Part shown: positions 1 to 64,000 of the stretch, in pieces
Numbering within the stretch: the first letter of the stretch is position 1
Layout of the letters: each line of letters begins with the position of its first letter
Origin: Clostridia bacterium
Lineage (GTDB): Bacteria; Bacillota; Clostridia; Peptostreptococcales; Acidaminobacteraceae
Assembly: GCA_016937975.1 (NCBI GenBank)
Contig: JAFGVN010000002.1
Location: forward strand, 1-64,000
Length of the DNA stretch: 64,000 bases
Direction: 5' to 3'
Program-made: the position numbers and the translations under genes
The notes under the pieces: generated by a model
The model's input: the letters and a program-made list of their open reading frames with translations, nothing else
Told to the model about the DNA's origin: nothing
Databases searched by the model: none

Positions 1-241
1 AGCGATGAATGTAGTCGGTGATTGTTATACCAGTTAACATAGTCGAATAGTTCGATTTTCAAATGCTCAATAGAATCAAAAGTTTCTTGATAAATGAATT
101 CTTTCTTGAAGGTTTTGAAAGTCGCTTCTGCTACCGCATTGTCATAAGGGCATCCCTTTTGACTTAATGAACGCTTGATAGCAAAGGTATCTAATAAGCC
201 ATCGATTGCATTATTCTTAAACTCATTACCTCGGTCTGTGT
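1..241 (-). pseudogene. IS3-family transposase orfB, 3' portion (cut off by window and by insertion)
   Basis: Minus-strand translation of this stretch reads as the C-terminal half of an IS3/IS150-type DDE transposase. It begins at the second catalytic aspartate (TDRGNEF) and continues through GCPYDNAVAEATFKTFK, which holds the catalytic glutamate, to the WYNNHRLHSS region. It is the continuation of the fragment ending near 3652, where the protein breaks off after FHTD. Joining the two gives the normal FHTDRGNEF motif, so the gene was intact before the insertion. The 3' end lies outside the window. Confidence 0.85.
234..241 (+). repeat. 8-bp direct repeat flanking the recombinase-trio element (left copy)
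   Basis: GTCTGTGT occurs here and again at 3652-3659, at the two junctions where orfB of the IS3 element is interrupted. On the minus strand it is ACACAGAC, the codons for the T-D of the transposase FHTD motif. This looks like a duplicated or shared target core. Tyrosine recombinases can also leave shared crossover sequence, so its origin is an inference. Confidence 0.6.
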
Positions 242-264
242 TATACCGAATTCAGGATAATAGT

Positions 265-297
265 GACTATGCCGAGAAAAATACTATACCGAAGTTT
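265..297 (+). repeat. 33-bp inverted repeat, left end of recombinase-trio element
   Basis: It begins GACTATGCCGAG and ends CGAAGTTT. It matches the reverse complement of 3622-3654 at 30 of 33 positions, with differences only at the G/A of the A-run and an AC/GT pair. A 23-bp stretch (242-264) separates it from the flanking direct repeat and starts with another partial copy of the motif. Confidence 0.8.
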
Positions 298-343
298 TTA
301 CCAAATAACTTGAATTACTACATTCAAGTTAATTTCTTCGGTA
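286..343. repeat. Long nested palindrome inside the left end
   Basis: An outer pair ATACCGAAG (286-294) and CTTCGGTAT (335-343) encloses an inner perfect 9-bp hairpin AACTTGAAT (307-315) and ATTCAAGTT (322-330). It lies just downstream of the third recombinase gene. It could be a transcription stop or, more likely given the repeated ATACCGAA core, a recombinase-binding structure. Confidence 0.6.
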
Positions 344-352
344 TAGCAACCT

Positions 353-1375
353 TTAGTCTAATGAGTAGAGAATCTTTTTAATCTCCTCTTTTCTCCATAT
401 TTTTTCTTCTGAGACAGATGGTGCTGCTTTATTCATGGCTTCACTCATCATCTCAAGTGTTGCAAAAGCATAAAATCCTGATGTTGTAGACATACTTTCA
501 TGACCTAGCAACTGCATAATAAACGGTAAAGGAACCCCATTCCTATACAAATCCATTGCTTTTGTTTTTCTGATCAAATGACAATGTACTCTTTCAGGTA
601 CATCACTACAAGCTTTGCGGGCTTCTTTTGAAGCTGTTTTTAACACTAGACTGATAGTATCTGTAGAAAGATTATGAGGATTTCCATCGTGGTAGCTCTA
701 AAATAATGGATTCTCATTACCAGTAGGATGAAATTCCTTAAGGTATACATCTAAATGCTGTACTGTTCTTTTCAATAGTGGAACATTTCTACTTTTTTTG
801 CCTTTTCCAATTAAAGTAACAAATGGATTTTTTACATCTAAATGTAGTGAACTCAGGTTTAAATCAGCTAATTCCTGAACTCTAGCTCCAGTGTCATATA
901 GTAAAATCAGCATCATCCGATTTCTTTTATGTTTAGAGGTTGTTGAATCATAAGCTGATAAAATAGCAGAAGTAGCTGCTGGTTGTAAATACTCAATCGG
1001 TCTTTTTTCTTCTTTTAACTTTTTTATAGTACAGACTTCCGTATAAATACCTCTTAACTCGAAATCCTCTTGACTACAGTATTTCAAGAACGATCTAATG
1101 GCTGTGAGTCTTAAATTTATTGTTTTTGGAGCATATCCTTTTCTTTTTAACCAACTTATAAAATCTTTTATATTTTCTCGTGAAAAAACATTAAATGTAA
1201 CTTTATCTTCAACTAATGACTTTTCAATCGCTAAAAAGTTTAAGTATATTTTTAGAGATTGTTTGTAAGATTCAACCGATTTATCGGAGAGATTTCTTGT
1301 TATAGGCATATAATCATGAAGAAAACTTCTAGCTAGTTGCCAAAAATCTTTTTCCTTTTTTCTTTTATACTTCAT
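353..1375 (-). pseudogene. Third tyrosine recombinase of the trio, interrupted by an in-frame amber codon
   Basis: The start at 1375 has GAGGT upstream and overlaps the preceding gene's stop by 11 bases. The frame runs 225 codons to a TAG at 698-700, then continues open in the same frame to 353, for a combined length of about 340 residues. The first part has the SAM-like DNA-binding domain and the box I arginine (TGARVQEL) with the GKGKKSR beta-hairpin lysine region. The part beyond the stop has HLIRKT, LGHES and the presumed nucleophile in SGFYAF. Without read-through the protein lacks all C-terminal catalytic residues. A single base change would explain it, and sequencing error cannot be excluded. 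Confidence 0.8.
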
Positions 1376-2330
1376 AACTATCTACCTCTGGAATTAACTT
1401 TTCAGTAGAAGCTACAAGATGACTATACTTTGGAAAAAAATCAGGAATTAAGTGAATATAGTAATATGTACTTTCTAGAGTTGCATGCCCCATATATCTC
1501 ATTAGATATGGCAACATCGCATGTATATCTCTGCCTTCATCGGACCATCTCATAACATTCGCACAGGCAAAATGATGTCTAAAATCATACGCTCTTGGTT
1601 TAACAATACCATCTCTTTTAAGTCCTGCTGCTAACCATATGTTTCTGAAGTTGGAAGATAAAGCTGTCGAGGAACAAATACCACCATGACCTCCAGGGAA
1701 AAAGTATTCTCTATTTGGAAAACATTTATCTATGGCACGATTATATTTAATTAAATACTTAACTAACTCATCTGAAAGAAATAATCTACGCTCATTATGT
1801 GCTTTAGATTGTAGAATATCAACATATCCTTTATCTAAATGCACATCGTTACATTTGAGTTTGCGTGCTTCACCGCATCTTACTCCACAACAATACAAGA
1901 ATCTGTATAATGCAGGAAATACATAAGGGCGTCCTTTAAAATTTTTTCTTAACACATAATTATCACACTCTTTAAAAAAGCACTCGATTTCTGAGTCGGT
2001 CATCAAATAGACTTCTGCACGATATCTTTGAATAGTAAAATGATCATCCAGTATATAAGCATCTGTATATCCTATACTTCTTAGATATCTACCAAACTCT
2101 CTGATAGGAGATATCCAACTTCGATCTCTAGTTAGTGATTTTTCTGCTTGTTTTAGGATCCATCCTTCAACAGTATTTCGGTCTAACACTTTAAGATTCT
2201 GATGTTCATAATTGTATAAATCAAGCTGTTTCAAATAGTAACTGCCGGTTTTATATTTGATACCTAAGGCGTTTTTGAACCTTATAAAATCATTTATTAT
2301 TGGAGCAAGGTTACTAATGTAATTATTCAT
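1365..2330 (-). CDS. Tyrosine recombinase, second gene of the trio
   Basis: A 321-residue tyrosine site-specific recombinase. I chose the ATG at 2330 because GGAGGTG lies 5 bases upstream and it overlaps the previous gene's TGA in an ATGA, a sign of translational coupling. A longer frame from 2372 is possible but has no matching ribosome site. Catalytic motifs are in order: box I arginine in CGVRCGEARKL, hairpin region SKAHNERRLFLS, the HxxR-type DFRHHFAC, MGHATLES and a tyrosine in STYYYIHL. It presumably acts with the other two recombinases in excision and integration of the element. Confidence 0.88.
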   Translation of the reverse strand: MNNYISNLAPIINDFIRFKNALGIKYKTGSYYLKQLDLYNYEHQNLKVLDRNTVEGWILKQAEKSLTRDRSWISPIREFGRYLRSIGYTDAYILDDHFTIQRYRAEVYLMTDSEIECFFKECDNYVLRKNFKGRPYVFPALYRFLYCCGVRCGEARKLKCNDVHLDKGYVDILQSKAHNERRLFLSDELVKYLIKYNRAIDKCFPNREYFFPGGHGGICSSTALSSNFRNIWLAAGLKRDGIVKPRAYDFRHHFACANVMRWSDEGRDIHAMLPYLMRYMGHATLESTYYYIHLIPDFFPKYSHLVASTEKLIPEVDSYEV

Positions 2331-3526
2331 GAGTTCACCTCCACTGAGATATTTCTCATTGGAAGCACACATTCTTTCAACATTTTCACATCAGTTGTGA
2401 TATATATGTCTGTAGTATCAGGTGTCGAATGACCTAATACAGCTGCTATTGTTTCAATTGGAACCTCATTTTTCACCATTGTTGAGGCGGCATTATGACG
2501 AAGAAAATGCATCCCCCAAATCCGAGAATCTTTCTGAATACCAGCTTTGATTAGAAATTTCTTAACTACTGCATAACACGATGAGTGACTTGTAAAAGGT
2601 GTATAAGGAGCGAATGATCTTAAGAACAGTACATCATTGTTTATGTCTGGACGTTCTTCAATAATGTATCTCGCGATTGCATTACCAACTGATGCAGTAA
2701 GTGGCAAGCAGACTCTATTTCCTGTTTTGCTCTGCTTAAACGAAAGTATATCATTGTTCCAATTTATATCAGATAATTTTAGATTTATTAAATCACATGC
2801 TCGAATACCACAAGATAAACCAACAATAACAATAGCAGCATCTCTTTTGCTTAGTTGACATTCCGTAATTATCTCTTCAATTTTTTTACGTTCACCTTCT
2901 GAAAGGATTGGTATAATTCGTTTTATCCTTGGTGCATGTATCCCTGCTATAGCAATTAATAGATCATCGCGTTTAAGATATCTAAAAATCCCCCTTAGCT
3001 CACATAATACTTCGCGTTGTCTAGTGATCTTTGTCTGACTAATATACTTGATTACAGTCTGTGAATGGAGATCTGATAAATCAAAAATTTTATGTTTATC
3101 GAGATACTGTAATACGCAATACATTCCATACTCGTAGAAATGAACGGTATTCTCATTATCATAAATGGAGTGTAGATAACTTTGATATTTATTGTAGATC
3201 AACTTATGATTTAGATTCGCTGGTGATATCTTTCCTTTTTTAACTACAGCAAAATCAAACTCACCAGCTACAAAATATGAATCTAGTAGCCTGATAAATC
3301 GGCCCTGAGTATGATACCTATTAATGCTATACTTCCTAGTTTTGTTACTAATAACATCATCTGCGTAAAGTTTACCGATATCACATGAATATTCTTTTAT
3401 ACCATGGTCAACACAAAATTCTTTAAACCTTCTTACTACTCCTCTGTAGTTTCTAATTGTTGATTCCTTGTAGCCTGCATTTTTTACAGCTTCAAGGCAC
3501 AAATCACAAATACATTCAATTGTCAC
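2327..3526 (-). CDS. Tyrosine recombinase, first gene of the trio
   Basis: A 399-residue tyrosine recombinase starting at GTG (3526), with a strong AAGGAGGTG site 7 bases upstream. The N-terminal part is an all-helical core-binding domain. The C-terminal catalytic domain shows SCGIRACDLINL (box I Arg), SKTGNRVCLPL, FLRHNAAS (His/Arg), LGHSTPDTT and the tyrosine in DIYITTD, so every active-site residue is present. It is the promoter-proximal gene of the three-gene operon. In RIT elements all three recombinases are thought to be needed, so this intact protein alone may not mobilise the element. Confidence 0.88.
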   Translation of the reverse strand: MTIECICDLCLEAVKNAGYKESTIRNYRGVVRRFKEFCVDHGIKEYSCDIGKLYADDVISNKTRKYSINRYHTQGRFIRLLDSYFVAGEFDFAVVKKGKISPANLNHKLIYNKYQSYLHSIYDNENTVHFYEYGMYCVLQYLDKHKIFDLSDLHSQTVIKYISQTKITRQREVLCELRGIFRYLKRDDLLIAIAGIHAPRIKRIIPILSEGERKKIEEIITECQLSKRDAAIVIVGLSCGIRACDLINLKLSDINWNNDILSFKQSKTGNRVCLPLTASVGNAIARYIIEERPDINNDVLFLRSFAPYTPFTSHSSCYAVVKKFLIKAGIQKDSRIWGMHFLRHNAASTMVKNEVPIETIAAVLGHSTPDTTDIYITTDVKMLKECVLPMRNISVEVNS

Positions 3527-3563
3527 TTTAAAGCACCTCCTTTTTGCTTTCTTGGTACTTTAA

Positions 3564-3590
3564 AGTATAAATACTATACCGAAAAAACAA
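3564..3590 (-). promoter_or_regulatory. Possible promoter of the recombinase operon
   Basis: On the minus strand TTGTTT (3585-3590) is followed after only 15 bases by TATACT (3564-3569), about 40 bases ahead of the first recombinase start. A copy of the end-repeat core ACTATACCGAA (3573-3583) lies between the two hexamers, so recombinase binding could repress transcription. The short spacer makes this tentative. Confidence 0.35.
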
Positions 3591-3621
3591 AATAAAAGCA
3601 CTTGATTACTTATGTTTAAGC

Positions 3622-3654
3622 AAACTTCGACATAGTATTTTTTTCGGCATAGTC
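3622..3654 (-). repeat. 33-bp inverted repeat, right end of recombinase-trio element
   Basis: The inverted partner of 265-297, ending ...TCGGCATAGTC on the plus strand. A further partial copy (ATACTATACCGAA, 3571-3583) lies inside it in the opposite orientation, so each end of the element carries at least two recognition-like motifs. Confidence 0.8.
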
Positions 3655-3659
3655 TGTGT
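3652..3659 (+). repeat. 8-bp direct repeat flanking the recombinase-trio element (right copy)
   Basis: Second copy of GTCTGTGT. See 234-241. The first three bases also form the end of the 33-bp inverted repeat, so the exact crossover point is ambiguous within a few bases. Confidence 0.6.
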
Positions 3660-4161
3660 GGAATATACTGATCTTCGATAAATCGTGTTTGATGGAAGCA
3701 AACGCCTCATAAACCAGCCGAGCATCTTTATTAGGGCCAGCGCTGAAGCCAACTATTTCGCGATTAAATAGATCCAGCATCAGACAAACATAATTCCATT
3801 TTCCATTGACGCGGGCGTAGGTTAAATCACTGACGACAACTTCGAGATTATTGCGTCCATTAAAGCTCCTGTTCACAACATTGGCAACTTTGGCTTCGTT
3901 GCATGTTGTTTTATGAACTCGATATTTTGCAACGGTATAGCTTGAAACAAGGCCATTTTTCCTCATAATCCTGGCAATACGTCTTCGAGATAATACTTTG
4001 CCTTGTGTTGCAAATGCCTTCTTAATACGTCTTGTACCATAAGCTCTACGATTCTCTTTGAATACCCTAATAACTTCAGCACTATATTCATCCGGACTTG
4101 CTTCTTTTGCTTTTGATTCATAGTAATAAGTACTTCTAGGAATATTTAGGACGATACACAT
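3652..4161 (-). pseudogene. IS3-family transposase orfB, 5' portion
   Basis: The N-terminal 170 or so residues of an IS150-type transposase: a helical HTH_21 region with RRAYGTRRIKKAF, then the start of the rve integrase core with the first catalytic aspartate in VVSDLTYARV. It breaks off at FHTD, where the recombinase element begins. The open frame then runs another dozen codons into the element. Upstream of the ATG the frame stays open back into the end of orfA, in the -1 frame relative to orfA. That fits the programmed frameshift by which IS3 elements make an OrfAB fusion. Confidence 0.85.
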
Positions 4162-4202
4162 TGCTGATATCGAGTATTTATCACTGTTCTGTCTGATGAT
4201 TT

Positions 4203-4493
4203 CTACTTTCGTCCCATTATCAGCGCTGCTTGCTTTAAAATGTCGTTTTCCATTTCAAGTTGCTTCAGGCGTTTTCTTAACTCATTGAGTTCCTTTTGCT
4301 CATCGCTGAGGTTGTCTTTAGTTTTAAATGAACCCGAGTCCTGATGTTGCTTGATCCATTTATCTAGGGTTGAAGAGTATAGGTCGTACTCCTTTCGAAT
4401 ATCCGCTTTGCTTTTACCGTTCAAATAAAGTTGTACAATCTGACTTTTAAACTCTTCCGTAAAGATTCTTCGATCTCGTTTTGAATTAGACAT
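4203..4493 (-). CDS. IS3-family transposase OrfA (helix-turn-helix protein)
   Basis: A 96-residue protein of the HTH_8 / IS3 OrfA family. It has an N-terminal helix-turn-helix (FTEEFKSQIVQLYLNGKSKA) followed by a leucine-zipper-like coiled coil (residues about 60-90) ending in the characteristic KQAALIMGRK. It binds the ends of the insertion sequence and normally supplies the N-terminus of the OrfAB transposase. It is intact here, although its orfB partner is disrupted. Confidence 0.9.
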   Translation of the reverse strand: MSNSKRDRRIFTEEFKSQIVQLYLNGKSKADIRKEYDLYSSTLDKWIKQHQDSGSFKTKDNLSDEQKELNELRKRLKQLEMENDILKQAALIMGRK

Positions 4494-4622
4494 GGCTTTC
4501 TCCTTTTCTTATGGTCTTATTTTATATGACCTTAAGAAATCTGTCTAACTTAGTGTAACCCATCCAATCTACATAAATCTTCTGTGTGAGGTAGCCTGTG
4601 TCAAACCTTCGGCACCAAACCA

Positions 4623-4657
4623 AAAACGACTTTCAAGATTACTTGAAGGTCGTTTTT
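4623..4657 (-). terminator. Intrinsic terminator for the NTF2-like gene
   Basis: The stem AAACGACTTTCAAG pairs with TTGAAGGTCGTTT across a short ATTAC loop (one G-U pair). T-rich sequence follows on both sides. It lies just after the stop of the NTF2-like gene. Confidence 0.75.
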
Positions 4658-4661
4658 ATTT

Positions 4662-5024
4662 TTAGGCTTTCCCTTTTGAAAATCTAACACATTCTATCAA
4701 ACCTTCTTCATTAACATCATAAATGGCAATCACTTCAGATCTGTTATCAGTTTCATCAATCTTTACAGATTCCTGATCAATCACGGTTCTATTTAATACC
4801 ATTCTGTTTACCAATGAACAGTATAAATATTCGTTTTGGAAAGTTTTAGAATACCGCTTTCGCATTTCTTCTTTACCTTTATATCTTAATTCATCTGTAT
4901 CCAAATCATATACTTTTACGTCTTCTGTATACCAACTTAAGAAAGCTTCTATATCTCTTTGATTATAAGCATCTAATTGTCCTTGAGCAGCTTTTTCTGA
5001 TTGTGCACTTAGTATTTTATCCAT
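4662..5024 (-). CDS. SnoaL / NTF2-like domain protein
   Basis: A 120-residue protein with the cone-shaped NTF2/SnoaL fold: helical N-terminus with AYNQRDIEAFLSWYTEDVKVYDLD, then alternating strands ending in IECVRFSKG. Small stand-alone members of this superfamily are usually described as steroid isomerase-like and mostly have no known substrate. The start at 5024 is preferred because GGAGAG sits 7 bases upstream. A frame from 5042 is also open. It stands alone between the IS3 element and the desaturase, with its own terminator. Confidence 0.7.
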   Translation of the reverse strand: MDKILSAQSEKAAQGQLDAYNQRDIEAFLSWYTEDVKVYDLDTDELRYKGKEEMRKRYSKTFQNEYLYCSLVNRMVLNRTVIDQESVKIDETDNRSEVIAIYDVNEEGLIECVRFSKGKA

Positions 5025-5106
5025 CCCTTTACTCTCCTTCATTCATATCGTCAATTGATTGTAGCATTTCAGTGAAAATGGGAAAAGAATTGTTTGCACA
5101 ATTCTT

Positions 5107-6114
5107 TTAAACTTTAATGATTCTTCTTTTCCTAAATTCCTTAATTGAAATTAATTGCTTACTTTTTTCGTCATATAGGGTTAGCATAGCTAATCTGAAG
5201 CTTTTCAGTAAAGTAATGGTCTTACCCGTTTTAAATTCATGAACGTCTCGATAGCAAGCCTTTAAATAGTAATTAGGAATTCTCGGATTCAGATGATGAA
5301 TATTGTGATAGCCAATATGCCCAGTGATCCAATCCAAAACAAAAGGTAATTTGTAAAATGAAGAGCCCTCAATAGCCGCTCTTACAAAATCCCATTCTTC
5401 ATGTCTTTCCCAATACACTTCATCATATTGATGTTGGACAAAAAACAACCATACCCCCATTAGGCTTGCAAAAAACAAGACAGGCAGTTGAATCAGCAAA
5501 TAATATTTAATACCTATTGTAAAGGAAACAAGAAGTAACATGCTTAGTAACCCAAGATTTGTAATCAGGTTACTTCTGAAATGACTTTTTGAATTTGTCC
5601 TTGTAGATAGAAATCTATTGACAACAGCAAATAAAAAGAATGGTGCAATAAAGAAAAGAAATATCGGATTTCGATAGACTCGGTACCAAAATCTCTTCAT
5701 TTTTCCACTCCCTAAATATTCATTTACAGTCATGGTCCAAACATCACCAATACCTCTTTCATCTAGATTACCTACTGTCCCATGATGTTTATTATGCTGA
5801 GACTGCCAAATGGTATAGGGTGTAAAGGTGACTATGCCTAAGATATGCCCTAAAATCTGGTTACTCTTTTTCGATTTGAAAAAGGACAGATGAGTGCAGT
5901 CATGAAAAATAATAAATGCCCTTACCATAAAAGCACCCGTTGGAACGGCCAATATAAAAATAATTGGATAAGGCACATTGAAATAAATGCCTATGCCCAT
6001 TGTAACCAACAGCCCCATATAAGGAACAAGTGTATTTATAATTTGAATCCATGCTTTTAATAAATTTGCTTTCCCATAGGGCTTTAACTTCATTCTCCAT
6101 TCATTTTGTATCAT
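5107..6114 (-). CDS. Membrane fatty acid desaturase
   Basis: A 335-residue integral-membrane di-iron desaturase. The three histidine boxes are present and in order: HDCTH (about residue 72), HNKHH (about 107) and HNIHH (about 270). Four or more hydrophobic segments lie between them. The family introduces double bonds into acyl chains of membrane lipids using O2 and ferredoxin. An oxygen-requiring desaturase in an apparent anaerobe is notable and suggests microaerobic exposure or a different oxidant. It is monocistronic, with no obvious thermosensor pair beside it. Confidence 0.88.
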   Translation of the reverse strand: MIQNEWRMKLKPYGKANLLKAWIQIINTLVPYMGLLVTMGIGIYFNVPYPIIFILAVPTGAFMVRAFIIFHDCTHLSFFKSKKSNQILGHILGIVTFTPYTIWQSQHNKHHGTVGNLDERGIGDVWTMTVNEYLGSGKMKRFWYRVYRNPIFLFFIAPFFLFAVVNRFLSTRTNSKSHFRSNLITNLGLLSMLLLVSFTIGIKYYLLIQLPVLFFASLMGVWLFFVQHQYDEVYWERHEEWDFVRAAIEGSSFYKLPFVLDWITGHIGYHNIHHLNPRIPNYYLKACYRDVHEFKTGKTITLLKSFRLAMLTLYDEKSKQLISIKEFRKRRIIKV

Positions 6115-6244
6115 ACTTACCTTCTTTCAACTCTTGTTACTATGATTGTATACTAATATTGTAAACATATCAATCGAATTGAGAACTGTTTTCAAGTAGA
6201 GTGACACATCCAATTAACCAGCAAAGAATTTTTTTATCTATTTT

Positions 6245-6277
6245 GACACCGTTTTCCTCATTTAGACACCGTTTTCC
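6245..6277 (+). repeat. Direct repeat upstream of small-protein gene, possible operator
   Basis: GACACCGTTTTCC occurs twice (6245-6257 and 6265-6277) with exactly 20 bp between starts, just upstream of the -35 of the next promoter. The spacing puts both copies on nearly the same DNA face, so an activator site is plausible but unproven. Confidence 0.5.
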
Positions 6278-6290
6278 CAAGTTTTCCTAC

Positions 6291-6318
6291 TTGTTTTTAT
6301 GTGAAGAAGTAGTATACT
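6291..6318 (+). promoter_or_regulatory. Promoter of the 78-residue protein gene
   Basis: TTGTTT (6291-6296) and TATACT (6313-6318) are separated by 16 bp, about 35 bases before the start codon, with AAGGAGG between promoter and start. Confidence 0.7.
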
Positions 6319-6353
6319 GACAGTGTAAAGAAGATCAAAAGGAGGACAAATAA

Positions 6354-6590
6354 ATGTCAAATATAATTAAACTTAAGTACACAGACAAAGGTATCGGCGT
6401 TAACTTCTACAACGATTCAGAAGAAAACAACTACAAAGAGATCATTAACAGCATCAAACCATTGGTATCAAACAACATTTCATTAGGTTTATCTGATGTA
6501 AAATGGGATTTAGACAACATGAAATTAGGTCATGCAGATCCAGTTGCAAACAACTTATTAAAGAAAATTTCTTTACAACTTATCCAATAA
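6354..6590 (+). CDS. Small conserved-looking protein of unknown function
   Basis: A 78-residue soluble protein with no signal sequence or membrane segment, which I do not recognise. It alternates short strands (IIKLKYTDKGIGVNFY) with a helical middle and contains no cysteine. It is a genuine gene: it has a near-consensus promoter, an AAGGAGG ribosome site 7-8 bases ahead of the ATG and a terminator directly after the stop. It is transcribed alone, opposite to both neighbours. Confidence 0.7.
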   Translation: MSNIIKLKYTDKGIGVNFYNDSEENNYKEIINSIKPLVSNNISLGLSDVKWDLDNMKLGHADPVANNLLKKISLQLIQ

Positions 6591-6625
6591 AAAAGGCTTG
6601 TCTCAGGTAAGAGCATAAGCCTTTT
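6591..6625 (+). terminator. Intrinsic terminator
   Basis: AAAAGGCTT (6591-6599) pairs with AAGCCTTTT (6617-6625), followed by a T run. It starts immediately after the stop codon of the small-protein gene and could also serve the convergent lipoprotein gene. Confidence 0.8.
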
Positions 6626-6696
6626 TTTATTTTTAATTTCATTTATTCAATTATAAAATGATGTTATCTAAGGAAAATACTTTCCTAGCTATTTTG

Positions 6697-7263
6697 CTAC
6701 TTAAATAAAGATTTTTCTATGACTTCCATATCAGCACGATAGATGTGCAATCTCTTATTATCAATGAGAATCTTTGTTGTAGAAGGTAAAGAGGATGCTT
6801 CTACCAATACCTTATCCCCTTCAAATACTGCAATAGGCACACCCGTTTGCGTCTTAACAATAATGATACGTTCCAAACCTTTTGTTTTGGAGAAGAATTC
6901 ATTCACCGCTTTGTTAATGCTCGTAATACCACTACCTTCGCCTGTCAAGTTGAGAGCTTCCTTGTATTCATCAATATGATTCTTTAGACCCGATTCGTAG
7001 GCAATCATCGTTGAACCTACATGTTGCCATCTCGAACCGTCTACCTCTATCAAAAGTACATTCTCTACCTCTGAAGGTTGCATATCTGTATTGTCACCAG
7101 TTACAGTCATGGTTACATTGCCGTAATCATCATATACGGTAATAGTTCTTTCTAATCCAATAATCTCTGCACTTAAATCCTTAAATTGTGATTTGATGGC
7201 AGTACAACCTACCAATGCAAACAATAAAACAATAATTATAATAATTGTCGATTTCTTTTTCAT
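6697..7263 (-). CDS. Lipoprotein (DUF5052-like)
   Basis: A 188-residue exported lipoprotein: KKK n-region, hydrophobic core, and lipobox LVGC near residue 20. The mature part has two similar halves of short strands, each opening with a GLERxITV or GLERIIIV motif (about residues 36 and 130). That resembles DUF5052 lipoproteins of Firmicutes, an assignment made by recall of the family pattern and not certain. It is probably anchored on the outer face of the cell membrane. Monocistronic. Confidence 0.65.
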   Translation of the reverse strand: MKKKSTIIIIIVLLFALVGCTAIKSQFKDLSAEIIGLERTITVYDDYGNVTMTVTGDNTDMQPSEVENVLLIEVDGSRWQHVGSTMIAYESGLKNHIDEYKEALNLTGEGSGITSINKAVNEFFSKTKGLERIIIVKTQTGVPIAVFEGDKVLVEASSLPSTTKILIDNKRLHIYRADMEVIEKSLFK

Positions 7264-7407
7264 TTATTACTCCTTTATCCTTTTTATAAAGTTACCAAAA
7301 AATTTTACAAAAGTTTCACACTTTCTAATTTTAAATCATAAGGTTTGAATTCCTTATACTTTCACGGTGAAGTTAAGAAAACTTTAATCACTATTAAAAA
7401 TGAAAAA

Positions 7408-7423
7408 GAGCGGTAACCCGCTC
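7408..7423 (-). terminator. Intrinsic terminator of the MutS2-like gene
   Basis: GAGCGG and CCGCTC enclose a TAAC loop, with a T tract following on the minus strand, just after the MutS2-like stop codon. Confidence 0.7.
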
Positions 7424-7424
7424 C

Positions 7425-9341
7425 TTATTTCAACTCTTCAAATCGTGATTGTAGATCTTTTATATTTTTAAAACGACCTTTCTTGATGTCTTTTTCCAAT
7501 TTTCTTGCTTTGAAAGATACAAACAGTTGAGCTAAATCATATCCTTCAGGATATAACTCTTCTCCACGTCTATCAAGGGTCACTCTCTTTTCGTGCACTT
7601 CTTCGTAATTGCCATCTTTAAAGACCATGACCATTTGTTTATCTAAATGATGTTCATAAACCAATCGTGCTTCATGAATTTCATTTAAAATAACACGGTC
7701 CCCCTGCTGATAAATCACACGGCTTAACTCGGGTTCTCTTGCTGCTTCCAACTCTTTTATCCTACTCTTTTTCTTTGAGAAGGTACTGATCTTCTTCGCT
7801 GTGACAATTTCATGGGTCGAATTGATTTCAATGACACGATCAATGATCTTATCTGCCAAACCAAGTTCCTTAGAGATCCAAAGGGCATTACTTTCACCAG
7901 GTATACCAATTAAAAGTTTATATAATGGTTTTAAAGTCTTTCTGTCAAAATCCATGGAAGCATTCATAAAGCCAGGATGGATTTCACTGTATTCCTTAAT
8001 CTTACTGTAGTGCGTACTTGAAAACGTTACGGCACCTCGATTAAAGATTTCCTCTAGTATGGCAATACCTAAAGCAGCACCATCCTTTGGATCTGTACCT
8101 GTACCAATTTCATCAATTAAAACCAGTGTTCTTCTCGAAGACTTGTTGACAATATTCACCAGTGATTTCATATGTCCAGAGAATGTGGATAACGACTGTT
8201 CAATGCTTTGTGAATCCCCAATATCAACAAGAATCTTGTTGAAAATAGAGATGGAACTGCCTTTCCCTACTGGAGGCAATAAGCCACTTTGGGTCATCAA
8301 AGCGATTAAACCTACGGTTTTTAAAGTTATGGTCTTCCCACCAGTATTCGGTCCTGTAATAATCAAAGAACGATAGGTTTCTCCATTGATGATGTTCAAG
8401 GGGACTGCAGATTCTCCAAGCATTGGATGTCTTGCCTTGTTCAAATGAATCACTTCATCATCTGTGATTTCAATTTCACGACCACCAATGGCTAAAGAAT
8501 ACTTCGCCTTCGCAAAGATATAATCATATTTACCAAGGATATAGGTGGCATCTTTTATCCCTTGCATATCGTCAGCCACTAGGTTGGTTAGACGCATTAA
8601 AACAATATTGCACTCTTCTACTTCTTGTGCCTTTAACATGACAATTTCAACAGTTAAATCCTTAATCGAATCAATTTCCATATAAACAGTAGAACCTGAA
8701 GAAGAAGCATCGATAACCGTACCCTCAACAAACTTTCTAAAGGCAGCTTTTATAGGGACCACATAACGATCATCTCTTTGTGAATAGAAGTTCTCTTGAA
8801 GATATTTAGAATTCTTATCCGATGATAAAAACTTGTTTAACTTATCCATACGCTTGCTGTGGAGTAAATCAATCTTTTGTCTGATTTTCTTTAAGTTGCT
8901 GCTGGCTCTAGAATGGACCATAACCCCATCGATGCAATATTCAATTTCACTCTCAAGGGTTTTAAAAGCACTTAGTCCTGTGGCATAACCATATAATTTT
9001 GGAGCCATATATTCATAACCATCCATTGATTTCTTTACTTGTCTGATGCAACGCAAAAAATCTGCGACCTTGATCAATTCCTCAGGGTGTAAGAACATAC
9101 CCTTCTCCACCTTAGTAATATAAGGATTAATATCACTAATACCACCTAAACTAAGACCTGATCCTTCTTGCATTATTTTAACGGCTTCAATCACTTCCTC
9201 TTGAAGATCCAAAATAATCTTTGGATTGGTTTCTGGGAACATCCCTTCAACCATAATTTTACCTAAATTACTTGCAGTATAATTTTTAATTTCTTCTTTG
9301 ACGGTGTTATAACCTAATATATCTAATGTTTTCTGATCCAT
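7425..9341 (-). CDS. MutS2-like ATPase lacking the Smr nuclease domain
   Basis: A 638-residue DNA-binding ATPase of the MutS2 group. The N-terminal half is the helical lever/core region (residues about 1-300). The ATPase domain follows, with Walker A GPNTGGKT, Walker B LVLIDEIGTGTDP and the STHY switch. MutS2 proteins are usually near 780 residues and end in an Smr domain. Here only about 100 residues follow the ATPase domain and no Smr motif is visible. The protein would therefore bind and remodel branched DNA or collided ribosomes without the Smr cleavage activity. Alone in its transcription unit. Confidence 0.85.
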   Translation of the reverse strand: MDQKTLDILGYNTVKEEIKNYTASNLGKIMVEGMFPETNPKIILDLQEEVIEAVKIMQEGSGLSLGGISDINPYITKVEKGMFLHPEELIKVADFLRCIRQVKKSMDGYEYMAPKLYGYATGLSAFKTLESEIEYCIDGVMVHSRASSNLKKIRQKIDLLHSKRMDKLNKFLSSDKNSKYLQENFYSQRDDRYVVPIKAAFRKFVEGTVIDASSSGSTVYMEIDSIKDLTVEIVMLKAQEVEECNIVLMRLTNLVADDMQGIKDATYILGKYDYIFAKAKYSLAIGGREIEITDDEVIHLNKARHPMLGESAVPLNIINGETYRSLIITGPNTGGKTITLKTVGLIALMTQSGLLPPVGKGSSISIFNKILVDIGDSQSIEQSLSTFSGHMKSLVNIVNKSSRRTLVLIDEIGTGTDPKDGAALGIAILEEIFNRGAVTFSSTHYSKIKEYSEIHPGFMNASMDFDRKTLKPLYKLLIGIPGESNALWISKELGLADKIIDRVIEINSTHEIVTAKKISTFSKKKSRIKELEAAREPELSRVIYQQGDRVILNEIHEARLVYEHHLDKQMVMVFKDGNYEEVHEKRVTLDRRGEELYPEGYDLAQLFVSFKARKLEKDIKKGRFKNIKDLQSRFEELK

Positions 9342-9567
9342 TTTTATCTCCTCAAATTTATAGTTTCTTTATACCTTTTTTTGATTTCCCTACACTTAAC
9401 ATATTTCCTCCAATCTCATAGGTTAAGAACACTACTGAGTTCAAGTCTTAAAATGAGTTATTACTTTTTTGCTACTATTATTTTATCAAGAAACAAAGAA
9501 TATATGAAATATTCCCTTTCTTTATTTACATTGCTTTAAGGCTAATAATTTTTAAAATACAAAAAAA

Positions 9568-9586
9568 ACTATGGTCACACCATAGT
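9568..9586 (-). terminator. Intrinsic terminator of orphan transcript
   Basis: ACTATGGT (9568-9575) and ACCATAGT (9579-9586) form a perfect 8-bp stem with a 3-base loop, followed on the minus strand by eight T residues. No annotated gene ends here, so it must end the unit starting near 9816. Confidence 0.8.
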
Positions 9587-9774
9587 CTAGTTTATACAAA
9601 AAAACCATGCCTTAGCACGGAATAATAGCATAATTCGTCATATATCATGAAGATATCTCACTAGCACTTTATTCGTGTTCTTAACCAGTAAATTTTCAAC
9701 AACAAAACCAAGCCCATATGTGATGGACATGTCTTCAAACAAATTCACGTTGCTGAAATTATTCAATTACTTTT

Positions 9775-9798
9775 TAGTTAAGAACTCTCGCACTCATA
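9775..9798 (-). CDS. Seven-codon leader-like reading frame
   Basis: ATG at 9798 has a well-placed TGGAGGT upstream and encodes MSARVLN followed by TAA. It is too short to be a normal gene. Either it is a leader peptide or the remnant of a small protein whose frame has been broken. The neighbouring minus frame continues open for roughly 40 codons downstream. Confidence 0.4.
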
Positions 9799-9822
9799 AA
9801 ATTACCTCCATTAGTACTTTGA

Positions 9823-9851
9823 GTATAAAACACATCATTTTTAATTGCAAC
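9823..9851 (-). promoter_or_regulatory. Near-consensus promoter of orphan transcript
   Basis: On the minus strand TTGCAA (9846-9851) and TATACT (9823-9828) are separated by exactly 17 bp. Transcription would begin near 9816 and reach the terminator at 9568-9586, giving an RNA of about 260 nucleotides. Confidence 0.75.
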
Positions 9852-10091
9852 CTAAAATTACAACACAGCTTTCATAGTTAGCACTTATTTTCTTCTAAAC
9901 AAGTAAATTTTGAATTTCAAAAAGACATTTTACTTATTTCCTTTTCATTTCAAAGTCACTAAATTCAACAATTCTAGTCTTTTTTCTCATTTAAAATGCC
10001 TCATTGGTTAAAACTGATTTTATCTATAACTACGAATCATTACAAAAATATGACACCTTCAGAGAAAAACCTTCCATATCTCTTAAATAAA

Positions 10092-10116
10092 AAACACTTC
10101 ATCATCTGAAGTGTTT
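10092..10116 (-). terminator. Intrinsic terminator of the flavoprotein gene
   Basis: AAACACTTCA (10092-10101) pairs with TGAAGTGTTT (10107-10116) over a 5-base loop. A and T tracts lie on either side. It sits directly after the stop of the minus-strand flavoprotein gene. Confidence 0.85.
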
Positions 10117-10124
10117 TTGTTCTA

Positions 10125-11483
10125 CTAAGCTCTCATTTTTCTAGATGCTATTTCAGCAGCTTTAATTAACGGATATGCTGCAGGTGATGCTGTTAACATT
10201 GGTTGTGTACCAATTTGAGCTACCAATAAATCTGTAAGAGTCAAACCACCTTGTACAATGAAACCAATCACATTGATGAGTTCGCCAATACTGGTACCAC
10301 CAATAACTTCACCACCAATAATGCGACCTGAATCTTTAGAAACGATTAATTTGACTGTTTGGCTGTGGGCACCAGCTAATTTCCCAGGATGACGATCCAT
10401 ACCTGTGAAACTGCCACAAATAACATTGAATCCTTCTTTTACGGCTGCACCTTCAGTTAAACCTGCAACACCATAAGCAGTTTCACCAATACTGGTTGAA
10501 TAAATACCAATCGTACCTTTGAACGATCTAAATGTTGATAAATTATATAAGTTTAGACTTGCAACTCTAGCTTCAGCACAAGCAGTTGAAGCCAACATGG
10601 TTCTTGAAAGTTTATTTGTGGCAAAATCTCTTTTACCAGCACAGTCCCCTGCTGCAAATATATGCTCTTCTGAAGTTCTCAAATATTCGTCTACGTCAAT
10701 GAAACCGAAGTCATTCAACTTTAGGCCAGCTGCTTGAGCCAATTCTACATTTGGTCTATAACCCATTGATAAAATTACAGCATCAACTTTCAAGGTTTCA
10801 CCGTTGGATAAAATAACTGAAGTAACAGACTCTTCGCCTTCAATGGATTTGATGCCAACACCTGTTAAAATGTTTACACCTCTATCGGTTAATTTTCCTT
10901 CAGCGTCTTTAGCTACATCTTCATCAAAAGCAGCACCAAGAATTCTTTCTTGAATTTCAATCAAAGTTACTTTTTTACCCGCTTTATTTAATTCATCTGA
11001 CATTTCTACACCGATAAAACCAGCACCTACTACTATGATGTGTTCCTTACCATTTAATTCTTCCATCAACTGGTCCAAATAAACCTTGTTTTTAGGAATC
11101 GTATAAACACCTTTCTTTTCAGCTCCCACTAACCAATTTGGAACAAAAGGCTGTGAACCTGTAGCAATAATCAATTTTTCATAGCTGATTTCTTCACCAG
11201 CTTCAGTTTTTACAAATTTGTTGGTCTTGTCTAGGGTTGTCACAACACCAATTTTGATTTCTACTTTTAATGATTCCAAACCACCATCAGGTAAAATGTT
11301 GTAATCAGAAGTTCCAAGAGATCCAAAAATATATGGGATACCACAAGGAATCATTACTTTTTCTTCTTTTCTAATAACCATTACCGATTTTTCTGGATGA
11401 TTTGATTTTGCTGTCATTGCACCTACTAAACCTGCTGCACTGCCACCAATCACCAAGATATCTACTGCTTGCTTCTGAGTCAT
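10125..11483 (-). CDS. FAD-dependent CoA-disulfide reductase / NADH oxidase-like protein
   Basis: A 452-residue pyridine nucleotide-disulfide oxidoreductase. It has an N-terminal FAD motif (VIGGSAAGL), a single redox cysteine in MIPCGIPYIFG near residue 47, an NAD(P)H motif (IVVGAGFIGVEM near 155), the FAD-contacting IFAAGDCAG near 280 and a C-terminal dimerisation domain. The one-cysteine active site is typical of CoA-disulfide reductases, NADH oxidases and CoA-dependent NAD(P)H sulfur reductases. Sequence alone does not choose among them. It probably handles oxidative or sulfur stress in the cytoplasm. Monocistronic, ending in a strong terminator. Confidence 0.85.
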   Translation of the reverse strand: MTQKQAVDILVIGGSAAGLVGAMTAKSNHPEKSVMVIRKEEKVMIPCGIPYIFGSLGTSDYNILPDGGLESLKVEIKIGVVTTLDKTNKFVKTEAGEEISYEKLIIATGSQPFVPNWLVGAEKKGVYTIPKNKVYLDQLMEELNGKEHIIVVGAGFIGVEMSDELNKAGKKVTLIEIQERILGAAFDEDVAKDAEGKLTDRGVNILTGVGIKSIEGEESVTSVILSNGETLKVDAVILSMGYRPNVELAQAAGLKLNDFGFIDVDEYLRTSEEHIFAAGDCAGKRDFATNKLSRTMLASTACAEARVASLNLYNLSTFRSFKGTIGIYSTSIGETAYGVAGLTEGAAVKEGFNVICGSFTGMDRHPGKLAGAHSQTVKLIVSKDSGRIIGGEVIGGTSIGELINVIGFIVQGGLTLTDLLVAQIGTQPMLTASPAAYPLIKAAEIASRKMRA

Positions 11484-11574
11484 ACGACACCTCCAAAATA
11501 TAAAATTACTTAAATCAATTTAATTATACAACTCAGAAAGTTTTTGTCAAATGCCAAAAACTATGAAAAGACCC

Positions 11575-11602
11575 TTGACTTCCTCAAGAATCGTGATATG
11601 AT
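11575..11602 (+). promoter_or_regulatory. Promoter of the DUF5320 gene
   Basis: TTGACT (11575-11580) and TATGAT (11597-11602) are 16 bp apart, about 50 bases ahead of the start codon. Confidence 0.7.
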
Positions 11603-11655
11603 GATTATAAAGGGCATATGCCAATAACAATTTATATTTGAAGGAGATGATCATT

Positions 11656-11877
11656 ATGCCAAGATTTGATAGAACTGGTCCTCAAGGTGAAGGTCCAAGG
11701 ACTGGCAGAAGAATGGGTAAATGCAATGAAAGTTCAGAGTTTACTGGGTTCCAAAGAGGTCGTGGCAACCGTCAACAAAGAGGTTTCTGCAGACAGAACT
11801 TTAATACTCAAGAGGAAGAAATTGCCCTTCTAAAAGCTAAGATTGAGTCATTAGAAAATCAAATGAACCAAAAGTAA
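11656..11877 (+). CDS. DUF5320 family protein
   Basis: A 73-residue protein with the typical glycine- and arginine-rich opening MPRFDRTGPQGEGPRTGRRMG and a C-terminal coiled coil (LLKAKIESLENQM). DUF5320 proteins are common in anaerobes, often near NifX/NifB-type iron-molybdenum cofactor genes, and have no established function. No such neighbour is present here. The start at 11656 is chosen over an upstream ATG because GAAGGAGATG is correctly spaced before it. Two cysteines (MGKC and GFC) might bind metal. Confidence 0.85.
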   Translation: MPRFDRTGPQGEGPRTGRRMGKCNESSEFTGFQRGRGNRQQRGFCRQNFNTQEEEIALLKAKIESLENQMNQK

Positions 11878-11940
11878 AACCTATAGCAAAATACACATAA
11901 TCTTATAAAATATTAGATATTCAGATTTCCGTCTAACAGC

Positions 11941-11980
11941 AAAAGGAACAAGACCTCTCCCGATGGGTCTTGTTCCTTTT
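11941..11980 (+). terminator. Intrinsic terminator, probably bidirectional
   Basis: A perfect 15-bp stem (11941-11955 with 11966-11980) carries an A run on one side and a T run on the other. It lies between the convergent DUF5320 and beta-helix genes and can serve both. Confidence 0.85.
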
Positions 11981-11984
11981 TGTA

Positions 11985-14126
11985 TCATTCTTTTAAATAA
12001 TTCTCCAACATTTTTATTTGAGCATTCAACAAATCACTTTGCTTGTTTTTCTTCGTCTCATAAAAGACTTGAATGGTTTCATCAAAAGATCTAAGAACAT
12101 TTAAGATTCTCTCTTCAACGAGATGTTTATCCTCAATTTCCAGATACATATCCAGCATGGCAATGGTCTCTTTACCTTTAGCAATAAGTTTGTAAATATC
12201 ATTCGTTTCCTTGTCAGCGAGACCAGTCAAATTCAATCGTTTTAAAATATTATCCATTTGAAGTTCAATGGCTTCATGACTTATCTTAAGTGCAATTTTC
12301 TCTAAACGGTCTGTCATGAATAAAAAATCTTGCTTTAAGGCATCATCAAATGACATCGCTTTCAAATTGTCTGATGTTCTAATTTGATAAGTTAAAAGTT
12401 CCAATAGACTGCTATCCGGATAATTCAAATGCCCTTCCTGATCACTGTAATTATTTTGGATTTTTATAGCTGGTTTTCGATCATAAGCTGTAATATTAAA
12501 GAAAGACATCAACTCTCTTTGTTCTTGTTTTGATCTCTGATTTAAAACTTCATTTTGCATTATTGTAAGATATCCAACGCTTTTTACGGCAATTTGATGA
12601 TTCCCTCCAGGACTAAAATGATTTTTTTGAATCAACATATCATCACAGCCTCTTAAAACGACATTGCTATCAGCACATTCATTTTCCATAAGGGTTACCC
12701 CTCTAGAATTTCTCACTTCTATCGTCTGACGATCATAGCCTAAATAATTATCACTGATCTTGACTTGGCTTGTACTTTTACCGCCAATCAATAATAACGC
12801 TGTTCGATTGCCACTAAAGTAATTTTCCAACACTTCACAGGATTTTAGATTTTGATCATCAATATAGATGCCATGTTCATTATCTGTAAAAATATTGTGT
12901 TTGATGGTCATAATGGTTTTTACAAACTTCCGCTGTGTTGTTGAAGCAACATTCACGGCTCTTTTACGACATTTTTCAAAGGTATTTTCCACCAAACTCA
13001 ACTCTAAATTATCGCCACCATTTAAGAAAGTAAAACCATGATCCAAACTTTTAAAGAAGTTCTTTCTCATGTACATCTTTCCAATATACTGACAAAACAA
13101 CACTTCTTGATGATTATCTTCGTTGATCAACTTATTTTCAACAAGATCTACATAACCACAGTCCTGTAGTCTTACCAAACCCTTTACAGTACTAGAATAC
13201 AGTTTTAGAAATTCAATCCTAATCAACTCCAAATGGTTCAGTTGATTGTCTTTTAATTGAATATGTTCTAAATGCCTACCGTGAAATTCATGAAGTTCTC
13301 TATTATTTTCAATAAAAACCTGCCCTTTCACTTCTGCAACATTCAAAATCATTTTATCATTTAAGAACACATTATCATTAATTAAAACACTTTGATCAGT
13401 TTCATTTAACTTCGCTACAGCAATTAATCCTGTCTGATGACCACTGATTCTGTTATTTAAAATTTGTACATCTTCGTGATTAAAAATCTCTTCAATTTTC
13501 AAAAGTGCAATCATTTGTGAAGATTCATGAATCTCAACGGTATTATCTGTCACAAGTACGCCTCCAGATTTTGTAACAGATAACATTTGACCTTTTACAT
13601 GAAAGTGATTGTCACTTAATTGAATATTTTCAATTTGATGGGCTTCTATGGCTATATTTTGATCATGATAATCTACTTGATTATGAGAAAACATCACCTG
13701 ACCACCATGGATGCTTTTTAAAATACTTGCAGAAGCATCATACCGACAACCAATACTATAGAAGCCGCTTTTCTCTAGCCATAGGGCTGCATATAAGGGT
13801 CTACTTTGCTTTTCAATATAAAAGTCACAATGATGACATGAGATTCTTCCCTTAGTTGCCATCATATGTACATCATTCTTGGTTTCATGAAAGCGGAATT
13901 TAATTTGTCTAAATACAATGTCATCTTCTATAAGAATTTGCTCTTTTCCCAATACAAAAGCAGTATGCTCTTGTCCTATTAAAACCAAAGGTTTATCAAT
14001 ATGAAAACCCTCATGATAACTCTTATCTTCTAAATATATAATGGAATAGGGCTCAGATTGATCAATCACAGCTTGTAATGACTCATATGCAAATTCAGAT
14101 ACATTGATTACAGCTTCGTATTTCAT
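11985..14126 (-). CDS. Large right-handed parallel beta-helix repeat protein
   Basis: A 713-residue protein with no signal peptide. Residues about 20-560 are a long run of short strands in roughly 22-25-residue rungs with recurrent asparagine-turn patterns (for example HNQVDYHDQNIAI, NNRISGHQTGL, DNYLGYDRQTIEV), typical of the pectate-lyase-like NosD/beta-helix fold. Residues 590-713 are helical and probably coiled coil. No catalytic motif of a polysaccharide lyase is evident. It is divergent from telA with a shared 190-bp upstream region, so a joint role in envelope stress is conceivable but unproven. Confidence 0.7.
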   Translation of the reverse strand: MKYEAVINVSEFAYESLQAVIDQSEPYSIIYLEDKSYHEGFHIDKPLVLIGQEHTAFVLGKEQILIEDDIVFRQIKFRFHETKNDVHMMATKGRISCHHCDFYIEKQSRPLYAALWLEKSGFYSIGCRYDASASILKSIHGGQVMFSHNQVDYHDQNIAIEAHQIENIQLSDNHFHVKGQMLSVTKSGGVLVTDNTVEIHESSQMIALLKIEEIFNHEDVQILNNRISGHQTGLIAVAKLNETDQSVLINDNVFLNDKMILNVAEVKGQVFIENNRELHEFHGRHLEHIQLKDNQLNHLELIRIEFLKLYSSTVKGLVRLQDCGYVDLVENKLINEDNHQEVLFCQYIGKMYMRKNFFKSLDHGFTFLNGGDNLELSLVENTFEKCRKRAVNVASTTQRKFVKTIMTIKHNIFTDNEHGIYIDDQNLKSCEVLENYFSGNRTALLLIGGKSTSQVKISDNYLGYDRQTIEVRNSRGVTLMENECADSNVVLRGCDDMLIQKNHFSPGGNHQIAVKSVGYLTIMQNEVLNQRSKQEQRELMSFFNITAYDRKPAIKIQNNYSDQEGHLNYPDSSLLELLTYQIRTSDNLKAMSFDDALKQDFLFMTDRLEKIALKISHEAIELQMDNILKRLNLTGLADKETNDIYKLIAKGKETIAMLDMYLEIEDKHLVEERILNVLRSFDETIQVFYETKKNKQSDLLNAQIKMLENYLKE

Positions 14127-14319
14127 TTCAATACCTCATTTCTTTATCTAATCTTATTGTATATAAAAATTTCATAAAAATACCGAATTTAATGAAATTC
14201 TAAGAAAAGGTTAATGACCTCTTAGTAAAAAATTTTTTTATTTATTTAATGCCAATCTAAGCAAATCTTAATCTTTATGGGGTACAATAAATTTAGAATG
14301 AAAAGACAAGGAGCGTATT

Positions 14320-15408
14320 ATGAGTACACAAGAGATTATTAAACTACAAGAAACTGATCAATTTGAAAAGCAGTTGGAGAGATTGAATCTTGAAGAAAGA
14401 AATAAAATTAATGAAATCGTAGCCACCATAAAAACAGATGATCCACAAAATATCATTCAATATGGTATTAAAGCTCAAGCTAAACTTTCAGATTTTGCAG
14501 ATACCGTTATTACAGAATATAAAAATAAGGATACAGGTTATGTCGGTGAAATCGTAAAACGATTAATGATTCAAGTCAGAAACGTTAATATGAACGATTT
14601 GGAACCACCTAAGAAAAAGTCCCTATTCTCCAAGGGTAAGAACAAGGTCCAAAACTTCATGGCAAATTTCGAAAGTGTTTCAACACAAATTGATACCATC
14701 GTCCGTGAAATGGAAGATGCAAGAGTTGTATTACTGAAAGATATTTCTATGATGGATGTTCTTTATGATAAAAATAAAATCTATATTAAGGAATTAGACC
14801 AATACATCATAGCAGGGATTTTGAAACTTAAAGAATTAGATAATCAAATCATCCCAACGATGAAACACGAAATGTTAGGCTCTGACGATTTGTATGAGGC
14901 TCAACACTTACAGGAAACCATTGAATTTAGAAATCAATTTGAGAAGAAATTACATGATTTAAAATTAACACGACATATCAGCATTCAGTCCCTTCCACAG
15001 GTTAGAATGATTTCTATGACCAATCAAGAGCTAGTCAACAGTATTCAGTCATCCATTATCAATACCATTCCATTATGGAAGAATGCCGTAATTAATGCAG
15101 TTACTTTAGCGAGACAGAAAAAAGCACTTGAAATGCAAAAGAATGTCAATGATGTTACCAATGAATTGCTATTGCAAAACTCAAGAATTTTAAAAGACAA
15201 TACCATTATGGCCGCTCAAGAAGTTCAAAGAGGCATTGTTGATTTTGATACTTTAAAACAAGTGAATACCGATCTTATTGCTACCATTTCAGAAGTACAA
15301 AAAATCTGTTATGAAGGTCAAGAGAAACGTCGATTGGCCGAAGAAGAGCTTGTTGCTATGGAAAAACAATTAAAAAATGCAATATTTTCAAATGATCCCA
15401 TACATTAA
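14320..15408 (+). CDS. TelA-family toxic anion resistance protein
   Basis: A 362-residue soluble, almost entirely helical protein of the TelA/KlaA family. The family-typical blocks FADTVITEYKNKDTGYVGE, DKNKIYIKELDQYI and VTNELLLQNS are all visible. TelA proteins are linked to tellurite and colicin resistance and, in Firmicutes, to envelope stress. The biochemical activity is unknown. AAGGAG is placed 6-7 bases before the ATG. XpaC, the common partner gene, is absent. The gene instead faces a divergent beta-helix protein and ends in its own terminator. Confidence 0.85.
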   Translation: MSTQEIIKLQETDQFEKQLERLNLEERNKINEIVATIKTDDPQNIIQYGIKAQAKLSDFADTVITEYKNKDTGYVGEIVKRLMIQVRNVNMNDLEPPKKKSLFSKGKNKVQNFMANFESVSTQIDTIVREMEDARVVLLKDISMMDVLYDKNKIYIKELDQYIIAGILKLKELDNQIIPTMKHEMLGSDDLYEAQHLQETIEFRNQFEKKLHDLKLTRHISIQSLPQVRMISMTNQELVNSIQSSIINTIPLWKNAVINAVTLARQKKALEMQKNVNDVTNELLLQNSRILKDNTIMAAQEVQRGIVDFDTLKQVNTDLIATISEVQKICYEGQEKRRLAEEELVAMEKQLKNAIFSNDPIH

Positions 15409-15432
15409 AAAGAAATCGAAAGATTTCTTTTT
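15407..15432 (+). terminator. Intrinsic terminator of telA-like gene
   Basis: AAAAAGAAATC pairs with GATTTCTTTTT across a GAAA tetraloop, directly after the telA-like stop codon. Confidence 0.85.
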
Positions 15433-15498
15433 TTATTGACTTAAGTCAATGCATACTCTCTTTTTCACTGATAAACTAAAGAAAAAAGGAGATCAATT

Positions 15499-16152
15499 AT
15501 GAAAATTAATAGAAAACAAGCGGCTTTAGTAACAGGCATATCACTCATCCTTATGACACTCTTTGCATTCTTTGCTTTTGGCTATGCCCATAATACCTTT
15601 AATCTAGATACGGCTACAGCAAGTTATCACGCATTTATAGAAAACAAATCATTATTCACAATGGAAATTACTGTTTGGTGGTTCATTGCAATTTTGGATA
15701 TCCTTGTAGCTTTTGGTTTTTACTTTTACTTTAAGAAAGACAATGCAACATTATCATTGATTGCATTGGTTTTTAGAATTTTATACACCCTATTACTCAG
15801 TTTGGGAATTTTCTCATTGATGAAGGCTTCTCAAGAAACGACTGCTGAAAAGTTTTATGATGCCTTTATGAATTTTGAAAAATGGTGGTCATTGGGTTTA
15901 ATTGTCTTTGGTGTACACTTATTCTTCATTGGATTAACCAGTAAAAGTGCAACCTTTGTACCGAGAATTTTTGTTTATCTCTTCTTGATTGCAGGACTTT
16001 CATATTCAGGTATACATGGAATGAACGCTTTATCAATTTCTTATCCGTCTTTCATTGAGAGCATTTTAAGTGTTCCAATGATGTTTTCTGAAGTTGCATT
16101 CTCAATATTTTTGCTCACTAAAAAAGCTTGGAAAACAGAAAAAGTGGCCTAA
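15499..16152 (+). CDS. DUF4386-like membrane protein
   Basis: A 217-residue polytopic membrane protein with six predicted hydrophobic segments (about 10-30, 56-76, 82-104, 126-146, 152-172 and 188-207). The topology and the conserved-looking FEKWWSLGLIVFGVHLFFIG stretch match the DUF4386 family, whose function is unknown. A well-placed AAAGGAG precedes the ATG. The convergent downstream gene is a Crp/Fnr regulator, and the pairing suggests, without proving, that the regulator controls it. Confidence 0.7.
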   Translation: MKINRKQAALVTGISLILMTLFAFFAFGYAHNTFNLDTATASYHAFIENKSLFTMEITVWWFIAILDILVAFGFYFYFKKDNATLSLIALVFRILYTLLLSLGIFSLMKASQETTAEKFYDAFMNFEKWWSLGLIVFGVHLFFIGLTSKSATFVPRIFVYLFLIAGLSYSGIHGMNALSISYPSFIESILSVPMMFSEVAFSIFLLTKKAWKTEKVA

Positions 16153-16194
16153 GCCACTTTCAGTGCATTTAGAAAAAGTGGCTTAAGCCACTTT
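16141..16194. repeat. Tandem pair of near-identical palindromes between convergent genes
   Basis: AAAGTGGCCTAAGCCACTTT (16141-16160) and AAAGTGGCTTAAGCCACTTT (16175-16194) differ by one base and lie 34 bp apart within a duplicated unit that includes the following CAxTGCATT. The first hairpin contains the stop codon of the DUF4386 gene and the second touches the stop of the Crp/Fnr gene. They probably act as transcription terminators for the two convergent genes. Confidence 0.75.
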
Positions 16195-16763
16195 CATTGC
16201 ATTCTTTTTTTGATTCGACTAAAAGATTCTGGTGTCATCCCTAAATAGCTTGCTAGCATTCTTTGGGGAACACGATTGACTAAATCTCTCTTATCTTCTA
16301 AGAGCATACGCAACCGTTCTTCAGGGGATGCTTTTTTAAACAACGTAAAATCTCTGTGGATTTGATTCAACTGTTCAGCCATTATAGCCATATTGGCTGA
16401 CTGTACCTGACTAAAGGCTTTATACATCCTTTCCTCAGAGGCTTTATCACCAACCACCACAACTGTATCTTCTAAAGTCTCCAATTGATTAAAGGCTTCT
16501 TCCTTTATATCGTGTAAGGCAGACATGCCCTGTGTATAAAATTGAGCTGTCACTTCATTACCATCTTCATCAACATGATACTGTCTTAATAGTCCCTGTA
16601 AAACAAAATAACAGCGATCTGTATATGCTCCTTGTGCAACGAGAATTTTATGCTTTTCATAAGTCCTAAAATCCAGTAGCTTAATAATTTCTTCTAAAGT
16701 GTTTTCATCACAACTCAGGAAATTTCTTAAGAACTTCTTCAATTCATCTTTCATTTTTCTCAT
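16194..16763 (-). CDS. Crp/Fnr-family transcriptional regulator
   Basis: A 189-residue regulator with an N-terminal cyclic-nucleotide-binding-like beta roll (YFVLQGLLRQYHVDEDGNEV) and a C-terminal winged helix. The recognition-helix region is RVPQRMLASYLGMTPESFSRIKK. It lacks the cysteine set of Fnr, so an iron-sulfur oxygen sensor is unlikely. The effector is unknown. It starts one base after the downstream boundary of the next minus-strand gene (16765), so it may be the last gene of that operon, and it converges on the DUF4386 gene. Confidence 0.82.
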   Translation of the reverse strand: MRKMKDELKKFLRNFLSCDENTLEEIIKLLDFRTYEKHKILVAQGAYTDRCYFVLQGLLRQYHVDEDGNEVTAQFYTQGMSALHDIKEEAFNQLETLEDTVVVVGDKASEERMYKAFSQVQSANMAIMAEQLNQIHRDFTLFKKASPEERLRMLLEDKRDLVNRVPQRMLASYLGMTPESFSRIKKRMQ

Positions 16764-16764
16764 C

Positions 16765-18489
16765 CTATTTTGTTAATATGATATCTCTTAGCGTTAGTTC
16801 TTTTAAAGTTGTTGATATTTTTTTTACTTCATCATCAACAAAACGAACAATACGATTCACATCATCCATTTTGCAATATTTCTTTTCAAAGGCATGTTCA
16901 AAATTTTGATATAAGGTTTGATGCATCGTTGTAATATTCAATTGAATTTCATCAAAGAAAAGTTTTTTAACTGCTTCTGTTGTTTTTTCCAGATAAACTA
17001 AAATATCTTCCTGAAGTTGATTAATTTTTTTTCTTCTTGTAAAAATCATCTTATTATTGTATTGATTTAATTGCTCATAAATATCTGTCACTTCAAACAA
17101 AACATGATTTTTCAATTCTATCACTTCTTTATAATTTCTCTCTTCATGGGATAAAGGATCAAAGTAATTATAATCTTCTTCATAATCAGCTCTGTTTTTT
17201 TCATAGAATCTTAAAACCATTTTTCTCAAATTATTCTTTAACTTTTCTAAATCCTTTTCAAATTTATCCTTGAACATAATATCCTTCAAGAAGTCTTGAA
17301 AGGTTCTGGTTTTTTCTGAAGTATATTCTTTCAACTGCTCTTCCAAAGCCAACTTTACTTGCATCTCATAATTGTTAATCACCCAAAGAACCTTTGATCT
17401 CAACTGATGATGTTCCTTTTCTATATTTGTTTTTAATTCACTTCTAAGGAGAGCGAGCTGATTGTAAGTTTGAATCAAATGTTGTGTTAAAGATTTTGTT
17501 TCGTTCTTAAAAACTTTTAAATTTCTTTCAAAACTCATACGTTTTGATGTCAATTTAATCTGCTCATAATTTGCATCAAACATCTCATCTAAAGCGTGAA
17601 TGATATCGGAGACCTCTACTTGATTTAGATTGAGCATCATAACCTTTTTAAATTGATTCTCAAATTGTCTCTGAACATCTACTGTTAAATCAGTATTATT
17701 GTCTGTTGTAACAATAGCAAGACCAGGTTTAAGTTTTAAAGCTTCTATCACCTTTAAATCTTTTTGATAATACAACTTTTTATTATCAAAAACATAAATT
17801 AAGCCATCATATAAATAAGACAATTCAACTGGATCCATTTCCTTTTTAATGTCAATAAATGAATAAGTCACCAACCACTCACGATTAATGTACATTTTAA
17901 AGGCATCGCACTTAAAATTCCACTCTTCCAAACGCTTTCGATAATCTTCTTCTACTTTTTTTAAAAACCCCGGTTCATCATCAAAGTTCTTTTGAAAAGC
18001 TTCCCACTGCTCTGTAAGAAGTTTTTTTTCATGCTCATAATAAGCTGCTTGCTGTTCTAAATAAGGATAAAACTCTTCAGAAGAAATCACTTGTTCTGAA
18101 TCCAATTGTATATCTATCTTTTCAGGTGAAATACCTTTAAATTGATATCTATAAGTGTCACAAAAATCAGGACAAGGAAAATCAATATTCAAGATCTCTT
18201 GTATCAAGGGACTTTTAACATCATCACCGAAAAAAGCTAATTGTAAAGACCCCTGCTTAACAAGCAGATTCTCCAGTTTTACTTTTGTCTCACTTATCAT
18301 TTGATCAAAGGTCATCTTAAACCCATTTTCTTCCTGCAATAAATCCCCTAAACCCTTTTTTAACGCATTAAGTTGATTCATCCCATGACGAATAGAGACA
18401 GCTACCTTTTGATCTTGGTTTAACTGTCTCATGGAAATTAAACGATTATAAAATGTCTTTAAGGATTGAACGGCTTGTGAATCTGGCAT
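16765..18489 (-). CDS. Unknown coiled-coil protein, possibly a degenerate dynamin-like GTPase
   Basis: 574 residues, soluble, with helical N- and C-terminal arms (residues 150-200 and 310-560) predicted as coiled coil. A central alpha/beta part keeps the shape of a dynamin-type GTPase. LQLAFFGDDVKSPLIQEIL sits where a P loop would be but lacks GxxxxGKS. YDGLIYVFDNKK and LAIVTTDNNTDL resemble the later G-motif strands. I infer a pseudo-GTPase; the family is otherwise unrecognised. It starts exactly where the upstream coiled-coil gene stops, so the two are translationally linked and probably work together. Confidence 0.6.
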   Translation of the reverse strand: MPDSQAVQSLKTFYNRLISMRQLNQDQKVAVSIRHGMNQLNALKKGLGDLLQEENGFKMTFDQMISETKVKLENLLVKQGSLQLAFFGDDVKSPLIQEILNIDFPCPDFCDTYRYQFKGISPEKIDIQLDSEQVISSEEFYPYLEQQAAYYEHEKKLLTEQWEAFQKNFDDEPGFLKKVEEDYRKRLEEWNFKCDAFKMYINREWLVTYSFIDIKKEMDPVELSYLYDGLIYVFDNKKLYYQKDLKVIEALKLKPGLAIVTTDNNTDLTVDVQRQFENQFKKVMMLNLNQVEVSDIIHALDEMFDANYEQIKLTSKRMSFERNLKVFKNETKSLTQHLIQTYNQLALLRSELKTNIEKEHHQLRSKVLWVINNYEMQVKLALEEQLKEYTSEKTRTFQDFLKDIMFKDKFEKDLEKLKNNLRKMVLRFYEKNRADYEEDYNYFDPLSHEERNYKEVIELKNHVLFEVTDIYEQLNQYNNKMIFTRRKKINQLQEDILVYLEKTTEAVKKLFFDEIQLNITTMHQTLYQNFEHAFEKKYCKMDDVNRIVRFVDDEVKKISTTLKELTLRDIILTK

Positions 18490-19626
18490 TTAACCTCCCA
18501 AAGTTAAAATGATATTAACAATAACGCCAACTGTAACAATACCACCAAAAATACTTGCGATAATCAAGGTTCTTTTATTGTTTTTTTCAAGTGATTTCAT
18601 TTTTTGAATATTGTGGTCCATTTTTATGTTAATGGCATTATTGAGTTCAGTTAATCTAAAAAGTTCCTTGTTCACCTTTTCTACCAATGTATCCATGGCA
18701 TGAATACCATTTTCAATATGAGTTTTATTGGTATTGGCTTCTTCAACAATACTGACCAAGGTATTGTTTAATTTATCTTCAATACTTCTTTGAATCTCAA
18801 TAATTCTTTTCTGATTGCTGCCAATTAGTTTTTCACCATTAGACAAATATTCTCTTAATTGCGAGATTTCCTCATCTATTTGCTTTTCACTTTTTTCTAA
18901 TATATGAGACAATTGACTTTCATAACCATTGAATAATTGTTTTAGCGACTCTACATGGTTTCCATAAGCGCTATTTCTTTCTTGGTCTAAGATCCTGATT
19001 TCAGAATTTAATAATTCGTTTCTCTCATTAAGCATTTGATTGAACTGACTTGTTGTCTTCTCAATCATTTTATTATACGCTTCTATAGATCCCTGATAAA
19101 GTTTTTCTAAGTTGTTTTGTATGACTTCATTTTTATTTTCAATCAAATTTGTTGTTTCTTCGATTAAGGATTTGATCTTATTGGTTGTATGATGAAAAGC
19201 ATCACTCAAGTGCTCCTGACCAGAAGTAAATTCTTCATGTAGGGCATTTGAAACTTTCTCATGCCCCGAATTAAACAAGGCTTCAACAAGTGTTTTATGC
19301 TCGGACATCTGTTCAATAATAGCCTTAAAGCCATGATCTAATTTTTCCTTTTGAGCAGTTGAAAATTCACTTAAGCTTGATAAAGTTGTTTGTAGAGATG
19401 AGGTAATTTGAGTCTTACTTTTCTCTAAAATCTGATCCGACACTTGGATTTGATTCAACAAGGTTTCATGATTTGTTTTTAGAGTATTTAACTGTTCAGA
19501 TAAATCACTACGCATGGATTTTAAATCATCAATCAATGCATTGTCGATGATTTCATGGGTTACTTCCATAATTAGTTTTTCAAACTCATCCATAAGCGAT
19601 AAATCCGTTTTGTTTTCAGCACTCAT
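18490..19626 (-). CDS. Tail-anchored coiled-coil protein of unknown function
   Basis: 378 residues, nearly all helix. Residues 10-340 form long coiled coils rich in E, K, S and N, reminiscent of the helical bundle of chemoreceptors or apolipoproteins. One hydrophobic segment at residues 352-374 ends two glycines from the C-terminus. It would sit in the cytoplasm anchored to the membrane by its tail. It is immediately upstream of, and abutting, the 574-residue protein, so the pair may form a membrane-associated scaffold. No enzymatic motif seen. Confidence 0.65.
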   Translation of the reverse strand: MSAENKTDLSLMDEFEKLIMEVTHEIIDNALIDDLKSMRSDLSEQLNTLKTNHETLLNQIQVSDQILEKSKTQITSSLQTTLSSLSEFSTAQKEKLDHGFKAIIEQMSEHKTLVEALFNSGHEKVSNALHEEFTSGQEHLSDAFHHTTNKIKSLIEETTNLIENKNEVIQNNLEKLYQGSIEAYNKMIEKTTSQFNQMLNERNELLNSEIRILDQERNSAYGNHVESLKQLFNGYESQLSHILEKSEKQIDEEISQLREYLSNGEKLIGSNQKRIIEIQRSIEDKLNNTLVSIVEEANTNKTHIENGIHAMDTLVEKVNKELFRLTELNNAINIKMDHNIQKMKSLEKNNKRTLIIASIFGGIVTVGVIVNIILTLGG

Positions 19627-19636
19627 AATTCCTCCA

Positions 19637-20587
19637 CTATTTATTTACGATATGAATTGGATTGCCTTCCAAGTAATGTTTTAAATTATCAATGGCTGTT
19701 TTCATCAATCTCTCACGGGCTGCTTTTGGTGCCCATGCAATATGAGGTGTCAGAATACAATTTTTAGCATTTAATAAAATATGATCCTTTGAAATGGGTT
19801 CTACACTGACAACATCGGCAGCGTAACCAGCAATTTTTCCTTGATTCAAAGCCTTTGCCATAGCCTTTTCATTAATAAGTGGTCCCCTTGCTGTGTTGAT
19901 GATCATCACATTGGGTTTCATTAAATCTAAGACTGCTTCATCAATCATGTGCATGGTCTCAGAAGTTAATGGACAATGTAGAGAAATGACATCAGCATTT
20001 TTGTACAAAGTCTTTAAATCCGCATATTCAATGAAATCAGAAGGCTTCTCTGTTCTGCTGTGAGCAATAACCTTCATGTTAAAAGCTTTACCAATGGCAG
20101 CTGTTCTTAACCCAATTTCGCCTGTACCAATAATGCCTAACGTTAAACCAGCCAACTCCATTAAAGGGAAATCCCAAAAGCAAAAATCTTTTTGCTCCGA
20201 CCATTTCCCAGTTTTAACAGCAAGATCATGTTCTTTAACATGATGACACATTTCAAGTAAAAGGGCAAAAACATACTGAGCAACTGAGTCAGTTCCATAG
20301 GTTGGAACATTTGCCACTAATATGCCTGCCTGTTTCGCTGCCACTATATCAATAACATTATATCCTGTTGCAAGTACACCGATCCATTTGATATGTGGAC
20401 AAGCTGAAAAAACAGTCTTGTCCAAGGGTGTTTTATTGGTAAAGACAATTTCAGCATCTGCAATTCGACTGATAATATCTTTTTCTTCTGTACGGTCGTA
20501 AATAACAGCTTCACCTAATAATTTTAACGGTTCCCAGGATAAATCCCCAGGATTTAAAGTAAAACCATCCAGTACAACTATTTTCAT
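19637..20587 (-). CDS. D-2-hydroxyacid dehydrogenase (glycerate dehydrogenase-like)
   Basis: A 316-residue NAD-dependent D-2-hydroxyacid dehydrogenase. The Rossmann motif GTGEIGLRTA lies near residue 152. The catalytic residues are present: arginine in NTARGPLINE, glutamate in VVSVEPIS and histidine in TPHIAWAPK. The AWAPKAAR signature is typical of hydroxypyruvate/glycerate dehydrogenases, so hydroxypyruvate or another short 2-oxo acid is the likely substrate. It follows the membrane-protein gene by 8 bases and precedes the coiled-coil pair by 10, so co-transcription is possible although the functions look unrelated. Confidence 0.85.
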   Translation of the reverse strand: MKIVVLDGFTLNPGDLSWEPLKLLGEAVIYDRTEEKDIISRIADAEIVFTNKTPLDKTVFSACPHIKWIGVLATGYNVIDIVAAKQAGILVANVPTYGTDSVAQYVFALLLEMCHHVKEHDLAVKTGKWSEQKDFCFWDFPLMELAGLTLGIIGTGEIGLRTAAIGKAFNMKVIAHSRTEKPSDFIEYADLKTLYKNADVISLHCPLTSETMHMIDEAVLDLMKPNVMIINTARGPLINEKAMAKALNQGKIAGYAADVVSVEPISKDHILLNAKNCILTPHIAWAPKAARERLMKTAIDNLKHYLEGNPIHIVNK

Positions 20588-20595
20588 TATGCCTC

Positions 20596-20988
20596 CTAAA
20601 TTTGATTCAGATTACAACTTAACCCTGTTCGTTTTTCTTCAAGGGTATTATAAATACAATACCATCGCTGCACAGTATTTTCCAGTTTTAAGTAATGCAT
20701 CAAATAAAAACCGACTAACATACCCAGTATGAAGAAAATAATAACGAGACCCAAAATCGGTTCTTTTAAAAGAAACAATACGTTCATAAACCATATCATA
20801 GAAGTAAGCATAAGGACCAGTAAATGAATTAATCTTTCATGTTGAATAAATTTGATTTGTCTCAAATGATAAGCCTGTAAATCTTCAAAATTCTCTTCTA
20901 GTTTCAATTGATTGCGCATAAAGGTTTCATGGGTTTCAATATAATTTTTTATACTAATACTCTTTACTGGTTTGATAGTCACGTACAT
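20596..20988 (-). CDS. Small two-helix membrane protein of unknown function
   Basis: 130 residues with a cytoplasmic-looking N-terminal helix and two adjacent membrane segments (about residues 53-72 and 76-97). The C-terminal part is soluble with two cysteines. I do not recognise the family. It overlaps the transglutaminase-like gene by 35 bases, so it belongs to the end of the pilus-like operon and may be a membrane partner. Confidence 0.6.
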   Translation of the reverse strand: MYVTIKPVKSISIKNYIETHETFMRNQLKLEENFEDLQAYHLRQIKFIQHERLIHLLVLMLTSMIWFMNVLFLLKEPILGLVIIFFILGMLVGFYLMHYLKLENTVQRWYCIYNTLEEKRTGLSCNLNQI

Positions 20989-21829
20989 CCTTTCTTAATT
21001 TATAAGGCACATTATAGGCCACAAAAATAGAATCTGTACTTGAATCCACAATATACCATTCATCATCAATCAAGATTTCATTCCAAGCATGATATACCGG
21101 TGTAAAAGTACTGTACCCTTTAATCAGTTTTGAAGGTACCTCCACTGAACGTAACATGGAAGCCAATAAAGCTGCAAAATCATAGCAAATACCTTTTCCA
21201 TCCAACAAAGTATCATCTGGGTTTGGTACATACAAATTCGACAAGGTTGCTGCTTTTTCATAGTCATAGGAGATATTGTGCACCACATAATCATGAATAG
21301 AGTTCAACTTATCTATTGGAGTTTCATCATTTTCAGTAAGCACTTGTGCAAGTATGGTGGATTCTGATTCAATATTCCAGTTTACAGTTTGAGATTGACT
21401 GAGAAAAACTGCATTTTCTTCCAAGGTTAAATCAAAATTTTTCGTGCTTAACTGACGATATCTTCTGCCATCAGTTGAACCTAAAATACTGATTTTGTAA
21501 ATACCGCTACCCATTTGCAAAGGAAATGTTTCAATATCTTTTAAAAGATTATATATATATTCTTTTTCATCCTTCTCAATAACGACTTTGATGTGTTCAT
21601 AGTTAATTCCGGTCCCATTAATAACCACATTCGCCTCTATAACATTAACAGTCATATCCAGCACATTTAAGAAATATGCTTGCTTCGTAAAAGTTAAAAA
21701 CATAATACCAAGTGGATCTTGGTCAACAATAAAGGTTTCAGTTTCACCAATTTTTTGCCACTGATTATCGCCATAGACAGGTATAACCAACAAACTCGAA
21801 ATCACTAATATTAGAATTATTTTTTTCAT
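20954..21829 (-). CDS. Secreted transglutaminase-like (papain-like) protein
   Basis: 291 residues with an N-terminal signal peptide. The start at 21829 is preferred because a GAAGGGA site precedes it at good distance. Residues about 30-145 are a beta-rich N-terminal domain. The C-terminal transglutaminase core shows the catalytic triad: cysteine in GKGICYDFAALLASMLR, histidine in PVYHAWNEI and aspartate in WYIVDSSTD. It acts outside the membrane, perhaps cross-linking or cleaving surface or pilus proteins. It is the penultimate gene of an operon of pilus assembly genes, which makes pilin or wall processing the best guess. Confidence 0.8.
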   Translation of the reverse strand: MKKIILILVISSLLVIPVYGDNQWQKIGETETFIVDQDPLGIMFLTFTKQAYFLNVLDMTVNVIEANVVINGTGINYEHIKVVIEKDEKEYIYNLLKDIETFPLQMGSGIYKISILGSTDGRRYRQLSTKNFDLTLEENAVFLSQSQTVNWNIESESTILAQVLTENDETPIDKLNSIHDYVVHNISYDYEKAATLSNLYVPNPDDTLLDGKGICYDFAALLASMLRSVEVPSKLIKGYSTFTPVYHAWNEILIDDEWYIVDSSTDSIFVAYNVPYKLRKDVRDYQTSKEY

Positions 21830-21843
21830 AACCCACATCCCTT

Positions 21844-22341
21844 CTATTGCTCTGGTGCATAAGGAACTCCAAATTCAATATCCTTGTACTCAAATAAATC
21901 TTGAGTTTGTAAATACTGATTGATTTCAAAATTATTAGATGTCAAAAATGCTTCATCTGACAATGTGTCAGATGGTATGTAACAAGTAATGTCCATATCA
22001 ATGTACTTCTGATAGTCGCCTTGATCTTTTGAAACTGAAATGAAAACGTGTTGGAAATCTTCATATTGATCATTAATCAATTCTTTATAATAATTACTTC
22101 TTGTCATATCACCTTTAGGCGATTCAACCACAAGTTCTTTTAACCCTTGTAGGGCTTCGTCAAAATTGGATAAGGCTACAGCAGCATCTGCTTCCAAAAC
22201 ATAATACTCTTCAAGCCAATCTATTTTTTTATCTGATAAGGTTTCACTGGATAATGTAGCAGTTAGAATCGTTAGACCAAACACCATCAAAACAACCATC
22301 ATCATAATAATCAATACAGATGTAGCACCTTTATTATTCAT
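21844..22341 (-). CDS. Pilus-operon membrane protein (PilX-like position)
   Basis: 165 residues: a short positive N-terminus (MNNKGATS), one membrane helix (residues 9-30), then an acidic extracellular domain. The start at 22341 follows AAGGAG. It lacks a clear GFxxxE prepilin site but resembles the single-helix accessory proteins that accompany minor pilins. It lies between the pseudopilin gene (overlap region near 22346) and the transglutaminase gene. Confidence 0.6.
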   Translation of the reverse strand: MNNKGATSVLIIMMMVVLMVFGLTILTATLSSETLSDKKIDWLEEYYVLEADAAVALSNFDEALQGLKELVVESPKGDMTRSNYYKELINDQYEDFQHVFISVSKDQGDYQKYIDMDITCYIPSDTLSDEAFLTSNNFEINQYLQTQDLFEYKDIEFGVPYAPEQ

Positions 22342-22345
22342 CTGA

Positions 22346-22738
22346 TCACTCCTTACCAAAATAGTGTTTTGTTTCTAACCTTACGATGATTTCACCATCA
22401 TCATTGGTGAGTTGAACAAATATATCATATAATCTACCAAAACCTTCTTCATTTTTTTTACACGAAGCCTTTAAGGTATAAACCGCCTCTTGAGGAGTTG
22501 TTTCATTGAACTTTGCATCATAATATATGAGTTGCTCCTTCTGAATATTATGATAATCTGACTTGATGTGTTCAGTTAAATTTGCAACTTTTATACTTGC
22601 AACATCCTGTACATCTATATGCTTTTCCAAATCATAAGATGCGAACAAAAGTTTTAGCATAATTAAACTTACGATACTCAGAAAAGCCACTGAAAAAATA
22701 ATCTCTATTAACGTAAATCCTTGCTTATTCTTGTACAT
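22346..22738 (-). CDS. Type IV pilin-like protein (prepilin cleavage motif)
   Basis: 130 residues beginning MYKNKQGFTLIEIIF, a textbook type III prepilin signal: short basic leader, G|F cleavage site, glutamate at +5 and a hydrophobic helix. A prepilin peptidase (not in this window) would process it. The globular part is small and beta-rich, typical of minor pilins or pseudopilins. It overlaps the upstream gene by 14 bases. Confidence 0.85.
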   Translation of the reverse strand: MYKNKQGFTLIEIIFSVAFLSIVSLIMLKLLFASYDLEKHIDVQDVASIKVANLTEHIKSDYHNIQKEQLIYYDAKFNETTPQEAVYTLKASCKKNEEGFGRLYDIFVQLTNDDGEIIVRLETKHYFGKE

Positions 22739-23222
22739 CTATAACTCCTTTCGATCGAAAGGCAATATATTGATCTAACAAAATATCTTCTCCATGAAGC
22801 TCATAAATGATTTCCATAGTAATGCCATTAGGTTCCAAGGTGAAATCTAAGTAATCTAGGGCTACCAAAGGCATACTTAATTCAATTGTAGGTGCTTCAT
22901 CTGTATAGCACTCATATAACATACCATCGTAAAAGAAAATATAGGTCTCAAAACCCAAATCATTTTTAATGACTAAAGCTTCTTTTCCTTCAACGCTATT
23001 ATCAATTAATTGTATCCCATTTTTTTGATCACTCTGACGTATTCTTTTGTTGATATAAGATAGCGCAATCCGACTATTTTCATCTTGGGATTTATTTTCT
23101 GTAACACGTTCAAAAGCGAGTTTACCCTGTATAATAATCAATGAAGTCGCAGCAGTAAAGACCACCATAAGAAGCATCACGAGAAAAGATTCAATTGCAC
23201 TGTTATGATTATATTTTTTCAC
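22725..23222 (-). CDS. DUF4860-like pilus-operon protein
   Basis: 165 residues with an N-terminal helix at residues 12-33 (SFLVMLLMVVFTAATSLIII) and an extracellular beta-rich domain. Position and the SRIALSYINKRIRQSDQ segment resemble DUF4860 proteins, which occur in clostridial type IV pilus loci and look like divergent minor pilins. The canonical GFxxxE motif is replaced by SAIESF, where the glutamate may serve as +5. Overlaps the next pilin gene by 14 bases. Confidence 0.65.
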   Translation of the reverse strand: MKKYNHNSAIESFLVMLLMVVFTAATSLIIIQGKLAFERVTENKSQDENSRIALSYINKRIRQSDQKNGIQLIDNSVEGKEALVIKNDLGFETYIFFYDGMLYECYTDEAPTIELSMPLVALDYLDFTLEPNGITMEIIYELHGEDILLDQYIAFRSKGVIDVQE

Positions 23223-23231
23223 TTGATCCTC

Positions 23232-23552
23232 CTATTTATAATCTAATCGTATGAAAATTTGAATCAAAGGTTTGATATTTTCTGCAACAGGTTCATACTC
23301 ATAAATATACTTTTCTTCATTTAAGATTAGACCATAGTGATCAGCCAAGTACTGAATATTAGGGGGATATGCTCCTTCTGTTGCATAACACTGAATGACA
23401 TATTCATTGACCAAAGCTTTAACTCTAGTGGTTTCTGCATCTGTTACATCATTTTTTATGCCACTAATTCCATTGATTACAAATACCAATAGTAAAACTG
23501 ATATGAGCACCATAATGAACAACTGGATATTTTTTATTCGTTGTACATTCAT
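23232..23552 (-). CDS. Small single-helix pilus-operon protein
   Basis: 106 residues: basic N-terminus, one membrane helix (residues 10-28) and an outward domain containing a single cysteine and the pattern CYATEGAYPPNIQYLADHYG. That pattern recalls the N-terminal alpha/beta boundary of pilins and type II secretion pseudopilins. It lies 9 bases after the pilC-like stop. Probably a pilin-like component without a standard cleavage site. Confidence 0.6.
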   Translation of the reverse strand: MNVQRIKNIQLFIMVLISVLLLVFVINGISGIKNDVTDAETTRVKALVNEYVIQCYATEGAYPPNIQYLADHYGLILNEEKYIYEYEPVAENIKPLIQIFIRLDYK

Positions 23553-23561
23553 GATAACCTC

Positions 23562-24611
23562 CTAACCGATTGCATTTAAAATATTGATAATCGGTAAAAT
23601 AACTGAAACTAAAATGATACCTATTAAAATGGATAGAATGATAATTAAAAGGGGTTCAATCACTGCAGATACATTATGCAATCTAGCATCTGCTTCATTT
23701 TCCATTTCTACAGCTATTTTCTCTAACATACGATCCATATGTCCTGTCTGCTCTGCTACTGAGAACAATCTGATCATGACACCAGGAAAGATATTGAAGT
23801 CCTGAATAACTTCAGACATTTGAGCACCATCTTTCAATTTACTTGAAGCTTCTTCAAGTAAATTTTCCATATAAAGATTGTTCATAATTGGCTTCAACAT
23901 GGTCATTGAAATTGAAAAACTAAATCCACTCTTAATGAGTATTGCCAAATTTCTTGAAAATTTCGTTCCAACTACTGCAGAAACGATGTCTTTATGTATT
24001 GGCGTATAAAACTTTAAGTGGTCTAATTTCAATCTGCCTTTTTCAGTGTTCTTATAAAAATTATATCCAAAGACAATCAGTACAATAATCCCAATGATAA
24101 TTAAAATATTATGGGTAAAGAAATCGGAAACGGACATCATAATTTTCGTAAAGAATGGCATTTCTCCACCTAAGGATTCTAAAATATCCGTAAATGTAGG
24201 GAATACTTTTACCACCAATAAAATAATGACACCTAACATTAAGATAGATAAAACAATTGGATAAGTTAGTGCTGATCTTACTTTTGCTTTCATTTCAATT
24301 TCTTTTTCCAAAGTATCAGCAATTTGGTTCAGTACACCAACCAAAGAGCCACTCTTCTCCCCTAAAGCAATCATGTTGGTTACAAATGGCGTCAGTAAGT
24401 TTTCATATTTTGACAAACTTTCACTTAATCCATATCCTTCCTTCAATTGACTTTGAACATTATCAATCATTTGAATCAATTGTATATTCTTTGACTTAGA
24501 TTGAATTACTTCCAAACCTGAATGCACTGGTAAATCTGAATCTAAAACCAAAGCCAACTGTCTTGCAAAAATTGCAATTGTTTGATTGTCTAATCTTTTA
24601 TCTCTCATCAC
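23562..24611 (-). CDS. pilC: Type IV pilus inner-membrane platform protein, PilC/GspF family
   Basis: 349 residues with two T2SSF domains (about 10-130 and 210-335), each followed by membrane helices (120-142, 168-187 and 322-345). The motif ALGEKSGSLVGVLNQIADTL in domain 1 and the related VAEQTGHMDRMLEKIA in domain 2 are diagnostic. It forms the membrane platform coupling a cytoplasmic ATPase to pilin polymerisation. It lies 8 bases downstream of the ATPase gene. Confidence 0.88.
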   Translation of the reverse strand: MMRDKRLDNQTIAIFARQLALVLDSDLPVHSGLEVIQSKSKNIQLIQMIDNVQSQLKEGYGLSESLSKYENLLTPFVTNMIALGEKSGSLVGVLNQIADTLEKEIEMKAKVRSALTYPIVLSILMLGVIILLVVKVFPTFTDILESLGGEMPFFTKIMMSVSDFFTHNILIIIGIIVLIVFGYNFYKNTEKGRLKLDHLKFYTPIHKDIVSAVVGTKFSRNLAILIKSGFSFSISMTMLKPIMNNLYMENLLEEASSKLKDGAQMSEVIQDFNIFPGVMIRLFSVAEQTGHMDRMLEKIAVEMENEADARLHNVSAVIEPLLIIILSILIGIILVSVILPIINILNAIG

Positions 24612-24619
24612 ATACCTCG

Positions 24620-25684
24620 CTATAAATATGAATCAAATAATTGTGAATCAGAAGCTCTTAATCTAGCTTCATCTTCATCAATAATACCTTCCTTGCAAAG
24701 TTTGGCTAACTCCCTTTCCAAAGAATGCATTCCATCACTTCTACCACCTTGAATCAAATTGTTAATTTGATAATGTTTACCCTCTCGAATAAGATTTCTA
24801 ATAGCTGGTGTCATGACCATAATTTCACAAGCCAACACCATGCCCTCTCGATCTTTTCTAGGAATAAGATGCTGCGTAATAACGCCTTCCAAAGTTGTTG
24901 CTAATTGGCTTCTAATTTGATCTTGTTGACTCAATGGAAATCCATCAATAATACGGTCAATACTTTTTACAGCACCACTGGTATGTAACGTTGAAAAAAC
25001 CAAATGGCCTGTTTCTGCAGCGGTTAAAACCACTGCTATGGTTTCCATATCACGCATTTCACCAACCATGATGACATCTGGATCTTCCCTTAAAGCACCT
25101 CTAAGTGCCGAAACAAATGAATTAGCATCACTACCAACTTCCTTTTGGGTTACCAAACTACGATTGTGTTTATGCAAGTATTCAACAGGATCCTCTATGG
25201 TCGTAATATGGTAATCGTATTCTTTATTGACTACAGCAATTAAGCTAGCTAAAGTCGTTGATTTACCACTGCCTGTGGCACCAGTAATTATGACTAATCC
25301 TTTTTTCTTTGTTGTAAATCTAAGAACATCTTCTGGTAATCTTAAGGATTCAATATCTGGAATTTCAAGAGGCAAAGAACGAATCGCTATGGCTACAGTA
25401 CCTCTTTGCAAATAAAAGTTACATCTAAAACGACCTAATCTTGGAATAGAATAGGACATATCTACGGTTTTGTTTCTTTCTAATTCCATTTTCTTTTTTT
25501 CTGACAAATACTGATCCACAATAGCTTCCACCACAGGTGGTTTTACGATTTCAGTCCCCTCTATTGGTCTCAATCTGGAATTGACACGTATTAAAGGCTT
25601 GCTACCAACACAAATGTGAAGATCGGTACCATGATGTTTCATCGTTTCTTCTAATAAATATTCTATATATCTGTTATCTTCCAT
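24620..25684 (-). CDS. pilT: PilT-type pilus motor ATPase
   Basis: 354 residues of the PilT/VirB11 secretion ATPase family: N-terminal PAS-like domain, Walker A GATGSGKSTT (near residue 135), Asp box ITTIEDPVEYLHKH, Walker B DPDVIMVGEMRDMET and the histidine box THLVFSTLHT-like region HLVFSTLHTSGAV. Length and the AIRNLIREGK ending match the retraction ATPase PilT better than the assembly ATPase PilB. It is the only ATPase in the operon, so it may drive both assembly and disassembly, or a PilB may be encoded elsewhere. Confidence 0.88.
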   Translation of the reverse strand: MEDNRYIEYLLEETMKHHGTDLHICVGSKPLIRVNSRLRPIEGTEIVKPPVVEAIVDQYLSEKKKMELERNKTVDMSYSIPRLGRFRCNFYLQRGTVAIAIRSLPLEIPDIESLRLPEDVLRFTTKKKGLVIITGATGSGKSTTLASLIAVVNKEYDYHITTIEDPVEYLHKHNRSLVTQKEVGSDANSFVSALRGALREDPDVIMVGEMRDMETIAVVLTAAETGHLVFSTLHTSGAVKSIDRIIDGFPLSQQDQIRSQLATTLEGVITQHLIPRKDREGMVLACEIMVMTPAIRNLIREGKHYQINNLIQGGRSDGMHSLERELAKLCKEGIIDEDEARLRASDSQLFDSYL

Positions 25685-26004
25685 AACACCTTCTCCTAAG
25701 TCAATATTTTATAAATTATCTATACCCAATTTATTGAAACTATAAGCATTTACAACTGAAATGTCCTATTAAGATTAAATGACAATGCCTTTGAGTGATA
25801 CTTATTTCATACCACTTTATATTGGATTAATTCATTAATATGAATACATTTTACTAAATTCATATGAATTTCAACCATCTTTCTCACAGTATTTCTATTC
25901 CTTCATTGCCATAATAATATAACTTATACAAGTTCTATTGGGAAAAAAACATTCAAGGAAAACTACTCTCTTTAAAAAAAGTTTAAGATTTGTAGAAAAT
26001 AAAA
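25685..26004. other. 320-bp intergenic region upstream of the pilus operon
   Basis: AT-rich. It should contain the pilus operon promoter on the minus strand. The only notable element is the 12-bp palindrome ATTCATATGAAT near 25858-25869. Beyond that I see nothing coding. Confidence 0.4.
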
Positions 26005-26024
26005 AAGAAGTCCGAAGACCTCTT
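26005..26024 (-). terminator. Intrinsic terminator after the response regulator
   Basis: AAGAAGTC (26005-26012) pairs with GACCTCTT (26017-26024), including one G-U pair, and is followed on the minus strand by a T tract. It ends the ABC transporter/two-component operon. Confidence 0.7.
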
Positions 26025-26709
26025 AAACTCTAAATCGATATCCTGCACCCCAAACAGTTTCAAAAAATGGTGTTTGAGTCGTCGAATGTTTATCAATTTT
26101 ATCTCTTAATTTTCCTATGTGTACCGTTACCGTTGCCCCATCACCAAAATAATCCATGCCCCAAATTTGATCTAAGAGTTGCTCTTTAGAAAAAACTTTA
26201 TTGGGGTGATTCGCCATAAAGTAGAGCAAATCATATTCCGTAACCGTTAGTTGTACAGATTCATTTCCTATAGTTACTTCTCTAGCTTCATGGTTAATGA
26301 TTAAGTTCCGTATGGCTAGAAGTGGCGTCGATTCATCTTTAACCAATCGTTCATAGTTGGAAAGATGGGCTTTCACTCTTGCAACTAATTGTCCCGGACT
26401 AAAAGGCTTAGTAATATAATCGTTAGCACCTAATCCAAAACCCCTAATGATATCAAAATCCTCTTTTCTCGACGAAACCATAAGCATAGGAATATTCATA
26501 CTTCCTCTGATTGCCTTCATGATATCAAAACCATTCATGCCAGGCAACATTAAATCCAAGATAATCAAATCATAGTTTTTTGTTTTAGCCATCTTTAATC
26601 CTGTAAGTCCATCTTTTCCAATATCTACATGATAACCTTCAAATTCCAAATAATCTTTTTCTAATTCTGCTATGGTGACTTCATCTTCGATGATTAATAT
26701 CTTCTTCAT
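26023..26709 (-). CDS. OmpR-family response regulator
   Basis: 228 residues: receiver domain with acidic pocket (IIEDE), phosphoacceptor aspartate in IILDLMLPGMNG and lysine in YITKPF. It is followed by a winged-helix trans_reg_C domain ending HIGKLRDKIDKHSTTQTPFFETVWGAGYRF-like sequence. It is the output partner of the histidine kinase whose gene it overlaps by 29 bases. The likely targets are the ABC transporter and secreted protein genes of the same operon. Confidence 0.9.
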   Translation of the reverse strand: MKKILIIEDEVTIAELEKDYLEFEGYHVDIGKDGLTGLKMAKTKNYDLIILDLMLPGMNGFDIMKAIRGSMNIPMLMVSSRKEDFDIIRGFGLGANDYITKPFSPGQLVARVKAHLSNYERLVKDESTPLLAIRNLIINHEAREVTIGNESVQLTVTEYDLLYFMANHPNKVFSKEQLLDQIWGMDYFGDGATVTVHIGKLRDKIDKHSTTQTPFFETVWGAGYRFRV

Positions 26710-28168
26710 TTAGTTCCCTCAAATCTGTACTTAAAAGGATGGTGATGGTCGTCCCTTCACCTAAACAACTTTCAGCATAAATATGGCCTTTATGCTGTTC
26801 AACGATTTGTTTTGCAATAGCCAAACCCAATCCAGTACCACCAGTATCTAAATTTCTTGATTCATCCACACGATAGAATCTATCAAAGATAAAGGGTAAC
26901 TGTTCTTCCGGGATCCCTTGACCATTATCCGATATGTCAATTTTAATAAAACGGTCCTGTTTCTTAATCCCTATTTGAATCTCTTGATTTTCCTTGTCCA
27001 TATACTTCATAGCGTTATGAATAATATTTACAAAAACACGTTTCATCTTCTGACCATCCATATAGACTGGAAATTTTTCTTCTGAAAGGGATAAATTAAT
27101 GTGATGTAAATCATCATCCCATCCAAGTTTCATTTCAGTATAAATTTCTTCAATAAAGGCTTTGAAATCATATGGGTTCATTTCAAAAGGCAGTTTATTC
27201 AAATCCAGTTTAGAGAATAAAAACAAGTCATCAATCAATTGATCCATATCATTGGATTTTTGATATATTACATTTAAATATTTTTCTAACTTCTCTGGTG
27301 TGTTGGCTACACCGTCACGTATCCCCTCAATGTGTCCCTTTATAGATGTAATCGGTGTTTTCAAATCGTGACTGATGCTTGAAATCAGTTCTTTTCGATT
27401 CTCTTCGAACTGAATTTGCTTTTCAATAGAACTTTTCAATTCCCTTCTCATAACATCAAAGTAGCCTATTACTTCACCAATTTCATTGTTGGTCTTAGCT
27501 TTCAATTCAAAGTCCAAATCCCCATTTTTTATATGATTAACACCATATTTCAATTGTCGAATAGGTTTTATGATATCTTTAGTTAGAATTAGTATTAAAG
27601 GGACCATAATCAAACATAAAATTATAAAAACCCCTCCAAAGAAAACTTGACCCCCTTCACTTCTTAACACTTCCATATTGGAAATATCAAATAAGAAATA
27701 ATAGGTCACTGGATCAGTGGTTTCATTAAAAGTATAATCTGCATAGAAATACCTTTTACTGCCTACTGTAATGATATTGTCGTTATTGTTATGATTATCG
27801 TCCAATTGATCTGGAATGAGTTTCTCATACAATGCTTCAGAATCAATGATTTCTTCATTGAAGTTGAAGTATTGATTTTCATAAGAAACAACAACACCAC
27901 CATTAAAGAAATCCGATGCTTTTGTAAGTTCTTCAATGAACTTTGGATCATTAAGGTTTTCTGGGTGATGTTCTTCTTGATATTTCAACTCTGCAAGGTA
28001 CTCAATGACTTTTTTTCCAATGAAAGTGCCATTATTATCAGGAAATAAAACCTCTGATGCAGAAGTAAAAAATTCAGTTATCATAGCTATTCCAGTACCA
28101 ATCAAGATCATTGCACTGATTACTACTAGAATAGCGTATGTGAGTACGAGTTTTACTCGAATTGACAT
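26681..28168 (-). CDS. Membrane sensor histidine kinase
   Basis: 495 residues: membrane helix at 8-30, an extracellular sensor region of about 140 residues rich in acidic residues, a second helix at 175-198, HAMP domain, HisKA with the phospho-histidine in SSISHDLKTPITSIKGH, and HATPase_c with NIIHNAMKY, DNGQGIPEEQ and GGTGLGLAIAK boxes. Its stop overlaps the response regulator start and its own start overlaps the permease stop by 16 bases, so all are translated together. The stimulus is probably an envelope-active compound, inferred from the ABC transporter context. Confidence 0.9.
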   Translation of the reverse strand: MSIRVKLVLTYAILVVISAMILIGTGIAMITEFFTSASEVLFPDNNGTFIGKKVIEYLAELKYQEEHHPENLNDPKFIEELTKASDFFNGGVVVSYENQYFNFNEEIIDSEALYEKLIPDQLDDNHNNNDNIITVGSKRYFYADYTFNETTDPVTYYFLFDISNMEVLRSEGGQVFFGGVFIILCLIMVPLILILTKDIIKPIRQLKYGVNHIKNGDLDFELKAKTNNEIGEVIGYFDVMRRELKSSIEKQIQFEENRKELISSISHDLKTPITSIKGHIEGIRDGVANTPEKLEKYLNVIYQKSNDMDQLIDDLFLFSKLDLNKLPFEMNPYDFKAFIEEIYTEMKLGWDDDLHHINLSLSEEKFPVYMDGQKMKRVFVNIIHNAMKYMDKENQEIQIGIKKQDRFIKIDISDNGQGIPEEQLPFIFDRFYRVDESRNLDTGGTGLGLAIAKQIVEQHKGHIYAESCLGEGTTITILLSTDLRELNEEDINHRR

Positions 28169-28890
28169 AATTCATCATCCTTTTTATCAAATATTAGTAT
28201 GCCTGCTGATAGTATCATTATATAATAGGCAACTATGGATAACAACTGAATGAGATAACCTGAAAATAGCAAGTGATGGTATTGATCCATGATAGTCGGT
28301 AGACTAATTGGTCTTAAAATAGGGAAATAAATATTCAAAACACCTAAAACAATGTAACTAAAATATCCTAATAATAGTGCCAGTCCATTCGATTTGATTA
28401 TCAAGGTCAACACTGCACCTATACTGGCAATTAATCCTAATACCAATAGTGCGCCGAAATAGCTTAATAAACAGCTGCCCAATAATCTAAAACTAATCCA
28501 ACCATCAAAGATGATGCTAATAATAGTACTGTAAACAAACTGAAGTGATAAAATACCAAATAACAAACCAATAATTGCGATGATTTTATAAATGAAAATT
28601 TGTGTTTTTTCAATGGGCAGTAAAAGCATATTTTTTATGGTTCCTTGTTGAAGTTCAGAACCAAATAAGCTGGATGCCATAAATAAGGAGACCAACGGCA
28701 ATACAAGCGTCATCATTAACTTCAAGGAGCTACTGACAAACTGGCCCTTATTAAAGAGCATGAGACCTCCAAAGGTTTCTGAATAAACATACAAGAATGT
28801 AAGTCCAATCAGCATTAAGCCATATAGCCCAATCAGTACTTTAATACTCTTTTTCTTCATTTTAAGCCATTCTGCTTTTAAGATATTCAT
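28153..28890 (-). CDS. ABC-2 type transporter permease
   Basis: 245 residues with six hydrophobic segments and the family-typical opening LKAEWLKMKKKSIKVLIGLYG, followed by ASSLFGSELQQGTIKNMLLLPIEK, the ABC-2 cytoplasmic coupling region. It pairs with the ATPase encoded immediately upstream (29-base overlap). Such ATPase/permease/kinase/regulator sets in Firmicutes often respond to peptide antibiotics. Confidence 0.85.
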   Translation of the reverse strand: MNILKAEWLKMKKKSIKVLIGLYGLMLIGLTFLYVYSETFGGLMLFNKGQFVSSSLKLMMTLVLPLVSLFMASSLFGSELQQGTIKNMLLLPIEKTQIFIYKIIAIIGLLFGILSLQFVYSTIISIIFDGWISFRLLGSCLLSYFGALLVLGLIASIGAVLTLIIKSNGLALLLGYFSYIVLGVLNIYFPILRPISLPTIMDQYHHLLFSGYLIQLLSIVAYYIMILSAGILIFDKKDDELCQFE

Positions 28891-29590
28891 GTTGGTCTCC
28901 TTTCTTGTACGCTTCTATTTGAGTGAGATAGAGCTCTTCCAAGTCATGAGTGTCATCAGGCCTAGGTCCCTTGAATAAAGTTTTACCTTCATAGATAATA
29001 ACCACATGATCAGCTAACACTGATAAATCACCAACCATATGACTGGATATGAGAATGCTTTTACCTTCATTTTTCAAGTGGGTTAAGATTTGTTTGAAAG
29101 CATATTTCACTTCAATGTCTAAACCACTAAAAGGTTCGTCTAAAATAAGCAGTTGAGGATTATGAATCATCGCTCTGGCAAAATCCAGTCTTTGCTTCAT
29201 TCCAGTGGAATAGGTTTTAACTTTATTATTTTGATGTTCTTTCAGTCCAACCTGTTCAAGGACTTGTTGGATCCTTTCATCTGTAATGGGATAATAGGCT
29301 TTCATCAGTTTAAGATGTTCAAAACCTGTGAGATAATCATAAAATGCGGGTTTTGAGATCATGGCACCTATGGTTTTTAAACTTTTTTTACGATCAAAGT
29401 TCTCATTCAAATAAACAATTTGATCATAATCAGAATCTGTTAAATGCAAAATACTTCTCATGGCAGTGGTTTTACCTGCACCGTTTGGACCTAACAACAA
29501 AGTGATGGTTCCAGGTTTGACCTCTAAGTCAAACCCGAAAATCCCTTTATTGTGATCATACCGTTTTGTTAAATTTTGAATAGATAACAT
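28862..29590 (-). CDS. ABC transporter ATP-binding protein
   Basis: 242 residues with Walker A LLGPNGAGKTT, the signature YSTGMKQRLDFARAM, Walker B LLILDEPFSGLD and switch histidine SSHM. The start at 29590 is chosen because GAGGTG precedes it; a frame from 29596 is possible. It energises the ABC-2 permease next to it. Second gene of a five-gene operon. Confidence 0.9.
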   Translation of the reverse strand: MLSIQNLTKRYDHNKGIFGFDLEVKPGTITLLLGPNGAGKTTAMRSILHLTDSDYDQIVYLNENFDRKKSLKTIGAMISKPAFYDYLTGFEHLKLMKAYYPITDERIQQVLEQVGLKEHQNNKVKTYSTGMKQRLDFARAMIHNPQLLILDEPFSGLDIEVKYAFKQILTHLKNEGKSILISSHMVGDLSVLADHVVIIYEGKTLFKGPRPDDTHDLEELYLTQIEAYKKGDQHEYLKSRMA

Positions 29591-29603
29591 GATCACTCAC
29601 CTC

Positions 29604-30506
29604 TTATTCTTGTTCTTGTTCATTCACTTCGTAAATCGTATAACCTGTCAAATCAGGAACTTGAATTTCCACATTTTCTGATTCAGTATTAGAAACTTGA
29701 CCTTCCAAAACCACCTCATGATTTACATTGAACTCATCTTTTCCTTGGAATTTCACTTGAACAGATATCCCTTCCATGGTTTTGTCAGCATCCAAATCCA
29801 ATGTAATATTTAAATAAGTCATTTGAATGTCTTCCAATGTAACATCTTTTACTTCAAGGTTTTCCAATTCGTTAAATAATGGATATTCTGAGTATTCCAA
29901 TGAGTTTTCTGCTTCAAAGGACATGTCTTCAGGATCATCTAATGACAATAATAAGTTGATTAATGCTGGAATTTCTTCTTCAGTTAATTCAAACTGAACA
30001 TCCAATGTACCATCGGTATCTTCAACAATCTCAAATTCATGTTTCATATCTCCAATTAAAAGATCCAAAATCGCTTCTGATTTGTCGTCTAAACCCTTAA
30101 ATTCTTCATTCATATCACGCTTCATGTTATGTCTTTCTGGCATTGTTTCATCCGTGCCAACATATGCAGTTTCATTTAAAGCATCTATGATATAAAACAA
30201 GTTATTTGCACCATAGAAATCTAAGGTTTTTTCAAAACCATCGGCAACCATTGTAAACTGACCTGATGCCTGCTCTTCTTCAAAATTTCCTTCAAATTGT
30301 CCTTTCAAGCTGAATAAGGTTTCACCATTATCTGTTACTTTTAAGAATCCTTGAACAGATCCAGACTCAATCGATGTATCCTCTGCTTTTAAAACCTCTT
30401 TAAATAACGTGTAGCCATTTTCCTGTTGTGTGCCTGCAAATGCTAAAACTGCCAATAATGAAAATGCTGTCAGCATTGCGACTAAAATCATAACTTTCTT
30501 TTTCAT
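29604..30506 (-). CDS. Secreted acidic protein of an ABC/two-component operon
   Basis: 300 residues with a signal peptide (MKKKVMILVAMLTAF...AFAG) and no lipobox. The mature domain is strongly acidic (many E and D) and beta-rich, without cysteine. I do not recognise a family. It is the first gene of the operon with the ABC transporter and two-component system, so it may bind the transported or sensed compound outside the membrane, which is an inference from position. Confidence 0.65.
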   Translation of the reverse strand: MKKKVMILVAMLTAFSLLAVLAFAGTQQENGYTLFKEVLKAEDTSIESGSVQGFLKVTDNGETLFSLKGQFEGNFEEEQASGQFTMVADGFEKTLDFYGANNLFYIIDALNETAYVGTDETMPERHNMKRDMNEEFKGLDDKSEAILDLLIGDMKHEFEIVEDTDGTLDVQFELTEEEIPALINLLLSLDDPEDMSFEAENSLEYSEYPLFNELENLEVKDVTLEDIQMTYLNITLDLDADKTMEGISVQVKFQGKDEFNVNHEVVLEGQVSNTESENVEIQVPDLTGYTIYEVNEQEQE

Positions 30507-30614
30507 TTCATACTCCTTTATAGTTGTTGTAATTACCTTTTGTACTTACAGTATAGAAAACAACTCTAAAAGCCTTTTAATGAAATTCTAAAAACTTTCT
30601 AAAATCCAAAAAAA

Positions 30615-30634
30615 ATGAATACCTTAGGTATCCA
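30615..30634 (-). terminator. Intrinsic terminator of the acetyltransferase gene
   Basis: The near-perfect hairpin ATGAATACCT / AGGTATCCAT is followed on the minus strand by eight T residues, directly after the acetyltransferase stop. Confidence 0.75.
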
Positions 30635-31207
30635 TTAAATTAGCTTATCTTCATTCATATATTTTAGAATTTTAGCAGGGTTGCCACCGATGACCACATC
30701 ATCAGGTACATCCTTTGAAACCACAGCACCAGAAGCAATAACCACATTGTTCCCAATGGTCACGCCAGGTAAAATAATGGCTCTACCGCCAATCCAAACA
30801 TTGTCACCAATTTTCACTGGTTTGCCATATTCCTTACCACTGTTTCTTGTTTTTGCATCCAATGGGTGGGTTGCCGTATAAATGTGAACACCCGGTCCAA
30901 GCATACAGTTGTCACCAAACTCAATGGCGCAAACATCTAGGAAAACACAATCAAAATTAGCAAAGAAGTTTTCGCCTACTGAAATATTATAACCATAATC
31001 ACATCTAAAATTAGGTTCTATTTTGATCCAGTCACCAGTTTTACCAAATAAGTCCTTTAAAAGAGCAACTCTTTGAAGTTCATCATCATATGAAGCAAAG
31101 TTAAATGCTTGTATCATTTTTCTTGCATGTAGTCTTTCCTTCGATAAGGTTTCATCAGAGGAATCGTACATTTCTCCTAACAACATTTTTTCTTTTTCGC
31201 TTTTCAT
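30635..31207 (-). CDS. Maltose/galactoside O-acetyltransferase-like protein
   Basis: 190 residues of the hexapeptide-repeat acetyltransferase family (Maa/LacA/NodL). It has the N-terminal mac domain ([24 protein letters not shown]), left-handed beta-helix repeats ([20 protein letters not shown]) and the catalytic histidine in [10 protein letters not shown]. It uses acetyl-CoA to acetylate sugars, probably for detoxification. The start at 31207 follows AGAGGT; a frame from 31231 is open but lacks a site. The gene is divergent from a membrane-protein/XRE operon and shares its inverted-repeat control region. Confidence 0.88.
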
Positions 31208-31237
31208 TAAGACCTCTTTTCTCTCTTGCATATTCTT

Positions 31238-31243
31238 ATTATA
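31238..31243 (-). promoter_or_regulatory. Candidate -10 of the acetyltransferase gene
   Basis: A consensus TATAAT on the minus strand lies about 31 bases ahead of the acetyltransferase start. No good -35 lies 16-18 bp upstream. That position falls in the long inverted repeat, so an activator may be needed. Confidence 0.4.
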
Positions 31244-31253
31244 TCACAAAAGT

Positions 31254-31296
31254 AAAGTAATATATTTTTGACAAAATGTAAAAAATATATTACTTT
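31254..31296. promoter_or_regulatory. Long inverted repeat between divergent genes, candidate operator
   Basis: Two perfect 16-bp arms, AAAGTAATATATTTTT (31254-31269) and its complement (31281-31296), flank an 11-bp centre. A TTGACA at 31268-31273 suggests it overlaps the plus-strand promoter, with TACTTT (31291-31296) as a 17-bp-spaced -10. The XRE regulator encoded two genes downstream is the obvious candidate ligand. Confidence 0.7.
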
Positions 31297-31314
31297 AATT
31301 ATGAGGTGATATCT

Positions 31315-31752
31315 ATGAGTAAAGCGATGAAATTTACAATTATAAAAGCTTGTTCTTGGACCTTGGTAGGTCTGTTTATGGTTATGATTTTTAGTAACCC
31401 AAGCACAATATTGGAATGGGGTGACAACAAAACAAAAACTTTGCTTCTTGCAGCTTTGTTTTTATTTGGGTACACTGCAGATTTAACTTTGATGATTCTT
31501 GAAAAAACGAAACGTTTTGGGTTCAAACGAGATGAAAGAGACCTTTATATTCAACATAAAGCCATGAGTTTTGGTTATATTTCAACTTTAATTTATGTTT
31601 TTAGTACAGCTATACTCCTCTATACCCTTTACGAAAATAAAGGTGCTGTTCCAGTTGGCTGGCTGTGGTTTATTGCATACTCCCTTGTAATTGTTGCTAA
31701 CCTGTCCATGGCAGTAACTGCTTTAATACTTTATAGAAAGCAGGGGTATTAA
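31315..31752 (+). CDS. DUF2178-like membrane protein
   Basis: 145 residues with four membrane helices (about 10-28, 43-60, 86-107 and 117-140) and the cytoplasmic motif RDERDLYIQHKA between the pairs. That motif and layout resemble DUF2178-type proteins, which commonly sit beside small XRE regulators. The start at 31315 follows GAGGTG; a GTG at 31306 is the alternative. Function unknown. First gene of a three-gene operon. Confidence 0.7.
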   Translation: MSKAMKFTIIKACSWTLVGLFMVMIFSNPSTILEWGDNKTKTLLLAALFLFGYTADLTLMILEKTKRFGFKRDERDLYIQHKAMSFGYISTLIYVFSTAILLYTLYENKGAVPVGWLWFIAYSLVIVANLSMAVTALILYRKQGY

Positions 31753-31980
31753 ATGCCTGAGCAACTGTTGTTCAATCAAATCAAGCAAATCCGAAGAAGT
31801 AAAGCGGATATGACACAGCAAGACCTAGCCGATGCTGTTGGTTGTACCCGACAAACTATTATTGCACTTGAACAAAATAAATATAATCCTTCCTTAGTGC
31901 TTGCCTTAAAACTGGCTGAAACTTTGGAGGTTTCAGTAGAAACTTTATTTCAACTAAAGGATGACAATAACAATGAATAG
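31753..31980 (+). CDS. XRE-family transcriptional regulator
   Basis: 75 residues, essentially one helix-turn-helix: MTQQDLADAVGCTRQTIIALEQNKYNPSL, closely resembling the YvaO/YgzD type of small Cro/C1 regulator found next to DUF2178-like membrane proteins. It begins at the base after the membrane-protein stop. It probably regulates its own operon and perhaps the divergent acetyltransferase through the inverted repeat at 31254-31296. Confidence 0.88.
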   Translation: MPEQLLFNQIKQIRRSKADMTQQDLADAVGCTRQTIIALEQNKYNPSLVLALKLAETLEVSVETLFQLKDDNNNE

Positions 31981-32773
31981 ATTTTTTAAAGAACTCAATT
32001 TATCCATACCCTTTCAAGCAACTTATATCGCTTGGACAGATTACAGAAATCAGATAACCGATTTAATTACAAACGCTCTTGAGGCAAATCAAAAAATCTT
32101 AATTATTGGAGCTGGAAACGGCTTGGATCTTGATTATCAGAGATTAAAAAAATATCAAGTGACTCTAGTAGATGTGGATGAATCTTCAATCAATAAAGGC
32201 ATGGCATTTCAAAATGTGTTGTTTGACTATATTATAGAGGATGTCACTGGACTACCTTCAGAGTTTTATAAAGCCTTGGAGAAAAATCCAAATTTATATC
32301 CACAGATTTTCAATACTTATACCTTAGCGTATGAGTTCAATCATGAAGATGAGTACGATGCCATTATTATACTGCCAATCTATACTCAACTCTTAATTCC
32401 TTTATTTTATCAATTGGAGAAACATGCTGAAATACATGAATTGATGACTTTTGTAGGCCAACGTATTCAACTCTTTCACAGAAAACTAAAAGCTTTATTA
32501 AAAGATAACGGAACTATAATAGTCTTCTCGGATATATTAGAATATGATTTTACGGACAAGACCGCTCTACTTCTAATCGATCAGCAACAAGATCAAAACT
32601 TTCTAAAGGAACATGTCTATCAATATATTAGAGGCTATGGACATGGATTAGGATCTTATGGGTTATATGATCTTCGCGAGGAGATGAATAGCATGAACGA
32701 ACACTATTTGCTATGGCCTTTTGATACCAACAGACTCATGCTTGTACAACATGAATCTTTCAAAAAAAAATAA
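31973..32773 (+). CDS. Putative SAM-dependent methyltransferase
   Basis: 266 residues with a class I methyltransferase-like N-terminal Rossmann region: motif I ILIIGAGNGLDLDY and the acidic end of strand 2 in VTLVDVDESS. Later motifs are less typical and the protein may have diverged from methyl transfer. It overlaps the XRE gene by eight bases and is translationally coupled. An alternative ATG at 31961 has no room for a ribosome site. Substrate unknown. Confidence 0.65.
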   Translation: MNRFFKELNLSIPFQATYIAWTDYRNQITDLITNALEANQKILIIGAGNGLDLDYQRLKKYQVTLVDVDESSINKGMAFQNVLFDYIIEDVTGLPSEFYKALEKNPNLYPQIFNTYTLAYEFNHEDEYDAIIILPIYTQLLIPLFYQLEKHAEIHELMTFVGQRIQLFHRKLKALLKDNGTIIVFSDILEYDFTDKTALLLIDQQQDQNFLKEHVYQYIRGYGHGLGSYGLYDLREEMNSMNEHYLLWPFDTNRLMLVQHESFKKK

Positions 32774-32777
32774 TAAA

Positions 32778-32798
32778 AGAAAGCCATTTTGGCTTTCT
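32778..32798. terminator. Bidirectional intrinsic terminator
   Basis: AGAAAGCCA and TGGCTTTCT form a 9-bp stem with a 3-base loop and A/T tracts on both sides, between the convergent methyltransferase gene and the last gene of the Mbx-type operon. Confidence 0.85.
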
Positions 32799-32802
32799 TC
32801 TA

Positions 32803-34623
32803 TTATTTTTTCATTAAATATGCATCAATACCTCTTGCGGCTTCATGACCATCAGCAATGGCTGAAATAATATCTGGACCATGAACGATATCTCCACCAG
32901 CAAATAACCATTCAATCCCTTCAACTTGACCATTTTCCTTAATTTTAAGCTTGTTACGCTCAATTTTAAGTTGTCCCTCTAGTTTTTCTAGAAGATAATC
33001 ATAATCCGGATCGGTTCCTACTGCAAAGTAAACTTGCGTTCCTTCAATACAGCATTGTTGTTCTGGATCAGAAATCGTTCGTAAGCGACCTTCAATTTCA
33101 AGTGTCTCACATTTAGAAACGGTTACACCACAGATTCTATTTTCAGCATCTACATCAATTTGTACAGGAGAAGCATTTAAGTTGTATATAACCCCTTCTT
33201 CTCTTGCTTCCAATATTTCTTCTAGGCTAGCTGCCAAGTTTTTCTCATCTTTTCTGGCAATAAATGCAACATGATGTTTACCGAATTTTTCGTTTTGGAA
33301 CCTCACTAAAGTTCTTGCAACATCAAAGGAAACATCACCGCCACCAATGACGATTGCTTTTTCATGGATTTCTGGCATAGGACCCATTTTTCTTGTATAA
33401 TCTCTTGCTTGTGCCAAGAAATCAATGGAGTTACATACATCAGGATGATCAGTATTTGGTATATCTAAGTATTTTGGTTTCCAGAAACCTGTCGCTACAA
33501 ATACGGCATCAAATTTTTCGTGTAAAACTTCTAAGGAAATATCTTTTCCTACAGTTGTGTTGGTAATAATTTTTACACCCGTTCTCTCAATAACTGAAAC
33601 ATCTTCGGATACCTTTTCATCCGGTAGTCGATATTCAGGAGCTCCATATCTTACAACACCGCCCGCTTGAGGTCTTGATTCATAAACCGTAACCTCATAG
33701 CCCATGGTTCTTAAATAATATGCTGCAGATAGGCCTGCAGGTCCAGAACCTACTATGGCAACAGCCTGTTTAGACGGTTTCACTAACGGCTGAACGATCA
33801 TTTTATCATAGGCTTGATCATCTGCCATATCTACAATATAACGCTTTAACCAACGAATGGATACTGCTTCACCACGATTACCGATGACGCATGCCGTCTC
33901 ACATTTATGGGTACAAATACGACCACATACATTTGGTAATGGATTAGTTTCATATAACAAGGATAAACCCTTATTCATGTCATCATCATAAACAGTTTGT
34001 ATATACTCTGGAATATGCATGTGTGCAGGACAAGTGTCTGTACATACACCACAGCTTACACAACGGGAAGCTTCCGAAATCGCCATTTCTTTAGAAAAAC
34101 CTTTGATTAATTCCATAAAGGATTCATTTCTGCCTTCATGAGGAATTTCATCCATTGAATAAGCTTTTAGGTTTAGCAATTCTGAACTCTCATCTCTCGT
34201 ATAACCATTTTCATAATATGTATGATGTATTCCAAGCTCATCTGGTAGAAACATCATGGAATTCACATCCGTTGAAATATGAATATATTCCTTCGTCATT
34301 TTTAATGAATCTGATGTACAAATATCAACACAGAGACCGCAAAAAGAGCATCTACCATAATCAAATGCTGGCAATTCATCCGTTCTACCCAACGCTTTTT
34401 CTCTGCCTTCAATAGGAATCATTGTAATCGCTTCAGTAGGACATATTTCGCTGCATGAGCCACATCCAACACATTGATCATGATGATTGATATGAAATCC
34501 ACGGTATCTATCTGCCGCTTCTCTTGGTTGGTCAAAGATGTCCTTTTTCGGTATAGTTACCGGTTCTTTTACCAAATACTTCCACGCCTTTACAGGCGAT
34601 AACATACTTTTACTGAATTTCAT
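32803..34623 (-). CDS. NuoI/MbxN-like ferredoxin domain fused to GltD/NfnB-like NAD(P) oxidoreductase (paralog 2)
   Basis: 606 residues. Residues 1-150 are a NuoI/MbxN-like part with two 4Fe-4S motifs, CVGCGSCSEICP and CSFCGLCVDIC. Residues about 185-265 carry GltD-type N-terminal clusters: CVSCGVCTDTCP, then CGRICTHKCETAC. FAD motif VAIVGSGPAGLSAAYYL near 288; NAD(P) motif VIGGGDVSFDVARTL near 425; FAD-closing FAGGDIVHGPDIISAI near the end. It should pass electrons between ferredoxin-type clusters, FAD and NAD(P). It is the last gene of the Mbx-type operon, following its paralog after an 80-base gap with a terminator, so it may be expressed at a lower level. Confidence 0.85.
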   Translation of the reverse strand: MKFSKSMLSPVKAWKYLVKEPVTIPKKDIFDQPREAADRYRGFHINHHDQCVGCGSCSEICPTEAITMIPIEGREKALGRTDELPAFDYGRCSFCGLCVDICTSDSLKMTKEYIHISTDVNSMMFLPDELGIHHTYYENGYTRDESSELLNLKAYSMDEIPHEGRNESFMELIKGFSKEMAISEASRCVSCGVCTDTCPAHMHIPEYIQTVYDDDMNKGLSLLYETNPLPNVCGRICTHKCETACVIGNRGEAVSIRWLKRYIVDMADDQAYDKMIVQPLVKPSKQAVAIVGSGPAGLSAAYYLRTMGYEVTVYESRPQAGGVVRYGAPEYRLPDEKVSEDVSVIERTGVKIITNTTVGKDISLEVLHEKFDAVFVATGFWKPKYLDIPNTDHPDVCNSIDFLAQARDYTRKMGPMPEIHEKAIVIGGGDVSFDVARTLVRFQNEKFGKHHVAFIARKDEKNLAASLEEILEAREEGVIYNLNASPVQIDVDAENRICGVTVSKCETLEIEGRLRTISDPEQQCCIEGTQVYFAVGTDPDYDYLLEKLEGQLKIERNKLKIKENGQVEGIEWLFAGGDIVHGPDIISAIADGHEAARGIDAYLMKK

Positions 34624-34671
34624 CTACTTTTCCTTTCGTTAGAAAACGTTTTCCTTCTTTGGAAAAAATCA

Positions 34672-34702
34672 AGGTCGCTCTGGAAGAACCAGAGCATGAC
34701 CT
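34672..34702 (-). terminator. Terminator between the two oxidoreductase paralogs
   Basis: GGTC..GCTCTGG and CCAGAGC..GACC form a stem of about 12 bp with a 5-base loop, followed on the minus strand by a T-rich run. It begins right after the stop of the first paralog, so transcription into the second should be partial. Confidence 0.75.
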
Positions 34703-34703
34703 C

Positions 34704-36521
34704 TTATTTTGATCGAATATATGCATCAATGGCCTTTGCAGCATCATGACCTGTTGCTACACCATTGATAATATCCGGTCCCCTTACAATATCCCCACCC
34801 GCAAACAACCATGGATAGTGATCAAACTGACCATTGTCATTTACTTTAACTTTGCCTCTAAAGAACTCAATATTATTTTTCATCTCCTCATTGAAGAAAT
34901 CAAAATTCGCCATTTGTCCTATGGCAATATAAACTTGTTTAGCAGGTATAATCTTTTGATCCTCTTCATCATAACTTGGATTAAAGCGGCCTTCACCATC
35001 GAAGATTGAAAGTACTTTTTTCACATGAAGCCCCTTAATAATCCCATCCTCTACTTTGATGGCTTGAGGACCATAACCAAAGCTATATTTTAAACCTTCT
35101 TCTTCACCTTCTTCAATTTCCTCTAAATCAGCAGGTAGAATCTCACGGTGTTCTAGTGCCGCCATAGCGACCGAAGACTTGCCATACTTTTCTTCCTGAA
35201 GTCTGATTAATGTTCTTGCAACGTCAAAGGCAACATTACCACCGCCTATAACGATAACTTCATCTGAGATATCAGGTATAGCTCTTAAACCACGGTTGTA
35301 ATCTCTCGCTTGTCCTAAAAATTCAATGGCGAATTTTACTTCATGATTGTCGCTGCCTGGAATTGGTAGAGGACGTGAATATGAAAATCCTATGCCTAAA
35401 AAGACACTATCATACTTTTCCTCCAAGGTTTCAAGACTAATATCCTTACCCAATTCCGTATTGCAAATGAAATTGACACCAGCATTTTCAATCATTAGAA
35501 TATCTTTTTTCACACTTTCTTCCGGCAGACGATACTCTGGGCCACCATAACGGATTACACCACCAGGCAATGCATTTTTTTCATAAACATCGACTTCATA
35601 GCCTAAGGTTGATAAATAATAGGCACAAGACAGTCCAGAAGGACCAGAACCTACAATTGCAACCTTGCCATTGGTTTTTTCTGTAACATATGCGAGTGCC
35701 CCTGCTTCATATTGATCCATTGGCGTATTGTCTACAATATATCTTTTTAACCATCGAATGGCTACAGCATCTCCACGATTACTGATTACACATGCAGATT
35801 CGCATTTGTGGGTACAAATACGACCACATACATTAGCCAATGGGTTTGTTTTATAGATCCATTCAATACCTTTTTTGAGATCACCATCATAAACGGTTCT
35901 AATGTATTCTGGAATATTCATTTGAGCAGGACAAGTCTGGGTACAAACGCCACATTCCACACATCTCGAACTTTCCGCCAAAGCCATTTCATAGGAGAAG
36001 CCTTTTACTATTTCTATAAAACTTGATTTTCTTGAAACGCCTTCATGTTTCATTTCATAACGCTCAAGATCTAAAAGTTCTGAAACTTCATCTCGCAACC
36101 ATCCATTTTCAAATTTTTTCTGATGGATACCAAGTTCATCCGGCATGAAATACATTTGGTTGACATCTGGAGTAATATGAACATATTCCTTGGTCATATG
36201 AAGTGAATCTCCAGTACAAATATCAACACATAAACCACAGAATGAACATCTGCCATAATCAAAAGCCGGTCTTTCATTTTTCTTACCATCTACAAAAGGT
36301 TGATCTGGAAGAACAATCATGTTGATGGCATCCGTTGGACATATTTCACTGCATGTTCCACAACCTGTACACTTATCATGTTCATTGACATGAAAACCAC
36401 GATAACGATCAGCAGCTTCTCTCGGTTTAACAAAAATATCTTTTTTCGAAACTGTTACAGGCTCTTTTACTAGGTATTTCCAAGCTTTTAGAGGAGACAA
36501 CATGCTTTTTTCTTGTTTCAT
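34704..36521 (-). CDS. NuoI/MbxN-like ferredoxin domain fused to GltD/NfnB-like NAD(P) oxidoreductase (paralog 1)
   Basis: 605 residues, co-linear with its downstream paralog. The cluster motifs are CTGCGTCSEICP, CSFCGLCVDIC, CVECGVCTQTCP and CGRICTHKCESAC. The flavin motif is VAIVGSGPSGLSCAYYL, the nucleotide motif VIGGGNVAFDVARTL and the closing motif FAGGDIVRGPDIINGV. The shared opening MLSPLKAWKYLVKEPVT is the membrane-proximal helix of NuoI-like subunits. It is 11 bases from the NuoD-like gene, the position where mbxN lies in archaeal Mbx operons. I infer that it docks on the complex and connects it to NAD(P)H. Confidence 0.88.
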   Translation of the reverse strand: MKQEKSMLSPLKAWKYLVKEPVTVSKKDIFVKPREAADRYRGFHVNEHDKCTGCGTCSEICPTDAINMIVLPDQPFVDGKKNERPAFDYGRCSFCGLCVDICTGDSLHMTKEYVHITPDVNQMYFMPDELGIHQKKFENGWLRDEVSELLDLERYEMKHEGVSRKSSFIEIVKGFSYEMALAESSRCVECGVCTQTCPAQMNIPEYIRTVYDGDLKKGIEWIYKTNPLANVCGRICTHKCESACVISNRGDAVAIRWLKRYIVDNTPMDQYEAGALAYVTEKTNGKVAIVGSGPSGLSCAYYLSTLGYEVDVYEKNALPGGVIRYGGPEYRLPEESVKKDILMIENAGVNFICNTELGKDISLETLEEKYDSVFLGIGFSYSRPLPIPGSDNHEVKFAIEFLGQARDYNRGLRAIPDISDEVIVIGGGNVAFDVARTLIRLQEEKYGKSSVAMAALEHREILPADLEEIEEGEEEGLKYSFGYGPQAIKVEDGIIKGLHVKKVLSIFDGEGRFNPSYDEEDQKIIPAKQVYIAIGQMANFDFFNEEMKNNIEFFRGKVKVNDNGQFDHYPWLFAGGDIVRGPDIINGVATGHDAAKAIDAYIRSK

Positions 36522-36532
36522 ATAGCAGCCTC

Positions 36533-37657
36533 CTATCTATCAATCTCAGGCGAACAAACACCCATTGTATCCATCCATAGTGGCGCATCATCAATACGAT
36601 GACCTGGAAGGTATCTTTCTATACCTAATAAACCTTGTGGATACGATGCTCCTCTTACAGCAATACGATAAGGTTTTTCTTTGCCATTTGAAACGATGAA
36701 GTAGCCATATTCTCCACGTGTAGACTCCACAGCTGTATATACCATACCTGCAGGCACTCTTAATTTTAGTGCATTTCCTGTGCCAATTGGTGCTTTGACA
36801 GGACCTTCATCTGGCATCTTTTCGATAATTTGTTTTAAAATACGTATACTTTGTTGTATCTCTTGGAATTTGAGATGAATTCTTGTTAATGCGTCTGAAT
36901 AAGTCGCTGTAGGTACTTCAAACTCCACTTGATCATAAAAAGCATAAGGTTTAACTTTTCTTAGGTCATAGGCTTTCCCAGTAGCACTTCTCATACCAAT
37001 TCCCGTTACCCCTAATTCATGAACCACTTCAGCAGGTAAAAGAATATTATCTTTTGATCTGGTATGAATAATTGGATGCTTAAGAAGAAGTTCTTGATAT
37101 TCTGGTAATTTCTTTTCAAGGGATTCCAAGTATGTACCTAATTGTGTTTTAAAACCTTCTGGCAAGTCTTTTCTAACGCCACCTGGTACAATAAAAATAT
37201 GATATACTCTAGCACCAGTTAATTTTTCAAACAAATCCAAGATTAAATCTCTCTCTGCAACAGCCCAATACATAGAAGTATATAAACCTGTCGGACCACC
37301 AATACCACCTAAAGCAAAAAGATGGGTTGCAACTCTTGCCATTTCAAGAATCATCATGCGAATCCAAGTTGCTTTTTCAGGAACTTCTACACCGGCCAAA
37401 GCTTCAACGCCCATGGCATAAACCATTTCATTGATGTCTGGCTCTATTACACAGATTCTTGGAATGATTGCCATGTTACTCATCCAAAGTTTTCTTTCCA
37501 TAAGTTTCTCGAAACCCCTGTGTAACATACCAGGCATTGGTCTAGCTTTTTTTATAATATCACCATCTACATACATGTGTACTGAATAGTTACCATGCAT
37601 ACCAGGATGTTGAGGACCGAGAAACAGTTTGACTTCTTTTAATTTATTGACTTCCAT
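36533..37657 (-). CDS. NuoD / MbxL-like subunit (hydrogenase large-subunit fold without NiFe site)
   Basis: 374 residues of the 49-kDa complex I / group 4 hydrogenase large-subunit family, opening GPQHPGMHGNYS. The hydrogenase nickel ligands are two CxxC pairs. Here the N-terminal pair reads RICVIEP and the C-terminal pair VCSPEIDR, so the first cysteine of each is kept and the second is glutamate. A NiFe centre is therefore unlikely, and the protein fits the Mbx/Mbs branch. It forms the peripheral arm with NuoB-, NuoC- and NuoI-like partners and starts one base after the NuoC-like stop. Confidence 0.88.
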   Translation of the reverse strand: MEVNKLKEVKLFLGPQHPGMHGNYSVHMYVDGDIIKKARPMPGMLHRGFEKLMERKLWMSNMAIIPRICVIEPDINEMVYAMGVEALAGVEVPEKATWIRMMILEMARVATHLFALGGIGGPTGLYTSMYWAVAERDLILDLFEKLTGARVYHIFIVPGGVRKDLPEGFKTQLGTYLESLEKKLPEYQELLLKHPIIHTRSKDNILLPAEVVHELGVTGIGMRSATGKAYDLRKVKPYAFYDQVEFEVPTATYSDALTRIHLKFQEIQQSIRILKQIIEKMPDEGPVKAPIGTGNALKLRVPAGMVYTAVESTRGEYGYFIVSNGKEKPYRIAVRGASYPQGLLGIERYLPGHRIDDAPLWMDTMGVCSPEIDR

Positions 37658-38173
37658 TTACTCGCCTCCTACCTTTCTCGGAAAATTAGTTTCATATTTT
37701 CTATTACCATAACGGTTTGTTGAAAATTCAAGTGGATCAAAGTCCTTTTTCAAAGGACAATCAGCCTCCCAAAGTTCCAAGAATAAATGCTTGTAAGAGT
37801 CTTCATTGCCTTCAAATTCTACACCAAAGAATTCATGAACATCTCTTTCATAGTATTTAACGCCTGGATAAATATGTTCAATGGTTCTGAATTTAGGATT
37901 ATTCCGATCTATACTGGTTCTAACCAATAGATGAATACCATTGTCCCAGTTGAATAAAATATATACCAATTGGAATTCTTCAATTTCAATCCAATCTATA
38001 CATGTCAATAGGCTTAATTGTCCATAACCTATGCTTTTCAAGTATGCTAGTACATCCAGAGTCTTGTCCGGTTCTACGTTAAAAGCCAACTGCATCTTGG
38101 TAGGTTCTTCAAAGGCAGCAATTTTATAATGAGCTTTTAATTGTTCCTTTAAATTATTCATGGAATTCATCAT
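37658..38173 (-). CDS. NuoC / MbxK-like subunit
   Basis: 171 residues of the 30-kDa complex I subunit family, with the signature YPGVKYYERDVHEFFGVEF and the ending RKYETNFPRKVGGE. It is a structural peripheral-arm subunit with no cofactor. The start at 38173 is chosen for its spacing from GGGGAGG; in-frame alternatives exist a few codons either side. Overlaps the NuoB-like gene by 20 bases. Confidence 0.85.
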   Translation of the reverse strand: MMNSMNNLKEQLKAHYKIAAFEEPTKMQLAFNVEPDKTLDVLAYLKSIGYGQLSLLTCIDWIEIEEFQLVYILFNWDNGIHLLVRTSIDRNNPKFRTIEHIYPGVKYYERDVHEFFGVEFEGNEDSYKHLFLELWEADCPLKKDFDPLEFSTNRYGNRKYETNFPRKVGGE

Positions 38174-38705
38174 GTACATACACCTCCCCAACTGCTTTTA
38201 ACTGATTCTTTTTATACTGATCATAATTCTTCTTATATCGCTTCCAACCATCTACTTCGTTGTTTCTAATTTTTTCTTGTAGATCATTGAAAGCATTCAT
38301 AATCGCTTCTGGTCTAGGCATGCAACCAGCAATATACATGTCTACTGGCAAATAATCATCCAATTTATTGATTGTTGAATAAGAATCAAAGTAAATACCA
38401 CCATTCACTGCACAAGCACCAAAAGCAATAATATACTTTGGATCTTGCATCTGCTCATATGAGTAGATAACTCTTCTTAGGGTCTTAACACTTAAATAGC
38501 CTGTTACTAGAAGAATATCTGCTTGACGCGGTGTCGCCATTGGACCCATACCTAATCTTTCCATGTCAAATCTTGATGTCATCGTCGGAGGCATTTCAAT
38601 GGCACCACAACCTGTACAATACCACATCATCCATACAGAACGGCCTCTGAAGAAATTCCCAAGTTTCTCCCATGAACTTAATTCTACTTTATCACCTATA
38701 GCCAT
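38154..38705 (-). CDS. NuoB / MbxJ-like 4Fe-4S subunit
   Basis: 183 residues of the NuoB (small hydrogenase subunit) family. The four ligands of the proximal 4Fe-4S cluster are visible in YCTGCGAIEMPP (two cysteines), FGACAVNGG and IAGCMPRPEAI. It uses C-x2-C at the first pair as in Mbh/Mbx, rather than the adjacent CC of quinone-reducing complex I. The start at 38705 follows GGGGGG. It carries electrons to the terminal site at the membrane interface. Confidence 0.88.
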   Translation of the reverse strand: MAIGDKVELSSWEKLGNFFRGRSVWMMWYCTGCGAIEMPPTMTSRFDMERLGMGPMATPRQADILLVTGYLSVKTLRRVIYSYEQMQDPKYIIAFGACAVNGGIYFDSYSTINKLDDYLPVDMYIAGCMPRPEAIMNAFNDLQEKIRNNEVDGWKRYKKNYDQYKKNQLKAVGEVYVHDEFHE

Positions 38706-39616
38706 TTTGTAACCCCCCATCCTGTAAATATAACTATGAAGCCTTGAACAATTGATGCTAGAAGTGGGAATTTATAATAGAATACCACTGCTTGATCAAT
38801 TTTAAATCTTGGTGAAATACCTGAAACTAAGTTAGCAAGGGTATATACCACAAAATATTTAATACCGAATTCTAAGAATGTAGCGCCACCACCAAGGAAT
38901 AAATTTACAATTAGTGAGACTTCAATGAATGTTGATAAATCATGGAGAATAAACAACATTCCCAAATGTTTGCCACCATACTCAACCATAGGACCTGAAG
39001 CAATTTCTGCTGGTGCTATGAAAGAGTCAAAGGGTTTCTTGCCAAGCATACCTTGAAGTGAAATGAAACCAACGATTGCACCTAATGGCATTCTGAATAA
39101 GTTCCATCCAAAAATACCTAATCCCTGTTGAATCCCTGCAATTTCACCTACTGATGCTGTTTTAAAACCGAAGATCATCGTCACAACAACCACCATAAAA
39201 GGCACTTCATATGCCAACATATTGGTAAGGGCTCTTCCAACACCAATACTTGCCCAAGGGTTACCTGACCCAGATGCACTCATGGCCATACCTAGCATAC
39301 CTACTGCTAGAACATATGAAATAATAAAGATATTATCTGTATTTGGAAATGCTCTAAAATCAGCTACTGGAATAAATATAACGGTTGCCATGATACCACC
39401 AAGTGCCATAATGACACCAAAGTCATATACCCAGCCGTGAGAAATCGAACTTTTACTCAATGCCTTAAAAATATCTAGAAACTGTTGATACCATCTAGGA
39501 CCTCTTCTTTTTTGAAGTCTGGCCATCACTTTTCTATTAATACCTGTAATCGATGTCTGGAATGCAAATGCTGCCAGAACAAACAGGAATGCGTTTAAGA
39601 AATTCTGGAATGTCAT
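38696..39616 (-). CDS. NuoH / MbxM-like membrane subunit
   Basis: 306 residues with eight membrane helices. The conserved loops of the family are visible: LQKRRGPRWYQQFLDIFKAL, AYEVPFMVVVV, SFIAPAEIASGPMVEYGGKH and SGISPRFKIDQAVVFYYKF. It anchors the peripheral arm to the membrane and starts the charged axis toward the ion-pumping subunits. The start at 39616 follows GGAGGTG and shares one base with the preceding stop. Confidence 0.88.
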   Translation of the reverse strand: MTFQNFLNAFLFVLAAFAFQTSITGINRKVMARLQKRRGPRWYQQFLDIFKALSKSSISHGWVYDFGVIMALGGIMATVIFIPVADFRAFPNTDNIFIISYVLAVGMLGMAMSASGSGNPWASIGVGRALTNMLAYEVPFMVVVVTMIFGFKTASVGEIAGIQQGLGIFGWNLFRMPLGAIVGFISLQGMLGKKPFDSFIAPAEIASGPMVEYGGKHLGMLFILHDLSTFIEVSLIVNLFLGGGATFLEFGIKYFVVYTLANLVSGISPRFKIDQAVVFYYKFPLLASIVQGFIVIFTGWGVTKWL

Positions 39617-41439
39617 TAGAAAGCACCTCCAATCGTTACTATTGTTACAATAATGAGAATCCACATAATTGAAGTTGCTGGTCTCTGATTCATAAAGGCA
39701 TAATCAACAAATAAGCCAATTTCCTTTAATTTTAAGGATGCACGTTCATACAACTTCAATGTAGAAGGATGATTTTTGTAAAGTCTCTCAAAAGGAGCAT
39801 AGAAATCGTGTGCATAATGTAATAATTCAGGTGTATAAATGAATTCTGCCGACGTATAGGTATCCATCAAACTCACTGATCTTGTTTTTGGCATTAATAA
39901 GAACAAGACAAGGGCAATCAAGAAACCAAAACCAAAGATTACGAATACCCTTGTCGCATCTAAGTAGCCATTGAACACATCTAGTGCCCCGCCAGTCATA
40001 GAAACTACTTTAATACCCGCTTCTGCTTGAACATCAACGATAAAGTTTAATACAAGTTTTGGTACAACACCAACAGTCAACGTAATGATTGTCATTAAAA
40101 TCATTGGAATTAACATCATAATAGGTGCTTCTTTCAAGTTTTCATGTTTAGGTGCTAACTGTCCCAAGAAGACTGCAGCCAAAGGTCTGAAAACATACAT
40201 AAAGGAACCAATTGATCCAAAGAATGCTGCAAATGCAATGATAATTAAACCTTTGCTCGCTAAGCCTTGAAGGATCAGCCATTTAGAAACAAAACCTGCC
40301 ATAGGAGGAATACCAGCCATGGAAATGATTGAAATTAAGTAAACCGTATAGGTGATTGGCATTCTATGAATCATACCACCTAATTCAGAAATTTTTGTTG
40401 TACCTGTTCTATATGCCACTGCAGTTATCGTTAAAAACGCTGTAGCTGAGGCAACCGCATGGGCAAACAAGTGTAACAAGCCACCAGCAAATGTAATTTC
40501 ATCCATCATTAAGATACCAATAAGAATATAACCACCGTTTGCTACTGATGAGAATGCAAGTAGTTTCTTTGCATCATCTTGTTTAATGGCCATAACTGTA
40601 CCAATAATAATACTGATTGCGCCCAGTACCATTAAAAAATAGATTGGTAGTGGAATGCCTCTATACATCCAACCTTCACCGAATATTTCATAAGATGGAA
40701 ATACTGCGACACTTAAGTAAGCCACATATGCACCTAATTTAACCAAACCACCTGATAAAATCGGTGAGAATGTATGTGGTGCGCTGCCATGGGCTAATGG
40801 TAACCAAACATGGAATGGAAAAATACCAATCTTTGTTAAGCCAGATAAAATAAAAGTCATAAACAAGATTACTGATGGCCAGAAGTTTAAGTCTACTGAC
40901 ATTAAAGCTTCTTTGATCATCATGGTACCTGTCAACTTGTAAATCCACATAATGGCAAACAAGGTTGCCATAGAACCAATAGAACTTACAACATAATAGA
41001 TAAACGATGCACGTCTTGATTTACCTAATGGTATAATAAATGCTGAAGTCCATACGACAAGTTCCCAAAATACAAAGAATGTTATAAAGTCTTTTGCAAA
41101 GAATAATCCCAATGAACCACCGAGGGAAAGGATGTATAACATGGCGTAACTGTTTGGATACATGAACTTGTCTTTATAACAGACATTGTAAAAGGCACTC
41201 ATACCATAAGTAAGACTTAAGACAAATGCGAAATACCAACCAATTTCTGTTAACTGAAAGTTAAAATACAAGAAAGTTTCTGTAGAACCGATTTGATCTT
41301 TGATACCAAAAAGCATCACGAAAGACAATACAGTCGTTAAAATTGTAGTGATTGCACCTAAAAGTTTATTTGCCTTTGACAAAAGATAAGCTGCAAGACC
41401 ACCTACTATAAGAACAGCCAAAATGCTGAGAAGGTTCAT
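39616..41439 (-). CDS. NuoL/M-like ion-translocating subunit (MbxH'-like)
   Basis: 607 residues, about 14 helices plus a C-terminal extension of roughly 100 residues (DTYTSAEFIYTPELLHYAHDFYAPFE) ending in another helix, as in Mbh/Mbx H' or MbhH-type proteins. The conserved pump motif FLLSGLTKIGIFPFHVWLP-like sequence (SGLTKIGIFPFHVWLPLAHG) contains the helix-7/8 lysine, and FWELVVWTSAFIIPLG has the helix-5 glutamate. It probably moves H+ or Na+. One-base overlaps link it to both neighbours. Confidence 0.85.
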   Translation of the reverse strand: MNLLSILAVLIVGGLAAYLLSKANKLLGAITTILTTVLSFVMLFGIKDQIGSTETFLYFNFQLTEIGWYFAFVLSLTYGMSAFYNVCYKDKFMYPNSYAMLYILSLGGSLGLFFAKDFITFFVFWELVVWTSAFIIPLGKSRRASFIYYVVSSIGSMATLFAIMWIYKLTGTMMIKEALMSVDLNFWPSVILFMTFILSGLTKIGIFPFHVWLPLAHGSAPHTFSPILSGGLVKLGAYVAYLSVAVFPSYEIFGEGWMYRGIPLPIYFLMVLGAISIIIGTVMAIKQDDAKKLLAFSSVANGGYILIGILMMDEITFAGGLLHLFAHAVASATAFLTITAVAYRTGTTKISELGGMIHRMPITYTVYLISIISMAGIPPMAGFVSKWLILQGLASKGLIIIAFAAFFGSIGSFMYVFRPLAAVFLGQLAPKHENLKEAPIMMLIPMILMTIITLTVGVVPKLVLNFIVDVQAEAGIKVVSMTGGALDVFNGYLDATRVFVIFGFGFLIALVLFLLMPKTRSVSLMDTYTSAEFIYTPELLHYAHDFYAPFERLYKNHPSTLKLYERASLKLKEIGLFVDYAFMNQRPATSIMWILIIVTIVTIGGAF

Positions 41440-42839
41440 TACATGCCTCCTTTCAGGTCAGTCATATATTCAATTTGTTTTTCATTTAATAAAGATTTAT
41501 CTGTAATGGAATCCCCTAAAACTTCAGGCATTAAACCAACAGCAATCAGTGAAGCAGCCAAAACTAACGTTGCAACAATCATACTTAATGAAGGCTTTTG
41601 ACTTGCCTTTTCAATTTCTGTCGTCGCAGTACCTTCTTCTCCCAAATACCACAATTTGATATTTAATCTGATTAAATAAGCACCTTCTACGATGGTTACT
41701 AAAAGCAATAGTGCTGGAAGTAATAAATTCATTTCGAATAAACCAATCAAACTGTTAAGCTTAGCATAGAAGCCCATGAATAAAGGTAAACCGATTAAAG
41801 AAAATGATGCTACGGTAAAAGCAATACCCATTAGTTGATGATTTGAGAAAAATCCTTTAAAATCATCTTTTTCTTTTGTTGCTTCATCTGCAATGGTAAA
41901 CATGATAAGTTTTGCGATACCATTATTGATAATAACAATTATTGCAGGAAAGATTAATCCTGAGATCATTAAGATTGTCACAAGACCACTTTGTCCAATA
42001 CTTGAGTATAATAATACATCTTTAATGCTTTTGCTATTATAAGCAGACAACTCGCCAAGTACTAAAGTGATGATGCCAATGGTTAATGCAAGATCCATAA
42101 TTAAACTGTCTGTAATTAAGACATTTAACATGCGACCCATTACAAACAACATTGCAGTTGCAATAATTGAAGCCAGCATTGTACCTACTAAGCCATTGGC
42201 TTTACTGAATACCCCTTTTACCCAGCCATTAAATGGCAGTAGTTTTGCCTCAACGGACAAACCTGCAAAGATAAACAGCATTGGTAGCATGACAGACATG
42301 TTGCTTTCTGAAATGGCTTCTGTCATGGTTCTGAAATCCAAAGTACCATAACCTGCATAAAGCATGATCACACCTAGTAAATATAAACTTGAACCTACAG
42401 CACTTACAATAATATAGTTGAAAGTACCCACATAATTCTTATTGCTTGTGGTTAAGATATAAGCTGAAATCGTTGTGATTTCAAGAAAAACAAATAAGTT
42501 GAATAAGTCACCAGTCATCACTAATCCATTAACACCTGCTAAAAGGGTTAACAAGACTGTACTGTGCTTTCCAATTTGCTTGTAATTTGAAATAATACTG
42601 AAGAAAAACAACAAGTTGACTAAAAGTACTGCGATATAACTATATTGGTCAATAACTAAGGTAATACCAAAAGGTCTTTCAAAACCACCAATTAAGTAAG
42701 TACCTTGTTCTAAAACAAATAGAAGCATCACATTGATTAACATGCCTAAATATAATAAATTTTCTTTTCCCTTTTTAATGAACATCGATAAAAATGCCAA
42801 CAATAAAGGTAAAGCAATTAATATTACTGAATATTTCAT
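41439..42839 (-). CDS. mrpD: MrpD / MbxH-like antiporter subunit
   Basis: 466 residues, about 14 membrane helices, of the Mrp antiporter D / NuoM-N family. The helix-5 glutamate lies in FNLFVFLEITTISAYIL and the pump lysine in VEAKLLPFNGWVKGVFSKANG. Together with MrpC it forms the core of the Na+/H+ antiport module. It is joined by single-base stop/start overlaps to both neighbouring genes, indicating coupled translation of the membrane subunits. Confidence 0.87.
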   Translation of the reverse strand: MKYSVILIALPLLLAFLSMFIKKGKENLLYLGMLINVMLLFVLEQGTYLIGGFERPFGITLVIDQYSYIAVLLVNLLFFFSIISNYKQIGKHSTVLLTLLAGVNGLVMTGDLFNLFVFLEITTISAYILTTSNKNYVGTFNYIIVSAVGSSLYLLGVIMLYAGYGTLDFRTMTEAISESNMSVMLPMLFIFAGLSVEAKLLPFNGWVKGVFSKANGLVGTMLASIIATAMLFVMGRMLNVLITDSLIMDLALTIGIITLVLGELSAYNSKSIKDVLLYSSIGQSGLVTILMISGLIFPAIIVIINNGIAKLIMFTIADEATKEKDDFKGFFSNHQLMGIAFTVASFSLIGLPLFMGFYAKLNSLIGLFEMNLLLPALLLLVTIVEGAYLIRLNIKLWYLGEEGTATTEIEKASQKPSLSMIVATLVLAASLIAVGLMPEVLGDSITDKSLLNEKQIEYMTDLKGGM

Positions 42840-43168
42840 TATTTACCTCCGATTTCATTAATATCGTAAGTGCCATATTGCTCATGTATTTTTCTAGCTA
42901 CCATTAAGGCAACTGCAGTAATACCAAAACCGATTACAATTGCAGTCAAAACAATAGCTTGAGGCAATGGATCAACAAAATCCTTGATGCTGTTACTACC
43001 TGTCAAAATCGGTGCAATACCATCCTTGTTAAATCCAATTGTAATTACGAATAAATTTAAACCAACTTCAAAAACATTCAAACCAACAACCATCTTAATG
43101 ATATGTTTAGTTGTCAATAATGCATAGAGTCCAAGGAGCATCAAAACAATTGCAGCAAGATTTATCAT
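42839..43168 (-). CDS. mrpC: MrpC / NuoK-like subunit
   Basis: 109 residues, three helices, of the MnhC/MrpC (NuoK-related) family. The signature DPLPQAIVLTAIVIGFGITAVAL near residue 70 is diagnostic. Buried acidic residues in helix 2 (NVFEVGLNLF) match the family. It overlaps the MrpB-type fusion gene by 4 bases. Confidence 0.9.
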   Translation of the reverse strand: MINLAAIVLMLLGLYALLTTKHIIKMVVGLNVFEVGLNLFVITIGFNKDGIAPILTGSNSIKDFVDPLPQAIVLTAIVIGFGITAVALMVARKIHEQYGTYDINEIGGK

Positions 43169-43908
43169 ATGTTTGCCTCCTTTTTCATAAAATCTGAGAT
43201 TATACCTGTCAATTCAGAACCTACCTTTAAACCAATGAACAAGTATACTACAGGAATTAAACCTGCACTAAACAATTCACCAATGGTTCCTGTTTGATCA
43301 ATATTTTGTAAAAAATGACCCATAAGAATCATGCCAACCAAGCCAATTAGAATATAAATGGTTCCTGATAAGCCTTCTAGCATTTTAAAAGCTTTGATTT
43401 TTGGCATAAACTCATGATCTGAAAGTGACAAGAGAAGCATAGCCGAAGCAATCATTGCCCCACCTTGAAAACCACCACCAGGGCTTAAGTGTCCATGGGT
43501 GATAATATAAACACCTACAATCATTAGAATGGGTAAAATCGCTTTTGAGCCCACTCTTAAGATGAAACCACTTTGAGAACGCTTCATCCATGAATCCGTT
43601 GTGCCGATCATCAAAGAAACGCCTAAAGCTGAAATAAACAATACTGTGACTTCACCCAAAGTATCAAAAGAACGATAGCCAGCAACAATGCCTGTTATAG
43701 CATTCGCTGAACCAATTTCAAGATTCTTGGTCTCGCCAAATTTGATATCTTGATTTTCACCCATAGCATTTTGCTTTATGTATGTATCTGAAACACTATT
43801 TTCTACTTTTGTTTCACCAAAATCAGGTAATAAATTGTTATCAACCACCAAAGTTATGGTCATAAATGCCAACGTTGCCAACAATAATAACGCTAAAACT
43901 TTCTTCAT
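43165..43908 (-). CDS. Fusion of MbhE-like (MrpA C-terminal) and MrpB domains
   Basis: 247 residues. The N-terminal half, after a signal-like helix and a polar loop, contains TGIVAGYRSFDTLGEVTVLFISALGV, the MbhE/MrpA C-terminal domain. The second half contains THGHLSPGGGFQGGAMIASA, the MrpB/MbhF signature. These are separate genes in Mbh and fused or rearranged in Mbx-type operons. The gene therefore supplies two antiporter-module subunits as one chain. It overlaps both neighbours by 4 bases. Confidence 0.85.
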   Translation of the reverse strand: MKKVLALLLLATLAFMTITLVVDNNLLPDFGETKVENSVSDTYIKQNAMGENQDIKFGETKNLEIGSANAITGIVAGYRSFDTLGEVTVLFISALGVSLMIGTTDSWMKRSQSGFILRVGSKAILPILMIVGVYIITHGHLSPGGGFQGGAMIASAMLLLSLSDHEFMPKIKAFKMLEGLSGTIYILIGLVGMILMGHFLQNIDQTGTIGELFSAGLIPVVYLFIGLKVGSELTGIISDFMKKEANI

Positions 43909-44159
43909 TTATGATCACCTACCTTATTCACTTGTTTAACGGTTACTAAGAACAAGAATGTAATCAAACCTGATCCAATAACAACCTCAGTCATAGCAAC
44001 ATCAGGTGCTTTCAATAAAACAAAAGCAACCGCTGATAACATACTTAAAATGGAAAGATATATGATGGTTTTAATGATATCTTTAGAAAAGACGATTAGT
44101 ATGCCGCTGATAACAAGTAATAAACTAACAATGATTTCAATAATATTTATTGCATCCAT
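43905..44159 (-). CDS. MbhD-like subunit (DUF4040, MrpA C-terminal segment)
   Basis: 84 residues, three helices, with SMLSAVAFVLLKAPDVAMTEVVIGSGL, the conserved segment of the MrpA/MbhD DUF4040 domain. It corresponds to part of the C-terminal region of MrpA. The large NuoL-like N-terminal part of MrpA is not encoded with it, as in Mbh and Mbx gene clusters. Overlaps the next gene by four bases. Confidence 0.85.
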   Translation of the reverse strand: MDAINIIEIIVSLLLVISGILIVFSKDIIKTIIYLSILSMLSAVAFVLLKAPDVAMTEVVIGSGLITFLFLVTVKQVNKVGDHK

Positions 44160-44160
44160 A

Positions 44161-44484
44161 CTATACCTCCTTTTCGTAAAATTCTTTTAAGGCATCCACT
44201 GTAGCCTTTTCAGGTTTAACACCATTTCTATATGCTGATCTTAAAAGCGTTGATGAACCTACAGGATTTGTAATCGCTACAAAAACAAGGATCAACAATA
44301 ATTTTGGTGTCCATGCAGGAAAAAAGAAACATGCACCAACTAATGCAGAAAAAGTGCCTAAAGTTGTTGCTTTAGTACCCGCTTGTGCTCTATTATATAC
44401 GTCAGGCATTCTCAATAAACCAAGGCCACCTAGTGCGTAGAATAATCCACTGATTACCAATAATATTTTACCAATAATAATCAT
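44161..44484 (-). CDS. mrpG: MrpG-like subunit
   Basis: 107 residues with three helices and the MnhG/MrpG motif GGLGLLRMPDVYNRAQAGTKA followed by TNPVGSSTLLRSAY. Small structural subunit of the antiporter module. One base separates it from the MbhD-like gene and it overlaps mrpF by 4 bases. Confidence 0.9.
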   Translation of the reverse strand: MIIIGKILLVISGLFYALGGLGLLRMPDVYNRAQAGTKATTLGTFSALVGACFFFPAWTPKLLLILVFVAITNPVGSSTLLRSAYRNGVKPEKATVDALKEFYEKEV

Positions 44485-44732
44485 GAACGCACCTCCAAGA
44501 ACTTAGCAAATACTATGGTTTCCAAGAAACCTAAAATACCATAAGCTATAGCAACATCAATCAGCATTTCATTTTTAGCAATAATTGCAATCACAACTAA
44601 AACACCAATAATCATAACATTGATGACATCTAGACTTACTACGCGATCAAAATGATTAGGACCTTTTATCAATCTATAGCCCGAGAATAATATCCCTATA
44701 CTTACAAGAATGAAATAAATTATATTAATCAT
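44481..44732 (-). CDS. mrpF: MrpF-like subunit
   Basis: 83 residues, three helices, with the MrpF pattern GPNHFDRVVSLDVINVMIIG and the ending ILGFLETIVFAKFLE. The aspartate in FDRVV/LDVI is conserved in the family and important for antiport. Overlaps mrpE by 8 bases. Confidence 0.9.
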   Translation of the reverse strand: MINIIYFILVSIGILFSGYRLIKGPNHFDRVVSLDVINVMIIGVLVVIAIIAKNEMLIDVAIAYGILGFLETIVFAKFLEVRS

Positions 44733-45213
44733 TGAAAATCCTCCCTAGAACACCTTCAAAACTTGAGGAAATATGTTTTTGATGTTCTTCTGCCGTTTCA
44801 CCTTTTACATCAATCCAATGAATGTAAACGTTTTCCACGTCTGCATCAATGGAAATCGTTCCTGGTGTTAAGGTAATTGAATTTGCCAATGTCAATTTAC
44901 CAAGATCGCTTTTTACCTTTGTTGGTACTTTAACGATACCTGGATTAATTGGTAAATTAGGATTCAAGACGCGCTTAGCAACATCTAGATTTGCTTTTAT
45001 CAATTCTATGATCAATATTGGAATATACATCAAGATAAACATCAGTAATTTAATAATGATGTTCCACTTAAATGACATTTGAACATAGTTTGATAAGATC
45101 ACACTAAGGATAATTGAAACAGCTGCCCCAACAATCACTTCTTGTACATTGAAACCTGCCATTAAAACCCAAATGATGAACATCACTAGACTTAATGAAA
45201 TGATCTTTTTCAA
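44725..45213 (-). CDS. mrpE: MrpE-like subunit
   Basis: 162 residues: two N-terminal helices, a third near residues 60-80, and a soluble C-terminal part. Family features include KVKSDLGKLTLANSITLTPGTISID and the ending IHWIDVKGE. Second gene of the operon, 14 bases after the ArsR regulator. Confidence 0.88.
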   Translation of the reverse strand: MKKIISLSLVMFIIWVLMAGFNVQEVIVGAAVSIILSVILSNYVQMSFKWNIIIKLLMFILMYIPILIIELIKANLDVAKRVLNPNLPINPGIVKVPTKVKSDLGKLTLANSITLTPGTISIDADVENVYIHWIDVKGETAEEHQKHISSSFEGVLGRIFND

Positions 45214-45227
45214 ATGAACCTCCTTTT

Positions 45228-45551
45228 CTAACAGTTAATGATTTCTTCCTTTGCTTCCTCATACAGTCCATCTAAGAGCAAACGAATCAGCTTAATAACT
45301 TCCTCATTTACAATATGATACTGTATTTCAACACCATGTCTTTCTCCTTCAATCACTCCCGATGAACGAAGTTTAGACAAATGTTGAGAAATTGTCGATT
45401 GAGGTGTTTCCATCTTTTGTACAAGTGTTTTTACATTGCACTCTTCGGCCCCCATGAGACAACTTAAGATGCATAATCGCATCGGATGAGCAATTGTTTT
45501 TAAAAGCTCAGCTTTTCTTTTCAGAATTCTAATCTTTGCTTGATCAGGCAT
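45228..45551 (-). CDS. ArsR-family regulator at the head of the Mbx-type operon
   Basis: 107 residues with a winged helix: IAHPMRLCILSCL, recognition helix PQSTISQHLSKLRSSGVIEGERHGVEIQYHI (wing included). Cysteines lie in LCILSC, EEC and at the very C-terminus (IINC). A cysteine near the helix-2 region paired with a C-terminal one recalls BigR/YgaV-type persulfide-sensing ArsR proteins, though this is inference. The start at 45551 follows GGAGGTG. A perfect palindrome lies 21 bases upstream, so autoregulation of the whole operon is likely. Confidence 0.88.
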   Translation of the reverse strand: MPDQAKIRILKRKAELLKTIAHPMRLCILSCLMGAEECNVKTLVQKMETPQSTISQHLSKLRSSGVIEGERHGVEIQYHIVNEEVIKLIRLLLDGLYEEAKEEIINC

Positions 45552-45571
45552 CTTCACCTCCCTATTATCTA

Positions 45572-45593
45572 TATATTCAAATATTTGAATATA
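45572..45593. promoter_or_regulatory. Perfect 22-bp palindrome, candidate ArsR operator
   Basis: Two 11-bp arms, TATATTCAAAT and ATTTGAATATA. ATTC...GAAT half-sites of this kind are typical for ArsR-family repressors. It lies between the predicted transcription start (near 45603) and the start codon, so a bound repressor would block the operon. Confidence 0.75.
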
Positions 45594-45609
45594 CCGATAT
45601 ATAAATAGT

Positions 45610-45637
45610 ATCATATAATTTATTCTCGCAAACACAA
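45610..45637 (-). promoter_or_regulatory. Promoter of the ArsR/Mbx-type operon
   Basis: On the minus strand TTGTGT (45632-45637) and TATGAT (45610-45615) are 16 bp apart, placing the start of transcription just ahead of the 22-bp palindrome. Confidence 0.6.
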
Positions 45638-45753
45638 TTTACTGAACATTCAGAACTTTGCGTCTAATTAAGAATGATTCTCTTTTTAATTCTTTGCAAT
45701 CTCATCCCAGTAAACAAAAACTGCTTATAAATCAATGACAATAGGCAAAAAAA

Positions 45754-45772
45754 ATAAGCGTATTACGCTTAT
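45754..45772 (-). terminator. Intrinsic terminator of the HutD/ArsR operon
   Basis: ATAAGCGTA (45754-45762) pairs with TACGCTTAT (45764-45772), followed by eight T residues on the minus strand. It overlaps the ArsR stop codon and separates this operon from the Mbx-type operon. Confidence 0.8.
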
Positions 45773-46083
45773 CCAACAGATTCACTAAAGACGCCCTGTT
45801 CACAATTGCTTATCAATAAATCAATGATAGCAACAACTTCGGAATCCTTTATATAATAATTCATCATAACGCCATCTCGCTCAAAATCAACAATATCCTT
45901 TAAGCGCATTTTAGATAAATGCTGGGAAACTGTAGATTGAGGCAATCCTAAATGTTCAGCCAACTCATTAACTTGATAAGGTTTAGATTTCAAGCAATTT
46001 AAAATACACAGTCTCATGGGATGTGCTATGATTTTCAACATTTCTGATTTTTTAATTAATATTTTTTGCTTTTCAAAATCCAT
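45769..46083 (-). CDS. Second ArsR-family regulator
   Basis: 104 residues, clearly paralogous to the ArsR gene 200 bases downstream: IIAHPMRLCILNCL, LPQSTVSQHLSKMRLKDIVDFERDG. It also has the LCILxC cysteine pair and a near-C-terminal cysteine (ISNCEQ). It starts one base after the HutD-like stop and is cotranscribed with it. It could control its own operon, the Mbx-type operon, or both. Confidence 0.85.
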   Translation of the reverse strand: MDFEKQKILIKKSEMLKIIAHPMRLCILNCLKSKPYQVNELAEHLGLPQSTVSQHLSKMRLKDIVDFERDGVMMNYYIKDSEVVAIIDLLISNCEQGVFSESVG

Positions 46084-46084
46084 C

Positions 46085-46624
46085 TTAAATTTCCTCTATA
46101 CTTATGAATACACCAACAAAATTCTTACTGATCCTAAGTTCCTTCAGCTGATCCATCTCAAAAATAAAATCTTTTTCAGTGAAAACCCTTGAATCAACCT
46201 TTAAGCTTCCCTTTAAAATATAAAGTCCTTGATGTTTCTTCAATGAAATATGGTCTTGAACCTGTCCTGATATGATGTTTATATTGCCTTTATATTGCTG
46301 CGATGTCATTACATTAAAATCAACAACTTCATTAAAGCTTTCTGTCCTTAAGCCACCATCAAAGGAAAAACTTTCACATGGTTCCAAATCAATTTTTTCG
46401 CCTTTATGCAATAGAGTTAAAGGTCCATTAAGGCTCATAATCACTCTATTAATATTCGGTAATTCAGTAAAAACAGAATGCTTTACTTCAACTGTTGCAG
46501 TTGAAATTCGCCAGTCAAAGTCTAGAGTCTTATACTCTGAATGTTCTGGCCATATCATCAGCTGAGTAGTTGTACCACCTGACCAATTACTTGTTGTTTG
46601 ATTTTCTTTTTTTAAGATATACAT
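46085..46624 (-). CDS. HutD-family cupin-like protein
   Basis: 179 residues of the HutD/Ves family (bicupin fold): opening YILKKENQTTSNWSGGTTTQLMIWPEHSEY, RISTATVEVKHSVFTELPNINR and FEPCESFSFDGG-type motifs. HutD is linked to histidine utilisation control in some bacteria, but no hut genes are nearby. The start at 46624 follows TGGAGGT. Paired with an ArsR regulator. Confidence 0.82.
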   Translation of the reverse strand: MYILKKENQTTSNWSGGTTTQLMIWPEHSEYKTLDFDWRISTATVEVKHSVFTELPNINRVIMSLNGPLTLLHKGEKIDLEPCESFSFDGGLRTESFNEVVDFNVMTSQQYKGNINIISGQVQDHISLKKHQGLYILKGSLKVDSRVFTEKDFIFEMDQLKELRISKNFVGVFISIEEI

Positions 46625-46717
46625 TGAAACCTCCAAAGCAATTTTATTTTAACACATTGAAATAGGTTACACCAACTTTTTATTAAATATTTCACAAGTT
46701 CTATTTCAGACGTTTAA

Positions 46718-46741
46718 AAGCCGGCACTTTCGTACCGGCTT
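46718..46741 (-). terminator. Intrinsic terminator of the chemoreceptor gene
   Basis: AAGCCGG (46718-46724) and CCGGCTT (46735-46741) form a GC-rich stem with an A/T-rich flank, just after the chemoreceptor stop. Confidence 0.8.
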
Positions 46742-46744
46742 CTT

Positions 46745-48433
46745 TTAATACTTGTCAAACTCATCATCACTTAAGGCAATTCTTTTTCGATCAATTTGCT
46801 TATTCTTTAATGTGGGTTTGACAGGTTCATCATAATGATGTGGTTCACGATTTACTTTTTCTTTATAATCAAATTTATTGGTATCTCTTTTTAACTTAAA
46901 AGTAGCCACTTGTGATTTTAACATGTTCGATTGTCCTGAAAGTTCTTCACTAGCAGCAGCTGTTTCTTCAGCAGTAGCACTAGTCGTTTGAACTACATCT
47001 GAAATTTGATTAAGTCCTTGATTAATTTGATCCACACCTTGAGATTGCTCATTTGAAGCAGCTGAGATATCTCCCACCAAATCAGTTACCTCAGATACAC
47101 CTTCAACAATCTTTGACAAAGCTTCTGCAGTACGCTTTGCTATAGTTGTACCATCATTAACTTTCTTCATTGAACCTTCTATCATGGCAGTTGTTTCTTT
47201 TGCTGCATTTGCAGATCTTGCAGCTAGATTTCTTACTTCCTCAGCAACAACGGCAAAGCCTTTACCATGTTGTCCAGCTCTTGCAGCTTCAACAGCAGCG
47301 TTTAGTGCTAAAATATTAGTTTGGAATGCAATATCATCAATCACTTTAATGATTTTTGAAATATTGTTAGAAGATTCATTGATATCCTCCATGGCAGCAA
47401 GCATTTCAGTCATTTGAGTATTACCTTCTTCTGCATTGCTATAAGCTGTTTCAGCCAACTGTTTAGCTTTAATGGCACCTTCTGCATTAATTTTAATCTG
47501 AGAGGCTATTTCCTCAATGGAAGCGCTTAATTCTTCGATAGAACTTGCTTGCTCTGTCGCACCTTGTGATAAAGACATGCTAGAATCAGATAGTTGGCTT
47601 GAACCTGCAGCTACTTGTTCTGATGCACTACTGATTCTTGATATGACATCATTCATATTCTCAGACATTTTTTTAAACGCTTCTGCAAGCTGACCCACTT
47701 CATCTTTCGACACATAAGTCACTTTAATATTCAAATCGCCATCTGCTATTTTTTCTGCTGCACCAACCATTTCATTCAATGGCTTGCTTATAATTCTTGA
47801 GATGTAGTATCCCAAACCAATGGCAGCAATCACTGCAAAACTAATCACAATAATCATGGTTGTATTTGCTTGTGTAGCCATATGGTTGTTATCTTCTGCT
47901 TTTAATTCCGCATCAGTTACCTTCATGGATACCAACTGATCAATGGCATCTTTTTCTGCATCCGCTGCAATACGCATTTCACCTTTAATCATGGTGTAAG
48001 CTGCATCATCATCATTTACAATACATAAATCATAAAAGCTAGGAAGCATCGCTCCAAAAGTTTTTCTTGTATCCATAAAATCTGAAAAAGCATCCTTCAT
48101 TTCCTGAGATATGGCTTTTTCTTCAAAAGATTCAGATAGAACATTTAACTCTTCAATAATTTCTGAAATGTTATTGTACATTGCATTAATATTGTCCTTG
48201 TCATCTTCCAAGATCATATCGCGAGTATTCACACGGACACGCTGAAATAATTTGGCCATTTCAGCTGCCTCTGCAATAGGTACTGTCATATTTTGATAAA
48301 GTATATCCCCATTTTCGTTGATATTTCCTATGTTTGTGATGCCAATTACACCTACTACGCCCGATAATAAAGCGACAATAATAAAACCGGTTATTAATTT
48401 TGTAGTAATTTTCATATTAAGTAAAAATTTCAT
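46745..48433 (-). CDS. Methyl-accepting chemotaxis protein
   Basis: 562 residues: membrane helix 10-32, a four-helix-bundle sensor (4HB_MCP type, residues 35-185), second helix near 192-212, HAMP and a long signalling coiled coil. The hairpin tip is [23 protein letters not shown]...[16 protein letters not shown]. The start at 48433 is chosen because GGGGAG precedes it; an upstream frame to 48508 lacks a site. No chemotaxis genes adjoin it, so it signals to a che system elsewhere. The ligand is unknown. Confidence 0.92.
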
Positions 48434-48654
48434 ACTGGCTATCTCCCCTTTGTTCATATAAATTAGTTTCATGTAAATCTTTAATCTATCTACCCCTACT
48501 TTACCCATATAAACAATTCGACAAAAAAATCATACAAATAAGCGCTTTTGTTATTATTACACTTTCTTATTGAATATAATTTTGAATTAAATCGGTAACA
48601 TCTGAAATTACATTTTCTCATAATGTGAATTTACAGCTTTAAAATCAAAAAAAA

Positions 48655-48679
48655 AAGACATAAGCGTTGCATATATCTT
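48655..48679 (-). terminator. Intrinsic terminator of the MATE gene
   Basis: AAGACATAAGC and GCATATATCTT form an imperfect stem followed on the minus strand by a run of T residues, overlapping the MATE stop codon. Confidence 0.6.
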
Positions 48680-50048
48680 AAGCTGCTAATTTTCTTTTTT
48701 TCTTGATCACGGGTTGTTTCCATCTTCCTGTTAAATACAATCCAAGACCAACAAAAACAATAATTATATTTGATAAGATCATTGCATACCAAATGTACTT
48801 TGAATTATGCATATTGAAGTAATCCAAAAGTAAAATCATTGGAATTCTCAATAACCATAATCGCCCCATATTAATAAACATCGCTGAAATTGTATGACCA
48901 GAGCCTTGGAACAAACCATTAATACAGTTGAAGAACCCAAACAACGGTATGGTAATTAAAATCATTTTCAAATAGTAACTACCTTCAGAGATAATATATG
49001 CATCATCCGTAAATAAACCAACAAGCTGATCTGTAAAGAAATACATCACAATAGCACCAATACTCATAATAATAGACGCCAGGCCTACACTTGTTAAGAA
49101 AGCCTTATTGGCTCTTTTTATATTCCCTGCACCAATATTTTGCCCGATGATTGTTGAAAGTGCACCGGCTATACCCATTGCTGGCATGAAAATCAGTGAA
49201 CTAATCCTATTGCCGATTGCAAATGCAGCTACAATGGATTGCCCATAACTAATGATGAAACTATTCATCACGGCAAAACCCATAGCTGTGGTCGCCTGGC
49301 CAAAAGCTGCAGGCATCCCAACGGATATAATTTGCTCCAAATAGTGTTTATTGATTTTCAAATCTTTAAATTGTAACTTCAAAGTATTGTGTTTTTTTGA
49401 GAAAAGCAAATATAAAGCTACAATGTTAAAAACACCTCTCGATAAAACAGTAGCAATTGCAGCACCAGCAATACCCATATCAAATACAAAGATAAACAAA
49501 GGGTCCAGTGCAATGTTTAAAAAAACAGAAAGAGAACTGATGACCATTGGTAAAAAAGTATTCCCTTCACCTTGCTTAATACCATTAAAGGCAAATGTAA
49601 TAAACATGGTCGGAGTACCTAAAAACATGATTCTTAGAAAGGATGTTGCATATTTCAACAAATCTCCTTCTGCATTCATGAGTTTCAAAACAGATTCTGC
49701 AGAAAAATACCCTACAATGGCGACGGCAACAGATGCAATCATCGATGCCGTGAGTAATTGTCCTGCTATCTTTCTGGCATCTCTTCGATCATTTGCTCCA
49801 ATGTATTGAGAAATGAGAGCAATACCTCCAATTGATAATCCTGCACCTAAACTTATTAGAAGAAAGATTAAAGGAAAAGTAATTTGCATAGCTGCCATTT
49901 GTGCTGTACCAAGTTTTGAAACAAAAAAAGTATCTGTTAAATTATAAAATGTCTGAATTAAGTTACTGGCCATAATTGGTAATGCTAAAGTAAGGATAGC
50001 TTTTGCAATATTGCCTCTTAAAATCATTTCTGAACGATCTTTACTCAT
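48678..50048 (-). CDS. MATE-family multidrug efflux transporter
   Basis: 456 residues, twelve membrane helices in two homologous MatE halves. It opens MILRGNIAKAILTLALPIMASNLIQTFYNLTDTFFVSKLG, a signature of the DinF/NorM-like cluster. It exports cationic drugs or metabolites using Na+ or H+. The start at 50048 follows GAGGT. Alone in its unit, with a terminator after it. Confidence 0.92.
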   Translation of the reverse strand: MSKDRSEMILRGNIAKAILTLALPIMASNLIQTFYNLTDTFFVSKLGTAQMAAMQITFPLIFLLISLGAGLSIGGIALISQYIGANDRRDARKIAGQLLTASMIASVAVAIVGYFSAESVLKLMNAEGDLLKYATSFLRIMFLGTPTMFITFAFNGIKQGEGNTFLPMVISSLSVFLNIALDPLFIFVFDMGIAGAAIATVLSRGVFNIVALYLLFSKKHNTLKLQFKDLKINKHYLEQIISVGMPAAFGQATTAMGFAVMNSFIISYGQSIVAAFAIGNRISSLIFMPAMGIAGALSTIIGQNIGAGNIKRANKAFLTSVGLASIIMSIGAIVMYFFTDQLVGLFTDDAYIISEGSYYLKMILITIPLFGFFNCINGLFQGSGHTISAMFINMGRLWLLRIPMILLLDYFNMHNSKYIWYAMILSNIIIVFVGLGLYLTGRWKQPVIKKKRKLAA

Positions 50049-50470
50049 AATTACCTCACAATTCATTCGCATATCGAAACATATTTATCATACCATTTTT
50101 ATGGATTTCTGTCTAATTTACAATTTGTTATTATTTTCTTTTGCATAGGTACCAATAGATAGTCTCTCATTAATCTTTTGAGTAACTACTTTCAGATTTT
50201 CTAGATTTCTTTTTTTTACATAACAAAAGGTTATCTTAAATGAAATAAAAAAATAATTGTCCTTCTAACACGCACACTGTTGTGTATTTGACAGACAAAC
50301 AAACCTGAGATTTCAAAAAAAAATCCACAAAGAACCTTGTATTTTTCTGATTTTTTTTCTCCAACCTTTGTGAGTACTTTATAAATTTATCAAATATTCA
50401 AAATATGAATTCCCTTCTGATGAAAATGTGTATATAATTCTACTCAAATCAAAATTTCAGGAGGTTTCAC
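50049..50470. other. 420-bp intergenic region between divergent transporters
   Basis: AT-rich region holding the promoters of the MATE gene (minus) and symporter gene (plus). A TATAAT near 50434 is a candidate -10 for the symporter. No reading frame, repeat or RNA structure stands out. Confidence 0.4.
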
Positions 50471-51661
50471 ATGGAAAAGAAATTAAATTTACTCCCAAAA
50501 CTGATCTTGGGAATTATTCTAGGTATTGCTGTTGGATTGTTATCCAAATCACTCAACTTTAATATACTCGTTCGATTAATGAGTACCTTCAGTGGGATCT
50601 TCGGGAGTTTTTTAAAATTTGTTATCCCTTTGATTATTATTGCATTTGTTGCACCCGGTATTGCTGATCTAGGTAAGAATGCAGGTAAAATGCTTGGATT
50701 AACAACCATCTTAGCATATACTTCTGCAGTGATTGCAGGTTTTGCTGCTTTCTTCTTCGGTCAAATGATTTTACCAAGTATTATTCAAGCAGGTACTCTT
50801 GGTGAAACCAGTAACTTTGATGTTTCACCTTATTTTTCAATTGATATGGGCGCAGTCATGGGCGTAATGACTGCTTTAGTCCTTGCCTTCTTATTAGGTA
50901 TAGGTTCTGCTTCCATTAAAAGTAGAAATTTGATACAAGTGATTCATGACTTCAAATCCATTATGGTCCTTACTGTACAGAAAGTTTTAATACCGCTTTT
51001 ACCGATTCACATCGCAGGGATCTTTGCAAAAATATCTGCAACAGGTGAAATATTTAAAACCATGAAAGCTTTCTCATCAGTCTTTATCATGATTCTAGTC
51101 ATACAGGCATCATATATTATTTGCCAGTATCTTGTGGCATGGCTCGTAAGTGGTAAGAATCCAGTTAAAGCAATAAAAAACATGTTGCCAGCATATTTTA
51201 CAGCTTTGGGCACACAGTCTAGTGCTGCAACCATTGCAGTTACATTATCTTCAGCAAGAAAAAATGATATTGAAGATGATGTTGTAGACCTGGTCATTCC
51301 CCTAGGAGCAACGATTCATTTGGCTGGTGATACTATTACTTTAGTACTTGCAGCAATGGGTGTCATGCTTTTAAATGGTAGTACACCTACTCTTGCTTTA
51401 ATGGCACCATATATCTTTATGTTAGGCATCACGATGGTTGCTGCTCCTGGTATTCCAGGTGGTGGTGTAATGGCAGCCCTCGGTTTATTGGAGACGATGT
51501 TGGGATTTGGTGTTTCTCAACAATCATTGATGATTGCCCTTCACTTTGCTCAAGACAGTTTTGGTACTGCCACTAACGTTACAGGTGATGGTGCTATTGC
51601 TATCATTATTGATTCCATTTATAAAAAAATCAACCCTTCTAAACAAGAAAAGCTAGATTAA
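50471..51661 (+). CDS. Dicarboxylate/amino acid:cation symporter (DAACS family)
   Basis: 396 residues with eight helices and two re-entrant loops. The diagnostic segments are the serine-rich hairpin loop (ALGTQSSAATIAVTLSSA), the helix-7 motif replaced by IPLGATIHLAGDTITL, and the C-terminal loop with PGIPGGGVMAALG and DSFGTATNVTGDGAIA. It imports glutamate, aspartate, C4-dicarboxylates or neutral amino acids such as serine with Na+ or H+. AGGAGG lies 6-7 bases before the ATG. Confidence 0.9.
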   Translation: MEKKLNLLPKLILGIILGIAVGLLSKSLNFNILVRLMSTFSGIFGSFLKFVIPLIIIAFVAPGIADLGKNAGKMLGLTTILAYTSAVIAGFAAFFFGQMILPSIIQAGTLGETSNFDVSPYFSIDMGAVMGVMTALVLAFLLGIGSASIKSRNLIQVIHDFKSIMVLTVQKVLIPLLPIHIAGIFAKISATGEIFKTMKAFSSVFIMILVIQASYIICQYLVAWLVSGKNPVKAIKNMLPAYFTALGTQSSAATIAVTLSSARKNDIEDDVVDLVIPLGATIHLAGDTITLVLAAMGVMLLNGSTPTLALMAPYIFMLGITMVAAPGIPGGGVMAALGLLETMLGFGVSQQSLMIALHFAQDSFGTATNVTGDGAIAIIIDSIYKKINPSKQEKLD

Positions 51662-51684
51662 GTCAGTTGACTTTTCTAGCTTTT
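51647..51684 (+). terminator. Intrinsic terminator of the symporter gene
   Basis: AAAAGCTAGA (51647-51656) pairs with TCTAGCTTTT (51675-51684), overlapping the symporter stop codon. Confidence 0.75.
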
Positions 51685-51763
51685 GTAATATTTTCATCTT
51701 CATTTTCATAATCAATATAGGAAACCAGTGGTAATATCTTCATGTTTATATTCATAACCGAAG

Positions 51764-51925
51764 ATGCATTTTACTCATGAAAAACATAAAGCCAAAATAC
51801 CAGAAGAGCTTTCAAATATGAGTAACTCAAATATTTTAGTCGAGATACTTAATAATTATATTCACCAATTTGATACAATTATAAAGGCAACTGAAACTAC
51901 CTTCATTACCCATGACGCTGCCTAA
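51764..51925 (+). pseudogene. Possible gene fragment
   Basis: A 53-codon frame opening MHFTHEKHKAKIPEEL and ending in TAA. The composition is protein-like but there is no Shine-Dalgarno and I do not recognise it. It may be a remnant of a larger gene or chance. Confidence 0.25.
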
Positions 51926-52139
51926 ATGATATATTGAAGAAATGTTTTATTGCAATAAGTTTACTCCATATTGAAAGACTTTTAGAAATAGAAGCATCAT
52001 CCAACCTTTAGCTCTCATACCTCTTTGTCACCACATAAAAGTGCTGTCAAAACCTTTTTCATTTACGCAAACTGAATAAAATTGGCTGTCACTTGTCTCA
52101 ATAAGCGCTCAAAATCAATTATAACACTGATTAAAAAAG

Positions 52140-52168
52140 GACCAGGAGATCCATGTAAAATCCTGGTC
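52140..52168 (-). terminator. Orphan intrinsic terminator
   Basis: GACCAGGA (52140-52147) pairs with TCCTGGTC (52161-52168), followed on the minus strand by CTTTTTT. No minus-strand gene precedes it, which suggests a lost gene or an unrecognised RNA between 52170 and 52470. Confidence 0.6.
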
Positions 52169-52473
52169 TTGTGTTTATTTTAAATTATATGCATCAGAAA
52201 GCCCTGACACTTTATTGAGTTCCATAAATTTAAATGTAAATACTGCTTAGATTTGAAACTAGATTTCCTCAATACAAAATACTTTTTAAACTAAACAAAC
52301 AGGCTTTAATACAAAATACAAGATAAGCATGAGATTCCAGTATCTATCTTAATATAAATGGATATAAAGCGCAATTGAATATTCCGGGACATTTTGAACC
52401 TCTGTTCCGATATACGACCCCATGTGAATGAAAGTTGTCTGGCAAAGTAGTTATTCCGACTATAAATAATAAA

Positions 52474-52510
52474 ATAAGCCCTTCCTATATGATGTTATGG
52501 AAGGGCTTAT
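52474..52510. terminator. Perfect 12-bp hairpin
   Basis: ATAAGCCCTTCC (52474-52485) and GGAAGGGCTTAT (52499-52510) form a strong stem with A/T tracts on both sides. It is terminator-like in either direction, although no gene adjoins it. Confidence 0.6.
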
Positions 52511-52580
52511 CTTTTGTTACAGATCATATCTTATTCGTAATATTTATCAATATAATTGTTTTCGATTGTGTAACAACCTC

Positions 52581-52660
52581 AAAGGTATCTTGTCTTTTCC
52601 TAAAACAACTTGTTTTTTCCCAAGGCTAATTGTATAATCCCAAAGTTATCTTTGTAGAAC
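52581..52660. repeat. Four tandem 20-bp degenerate repeats abutting the Tn7-like element
   Basis: The four units start at 52581, 52601, 52621 and 52641, exactly 20 bp apart. They share AA at positions 2-3, TNT at 11-13, T at 15 and C at 20, and the first three also share TGT and a final TCC. They run up to the base before the Tn7-like left terminus. Closely packed phased sites are what TnsB-type transposases bind at right ends, so this may be the right end of an older element. Confidence 0.5.
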
Positions 52661-52678
52661 TGTAAAAAAGTCTAAAAC
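52661..52678 (+). repeat. Transposase-site-like repeat L1 (putative left terminus)
   Basis: TGTAAAAAAGTCTAAAAC. Outermost of three direct copies at the distal end. It begins with TGT, as Tn7-like termini do. Confidence 0.65.
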
Positions 52679-52728
52679 AAATAGACCCTTCAAATCCGCA
52701 TAAGTTAGTTTAATAGAATAATCATTTC

Positions 52729-52746
52729 TGTAAAAAAGTCTGAAAC
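52729..52746 (+). repeat. Transposase-site-like repeat L2
   Basis: TGTAAAAAAGTCTGAAAC, 68 bp inside L1 and one base different from it. Confidence 0.65.
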
Positions 52747-52781
52747 TTTCTACTGATTTTATCTTCTGATTTCGGGGTGTC

Positions 52782-52799
52782 GGTAAAAAAGTCCGAAAC
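52782..52799 (+). repeat. Transposase-site-like repeat L3
   Basis: GGTAAAAAAGTCCGAAAC, 53 bp inside L2, ending 11 bases from the stop codon of the first cargo gene. Confidence 0.6.
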
Positions 52800-52810
52800 T
52801 TTTTATCCTA

Positions 52811-53164
52811 CTACTTTTTAATCAATAATATGACAATAATCAACAGTAGCAACACTACAACTGAAAAAAACATTATTTGAAGCATGAAAGCATTGTTCAA
52901 AACAACATCCTTCTCACTTTCTTCATCTTTAAACTTTTCTTCAAGTTCATCTAATTTAGCATCTCTTTTATTTTTAAAATCTTCAAACGGAATACCTTCT
53001 ACAACACCACCATCAATTATATCATCAATGTTGTTTTCTTTATAAAAGATATCATCATTGTTGGTTGTATCAGTAGTTGTGTCAGTAGTGTCTGTTGCAA
53101 ATACAGTTATGCTAAAAGACATCATCAAAATAAGTATCATAATAATAGATAGTATTTTTTTCAT
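52811..53164 (-). CDS. Small membrane-anchored protein in the Tn7-like element
   Basis: 117 residues: an N-terminal signal-like helix ending VFATD, a threonine/aspartate repeat (TDTTDTTTDTT), an acidic coiled-coil stretch (FKNKRDAKLDELEEKFKDEESEK) and a C-terminal membrane helix (residues 93-114). The extracellular part would sit between two membrane ends or be released by signal peptidase. The start at 53164 follows GGGAGGT. Unknown function. It is the gene nearest the distal end of the element. Confidence 0.7.
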   Translation of the reverse strand: MKKILSIIMILILMMSFSITVFATDTTDTTTDTTNNDDIFYKENNIDDIIDGGVVEGIPFEDFKNKRDAKLDELEEKFKDEESEKDVVLNNAFMLQIMFFSVVVLLLLIIVILLIKK

Positions 53165-53437
53165 TTTTTCCACCTCCCTCTAATCACAGTATGCACGATG
53201 TAGGCCAATGATATAAGCTTGTTGTAGATACTGGCAAACTCATTCTAATGTATTTTAGATATGAAGATAGCGGAGGAATGAAATTCGATAGTAAAAGCGA
53301 AAACCAGAGAGCATGAAATTTAAAATAGTAGCTGTGACTAAAATTTACACAGTATAAATCCAAAGAAACCACAAGAATGTCTTGCGGTTTCTATAATTAA
53401 ATACATATTATTATTTCAGGTTAATCCATAGAAACGA
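53165..53437. other. Intergenic segment with gene fragment
   Basis: The plus strand has a 22-codon frame (MYFRYEDSGGMKFDSKSENQ..) that is open for about a dozen codons further upstream, without a ribosome site, ending near 53316. It looks like the tail of a lost gene. The rest is non-coding and ends with the terminator at 53364-53392. Confidence 0.3.
53364..53392 (-). terminator. Intrinsic terminator of the PIN-domain gene
   Basis: AGAAACCACAAGA and TCTTGCGGTTTCT-type arms form a stem with one mismatch and a 3-base loop, about 45 bases after the PIN-domain gene stop. Confidence 0.65.
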
Positions 53438-55456
53438 TTAATTTGCTTTCCTTATGTTTTCTATCTCTTTTGGAGTAATTTCCATTAATAACATTTCTTG
53501 CCTTAATGACTTCTTTGAGATTGAATTAACAACTTTTTTTATCGAAAGAATGAATATCGGAAAAACAATCAACGAAATAATATCATCTAATATAGTTCCT
53601 TTTGCAGTGAAGGTTATGCTTTTATTTCCTGTATCATTTGTTACAAAACTCATCACGCTTAAAATGTACTTAATATCAATAAATCCTGTTAATAGCATTA
53701 ATGAACCCCAAATTAAAAAGTCAGTCTTCCGTTTTGATTTTAAAGAATCATATTTCGCTTTAATGACTTCAATTCTTTTTAACTCATCACGTAATTTCAA
53801 TTTGTCAATTTCTTTGCTATGCTCATCTTTAGTTTTACTAAGCTCGTCTTTTGTCTTGCTTAACTCACCTTCAATTAGTTCAATTTTAACATTCTGTTTT
53901 TCAAGTAGTTGCTCAATATATATTGGAACTTGATTTTCAACATATTCCTTTTTATCGTCTATTGACTCAAGCTTATTAATATTTTCATATTCACTTTCAA
54001 TAATAATATTAAATAAGTCCTCTTCCTTCTCAACAGTTTCAGCATATGAAGATATAACACTTAAAGTTGCCATAACTGAATCAAAATCTCTTTTTTCTTC
54101 AATATATACATTACGTATAAAACTCACAAATGATTTGTAATCGTCACTTGTTCTGGTTCCAAACTTAAGTATAATGCTTAACCAATTACTTGGATACATA
54201 GCTACTGGGTACTCGTCAAGAGTAACAACTTCCCAATTAATTAATTGCTTATCGGAGGTCAAAAAAAACTCTTTTAAAGACCTGAAGTTATTACCTTGAC
54301 CTTCACGTAACTTATGTATATAAGCAATATTTATTGCATCGGGGCGTATTTCAATTTCTCGTTGTCTTTTATAACCCGCTAAAGACTTTGAAAAACGGTC
54401 AATTGTTGTACGTTGTCCATCTTTAGCCAAAGTATCAAAATCTACTTCATCAACTTCAATTTTATATTCTCTTATCAGTGATTCATATTTTGCCTTTATT
54501 CTTGCTTCATATACTTTAATATTTCCACCATTAGAATCATAAAAATTTTTTACGATTGCGTCACTTATTGGTTTTGTATATTTAATTTTTTTACTAATTC
54601 CACTAACCTTGTGTAAATGTCTATTTATTGATTCGAAAAATTCCTTTTGACTTGCATATGATATTTTTAATTTTTGCCCTGTTTCATTACAACGTCTTAA
54701 TAAATTCTCAACTTTTCGTTGCCTGTCTAATCCGTTAATACCAAGTAATCGATATATGATATTTGTATCAAGATACAATGTTTTCTTTAAAATGTTTGGT
54801 TCTTGATTTTTCAAATCAATATGACCGTTTAAAATAACAAACTCTAATGCAAGACTACCTATATCAAATATAGCTTTATTCTTATTGTCATCATCATAAT
54901 CAAGAAAATCATTAATAATTTTTCTCTTATTGTTGTCTATATCTAAGTCTTCTAAAACTTCTTCTCGCTCCATTTTTAAGTCGAACATTGCAGAACTTTT
55001 TTCCATATTTTGCACATATATTGAATAAAGAAAATTTTCTATAAGAATGACAAACTCTTCTTCTGTCATTTCTGATTGTAGTTTTTCATTACCAAAATAA
55101 TACTCATTTATAAACTTGTATATAGAGCCATTTTGTTCTCTATCAACAATTAACTGATATCTAACATCTCTTAGTTTTACCATTGCATTACATGATTCAG
55201 GATGGCTAAAATTGCAACTACCTTTTGTAAATTCAAAGTATTTGTCTTGGCGTACAACAGACCTTACTTCATCAATATGTATTCCAATGTCGAACATGTC
55301 ATTGATTAATGTAGGCAACATAGAACATTTTTCTGATTTATTATCAGTTAAAGCAAAATATGATTCAACAATTTTTCTTATCGTAGTTTCTCTCTTAAAA
55401 GCAGGATTATCATTATCATATAATAAAGCACCAAGTCTAAATTGATTTTTGTTCAT
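53438..55456 (-). CDS. Large PIN-domain, coiled-coil, membrane-anchored protein (putative defence cargo)
   Basis: 672 residues. Residues 1-225 are an unrecognised helical domain. A PIN-like nuclease domain follows, with acidic residues in TLYLDTNIIYRLLG (about 232), EFFES, RPDAINIAYIHKLR (about 375) and FLTSDKQLINW (about 400). Residues about 515-570 are coiled coil (EGELSKTKDELSKTKDEHSK). Two membrane helices (585-605 and 630-650) anchor the C-terminus. A strong GAGGGGG precedes the start. This resembles membrane-linked PIN effectors, but I know no named system with this exact layout. Its position inside a Tn7-like element suggests phage or plasmid defence, which is inference. Confidence 0.65.
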   Translation of the reverse strand: MNKNQFRLGALLYDNDNPAFKRETTIRKIVESYFALTDNKSEKCSMLPTLINDMFDIGIHIDEVRSVVRQDKYFEFTKGSCNFSHPESCNAMVKLRDVRYQLIVDREQNGSIYKFINEYYFGNEKLQSEMTEEEFVILIENFLYSIYVQNMEKSSAMFDLKMEREEVLEDLDIDNNKRKIINDFLDYDDDNKNKAIFDIGSLALEFVILNGHIDLKNQEPNILKKTLYLDTNIIYRLLGINGLDRQRKVENLLRRCNETGQKLKISYASQKEFFESINRHLHKVSGISKKIKYTKPISDAIVKNFYDSNGGNIKVYEARIKAKYESLIREYKIEVDEVDFDTLAKDGQRTTIDRFSKSLAGYKRQREIEIRPDAINIAYIHKLREGQGNNFRSLKEFFLTSDKQLINWEVVTLDEYPVAMYPSNWLSIILKFGTRTSDDYKSFVSFIRNVYIEEKRDFDSVMATLSVISSYAETVEKEEDLFNIIIESEYENINKLESIDDKKEYVENQVPIYIEQLLEKQNVKIELIEGELSKTKDELSKTKDEHSKEIDKLKLRDELKRIEVIKAKYDSLKSKRKTDFLIWGSLMLLTGFIDIKYILSVMSFVTNDTGNKSITFTAKGTILDDIISLIVFPIFILSIKKVVNSISKKSLRQEMLLMEITPKEIENIRKAN

Positions 55457-55641
55457 TGTTTCCCCCTCAAATATTTTAAATTTTATTTCTTTATTATTAA
55501 TTTAACATAAAAACATATCCAACAACAATCAATTGGCAAATATAAAAAGATATTGGTAAAAAAGGTCGCAATATCACCTCAATGATATATTCGGCCTATT
55601 AGCAACTTTGATATATGCAAAGAAGTTGATTTTATAACAAA

Positions 55642-56343
55642 TCATATATACTTTTTTATTGTTCCAGGGTCACATCCCATGTGTCTCGCTTTAGCTCTAA
55701 GACTTAAAGTATCATCACCTATTATCTTTTCTAACTCTCTATGCCAAAGAACCCCAAAGTCCTTAACTCTGCCAACCTTATTGCGGTCAGCATCCATTTT
55801 CCTTGAGTAGGTATATCCACACTCAGAACACTTGAAGGTTCCTACGGCAACTACAGTATCTAAATAACATCCATGTTTGTAGCAGGTTCTGACACCAATA
55901 ACATTATGTGGTCTATGTAAATAAGGCTCACCAACAGCTTTGATATCTTCTTCATAACAGATTGGACATATTTTAATTGTATTTTTATCATTTAAAAATA
56001 AATTATTCATATGAAATCCATGATTTCTTAACACACCTCTATCAGATTCTAACAACCCGTATTTAGCATTTTCGTATCGTTCCTTTGTATAAAACGGCTT
56101 TGTTATGTTGATATATGTATAATTCATTAATATCTCTTCTACTGAAAAATTTTCAAGTGCTTGAAGATTAGATGATAATATATTTATACGAGAAGGATAA
56201 TGAAGTTTAAAATCAAAGTAACCATTCTCGAATAAATCCTTCTTTGTTTGACTTTCCAAATCATTCATACTATAAAAATGATATCTGACAACCCAACTAT
56301 ATAAATCCTCATTCTCATAAGGGTAAAATGCAAATGCAACCAT
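55642..56343 (-). CDS. TniQ/TnsD-like target-selection protein (short form)
   Basis: 233 residues. It opens FYPYENEDLYSWVVRYHFYS, the TniQ N-terminal signature. It then has the zinc-binding CPICYEEDIKAVGEPYLHR with TCYKHGCYL, a second CSECGYTYSRK, and a C-terminal helix-turn-helix SLRAKARHMGCDPGTIKKYI. Full TnsD is about 500 residues, so this is either a compact TniQ or a truncated TnsD. The DNA beyond its stop is open in another frame for about 20 codons. TnsD binds the glmS 3' end to direct Tn7 insertion. Its gene is the first inside the glmS-proximal end, 220 bases from glmS. Confidence 0.85.
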   Translation of the reverse strand: MVAFAFYPYENEDLYSWVVRYHFYSMNDLESQTKKDLFENGYFDFKLHYPSRINILSSNLQALENFSVEEILMNYTYINITKPFYTKERYENAKYGLLESDRGVLRNHGFHMNNLFLNDKNTIKICPICYEEDIKAVGEPYLHRPHNVIGVRTCYKHGCYLDTVVAVGTFKCSECGYTYSRKMDADRNKVGRVKDFGVLWHRELEKIIGDDTLSLRAKARHMGCDPGTIKKYI

Positions 56344-56422
56344 AAATATCCTTTCATAAAACAATATTGCCTATAGTCAATATTATATCATGTATGACTT
56401 AGAGAAAAATCTAAATACTTAA

Positions 56423-56457
56423 AAAGACAACTTACCTCAAATGGATAAGTTGTCTTT
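56423..56457. terminator. Bidirectional terminator inside the right end of the Tn7-like element
   Basis: AAAGACAACTTA (56423-56434) pairs perfectly with TAAGTTGTCTTT (56446-56457), with T tracts on both strands. It would stop glmS transcription from entering the element, since no terminator lies between the glmS stop and the element. Confidence 0.75.
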
Positions 56458-56475
56458 AAATATATACTTATAAAA

Positions 56476-56537
56476 GTTTCAATCTTTTTTACAGATAGTT
56501 TCAATCTTTTTTACAGATTAACATCTTTTTTTATAAA
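56476..56537 (-). repeat. Packed transposase-site-like repeats, glmS-proximal end
   Basis: Two identical copies GTTTCAATCTTTTTTACA start at 56476 and 56498 (22-bp spacing). A weaker third copy (ATCTTTTTTTATAA core, near 56523-56536) lies toward glmS. They are inverted relative to the three copies at 52661-52799. Confidence 0.7.
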
Positions 56538-56562
56538 TTTAAAAGTAACTTTATTCAGTTAA

Positions 56563-58392
56563 CTATTCTACAGTAACTGATTTTGCAAGGTTTCTTGGCT
56601 TATCTACATCATTACCTCTTGCAACAGATACATAATATGCAAACAACTGCATTGGAATAACACTTAATAATGGTGCTAATGCTTCTAAAGTCTTTGGAAT
56701 GAAAATCACTTCATCTGCAGTTTTTAAGATTTCATTGTCACCTTCCATAGCTACTGCAACTACATGTGCTCCTCTTGCTTTAACTTCAACGATGTTAGAT
56801 AACATTTTATCATATAAGTGTTGTTGTGTCGCAATGGCAATTACCAAAGTACCTTCTTCAATTAATGCAATAGTGCCATGTTTTAATTCTCCTGCTGCTA
56901 TGGCAAATGAATTAATATATGAAATCTCTTTAAACTTCAATGATGCTTCATAAGCACTGTATAAGTCTACACCTCTACCCATGAAGAAAACACTCTCATT
57001 GTTGAATTGTGAATCTGCAAATAATTGCACATCGTGACTTTTCTCTAAAATCTTTTCTATATGCTCTGGCATCTCATTTAAAGCTGAAATCATTGTCTTT
57101 ACTTCTTCTACTTCCATAGTTTTATGGACTAAAGCAAACTTTAAAGCCAACAAATAAAATACAAGAGCTTGAGATGTATAGGCTTTTGTAGAAGCTACAC
57201 CAATTTCTGGACCTGCCCAAGTGTAAAGTACACCATGTGAATCTCTAGCCACAGAAGAACCTACCACATTGACAATGGATAAAATGGTTGCACCTTTTCT
57301 TTTTGCTTCTCTTAGTGATTGTAAAGTATCCAGGGTTTCACCTGATTGTGATACAGCTATGAATAATGTCTTTTCATCCACAAAAGTTTGTCCATATCTA
57401 AATTCAGAAGCCACTTCTACAGATACAGGAATATTTGCAAATTTCTCAATTACATATTTACCAATCAAACCTGCATGATAAGCGGTACCACATGCTACAA
57501 TATAGATCTTGTCAAAGTTCTTGATCATTTCATCAGAGAAATCTACACCTTCCAAATTAATGATTTCATCTGAATTCAATCTTCTATGAAGTGTTTCTTT
57601 TACAGATTTAGGTTGCTCATGAATTTCTTTTAATGTGAAATGCTGGTAACCTTCTTTCTCAGCAGCTTCTGCATCCCAAGTTACTTCAAAAATTTCTCTT
57701 TCTACAGGTTGTAAGAAAGCATCAAAAATTTCAATTTTCTCCTTTGTTAACAAAACAAATTCATCATTTTCAATGAAATGTACTTTTCTAGTATATTTCA
57801 AAAGAGCAGGAATATCACTTGCCAAGTAGTTCTCATTTTCACCTAGACCAACAATTAAAGGACTGTCTTTTCTAACTGCAACAATTTTATCAGGTTCATC
57901 TTCACATATAACAGAAATTGCATATGCACCTTCCATTCTGTCTACTGCTTTATAAACAGCATCCATCAAATCCCCTTCATAGAAGTAGTTTACAAGATGA
58001 GCAATAACCTCTGTATCTGTTTCAGATTTATATTCAATTTGACCTACTTCTTTTAAAAACTCTTTAATTTTCAAATAGTTTTCAATGATACCATTGTGTA
58101 TAACTGCAATGGAATTCACTTGATTGGTATGGGGATGAGCATTGTTTTCCGTTGGTGCACCATGGGTTGCCCATCTTGTGTGTCCAATTCCAATAGAAGA
58201 TTGATAAGATTCTACGTCCATTGAATCTTCTAATACCTTTAATCTACCTTTTTTCTTGTTGACTACCAGCTTATTGTTTTCTAATAATGCAATACCTGCT
58301 GAGTCATAACCTCTATATTCTAATTTTGATAAACCATTTAATAATACAGGCAAGGCTTTATGCTCACCAATGTAACCTACAATTCCGCACAT
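56563..58392 (-). CDS. glmS: Glutamine-fructose-6-phosphate aminotransferase
   Basis: 609 residues. Class II glutamine amidotransferase domain starting at the catalytic cysteine (MCGIVGYIG) with the HTRWATHG motif, then two SIS sugar-isomerase domains (ACGTAYHAG, SQSGETLDT, STKAYTSQ) and the C-terminal KPRNLAKSVTVE. It makes glucosamine-6-phosphate from fructose-6-phosphate and glutamine, the first step to UDP-GlcNAc for cell wall. AAGGAG precedes the start. The leader contains a glmS ribozyme followed by a terminator-like hairpin. The 3' end is the attachment site used by Tn7-type elements, and such an element lies right after it. Confidence 0.96.
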   Translation of the reverse strand: MCGIVGYIGEHKALPVLLNGLSKLEYRGYDSAGIALLENNKLVVNKKKGRLKVLEDSMDVESYQSSIGIGHTRWATHGAPTENNAHPHTNQVNSIAVIHNGIIENYLKIKEFLKEVGQIEYKSETDTEVIAHLVNYFYEGDLMDAVYKAVDRMEGAYAISVICEDEPDKIVAVRKDSPLIVGLGENENYLASDIPALLKYTRKVHFIENDEFVLLTKEKIEIFDAFLQPVEREIFEVTWDAEAAEKEGYQHFTLKEIHEQPKSVKETLHRRLNSDEIINLEGVDFSDEMIKNFDKIYIVACGTAYHAGLIGKYVIEKFANIPVSVEVASEFRYGQTFVDEKTLFIAVSQSGETLDTLQSLREAKRKGATILSIVNVVGSSVARDSHGVLYTWAGPEIGVASTKAYTSQALVFYLLALKFALVHKTMEVEEVKTMISALNEMPEHIEKILEKSHDVQLFADSQFNNESVFFMGRGVDLYSAYEASLKFKEISYINSFAIAAGELKHGTIALIEEGTLVIAIATQQHLYDKMLSNIVEVKARGAHVVAVAMEGDNEILKTADEVIFIPKTLEALAPLLSVIPMQLFAYYVSVARGNDVDKPRNLAKSVTVE

Positions 58393-58422
58393 TTAAGATT
58401 TTCTCCTTTTCCAAAAACAACA

Positions 58423-58444
58423 AAAAGAACCATAAGGTTCTTTT
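58423..58444 (-). terminator. Terminator-like hairpin between ribozyme and glmS
   Basis: AAAAGAACC and GGTTCTTTT form a 9-bp stem with a TTAT loop, followed on the minus strand by TGTTGTTTTT, about 30 bases before the glmS start codon. It lies directly after the ribozyme 3' side, so it may attenuate glmS transcription. Confidence 0.6.
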
Positions 58445-58445
58445 A

Positions 58446-58600
58446 AAGTTCCATACGTTTTTGCTCACCAGTTGGATTTGTCCTATAAATCACTTTATAG
58501 ATTTGCCAACCTTTTTGGTGTGAGTTCACCACAGGGCACCCGCCGAATATTTCGATAATCCCTGTCCTCGTCAACTGCTCTAGCAGTTCTGGCGCTTGAC
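58446..58600 (-). ncRNA. glmS ribozyme: glmS self-cleaving ribozyme
   Basis: The minus strand carries the conserved ribozyme core: AAGCGCCAGAAC at the cleavage site (cut predicted between 58596 and 58595), the GACGAGG segment, GGGATTATCGAAATATTCGG-type pseudoknot and GCGGGTGCCCTGTGG. It binds glucosamine-6-phosphate and self-cleaves, leading to glmS mRNA decay. The 3' peripheral helices probably extend to about 58446. Position directly upstream of glmS confirms the call. Confidence 0.93.
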
Positions 58601-58682
58601 ATTCAGTTGTAAGTCTACCCTCCTTTACTTTGGATTCCTGTACAGTATAGCATACTTTCAATCTTTGTACAAAGGGCAAACA

Positions 58683-58712
58683 TATTTAGCCATTTTCCCG
58701 ACTATTTAGCCA
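58683..58712 (+). repeat. Short direct repeat ahead of lipoprotein gene
   Basis: TATTTAGCCA occurs at 58683-58692 and 58703-58712, 20 bp apart, between the divergent glmS leader and the lipoprotein gene. A regulatory role is possible. Confidence 0.35.
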
Positions 58713-58780
58713 AAATGAATTTTATGGAACTTTTTTATATCATGGGACGTCATATATTTATCAACAAAAAGGAGAGTATT

Positions 58781-60226
58781 ATGAAAAGAAAACAATTTAC
58801 GATATTAGCGCTTTCTGGTGTACTTTTGCTGACTGGATGTGGCAATAATACCAATAAAGACAACACGTCAACTAACTCTGTGTTAATTAATTCTGATTTA
58901 AATGATAGTGTTTCACAAAATAATGATAACCTTTCTGAGTATGATGTCATTGGTGAAATCATAGCGTTCACTGAAGAAGGTGTTCATATTTTATCGGGTG
59001 ACATGATAGAAGTATTTCCGATTTTTATTGAAGATCAAAAGTATTTCTATATTGGTCAGCAGGTAATGGTCCATCAAGAGCTTGAAAATATGTATTCTTT
59101 AATACCATATGAACAAAAGGATTTTTCCAAGCGTTTTACAACCATGGGTGATGAAATTCTAAGAGAAGAAGGACTTCTTACTGAAATTAATGAAAATTAT
59201 TTCACCTTTGACATCAATGGTGATATTAAAATCTTTGAATATAGTGGTTTAAACAACTTTACTATTAATCAATTGTATAGTTTTGATTACATTGCTTTTT
59301 CAGATACACCGATTATAGTGAATCTTTACGACCTTTCCACTGAGCTATTTGTAACCATTAGCGAAGAAAAAAGAAATGAAAATGGAGAGCTTATTCTAAC
59401 TGTTAATTATGAAGGTTTAACCTATGATCTTTCCATTAAAGATAGTATCGTGAACTTTAATTATCAAGATCTATCTGTAGGTTCCGAGATACAACTCTTT
59501 ATTAACGAGCCTTTAAAATCAAAGGAAGTAAACTATCCATCACGCGTTGATTTAATTACAATGGCCACTAAAGGCTTTACTACTCTAGATTATGAAGTCA
59601 TTGGTGAAGTGATTGCCATTGAAAATAAGGATGTTCATATTTTATCGGGTGATATGGTCAATATCTATTACATCCCTGATGGACTTGAAAATATCTATTT
59701 AGGTGAAAGAGTACAGTTACATCAGGAAGACAATAAAATTGTCATTGAAGCATATTTAAATGACTCTTTTGAGAACCGTTTTGATACCATGGGCAATAGC
59801 ATTCAAACTCTAGTTGGGAAACTAGTGGATTTTGAAAAAGTTGGTGATGAAACAAGAATAACCCTTTCAACTGATGATCAAACCAAAATATTAAGCTATA
59901 CTGGAGATTTTTTCTTTACAAGAGGAGATAACTATGAATTTGATGTAGTTTCTTATACACCTGATTATTATACAATTATGCATGTCTATCATGAGCATAT
60001 GAAACTCTATCTTAAAATAACAGAAATGAATCGATCTGAGCAAGGAGAATTAATTCTTACTGCTGAAGATACAAGTGGTGGTATTTACATTATACCTACA
60101 CGCACAGCTTATAAAAACTTTAACCTTTCAGAACTAGCAATGGCTGATGAAATCATTGTTTATGCAGATTTAATTATGGAAAGCTTTCCTATGCAAGTTC
60201 AAACCAGCAAAATCACAAAAAAATAA
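58781..60226 (+). CDS. Lipoprotein with internal duplication
   Basis: 481 residues, lipobox LLTGC at about residue 20, then an N/T/S-rich linker. The rest is two copies of a roughly 210-residue unit, each starting YDVIGEIIAF or YEVIGEVIAI, continuing with GVHILSGDM or DVHILSGDM, and including RFTTMGDE or RFDTMGNS. Strand-rich and cysteine-free, it resembles OB- or SH3-like beta folds but I know no family name. It is membrane-anchored outside the cell. The start at 58781 follows AAAGGAG. It is divergent from glmS and convergent to glmM. Confidence 0.75.
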   Translation: MKRKQFTILALSGVLLLTGCGNNTNKDNTSTNSVLINSDLNDSVSQNNDNLSEYDVIGEIIAFTEEGVHILSGDMIEVFPIFIEDQKYFYIGQQVMVHQELENMYSLIPYEQKDFSKRFTTMGDEILREEGLLTEINENYFTFDINGDIKIFEYSGLNNFTINQLYSFDYIAFSDTPIIVNLYDLSTELFVTISEEKRNENGELILTVNYEGLTYDLSIKDSIVNFNYQDLSVGSEIQLFINEPLKSKEVNYPSRVDLITMATKGFTTLDYEVIGEVIAIENKDVHILSGDMVNIYYIPDGLENIYLGERVQLHQEDNKIVIEAYLNDSFENRFDTMGNSIQTLVGKLVDFEKVGDETRITLSTDDQTKILSYTGDFFFTRGDNYEFDVVSYTPDYYTIMHVYHEHMKLYLKITEMNRSEQGELILTAEDTSGGIYIIPTRTAYKNFNLSELAMADEIIVYADLIMESFPMQVQTSKITKK

Positions 60227-60246
60227 AAAAGCCCTCGGGCTTTTTT
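60225..60246. terminator. Intrinsic terminator between convergent genes
   Basis: AAAAAAGCCC and GGGCTTTTTT form a hairpin with flanking A and T tracts right after the lipoprotein stop. It can also serve glmM from the other strand. Confidence 0.85.
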
Positions 60247-60270
60247 AATATTTTTGAATTGAATCATTTC

Positions 60271-61617
60271 TTAATTTAAGCGTTCTTCAATTAAAGCAAC
60301 CAACTCAGATGCATAGGTGTCCAATTCTTCCTGATTTTTACCTTCAAGCATAACTCTTACTAAAGGTTCTGTACCTGAGGGACGAATTAAAACTCGACCT
60401 TGTCCAGCCATAATCTGTTCTAACTCTTCAATACGCTTGACAATAACAGGATCCTCTTGATATGCATTTTTCTTAGAGTTTTCAATTTTAGCATTTTTAA
60501 GGACTTGAGGATAAACTTGCATCACGGATGCCAATTCAGATAGTTTCTTACCTGTAGTTTTCATGACATTCAAAAGTTGAACTGCAGTAAGCAATCCATC
60601 TCCAGTTGTATTATGTTCTAGGAAAATAACATGACCTGACTGCTCTCCACCAAGTACATAACCGCTTTTACGCATTTCTTCCAAGACATATCGATCGCCT
60701 ACTTTTGTTTTTACCGTTCTCAAACCATTTTCTTTAAGTGCAATATCAAAACCTAAGTTGCTCATTACCGTTGAAACGATGGTATGATCCTTTAACTGAT
60801 GTTTTGCATTTAAATGGATACCACAAATCGTCATGATTTTATCACCATCCACAATTTGTCCATTTTCATCTACAGCCATCAAACGATCGGCATCTCCATC
60901 AAAGGCCAAACCAATATCCGCACCTACTATTTTTACAAGCTCTGCAACTTGTTCTGGATGTGTTGAACCGCAGTGCTCATTGATGTTTATGCCATTCGGT
61001 TCATTGTGAATGGATGTGATGTCTGCACCTAACTTTTGAAGTGTCTTAATAGCCACCTTATGTGCAGCACCGTTAGCTGTATCCACTGCTATTTTAATAC
61101 CTTTTAAGTCGCCTTCAATGGTACTCATGACAAACTTCTGATATAAGTCACCTGCTTCATCATGATACTCGCAACGACCGATTTTATCGCCAGTTGGTGA
61201 AGTTTCTACAACAAGCTCACCTTCTATATATTTTTCAATTTCTAATTCAACTTCATCATTTAATTTAAAGCCATCACTGTTAAAGAATTTAATACCATTA
61301 AACTCCATTGGGTTATGAGATGCCGAAATTACAATCCCTGCATCGGCTTCCAAATAACGTGTTAAATAGGATATTGCAGGTGTTGGTACAACACCAACGC
61401 ATAAAGCATCACAACCTGCTGATAAGATGCCTGCAACTAAAGCATGCTCTAATAAGTCTCCAGAAATTCTTGTATCTCTACCAATCACAATTTTTACATT
61501 CTCTTTGCCCTCTGTTAGGACATGTGCACCATATTTTCCTAATTGAAAGGCCAATTCAGGTGTTAATTCAGTATTGGCAACACCTCTTACGCCATCTGTT
61601 CCAAAATATTTTCTCAT
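60271..61617 (-). CDS. glmM: Phosphoglucosamine mutase
   Basis: 448 residues of the alpha-D-phosphohexomutase family. The phosphoserine loop is ISASHNPMEFNGIKFF (Ser near 100), the Mg-binding loop FDGDADRLM, the sugar loop GEQSGH and the C-terminal phosphate-binding RPSGTEPLVRVM. It converts glucosamine-6-phosphate, the GlmS product, to glucosamine-1-phosphate for UDP-GlcNAc synthesis. The opening MRKYFGTDGVRGVAN is typical of GlmM. It is encoded 2 kb from glmS on the same strand, separated by the divergent lipoprotein gene. Confidence 0.95.
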   Translation of the reverse strand: MRKYFGTDGVRGVANTELTPELAFQLGKYGAHVLTEGKENVKIVIGRDTRISGDLLEHALVAGILSAGCDALCVGVVPTPAISYLTRYLEADAGIVISASHNPMEFNGIKFFNSDGFKLNDEVELEIEKYIEGELVVETSPTGDKIGRCEYHDEAGDLYQKFVMSTIEGDLKGIKIAVDTANGAAHKVAIKTLQKLGADITSIHNEPNGININEHCGSTHPEQVAELVKIVGADIGLAFDGDADRLMAVDENGQIVDGDKIMTICGIHLNAKHQLKDHTIVSTVMSNLGFDIALKENGLRTVKTKVGDRYVLEEMRKSGYVLGGEQSGHVIFLEHNTTGDGLLTAVQLLNVMKTTGKKLSELASVMQVYPQVLKNAKIENSKKNAYQEDPVIVKRIEELEQIMAGQGRVLIRPSGTEPLVRVMLEGKNQEELDTYASELVALIEERLN

Positions 61618-61708
61618 ATTGCCTCCATATTTTTTTCCAACACCACTAGTTTAACACATTTTATATGAAACTGCTATGTATAGGGACATTTCCTTTTTGG
61701 AATGAAAA

Positions 61709-61736
61709 AACGGTGAATGCCCGAACATTCACCGTT
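61709..61736 (-). terminator. Intrinsic terminator of the vor operon
   Basis: AACGGTGAATG (61709-61719) and CATTCACCGTT (61726-61736) form a perfect 11-bp stem with a 6-base loop and a T tract on the minus strand, after the gamma-subunit gene. Confidence 0.88.
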
Positions 61737-61758
61737 AATAGAAAAGTCCAATCTTTAA

Positions 61759-62301
61759 TTATCTCACGAACTCAGCTCCACGTGCTAAAGCTTCTTCATT
61801 AACAGCAATTAAGTGTGCTTTTGAGCCACCAAATACTTTTTGAAGCGCTTTGTGTAAAGACTCAATCTTTACAGCTTTTGATAATTCGATGTAAGCGCCT
61901 AACATAACCATGTTAGCAACTCTAGCATTACCTAATTCCAATGCAATTTCATTTGCAGGAATATAGTATGCTGTGATATCATCTCTTTTAGCTTTCTTCT
62001 CAATTAAAGAAGAGTTAATTAAGATTTTACCCTTTGGAGCAACGTCTACCTCAAATTTATCCAATGATGGTAAGTTCATAACAATTGCACAAGTTGCATC
62101 GTCATTGATAATTGGCGAACCAATTAATGAATCAGCAACAATAACGTTACAGTTTGCAGTACCACCACGCATTTCTGGACCATAAGATGGTAACCAAGAT
62201 ACTTGCTTGTCTTCAACCATGCCAGCATAAGTCAATAATTGACCCATAGACATAACACCTTGTCCACCAAATCCAGCACAGATTACTTTCTCATTTAACA
62301 T
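61759..62301 (-). CDS. 2-oxoacid:ferredoxin oxidoreductase, gamma subunit
   Basis: 180 residues of the POR gamma family, opening ICAGFGGQGVMSMGQLLTYAG and containing SYGPEMRGGTANC. It is the non-catalytic subunit that helps bind coenzyme A and stabilises the complex. Third gene of an alpha-beta-gamma operon, two bases after the beta subunit. Confidence 0.9.
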   Translation of the reverse strand: MLNEKVICAGFGGQGVMSMGQLLTYAGMVEDKQVSWLPSYGPEMRGGTANCNVIVADSLIGSPIINDDATCAIVMNLPSLDKFEVDVAPKGKILINSSLIEKKAKRDDITAYYIPANEIALELGNARVANMVMLGAYIELSKAVKIESLHKALQKVFGGSKAHLIAVNEEALARGAEFVR

Positions 62302-62303
62302 TT

Positions 62304-63047
62304 TTAAGCCTCCTCTGGTGTTCTAAAGTTTCCTAATGGGTAGTATGGAATCATGTTTGCTTCCAACCATTTTAACGACTCAGTCGGTGCAATACCCCAG
62401 TTTGTTGGACAAGTAGATAATACTTCAACAATTGAGAAACCTTCACCTTTAATTTGACATTCAAATGCTTTTTTAATCGCTTTTTTAGCTTTTCTGATTT
62501 CTACAGGATTATGAACAGATACTCTTTCTACAAAAGCAGCACCATCAATTGTTGCTAACATTTCTGAAACTCTTAAAGGCATACCTGAATGTGCTTTAGA
62601 ACGACCATCTTGGCAAGTTGTAGCTTTTTGACCAATTAAAGTTGTTGGTGCCATTTGGCCACCAGTCATACCGTAAATAGCGTTATTTACGAAAATTGTA
62701 GTGATTTTTTCACCTCTATGAGCAACGTGAACGATTTCAGCTGTACCGATAGAAGCTAAGTCACCATCACCTTGGTATGTGAATACAACATTGTTTGGCA
62801 TCGCTCTTTTAATACCTGTTGCAACAGCAGGTGCTCTACCATGTGAAGCTTCATGCATGTCTACATTAAAATAATCATATGCCAATACAGAACAGCCAAC
62901 TGGAGCAACACCAATTGCATTACCTAGTACATCTAATTCTTCTAAAACTTCAGCAACTAATCTATGAATGATACCATGGGTACATCCTGGACAGTAATGC
63001 GTTTCTTTATCAGTTAGACCTTTTGTTTTTTCAAATACGATTGCCAT
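62304..63047 (-). CDS. 2-oxoacid:ferredoxin oxidoreductase, beta (TPP-binding) subunit
   Basis: 247 residues with the thiamine diphosphate motif GDGDLASIG ... NNAIYGMTGGQMAPTT and the 4Fe-4S-linked cysteine motif CPGCTHGIIHRL. It catalyses CoA-dependent oxidative decarboxylation of a 2-oxo acid with ferredoxin as acceptor. The alpha subunit is VorB-like, so branched-chain 2-oxo acids are probable substrates. Overlaps the alpha gene stop by one base. Confidence 0.92.
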   Translation of the reverse strand: MAIVFEKTKGLTDKETHYCPGCTHGIIHRLVAEVLEELDVLGNAIGVAPVGCSVLAYDYFNVDMHEASHGRAPAVATGIKRAMPNNVVFTYQGDGDLASIGTAEIVHVAHRGEKITTIFVNNAIYGMTGGQMAPTTLIGQKATTCQDGRSKAHSGMPLRVSEMLATIDGAAFVERVSVHNPVEIRKAKKAIKKAFECQIKGEGFSIVEVLSTCPTNWGIAPTESLKWLEANMIPYYPLGNFRTPEEA

Positions 63048-64000
63048 TACTTCAGTCCTCCTAACATTTCTTTAATCTTATCAATGATTGCATCTGGAGT
63101 AGGAATCATACCACCTGATCTACCATAGAATTCAGTAGGGATTTTACCGTTTAATGCTAATCTTACGTCATCAATCATTTGACCTTCTGACATTTCAACT
63201 GTTAAAGCAGCTTTTACAGTTTCAGGGATTTCTTGGAATGCTTTTTCAGGGAATGGCCATAATGTTTGTGGTCTAATTAAACCAATATTAATGCCTTCTT
63301 CTTTCAATTTATCAATAGCATTCTTACAAATTCTTGAAGTAGTACCATAAGCAGCTAAAACGATTTCCGCATTTTCCATGTTGTATGCTTCATAACGTGC
63401 TTCGTTTTCTTTCATTGTCTTATATTTCTTTTGTAATCTAATATTATGATCTTCCAAACCTTGAGGATCTAAGAATAAAGAGTTGATGATATGAGGTTTT
63501 CTGTTCCCTTTAGTACCAGTTGTAGCCCAACCTTCTTTACTTGGTAATTCTCTTTTTACTGGCGTTCTGAATTCAATTGGCTCCATCATTTGACCAATCA
63601 TACCATCACCAACAACCATAACTGGGTTTCTGTAATAGTCTGCCATGTCAAATGCTTCTTGAACCATATCAACCATCTCTTGAAGGTTAGCAGGAGCTAA
63701 AACCAATAATTTATAGTCCCCATTACCACCACCACGTGTGGATTGGAAATAGTCAGATTGAGCAGGTTGAATACCACCTAAACCAGGACCACCACGAACA
63801 ATATTTACGATAACACATGGTAATTCAGCACCAGCAATATAAGTAATACCTTCTTGCTTTAATGCGATACCAGGTGACGATGAAGAGGTCATAACTCTAA
63901 CACCACATCCTGCAGCACCGTAAACCATGTTGATTGCAGCAACTTCTGATTCAGCTTGAACGAATACGCCATCGTTCTTTGGTAATTCTTTTGACATATA
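63047..64000 (-). CDS. vorB: 2-oxoacid:ferredoxin oxidoreductase, alpha subunit (VorB-like), 5' end missing
   Basis: At least 316 residues; the frame remains open at the right edge. Family members have about 35 more N-terminal residues, and the first visible residues (MSKELPKNDG) match an internal EYxSKxLP region. The ATG at 63997 is thus not the true start. The pyrimidine-binding domain shows FVQAESEVAAINMVYGAAG and SSSPGIALKQEG. The transketolase C-terminal part carries AAYGTTSRICKNA. Ferredoxin reduced by this enzyme could feed the Mbx-type complex encoded 20 kb away. Confidence 0.9.
   Translation of the reverse strand, partial: YMSKELPKNDGVFVQAESEVAAINMVYGAAGCGVRVMTSSSSPGIALKQEGITYIAGAELPCVIVNIVRGGPGLGGIQPAQSDYFQSTRGGGNGDYKLLVLAPANLQEMVDMVQEAFDMADYYRNPVMVVGDGMIGQMMEPIEFRTPVKRELPSKEGWATTGTKGNRKPHIINSLFLDPQGLEDHNIRLQKKYKTMKENEARYEAYNMENAEIVLAAYGTTSRICKNAIDKLKEEGINIGLIRPQTLWPFPEKAFQEIPETVKAALTVEMSEGQMIDDVRLALNGKIPTEFYGRSGGMIPTPDAIIDKIKEMLGGLK

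Follow-up and report, generated by a model that had tools for sequence, protein, structure and literature searches.

In Tn7, the TnsB-binding sites are packed at the right end and spaced at the left end, as described in the available part of PMC11406308, and we infer from the same partial text that target immunity should spare an incoming element if its TnsB fails to bind the end already in place. Multiple ends are ascribed, in the part of PMC8649781 available, to elements that inserted into or beside one already present. The locus described here lies downstream of glmS in a 64,000-nucleotide stretch of a Clostridia bacterium genome (contig JAFGVN010000002.1, positions 1 to 64,000; 'the window' throughout), and appears to hold two Tn7-like insertion layers at one attachment site, in a genome without a detected TnsB-type gene. 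A 20-bp periodic array abutting a newer mini-element is, with a probability of roughly 0.8, the decayed right end left by an older Tn7-like element and split by the later insertion. Such layering is a fresh instance of an already known phenomenon, and the present locus is a good but ordinary example of it.

Compared with the Tn7 right end at attTn7, the array is alike in lying on the glmS side, in its packing, in its number of units and in the placing of its first core at +35 (numbers with a plus sign count from the glmS stop), a position also seen in five of ten right-end arrays of relatives. It is unlike the Tn7 end in its 20-bp step, which it shares with the relatives, as against the overlapping 22-bp sites of Tn7, as well as in its missing terminal TGT, its diverged site sequence and the absence of an AATAAAG core. 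Compared with nested or adjacent Tn7-like elements, as far as the available text of PMC8649781 describes them and as seen in the related genome G048, the newer left end likewise adjoins an older right-end array; the locus differs in that the insertion lies inside the outermost old site and in that the genome yielded no TnsB-type gene.

The newer mini-element downstream of glmS

The features of the newer element and its target are as follows.

56563-58392, minus strand: glmS, the 3' end of which is the attachment site
52653-56523, no strand assigned: the newer mini-element, Tn7-like, with TGT...ACA ends and a length of about 3.9 kb, its boundary ambiguous by one base
52648-52652 and 56523-56527: target-duplication copies, ATCTT
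52661-52799, plus strand: left-end TnsB-type sites of the newer element, three in number and spaced (starts 52661, 52729 and 52782)
56476-56515, minus strand: right-end TnsB-type sites of the newer element, two in number and packed (56476 and 56498), 22-bp step
55642-56364, minus strand: short TniQ/TnsD-like gene, 240 aa (PF15978, E 9.3e-14; PF06527, E 6.8e-11)
53438-55456, minus strand: cargo ORF, 672 aa, with one sub-threshold NCBIfam row

The segment 52653-56523 is a Tn7-like mini-element, apparently non-autonomous, which combines TGT...ACA ends and a 5-bp duplication with sites that are spaced on the left and packed on the right, and with a TniQ/TnsD gene. Its left end, from the terminus at 52653 inward, reads TGTAGAAC|TGTAAAAAAG, with the first TnsB-type site 8 bp inside, and its right end, on the minus strand from 56523, reads TGTTAATC|TGTAAAAAAG, with the TGT 8 bp outside the outermost site. 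All of its TnsB-type sites match TGTAAAAAAGTCTGAAAC with 0 to 2 mismatches. The step from TGT to the G of AAG is 17 nt at both ends, a value that was also read in the right ends of the relatives G109, G072, G194 and G116; if the TGT at +24 is taken as the terminus, the step in G048 and G040 is, in our reading, 19. The hexamer ATCTTT, present at 52648-52653 and at 56523-56528, holds the target duplication, which comprises five of these six bases with a one-base ambiguity. In the newer right end, a 22-bp site is duplicated exactly and in tandem (56475-56518), and its good right-end sites number two, as against three or four in most relatives.

This low number of good sites, together with a degenerate glmS-side site (TATAAAAAAAGATGTTAATC) lying outside both of them, could be taken to mean that the degenerate site belongs to the newer element, the true right terminus of which would then be at +26. 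Such an arrangement is extremely improbable. The TGT at 52653 and that at 56523 both stand at the 17-nt distance found in the four relatives named above, ATCTTT flanks exactly these two ends and nothing comparable fits +26, and a terminus at +26 leaves the units to the left of 52653 unexplained. The ends of the newer element are therefore placed at 52653 and 56523.

A search with PF09299 (Mu-transpos_C, TnsB-type) gave no match in the genome of the window, whereas the control genomes G048, G072, G109, G194 and G040 were all matched; over the whole search, matches were obtained in 8 of 15 genomes, among them the congeners G001 and G002 with one match each, on contigs other than those carrying their glmS. 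The PF08722 (TnsA) search returned 0 matches in the genome of the window and likewise 0 in the controls. A peptide-pattern search for related TniQ genes in the genome_contigs collection yielded 13 pattern matches and no relatives. The cargo ORF has zero Pfam or PADLOC rows at E 0.1 and contains LYLDTNIIYRLLG, which we take to resemble a PIN-type nuclease motif. A further ORF of 120 aa (52811-53173) has hydrophobic stretches at both ends and sub-threshold matches only.

A 20-bp array probably split by the newer element

To the left of 52653 lies the array, the parts of which are listed below as they would be assigned in an older right end.

52636-52652, minus strand: most of putative old unit 1 (outermost site), cut by the newer element, as read from the joined flanks
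56523-56530, minus strand: putative glmS-side rest of old unit 1
52576-52635, minus strand: putative old right-end units 2-4, in 20-bp phase, cores ACAATTAGCCTTGG, ACAAGTTGTTTTAG and ACAAGATACCTTTG
56535-56537, minus strand: expected place of the old terminal TGT (+26 to +28), which reads TTT
52471-52513, no strand assigned: inverted repeat beyond the array, 15-nt arms, 93% complementary, in a presumably terminator-like position

An earlier note on this DNA had described four exact 20-bp units at 52581-52660, unlike the sites of the newer element and ending at the base before its terminus. The exact spacing is confirmed for 52581-52640, and the units do differ in sequence from TGTAAAAAAGTCTGAAAC. 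Position 52661, which had been taken as the terminus, is the start of the first TnsB-type site, and the terminus lies 8 bp farther out at 52653, so that 52641-52660 consists of 12 bp of array followed by the outermost 8 bp of the newer element.

The best three units start at 52589 and have a mean pairwise identity of 0.683, the top value among 63,940 positions of the 64-kb window. The four-unit value of 52581-52660 is 0.542, which is reached at 8 of 63,920 window positions, seven of them offsets of the array itself and one at 34587. When periods of 15-29 bp (15 tested, four units) were compared, only 15 and 20 attained 0.542 anywhere, with period 15 doing so at 8 positions in the window (maximum 0.589). 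Dinucleotide shuffles, which were used for all reported shuffle tests except the left-end test (single-base), attained the three-unit value in 0 of 5000 cases when applied to the left flank alone, and the three-unit periodicity is thus independent of the joining of the flanks. Other tandem repeats found by the tandem repeat scan of the window are at 6240-6277 (20-bp unit, 1.9 copies) and 16137-16203 (34-bp unit, 2 copies). The inverted repeat at 52471-52513 is missing from the output of the terminator scan.

Register and site sequence

The pre-insertion sequence was reconstructed by removing the newer element and one copy of the duplication, and in this reading the minus-strand cores ACAATTAGCCTTGG, ACAAGTTGTTTTAG and ACAAGATACCTTTG are found at +55, +75 and +95. 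When the four reconstructed units are compared with the consensus ACAATAAAGTTTGA, the best register is at +35, with 32 of 56 matches. This number was reached by 4 of 5000 dinucleotide shuffles within registers +34 to +37 and, when all registers from +21 to +50 are allowed, by 23 of 5000, and a repeat of the test gave 3/3000 and 16/3000, respectively; over both strands of the window, 32 matches are reached at 3 of 127,840 positions. In a ranking of 113 regions by their score within +34 to +37, the site is tied ninth with G116 and G083. Among ten right-end arrays of relatives, the best first core is at +35 in G048, G109, G072, G194 and G040, at +36 or +37 in G116, G046 and G079, and elsewhere in G114 and G080.

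The terminal TGT is at +26 in G109, G072 and G194 and at +24 in G048 and G040. In the array it is absent, with TTT at +26 to +28 (56537-56535) and no TGT at +24 either, and for this reason the array is described as a decayed relic rather than as a working right end. A weight matrix built from 14 right ends, with three units each, gives the array -40.3 bits over four units, with the best placing again at +35, and -59.6 bits when reversed; the 14 training right ends score +30 to +52 over three units, an in-sample range. Six of the 96 other regions outscore the array by this matrix.

The array has the usual offset past glmS and at least three packed sites of about 20 bp in the same phase. As judged from sequence, it is in line with a right end in its position, its packing and its register, its units would once have been TnsB sites, and its site sequence appears either decayed or of another TnsB type. 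The missing TGT, the weak core motif and the negative matrix score are what might also be expected if the array were host intergenic DNA, such as a tandem duplication that has decayed or several regulator sites in a row, with a coincidental likeness to a right end. The searches and the survey described below bear on this explanation from both sides.

Searches for the rest of the older element

The earlier note had taken the 900 bp to the left of the array to fit a degraded older element, and had suggested a search for sites of this form at glmS in other genomes and for inverted partners farther to the left. The reading of the 900 bp as the body of the older element is unsupported. In 51662-52652 there are 21 fragments of 28 or more residues without a stop, and the 10 of these taken into the Pfam scan gave no gene remains and no match worth a name; two rows, one to a viral and one to an animal family, with E values of 0.11 and 0.21, were taken as chance. 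Nor was a second copy of 51662-52640 found in the genome, in which there are two matches of 43-44 nt only.

Other genomes gave a similar result. A BLAST search of 52541-52652 against 393 genomes, with two candidates scored in each, found the array in none of the other 392. Matches at E <= 0.1 were obtained in 124 genomes, the genome of the window included, the best non-self match being of 27 nt (E 1.7e-4). Nine of the matched places (L087-L095) were inspected: six are inside ORFs, two (L093 and L094) are between ORFs and one (L095) is at an ORF edge, their 20-bp scores are all <= 0.533, and no ORF printed there starts like glmS.

No inverted left end was found farther to the left. In 51662-52560 the best plus-strand pair of sites has p 0.16 (single-base shuffles). 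A pair with p 0.03, obtained in both 45000-52560 and 30000-52560, is inside the symporter gene at 50787 and was rejected, and the single occurrence of TTTAATGT, the duplication together with TGT, within 40001-52652 is at 46806, falls in a chemotaxis-type ORF (46745-48508) and was taken as chance. The lack of a left end and of a copy elsewhere in the 393-genome sample adds to what can be said for host DNA.

Survey of glmS-downstream regions

A glmS match was found in 336 of the 393 genomes of the order sample, of which the survey took a subset, namely the 113 genomes of the same order, besides that of the window, with retrieved loci or stretches; the sample is not random. G005 (contig ending 24 nt past the stop) had been left out beforehand, and G068 (N-masked) was dropped from the 113, which gives 112 usable regions, and a separate glmS scan of at least 80 loci, many of them in distant organisms, was excluded. 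The score was the three-unit 20-bp score within the first 160 nt past the glmS stop.

The regions divide with a gap, with scores of at least 0.733 in 15 of 112 (G048, G109, G079, G072, G114, G087, G066, G194, G115, G116, G101, G091, G080, G046 and G040) and of at most 0.55 in the remaining 97, and those above 0.73 resemble right ends. The array, at 0.683, lies in this gap, and its register of +35 is common to the right-end arrays of relatives and to a congener. Both observations argue against host DNA, which we regard as an unlikely source of the array in spite of the missing TGT and the absent left end.

The congener in question is the sister species G001 (L003), which has a weak array resembling a decayed right end. 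Like the array of the window, the stretch past its glmS has its best register at +35 (25 of 42 matches over three units; equalled by 0/3000 shuffles in register and 7/3000 in any) and ACAA-type units 20 bp apart, at +57 and +77 compared with +55, +75 and +95. It is unlike the array in having TGTACACT at +26, in its weaker periodicity (period score 0.50, reached by 7/1000) and in that no newer insertion is seen. TGTs that begin anywhere between +23 and +27 are frequent, being present in 33 of 114 regions, and the TGT of G001 is therefore weak evidence by itself. G002, of the same genus, gives no array signal past glmS.

A decayed right end need not be the remnant of a full island, and the array may, as a variant of the older right end, be a right end standing alone (solo) or have belonged to a mini-element with few genes. 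When TnsD matches were listed (E 1e-10, best five candidates per genome scored), 9 of the 13 TnsD-bearing genomes had a strong array (G065, G125, G136 and G200 did not), and six strong-array genomes, G046, G066, G087, G101, G115 and G091, were not among the listed matches. Mu-transpos_C is also unmatched in the first five of these, the arrays of which are possible solo right ends; the sixth, G091, speaks against such a generalisation with seven Mu-transpos_C matches. In G037 (L080), one right-type and two left-type sites are found within about 200 bp, about 25-200 nt past glmS; these look like a tiny gene-less Tn7-like element, in a genome with no Mu-transpos_C match, and are a further point in favor of the variant. 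We hold it to be a tentative option, less probable than an end left by a larger element.

Proposed order of insertion

The best-supported reading of the array, by virtue of its position past glmS, its 20-bp packing and its register, is the one that the earlier note had proposed, a right end that belonged to an older element of the Tn7 type, and the order that this reading predicts is seen in G048. In this one-contig genome (L068/L069), about 28.3-28.6 kb past glmS, a newer left end is followed by 11 bp and then by an older array, which is TGT-ended, in 20-bp phase and has a period score of 0.70, the boundaries being our own reading. The glmS-proximal element of G048 contains TnsB- and TnsD-type matches, and its presumed duplications differ (AAAAA on the right, AAATA on the left). 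In our reading, G048 is a positive control for the layering order, with the newer left end preceding the older array.

The earlier proposal had set the newer element beside the older one. The pairing of an older right end with a newer left end stands, with the amendment that the newer element appears to have inserted inside the outermost old site. In the sequence of events that we envisage, an older Tn7-like element would have taken the usual insertion point past glmS, and its right end would have lost the terminal TGT as its sites decayed. A newer mini-element with another TnsB-site sequence would then have inserted about 40 bp past the glmS stop, within the outermost old TnsB site, duplicating about 5 bp. 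The difference in site sequence may have let the newer element escape Tn7 target immunity.

The newer insertion is about 14-16 bp beyond the usual insertion point, which counts against this reading. If mini-elements with a short TniQ took as their target the end of a Tn7-like element already in place, namely its outermost TnsB site, rather than the point set by glmS, an insertion about 14-16 bp beyond the standard place would follow; we consider this very doubtful. The present locus suggests that decayed old right ends are recognisable by their 20-bp periodicity together with their register past glmS, which, if true, would provide a simple count of past attTn7 insertions and a probe of how newer elements evade target immunity.

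Second right ends were also read in two further relatives. In G080 a right-end TGT is at +25 and a second right end, in our reading inside the older one, is at +56. In G109 (L071) a second right end with four 20-bp sites is found about 5.28 kb past glmS, probably directly after an apparently broken tniQ.
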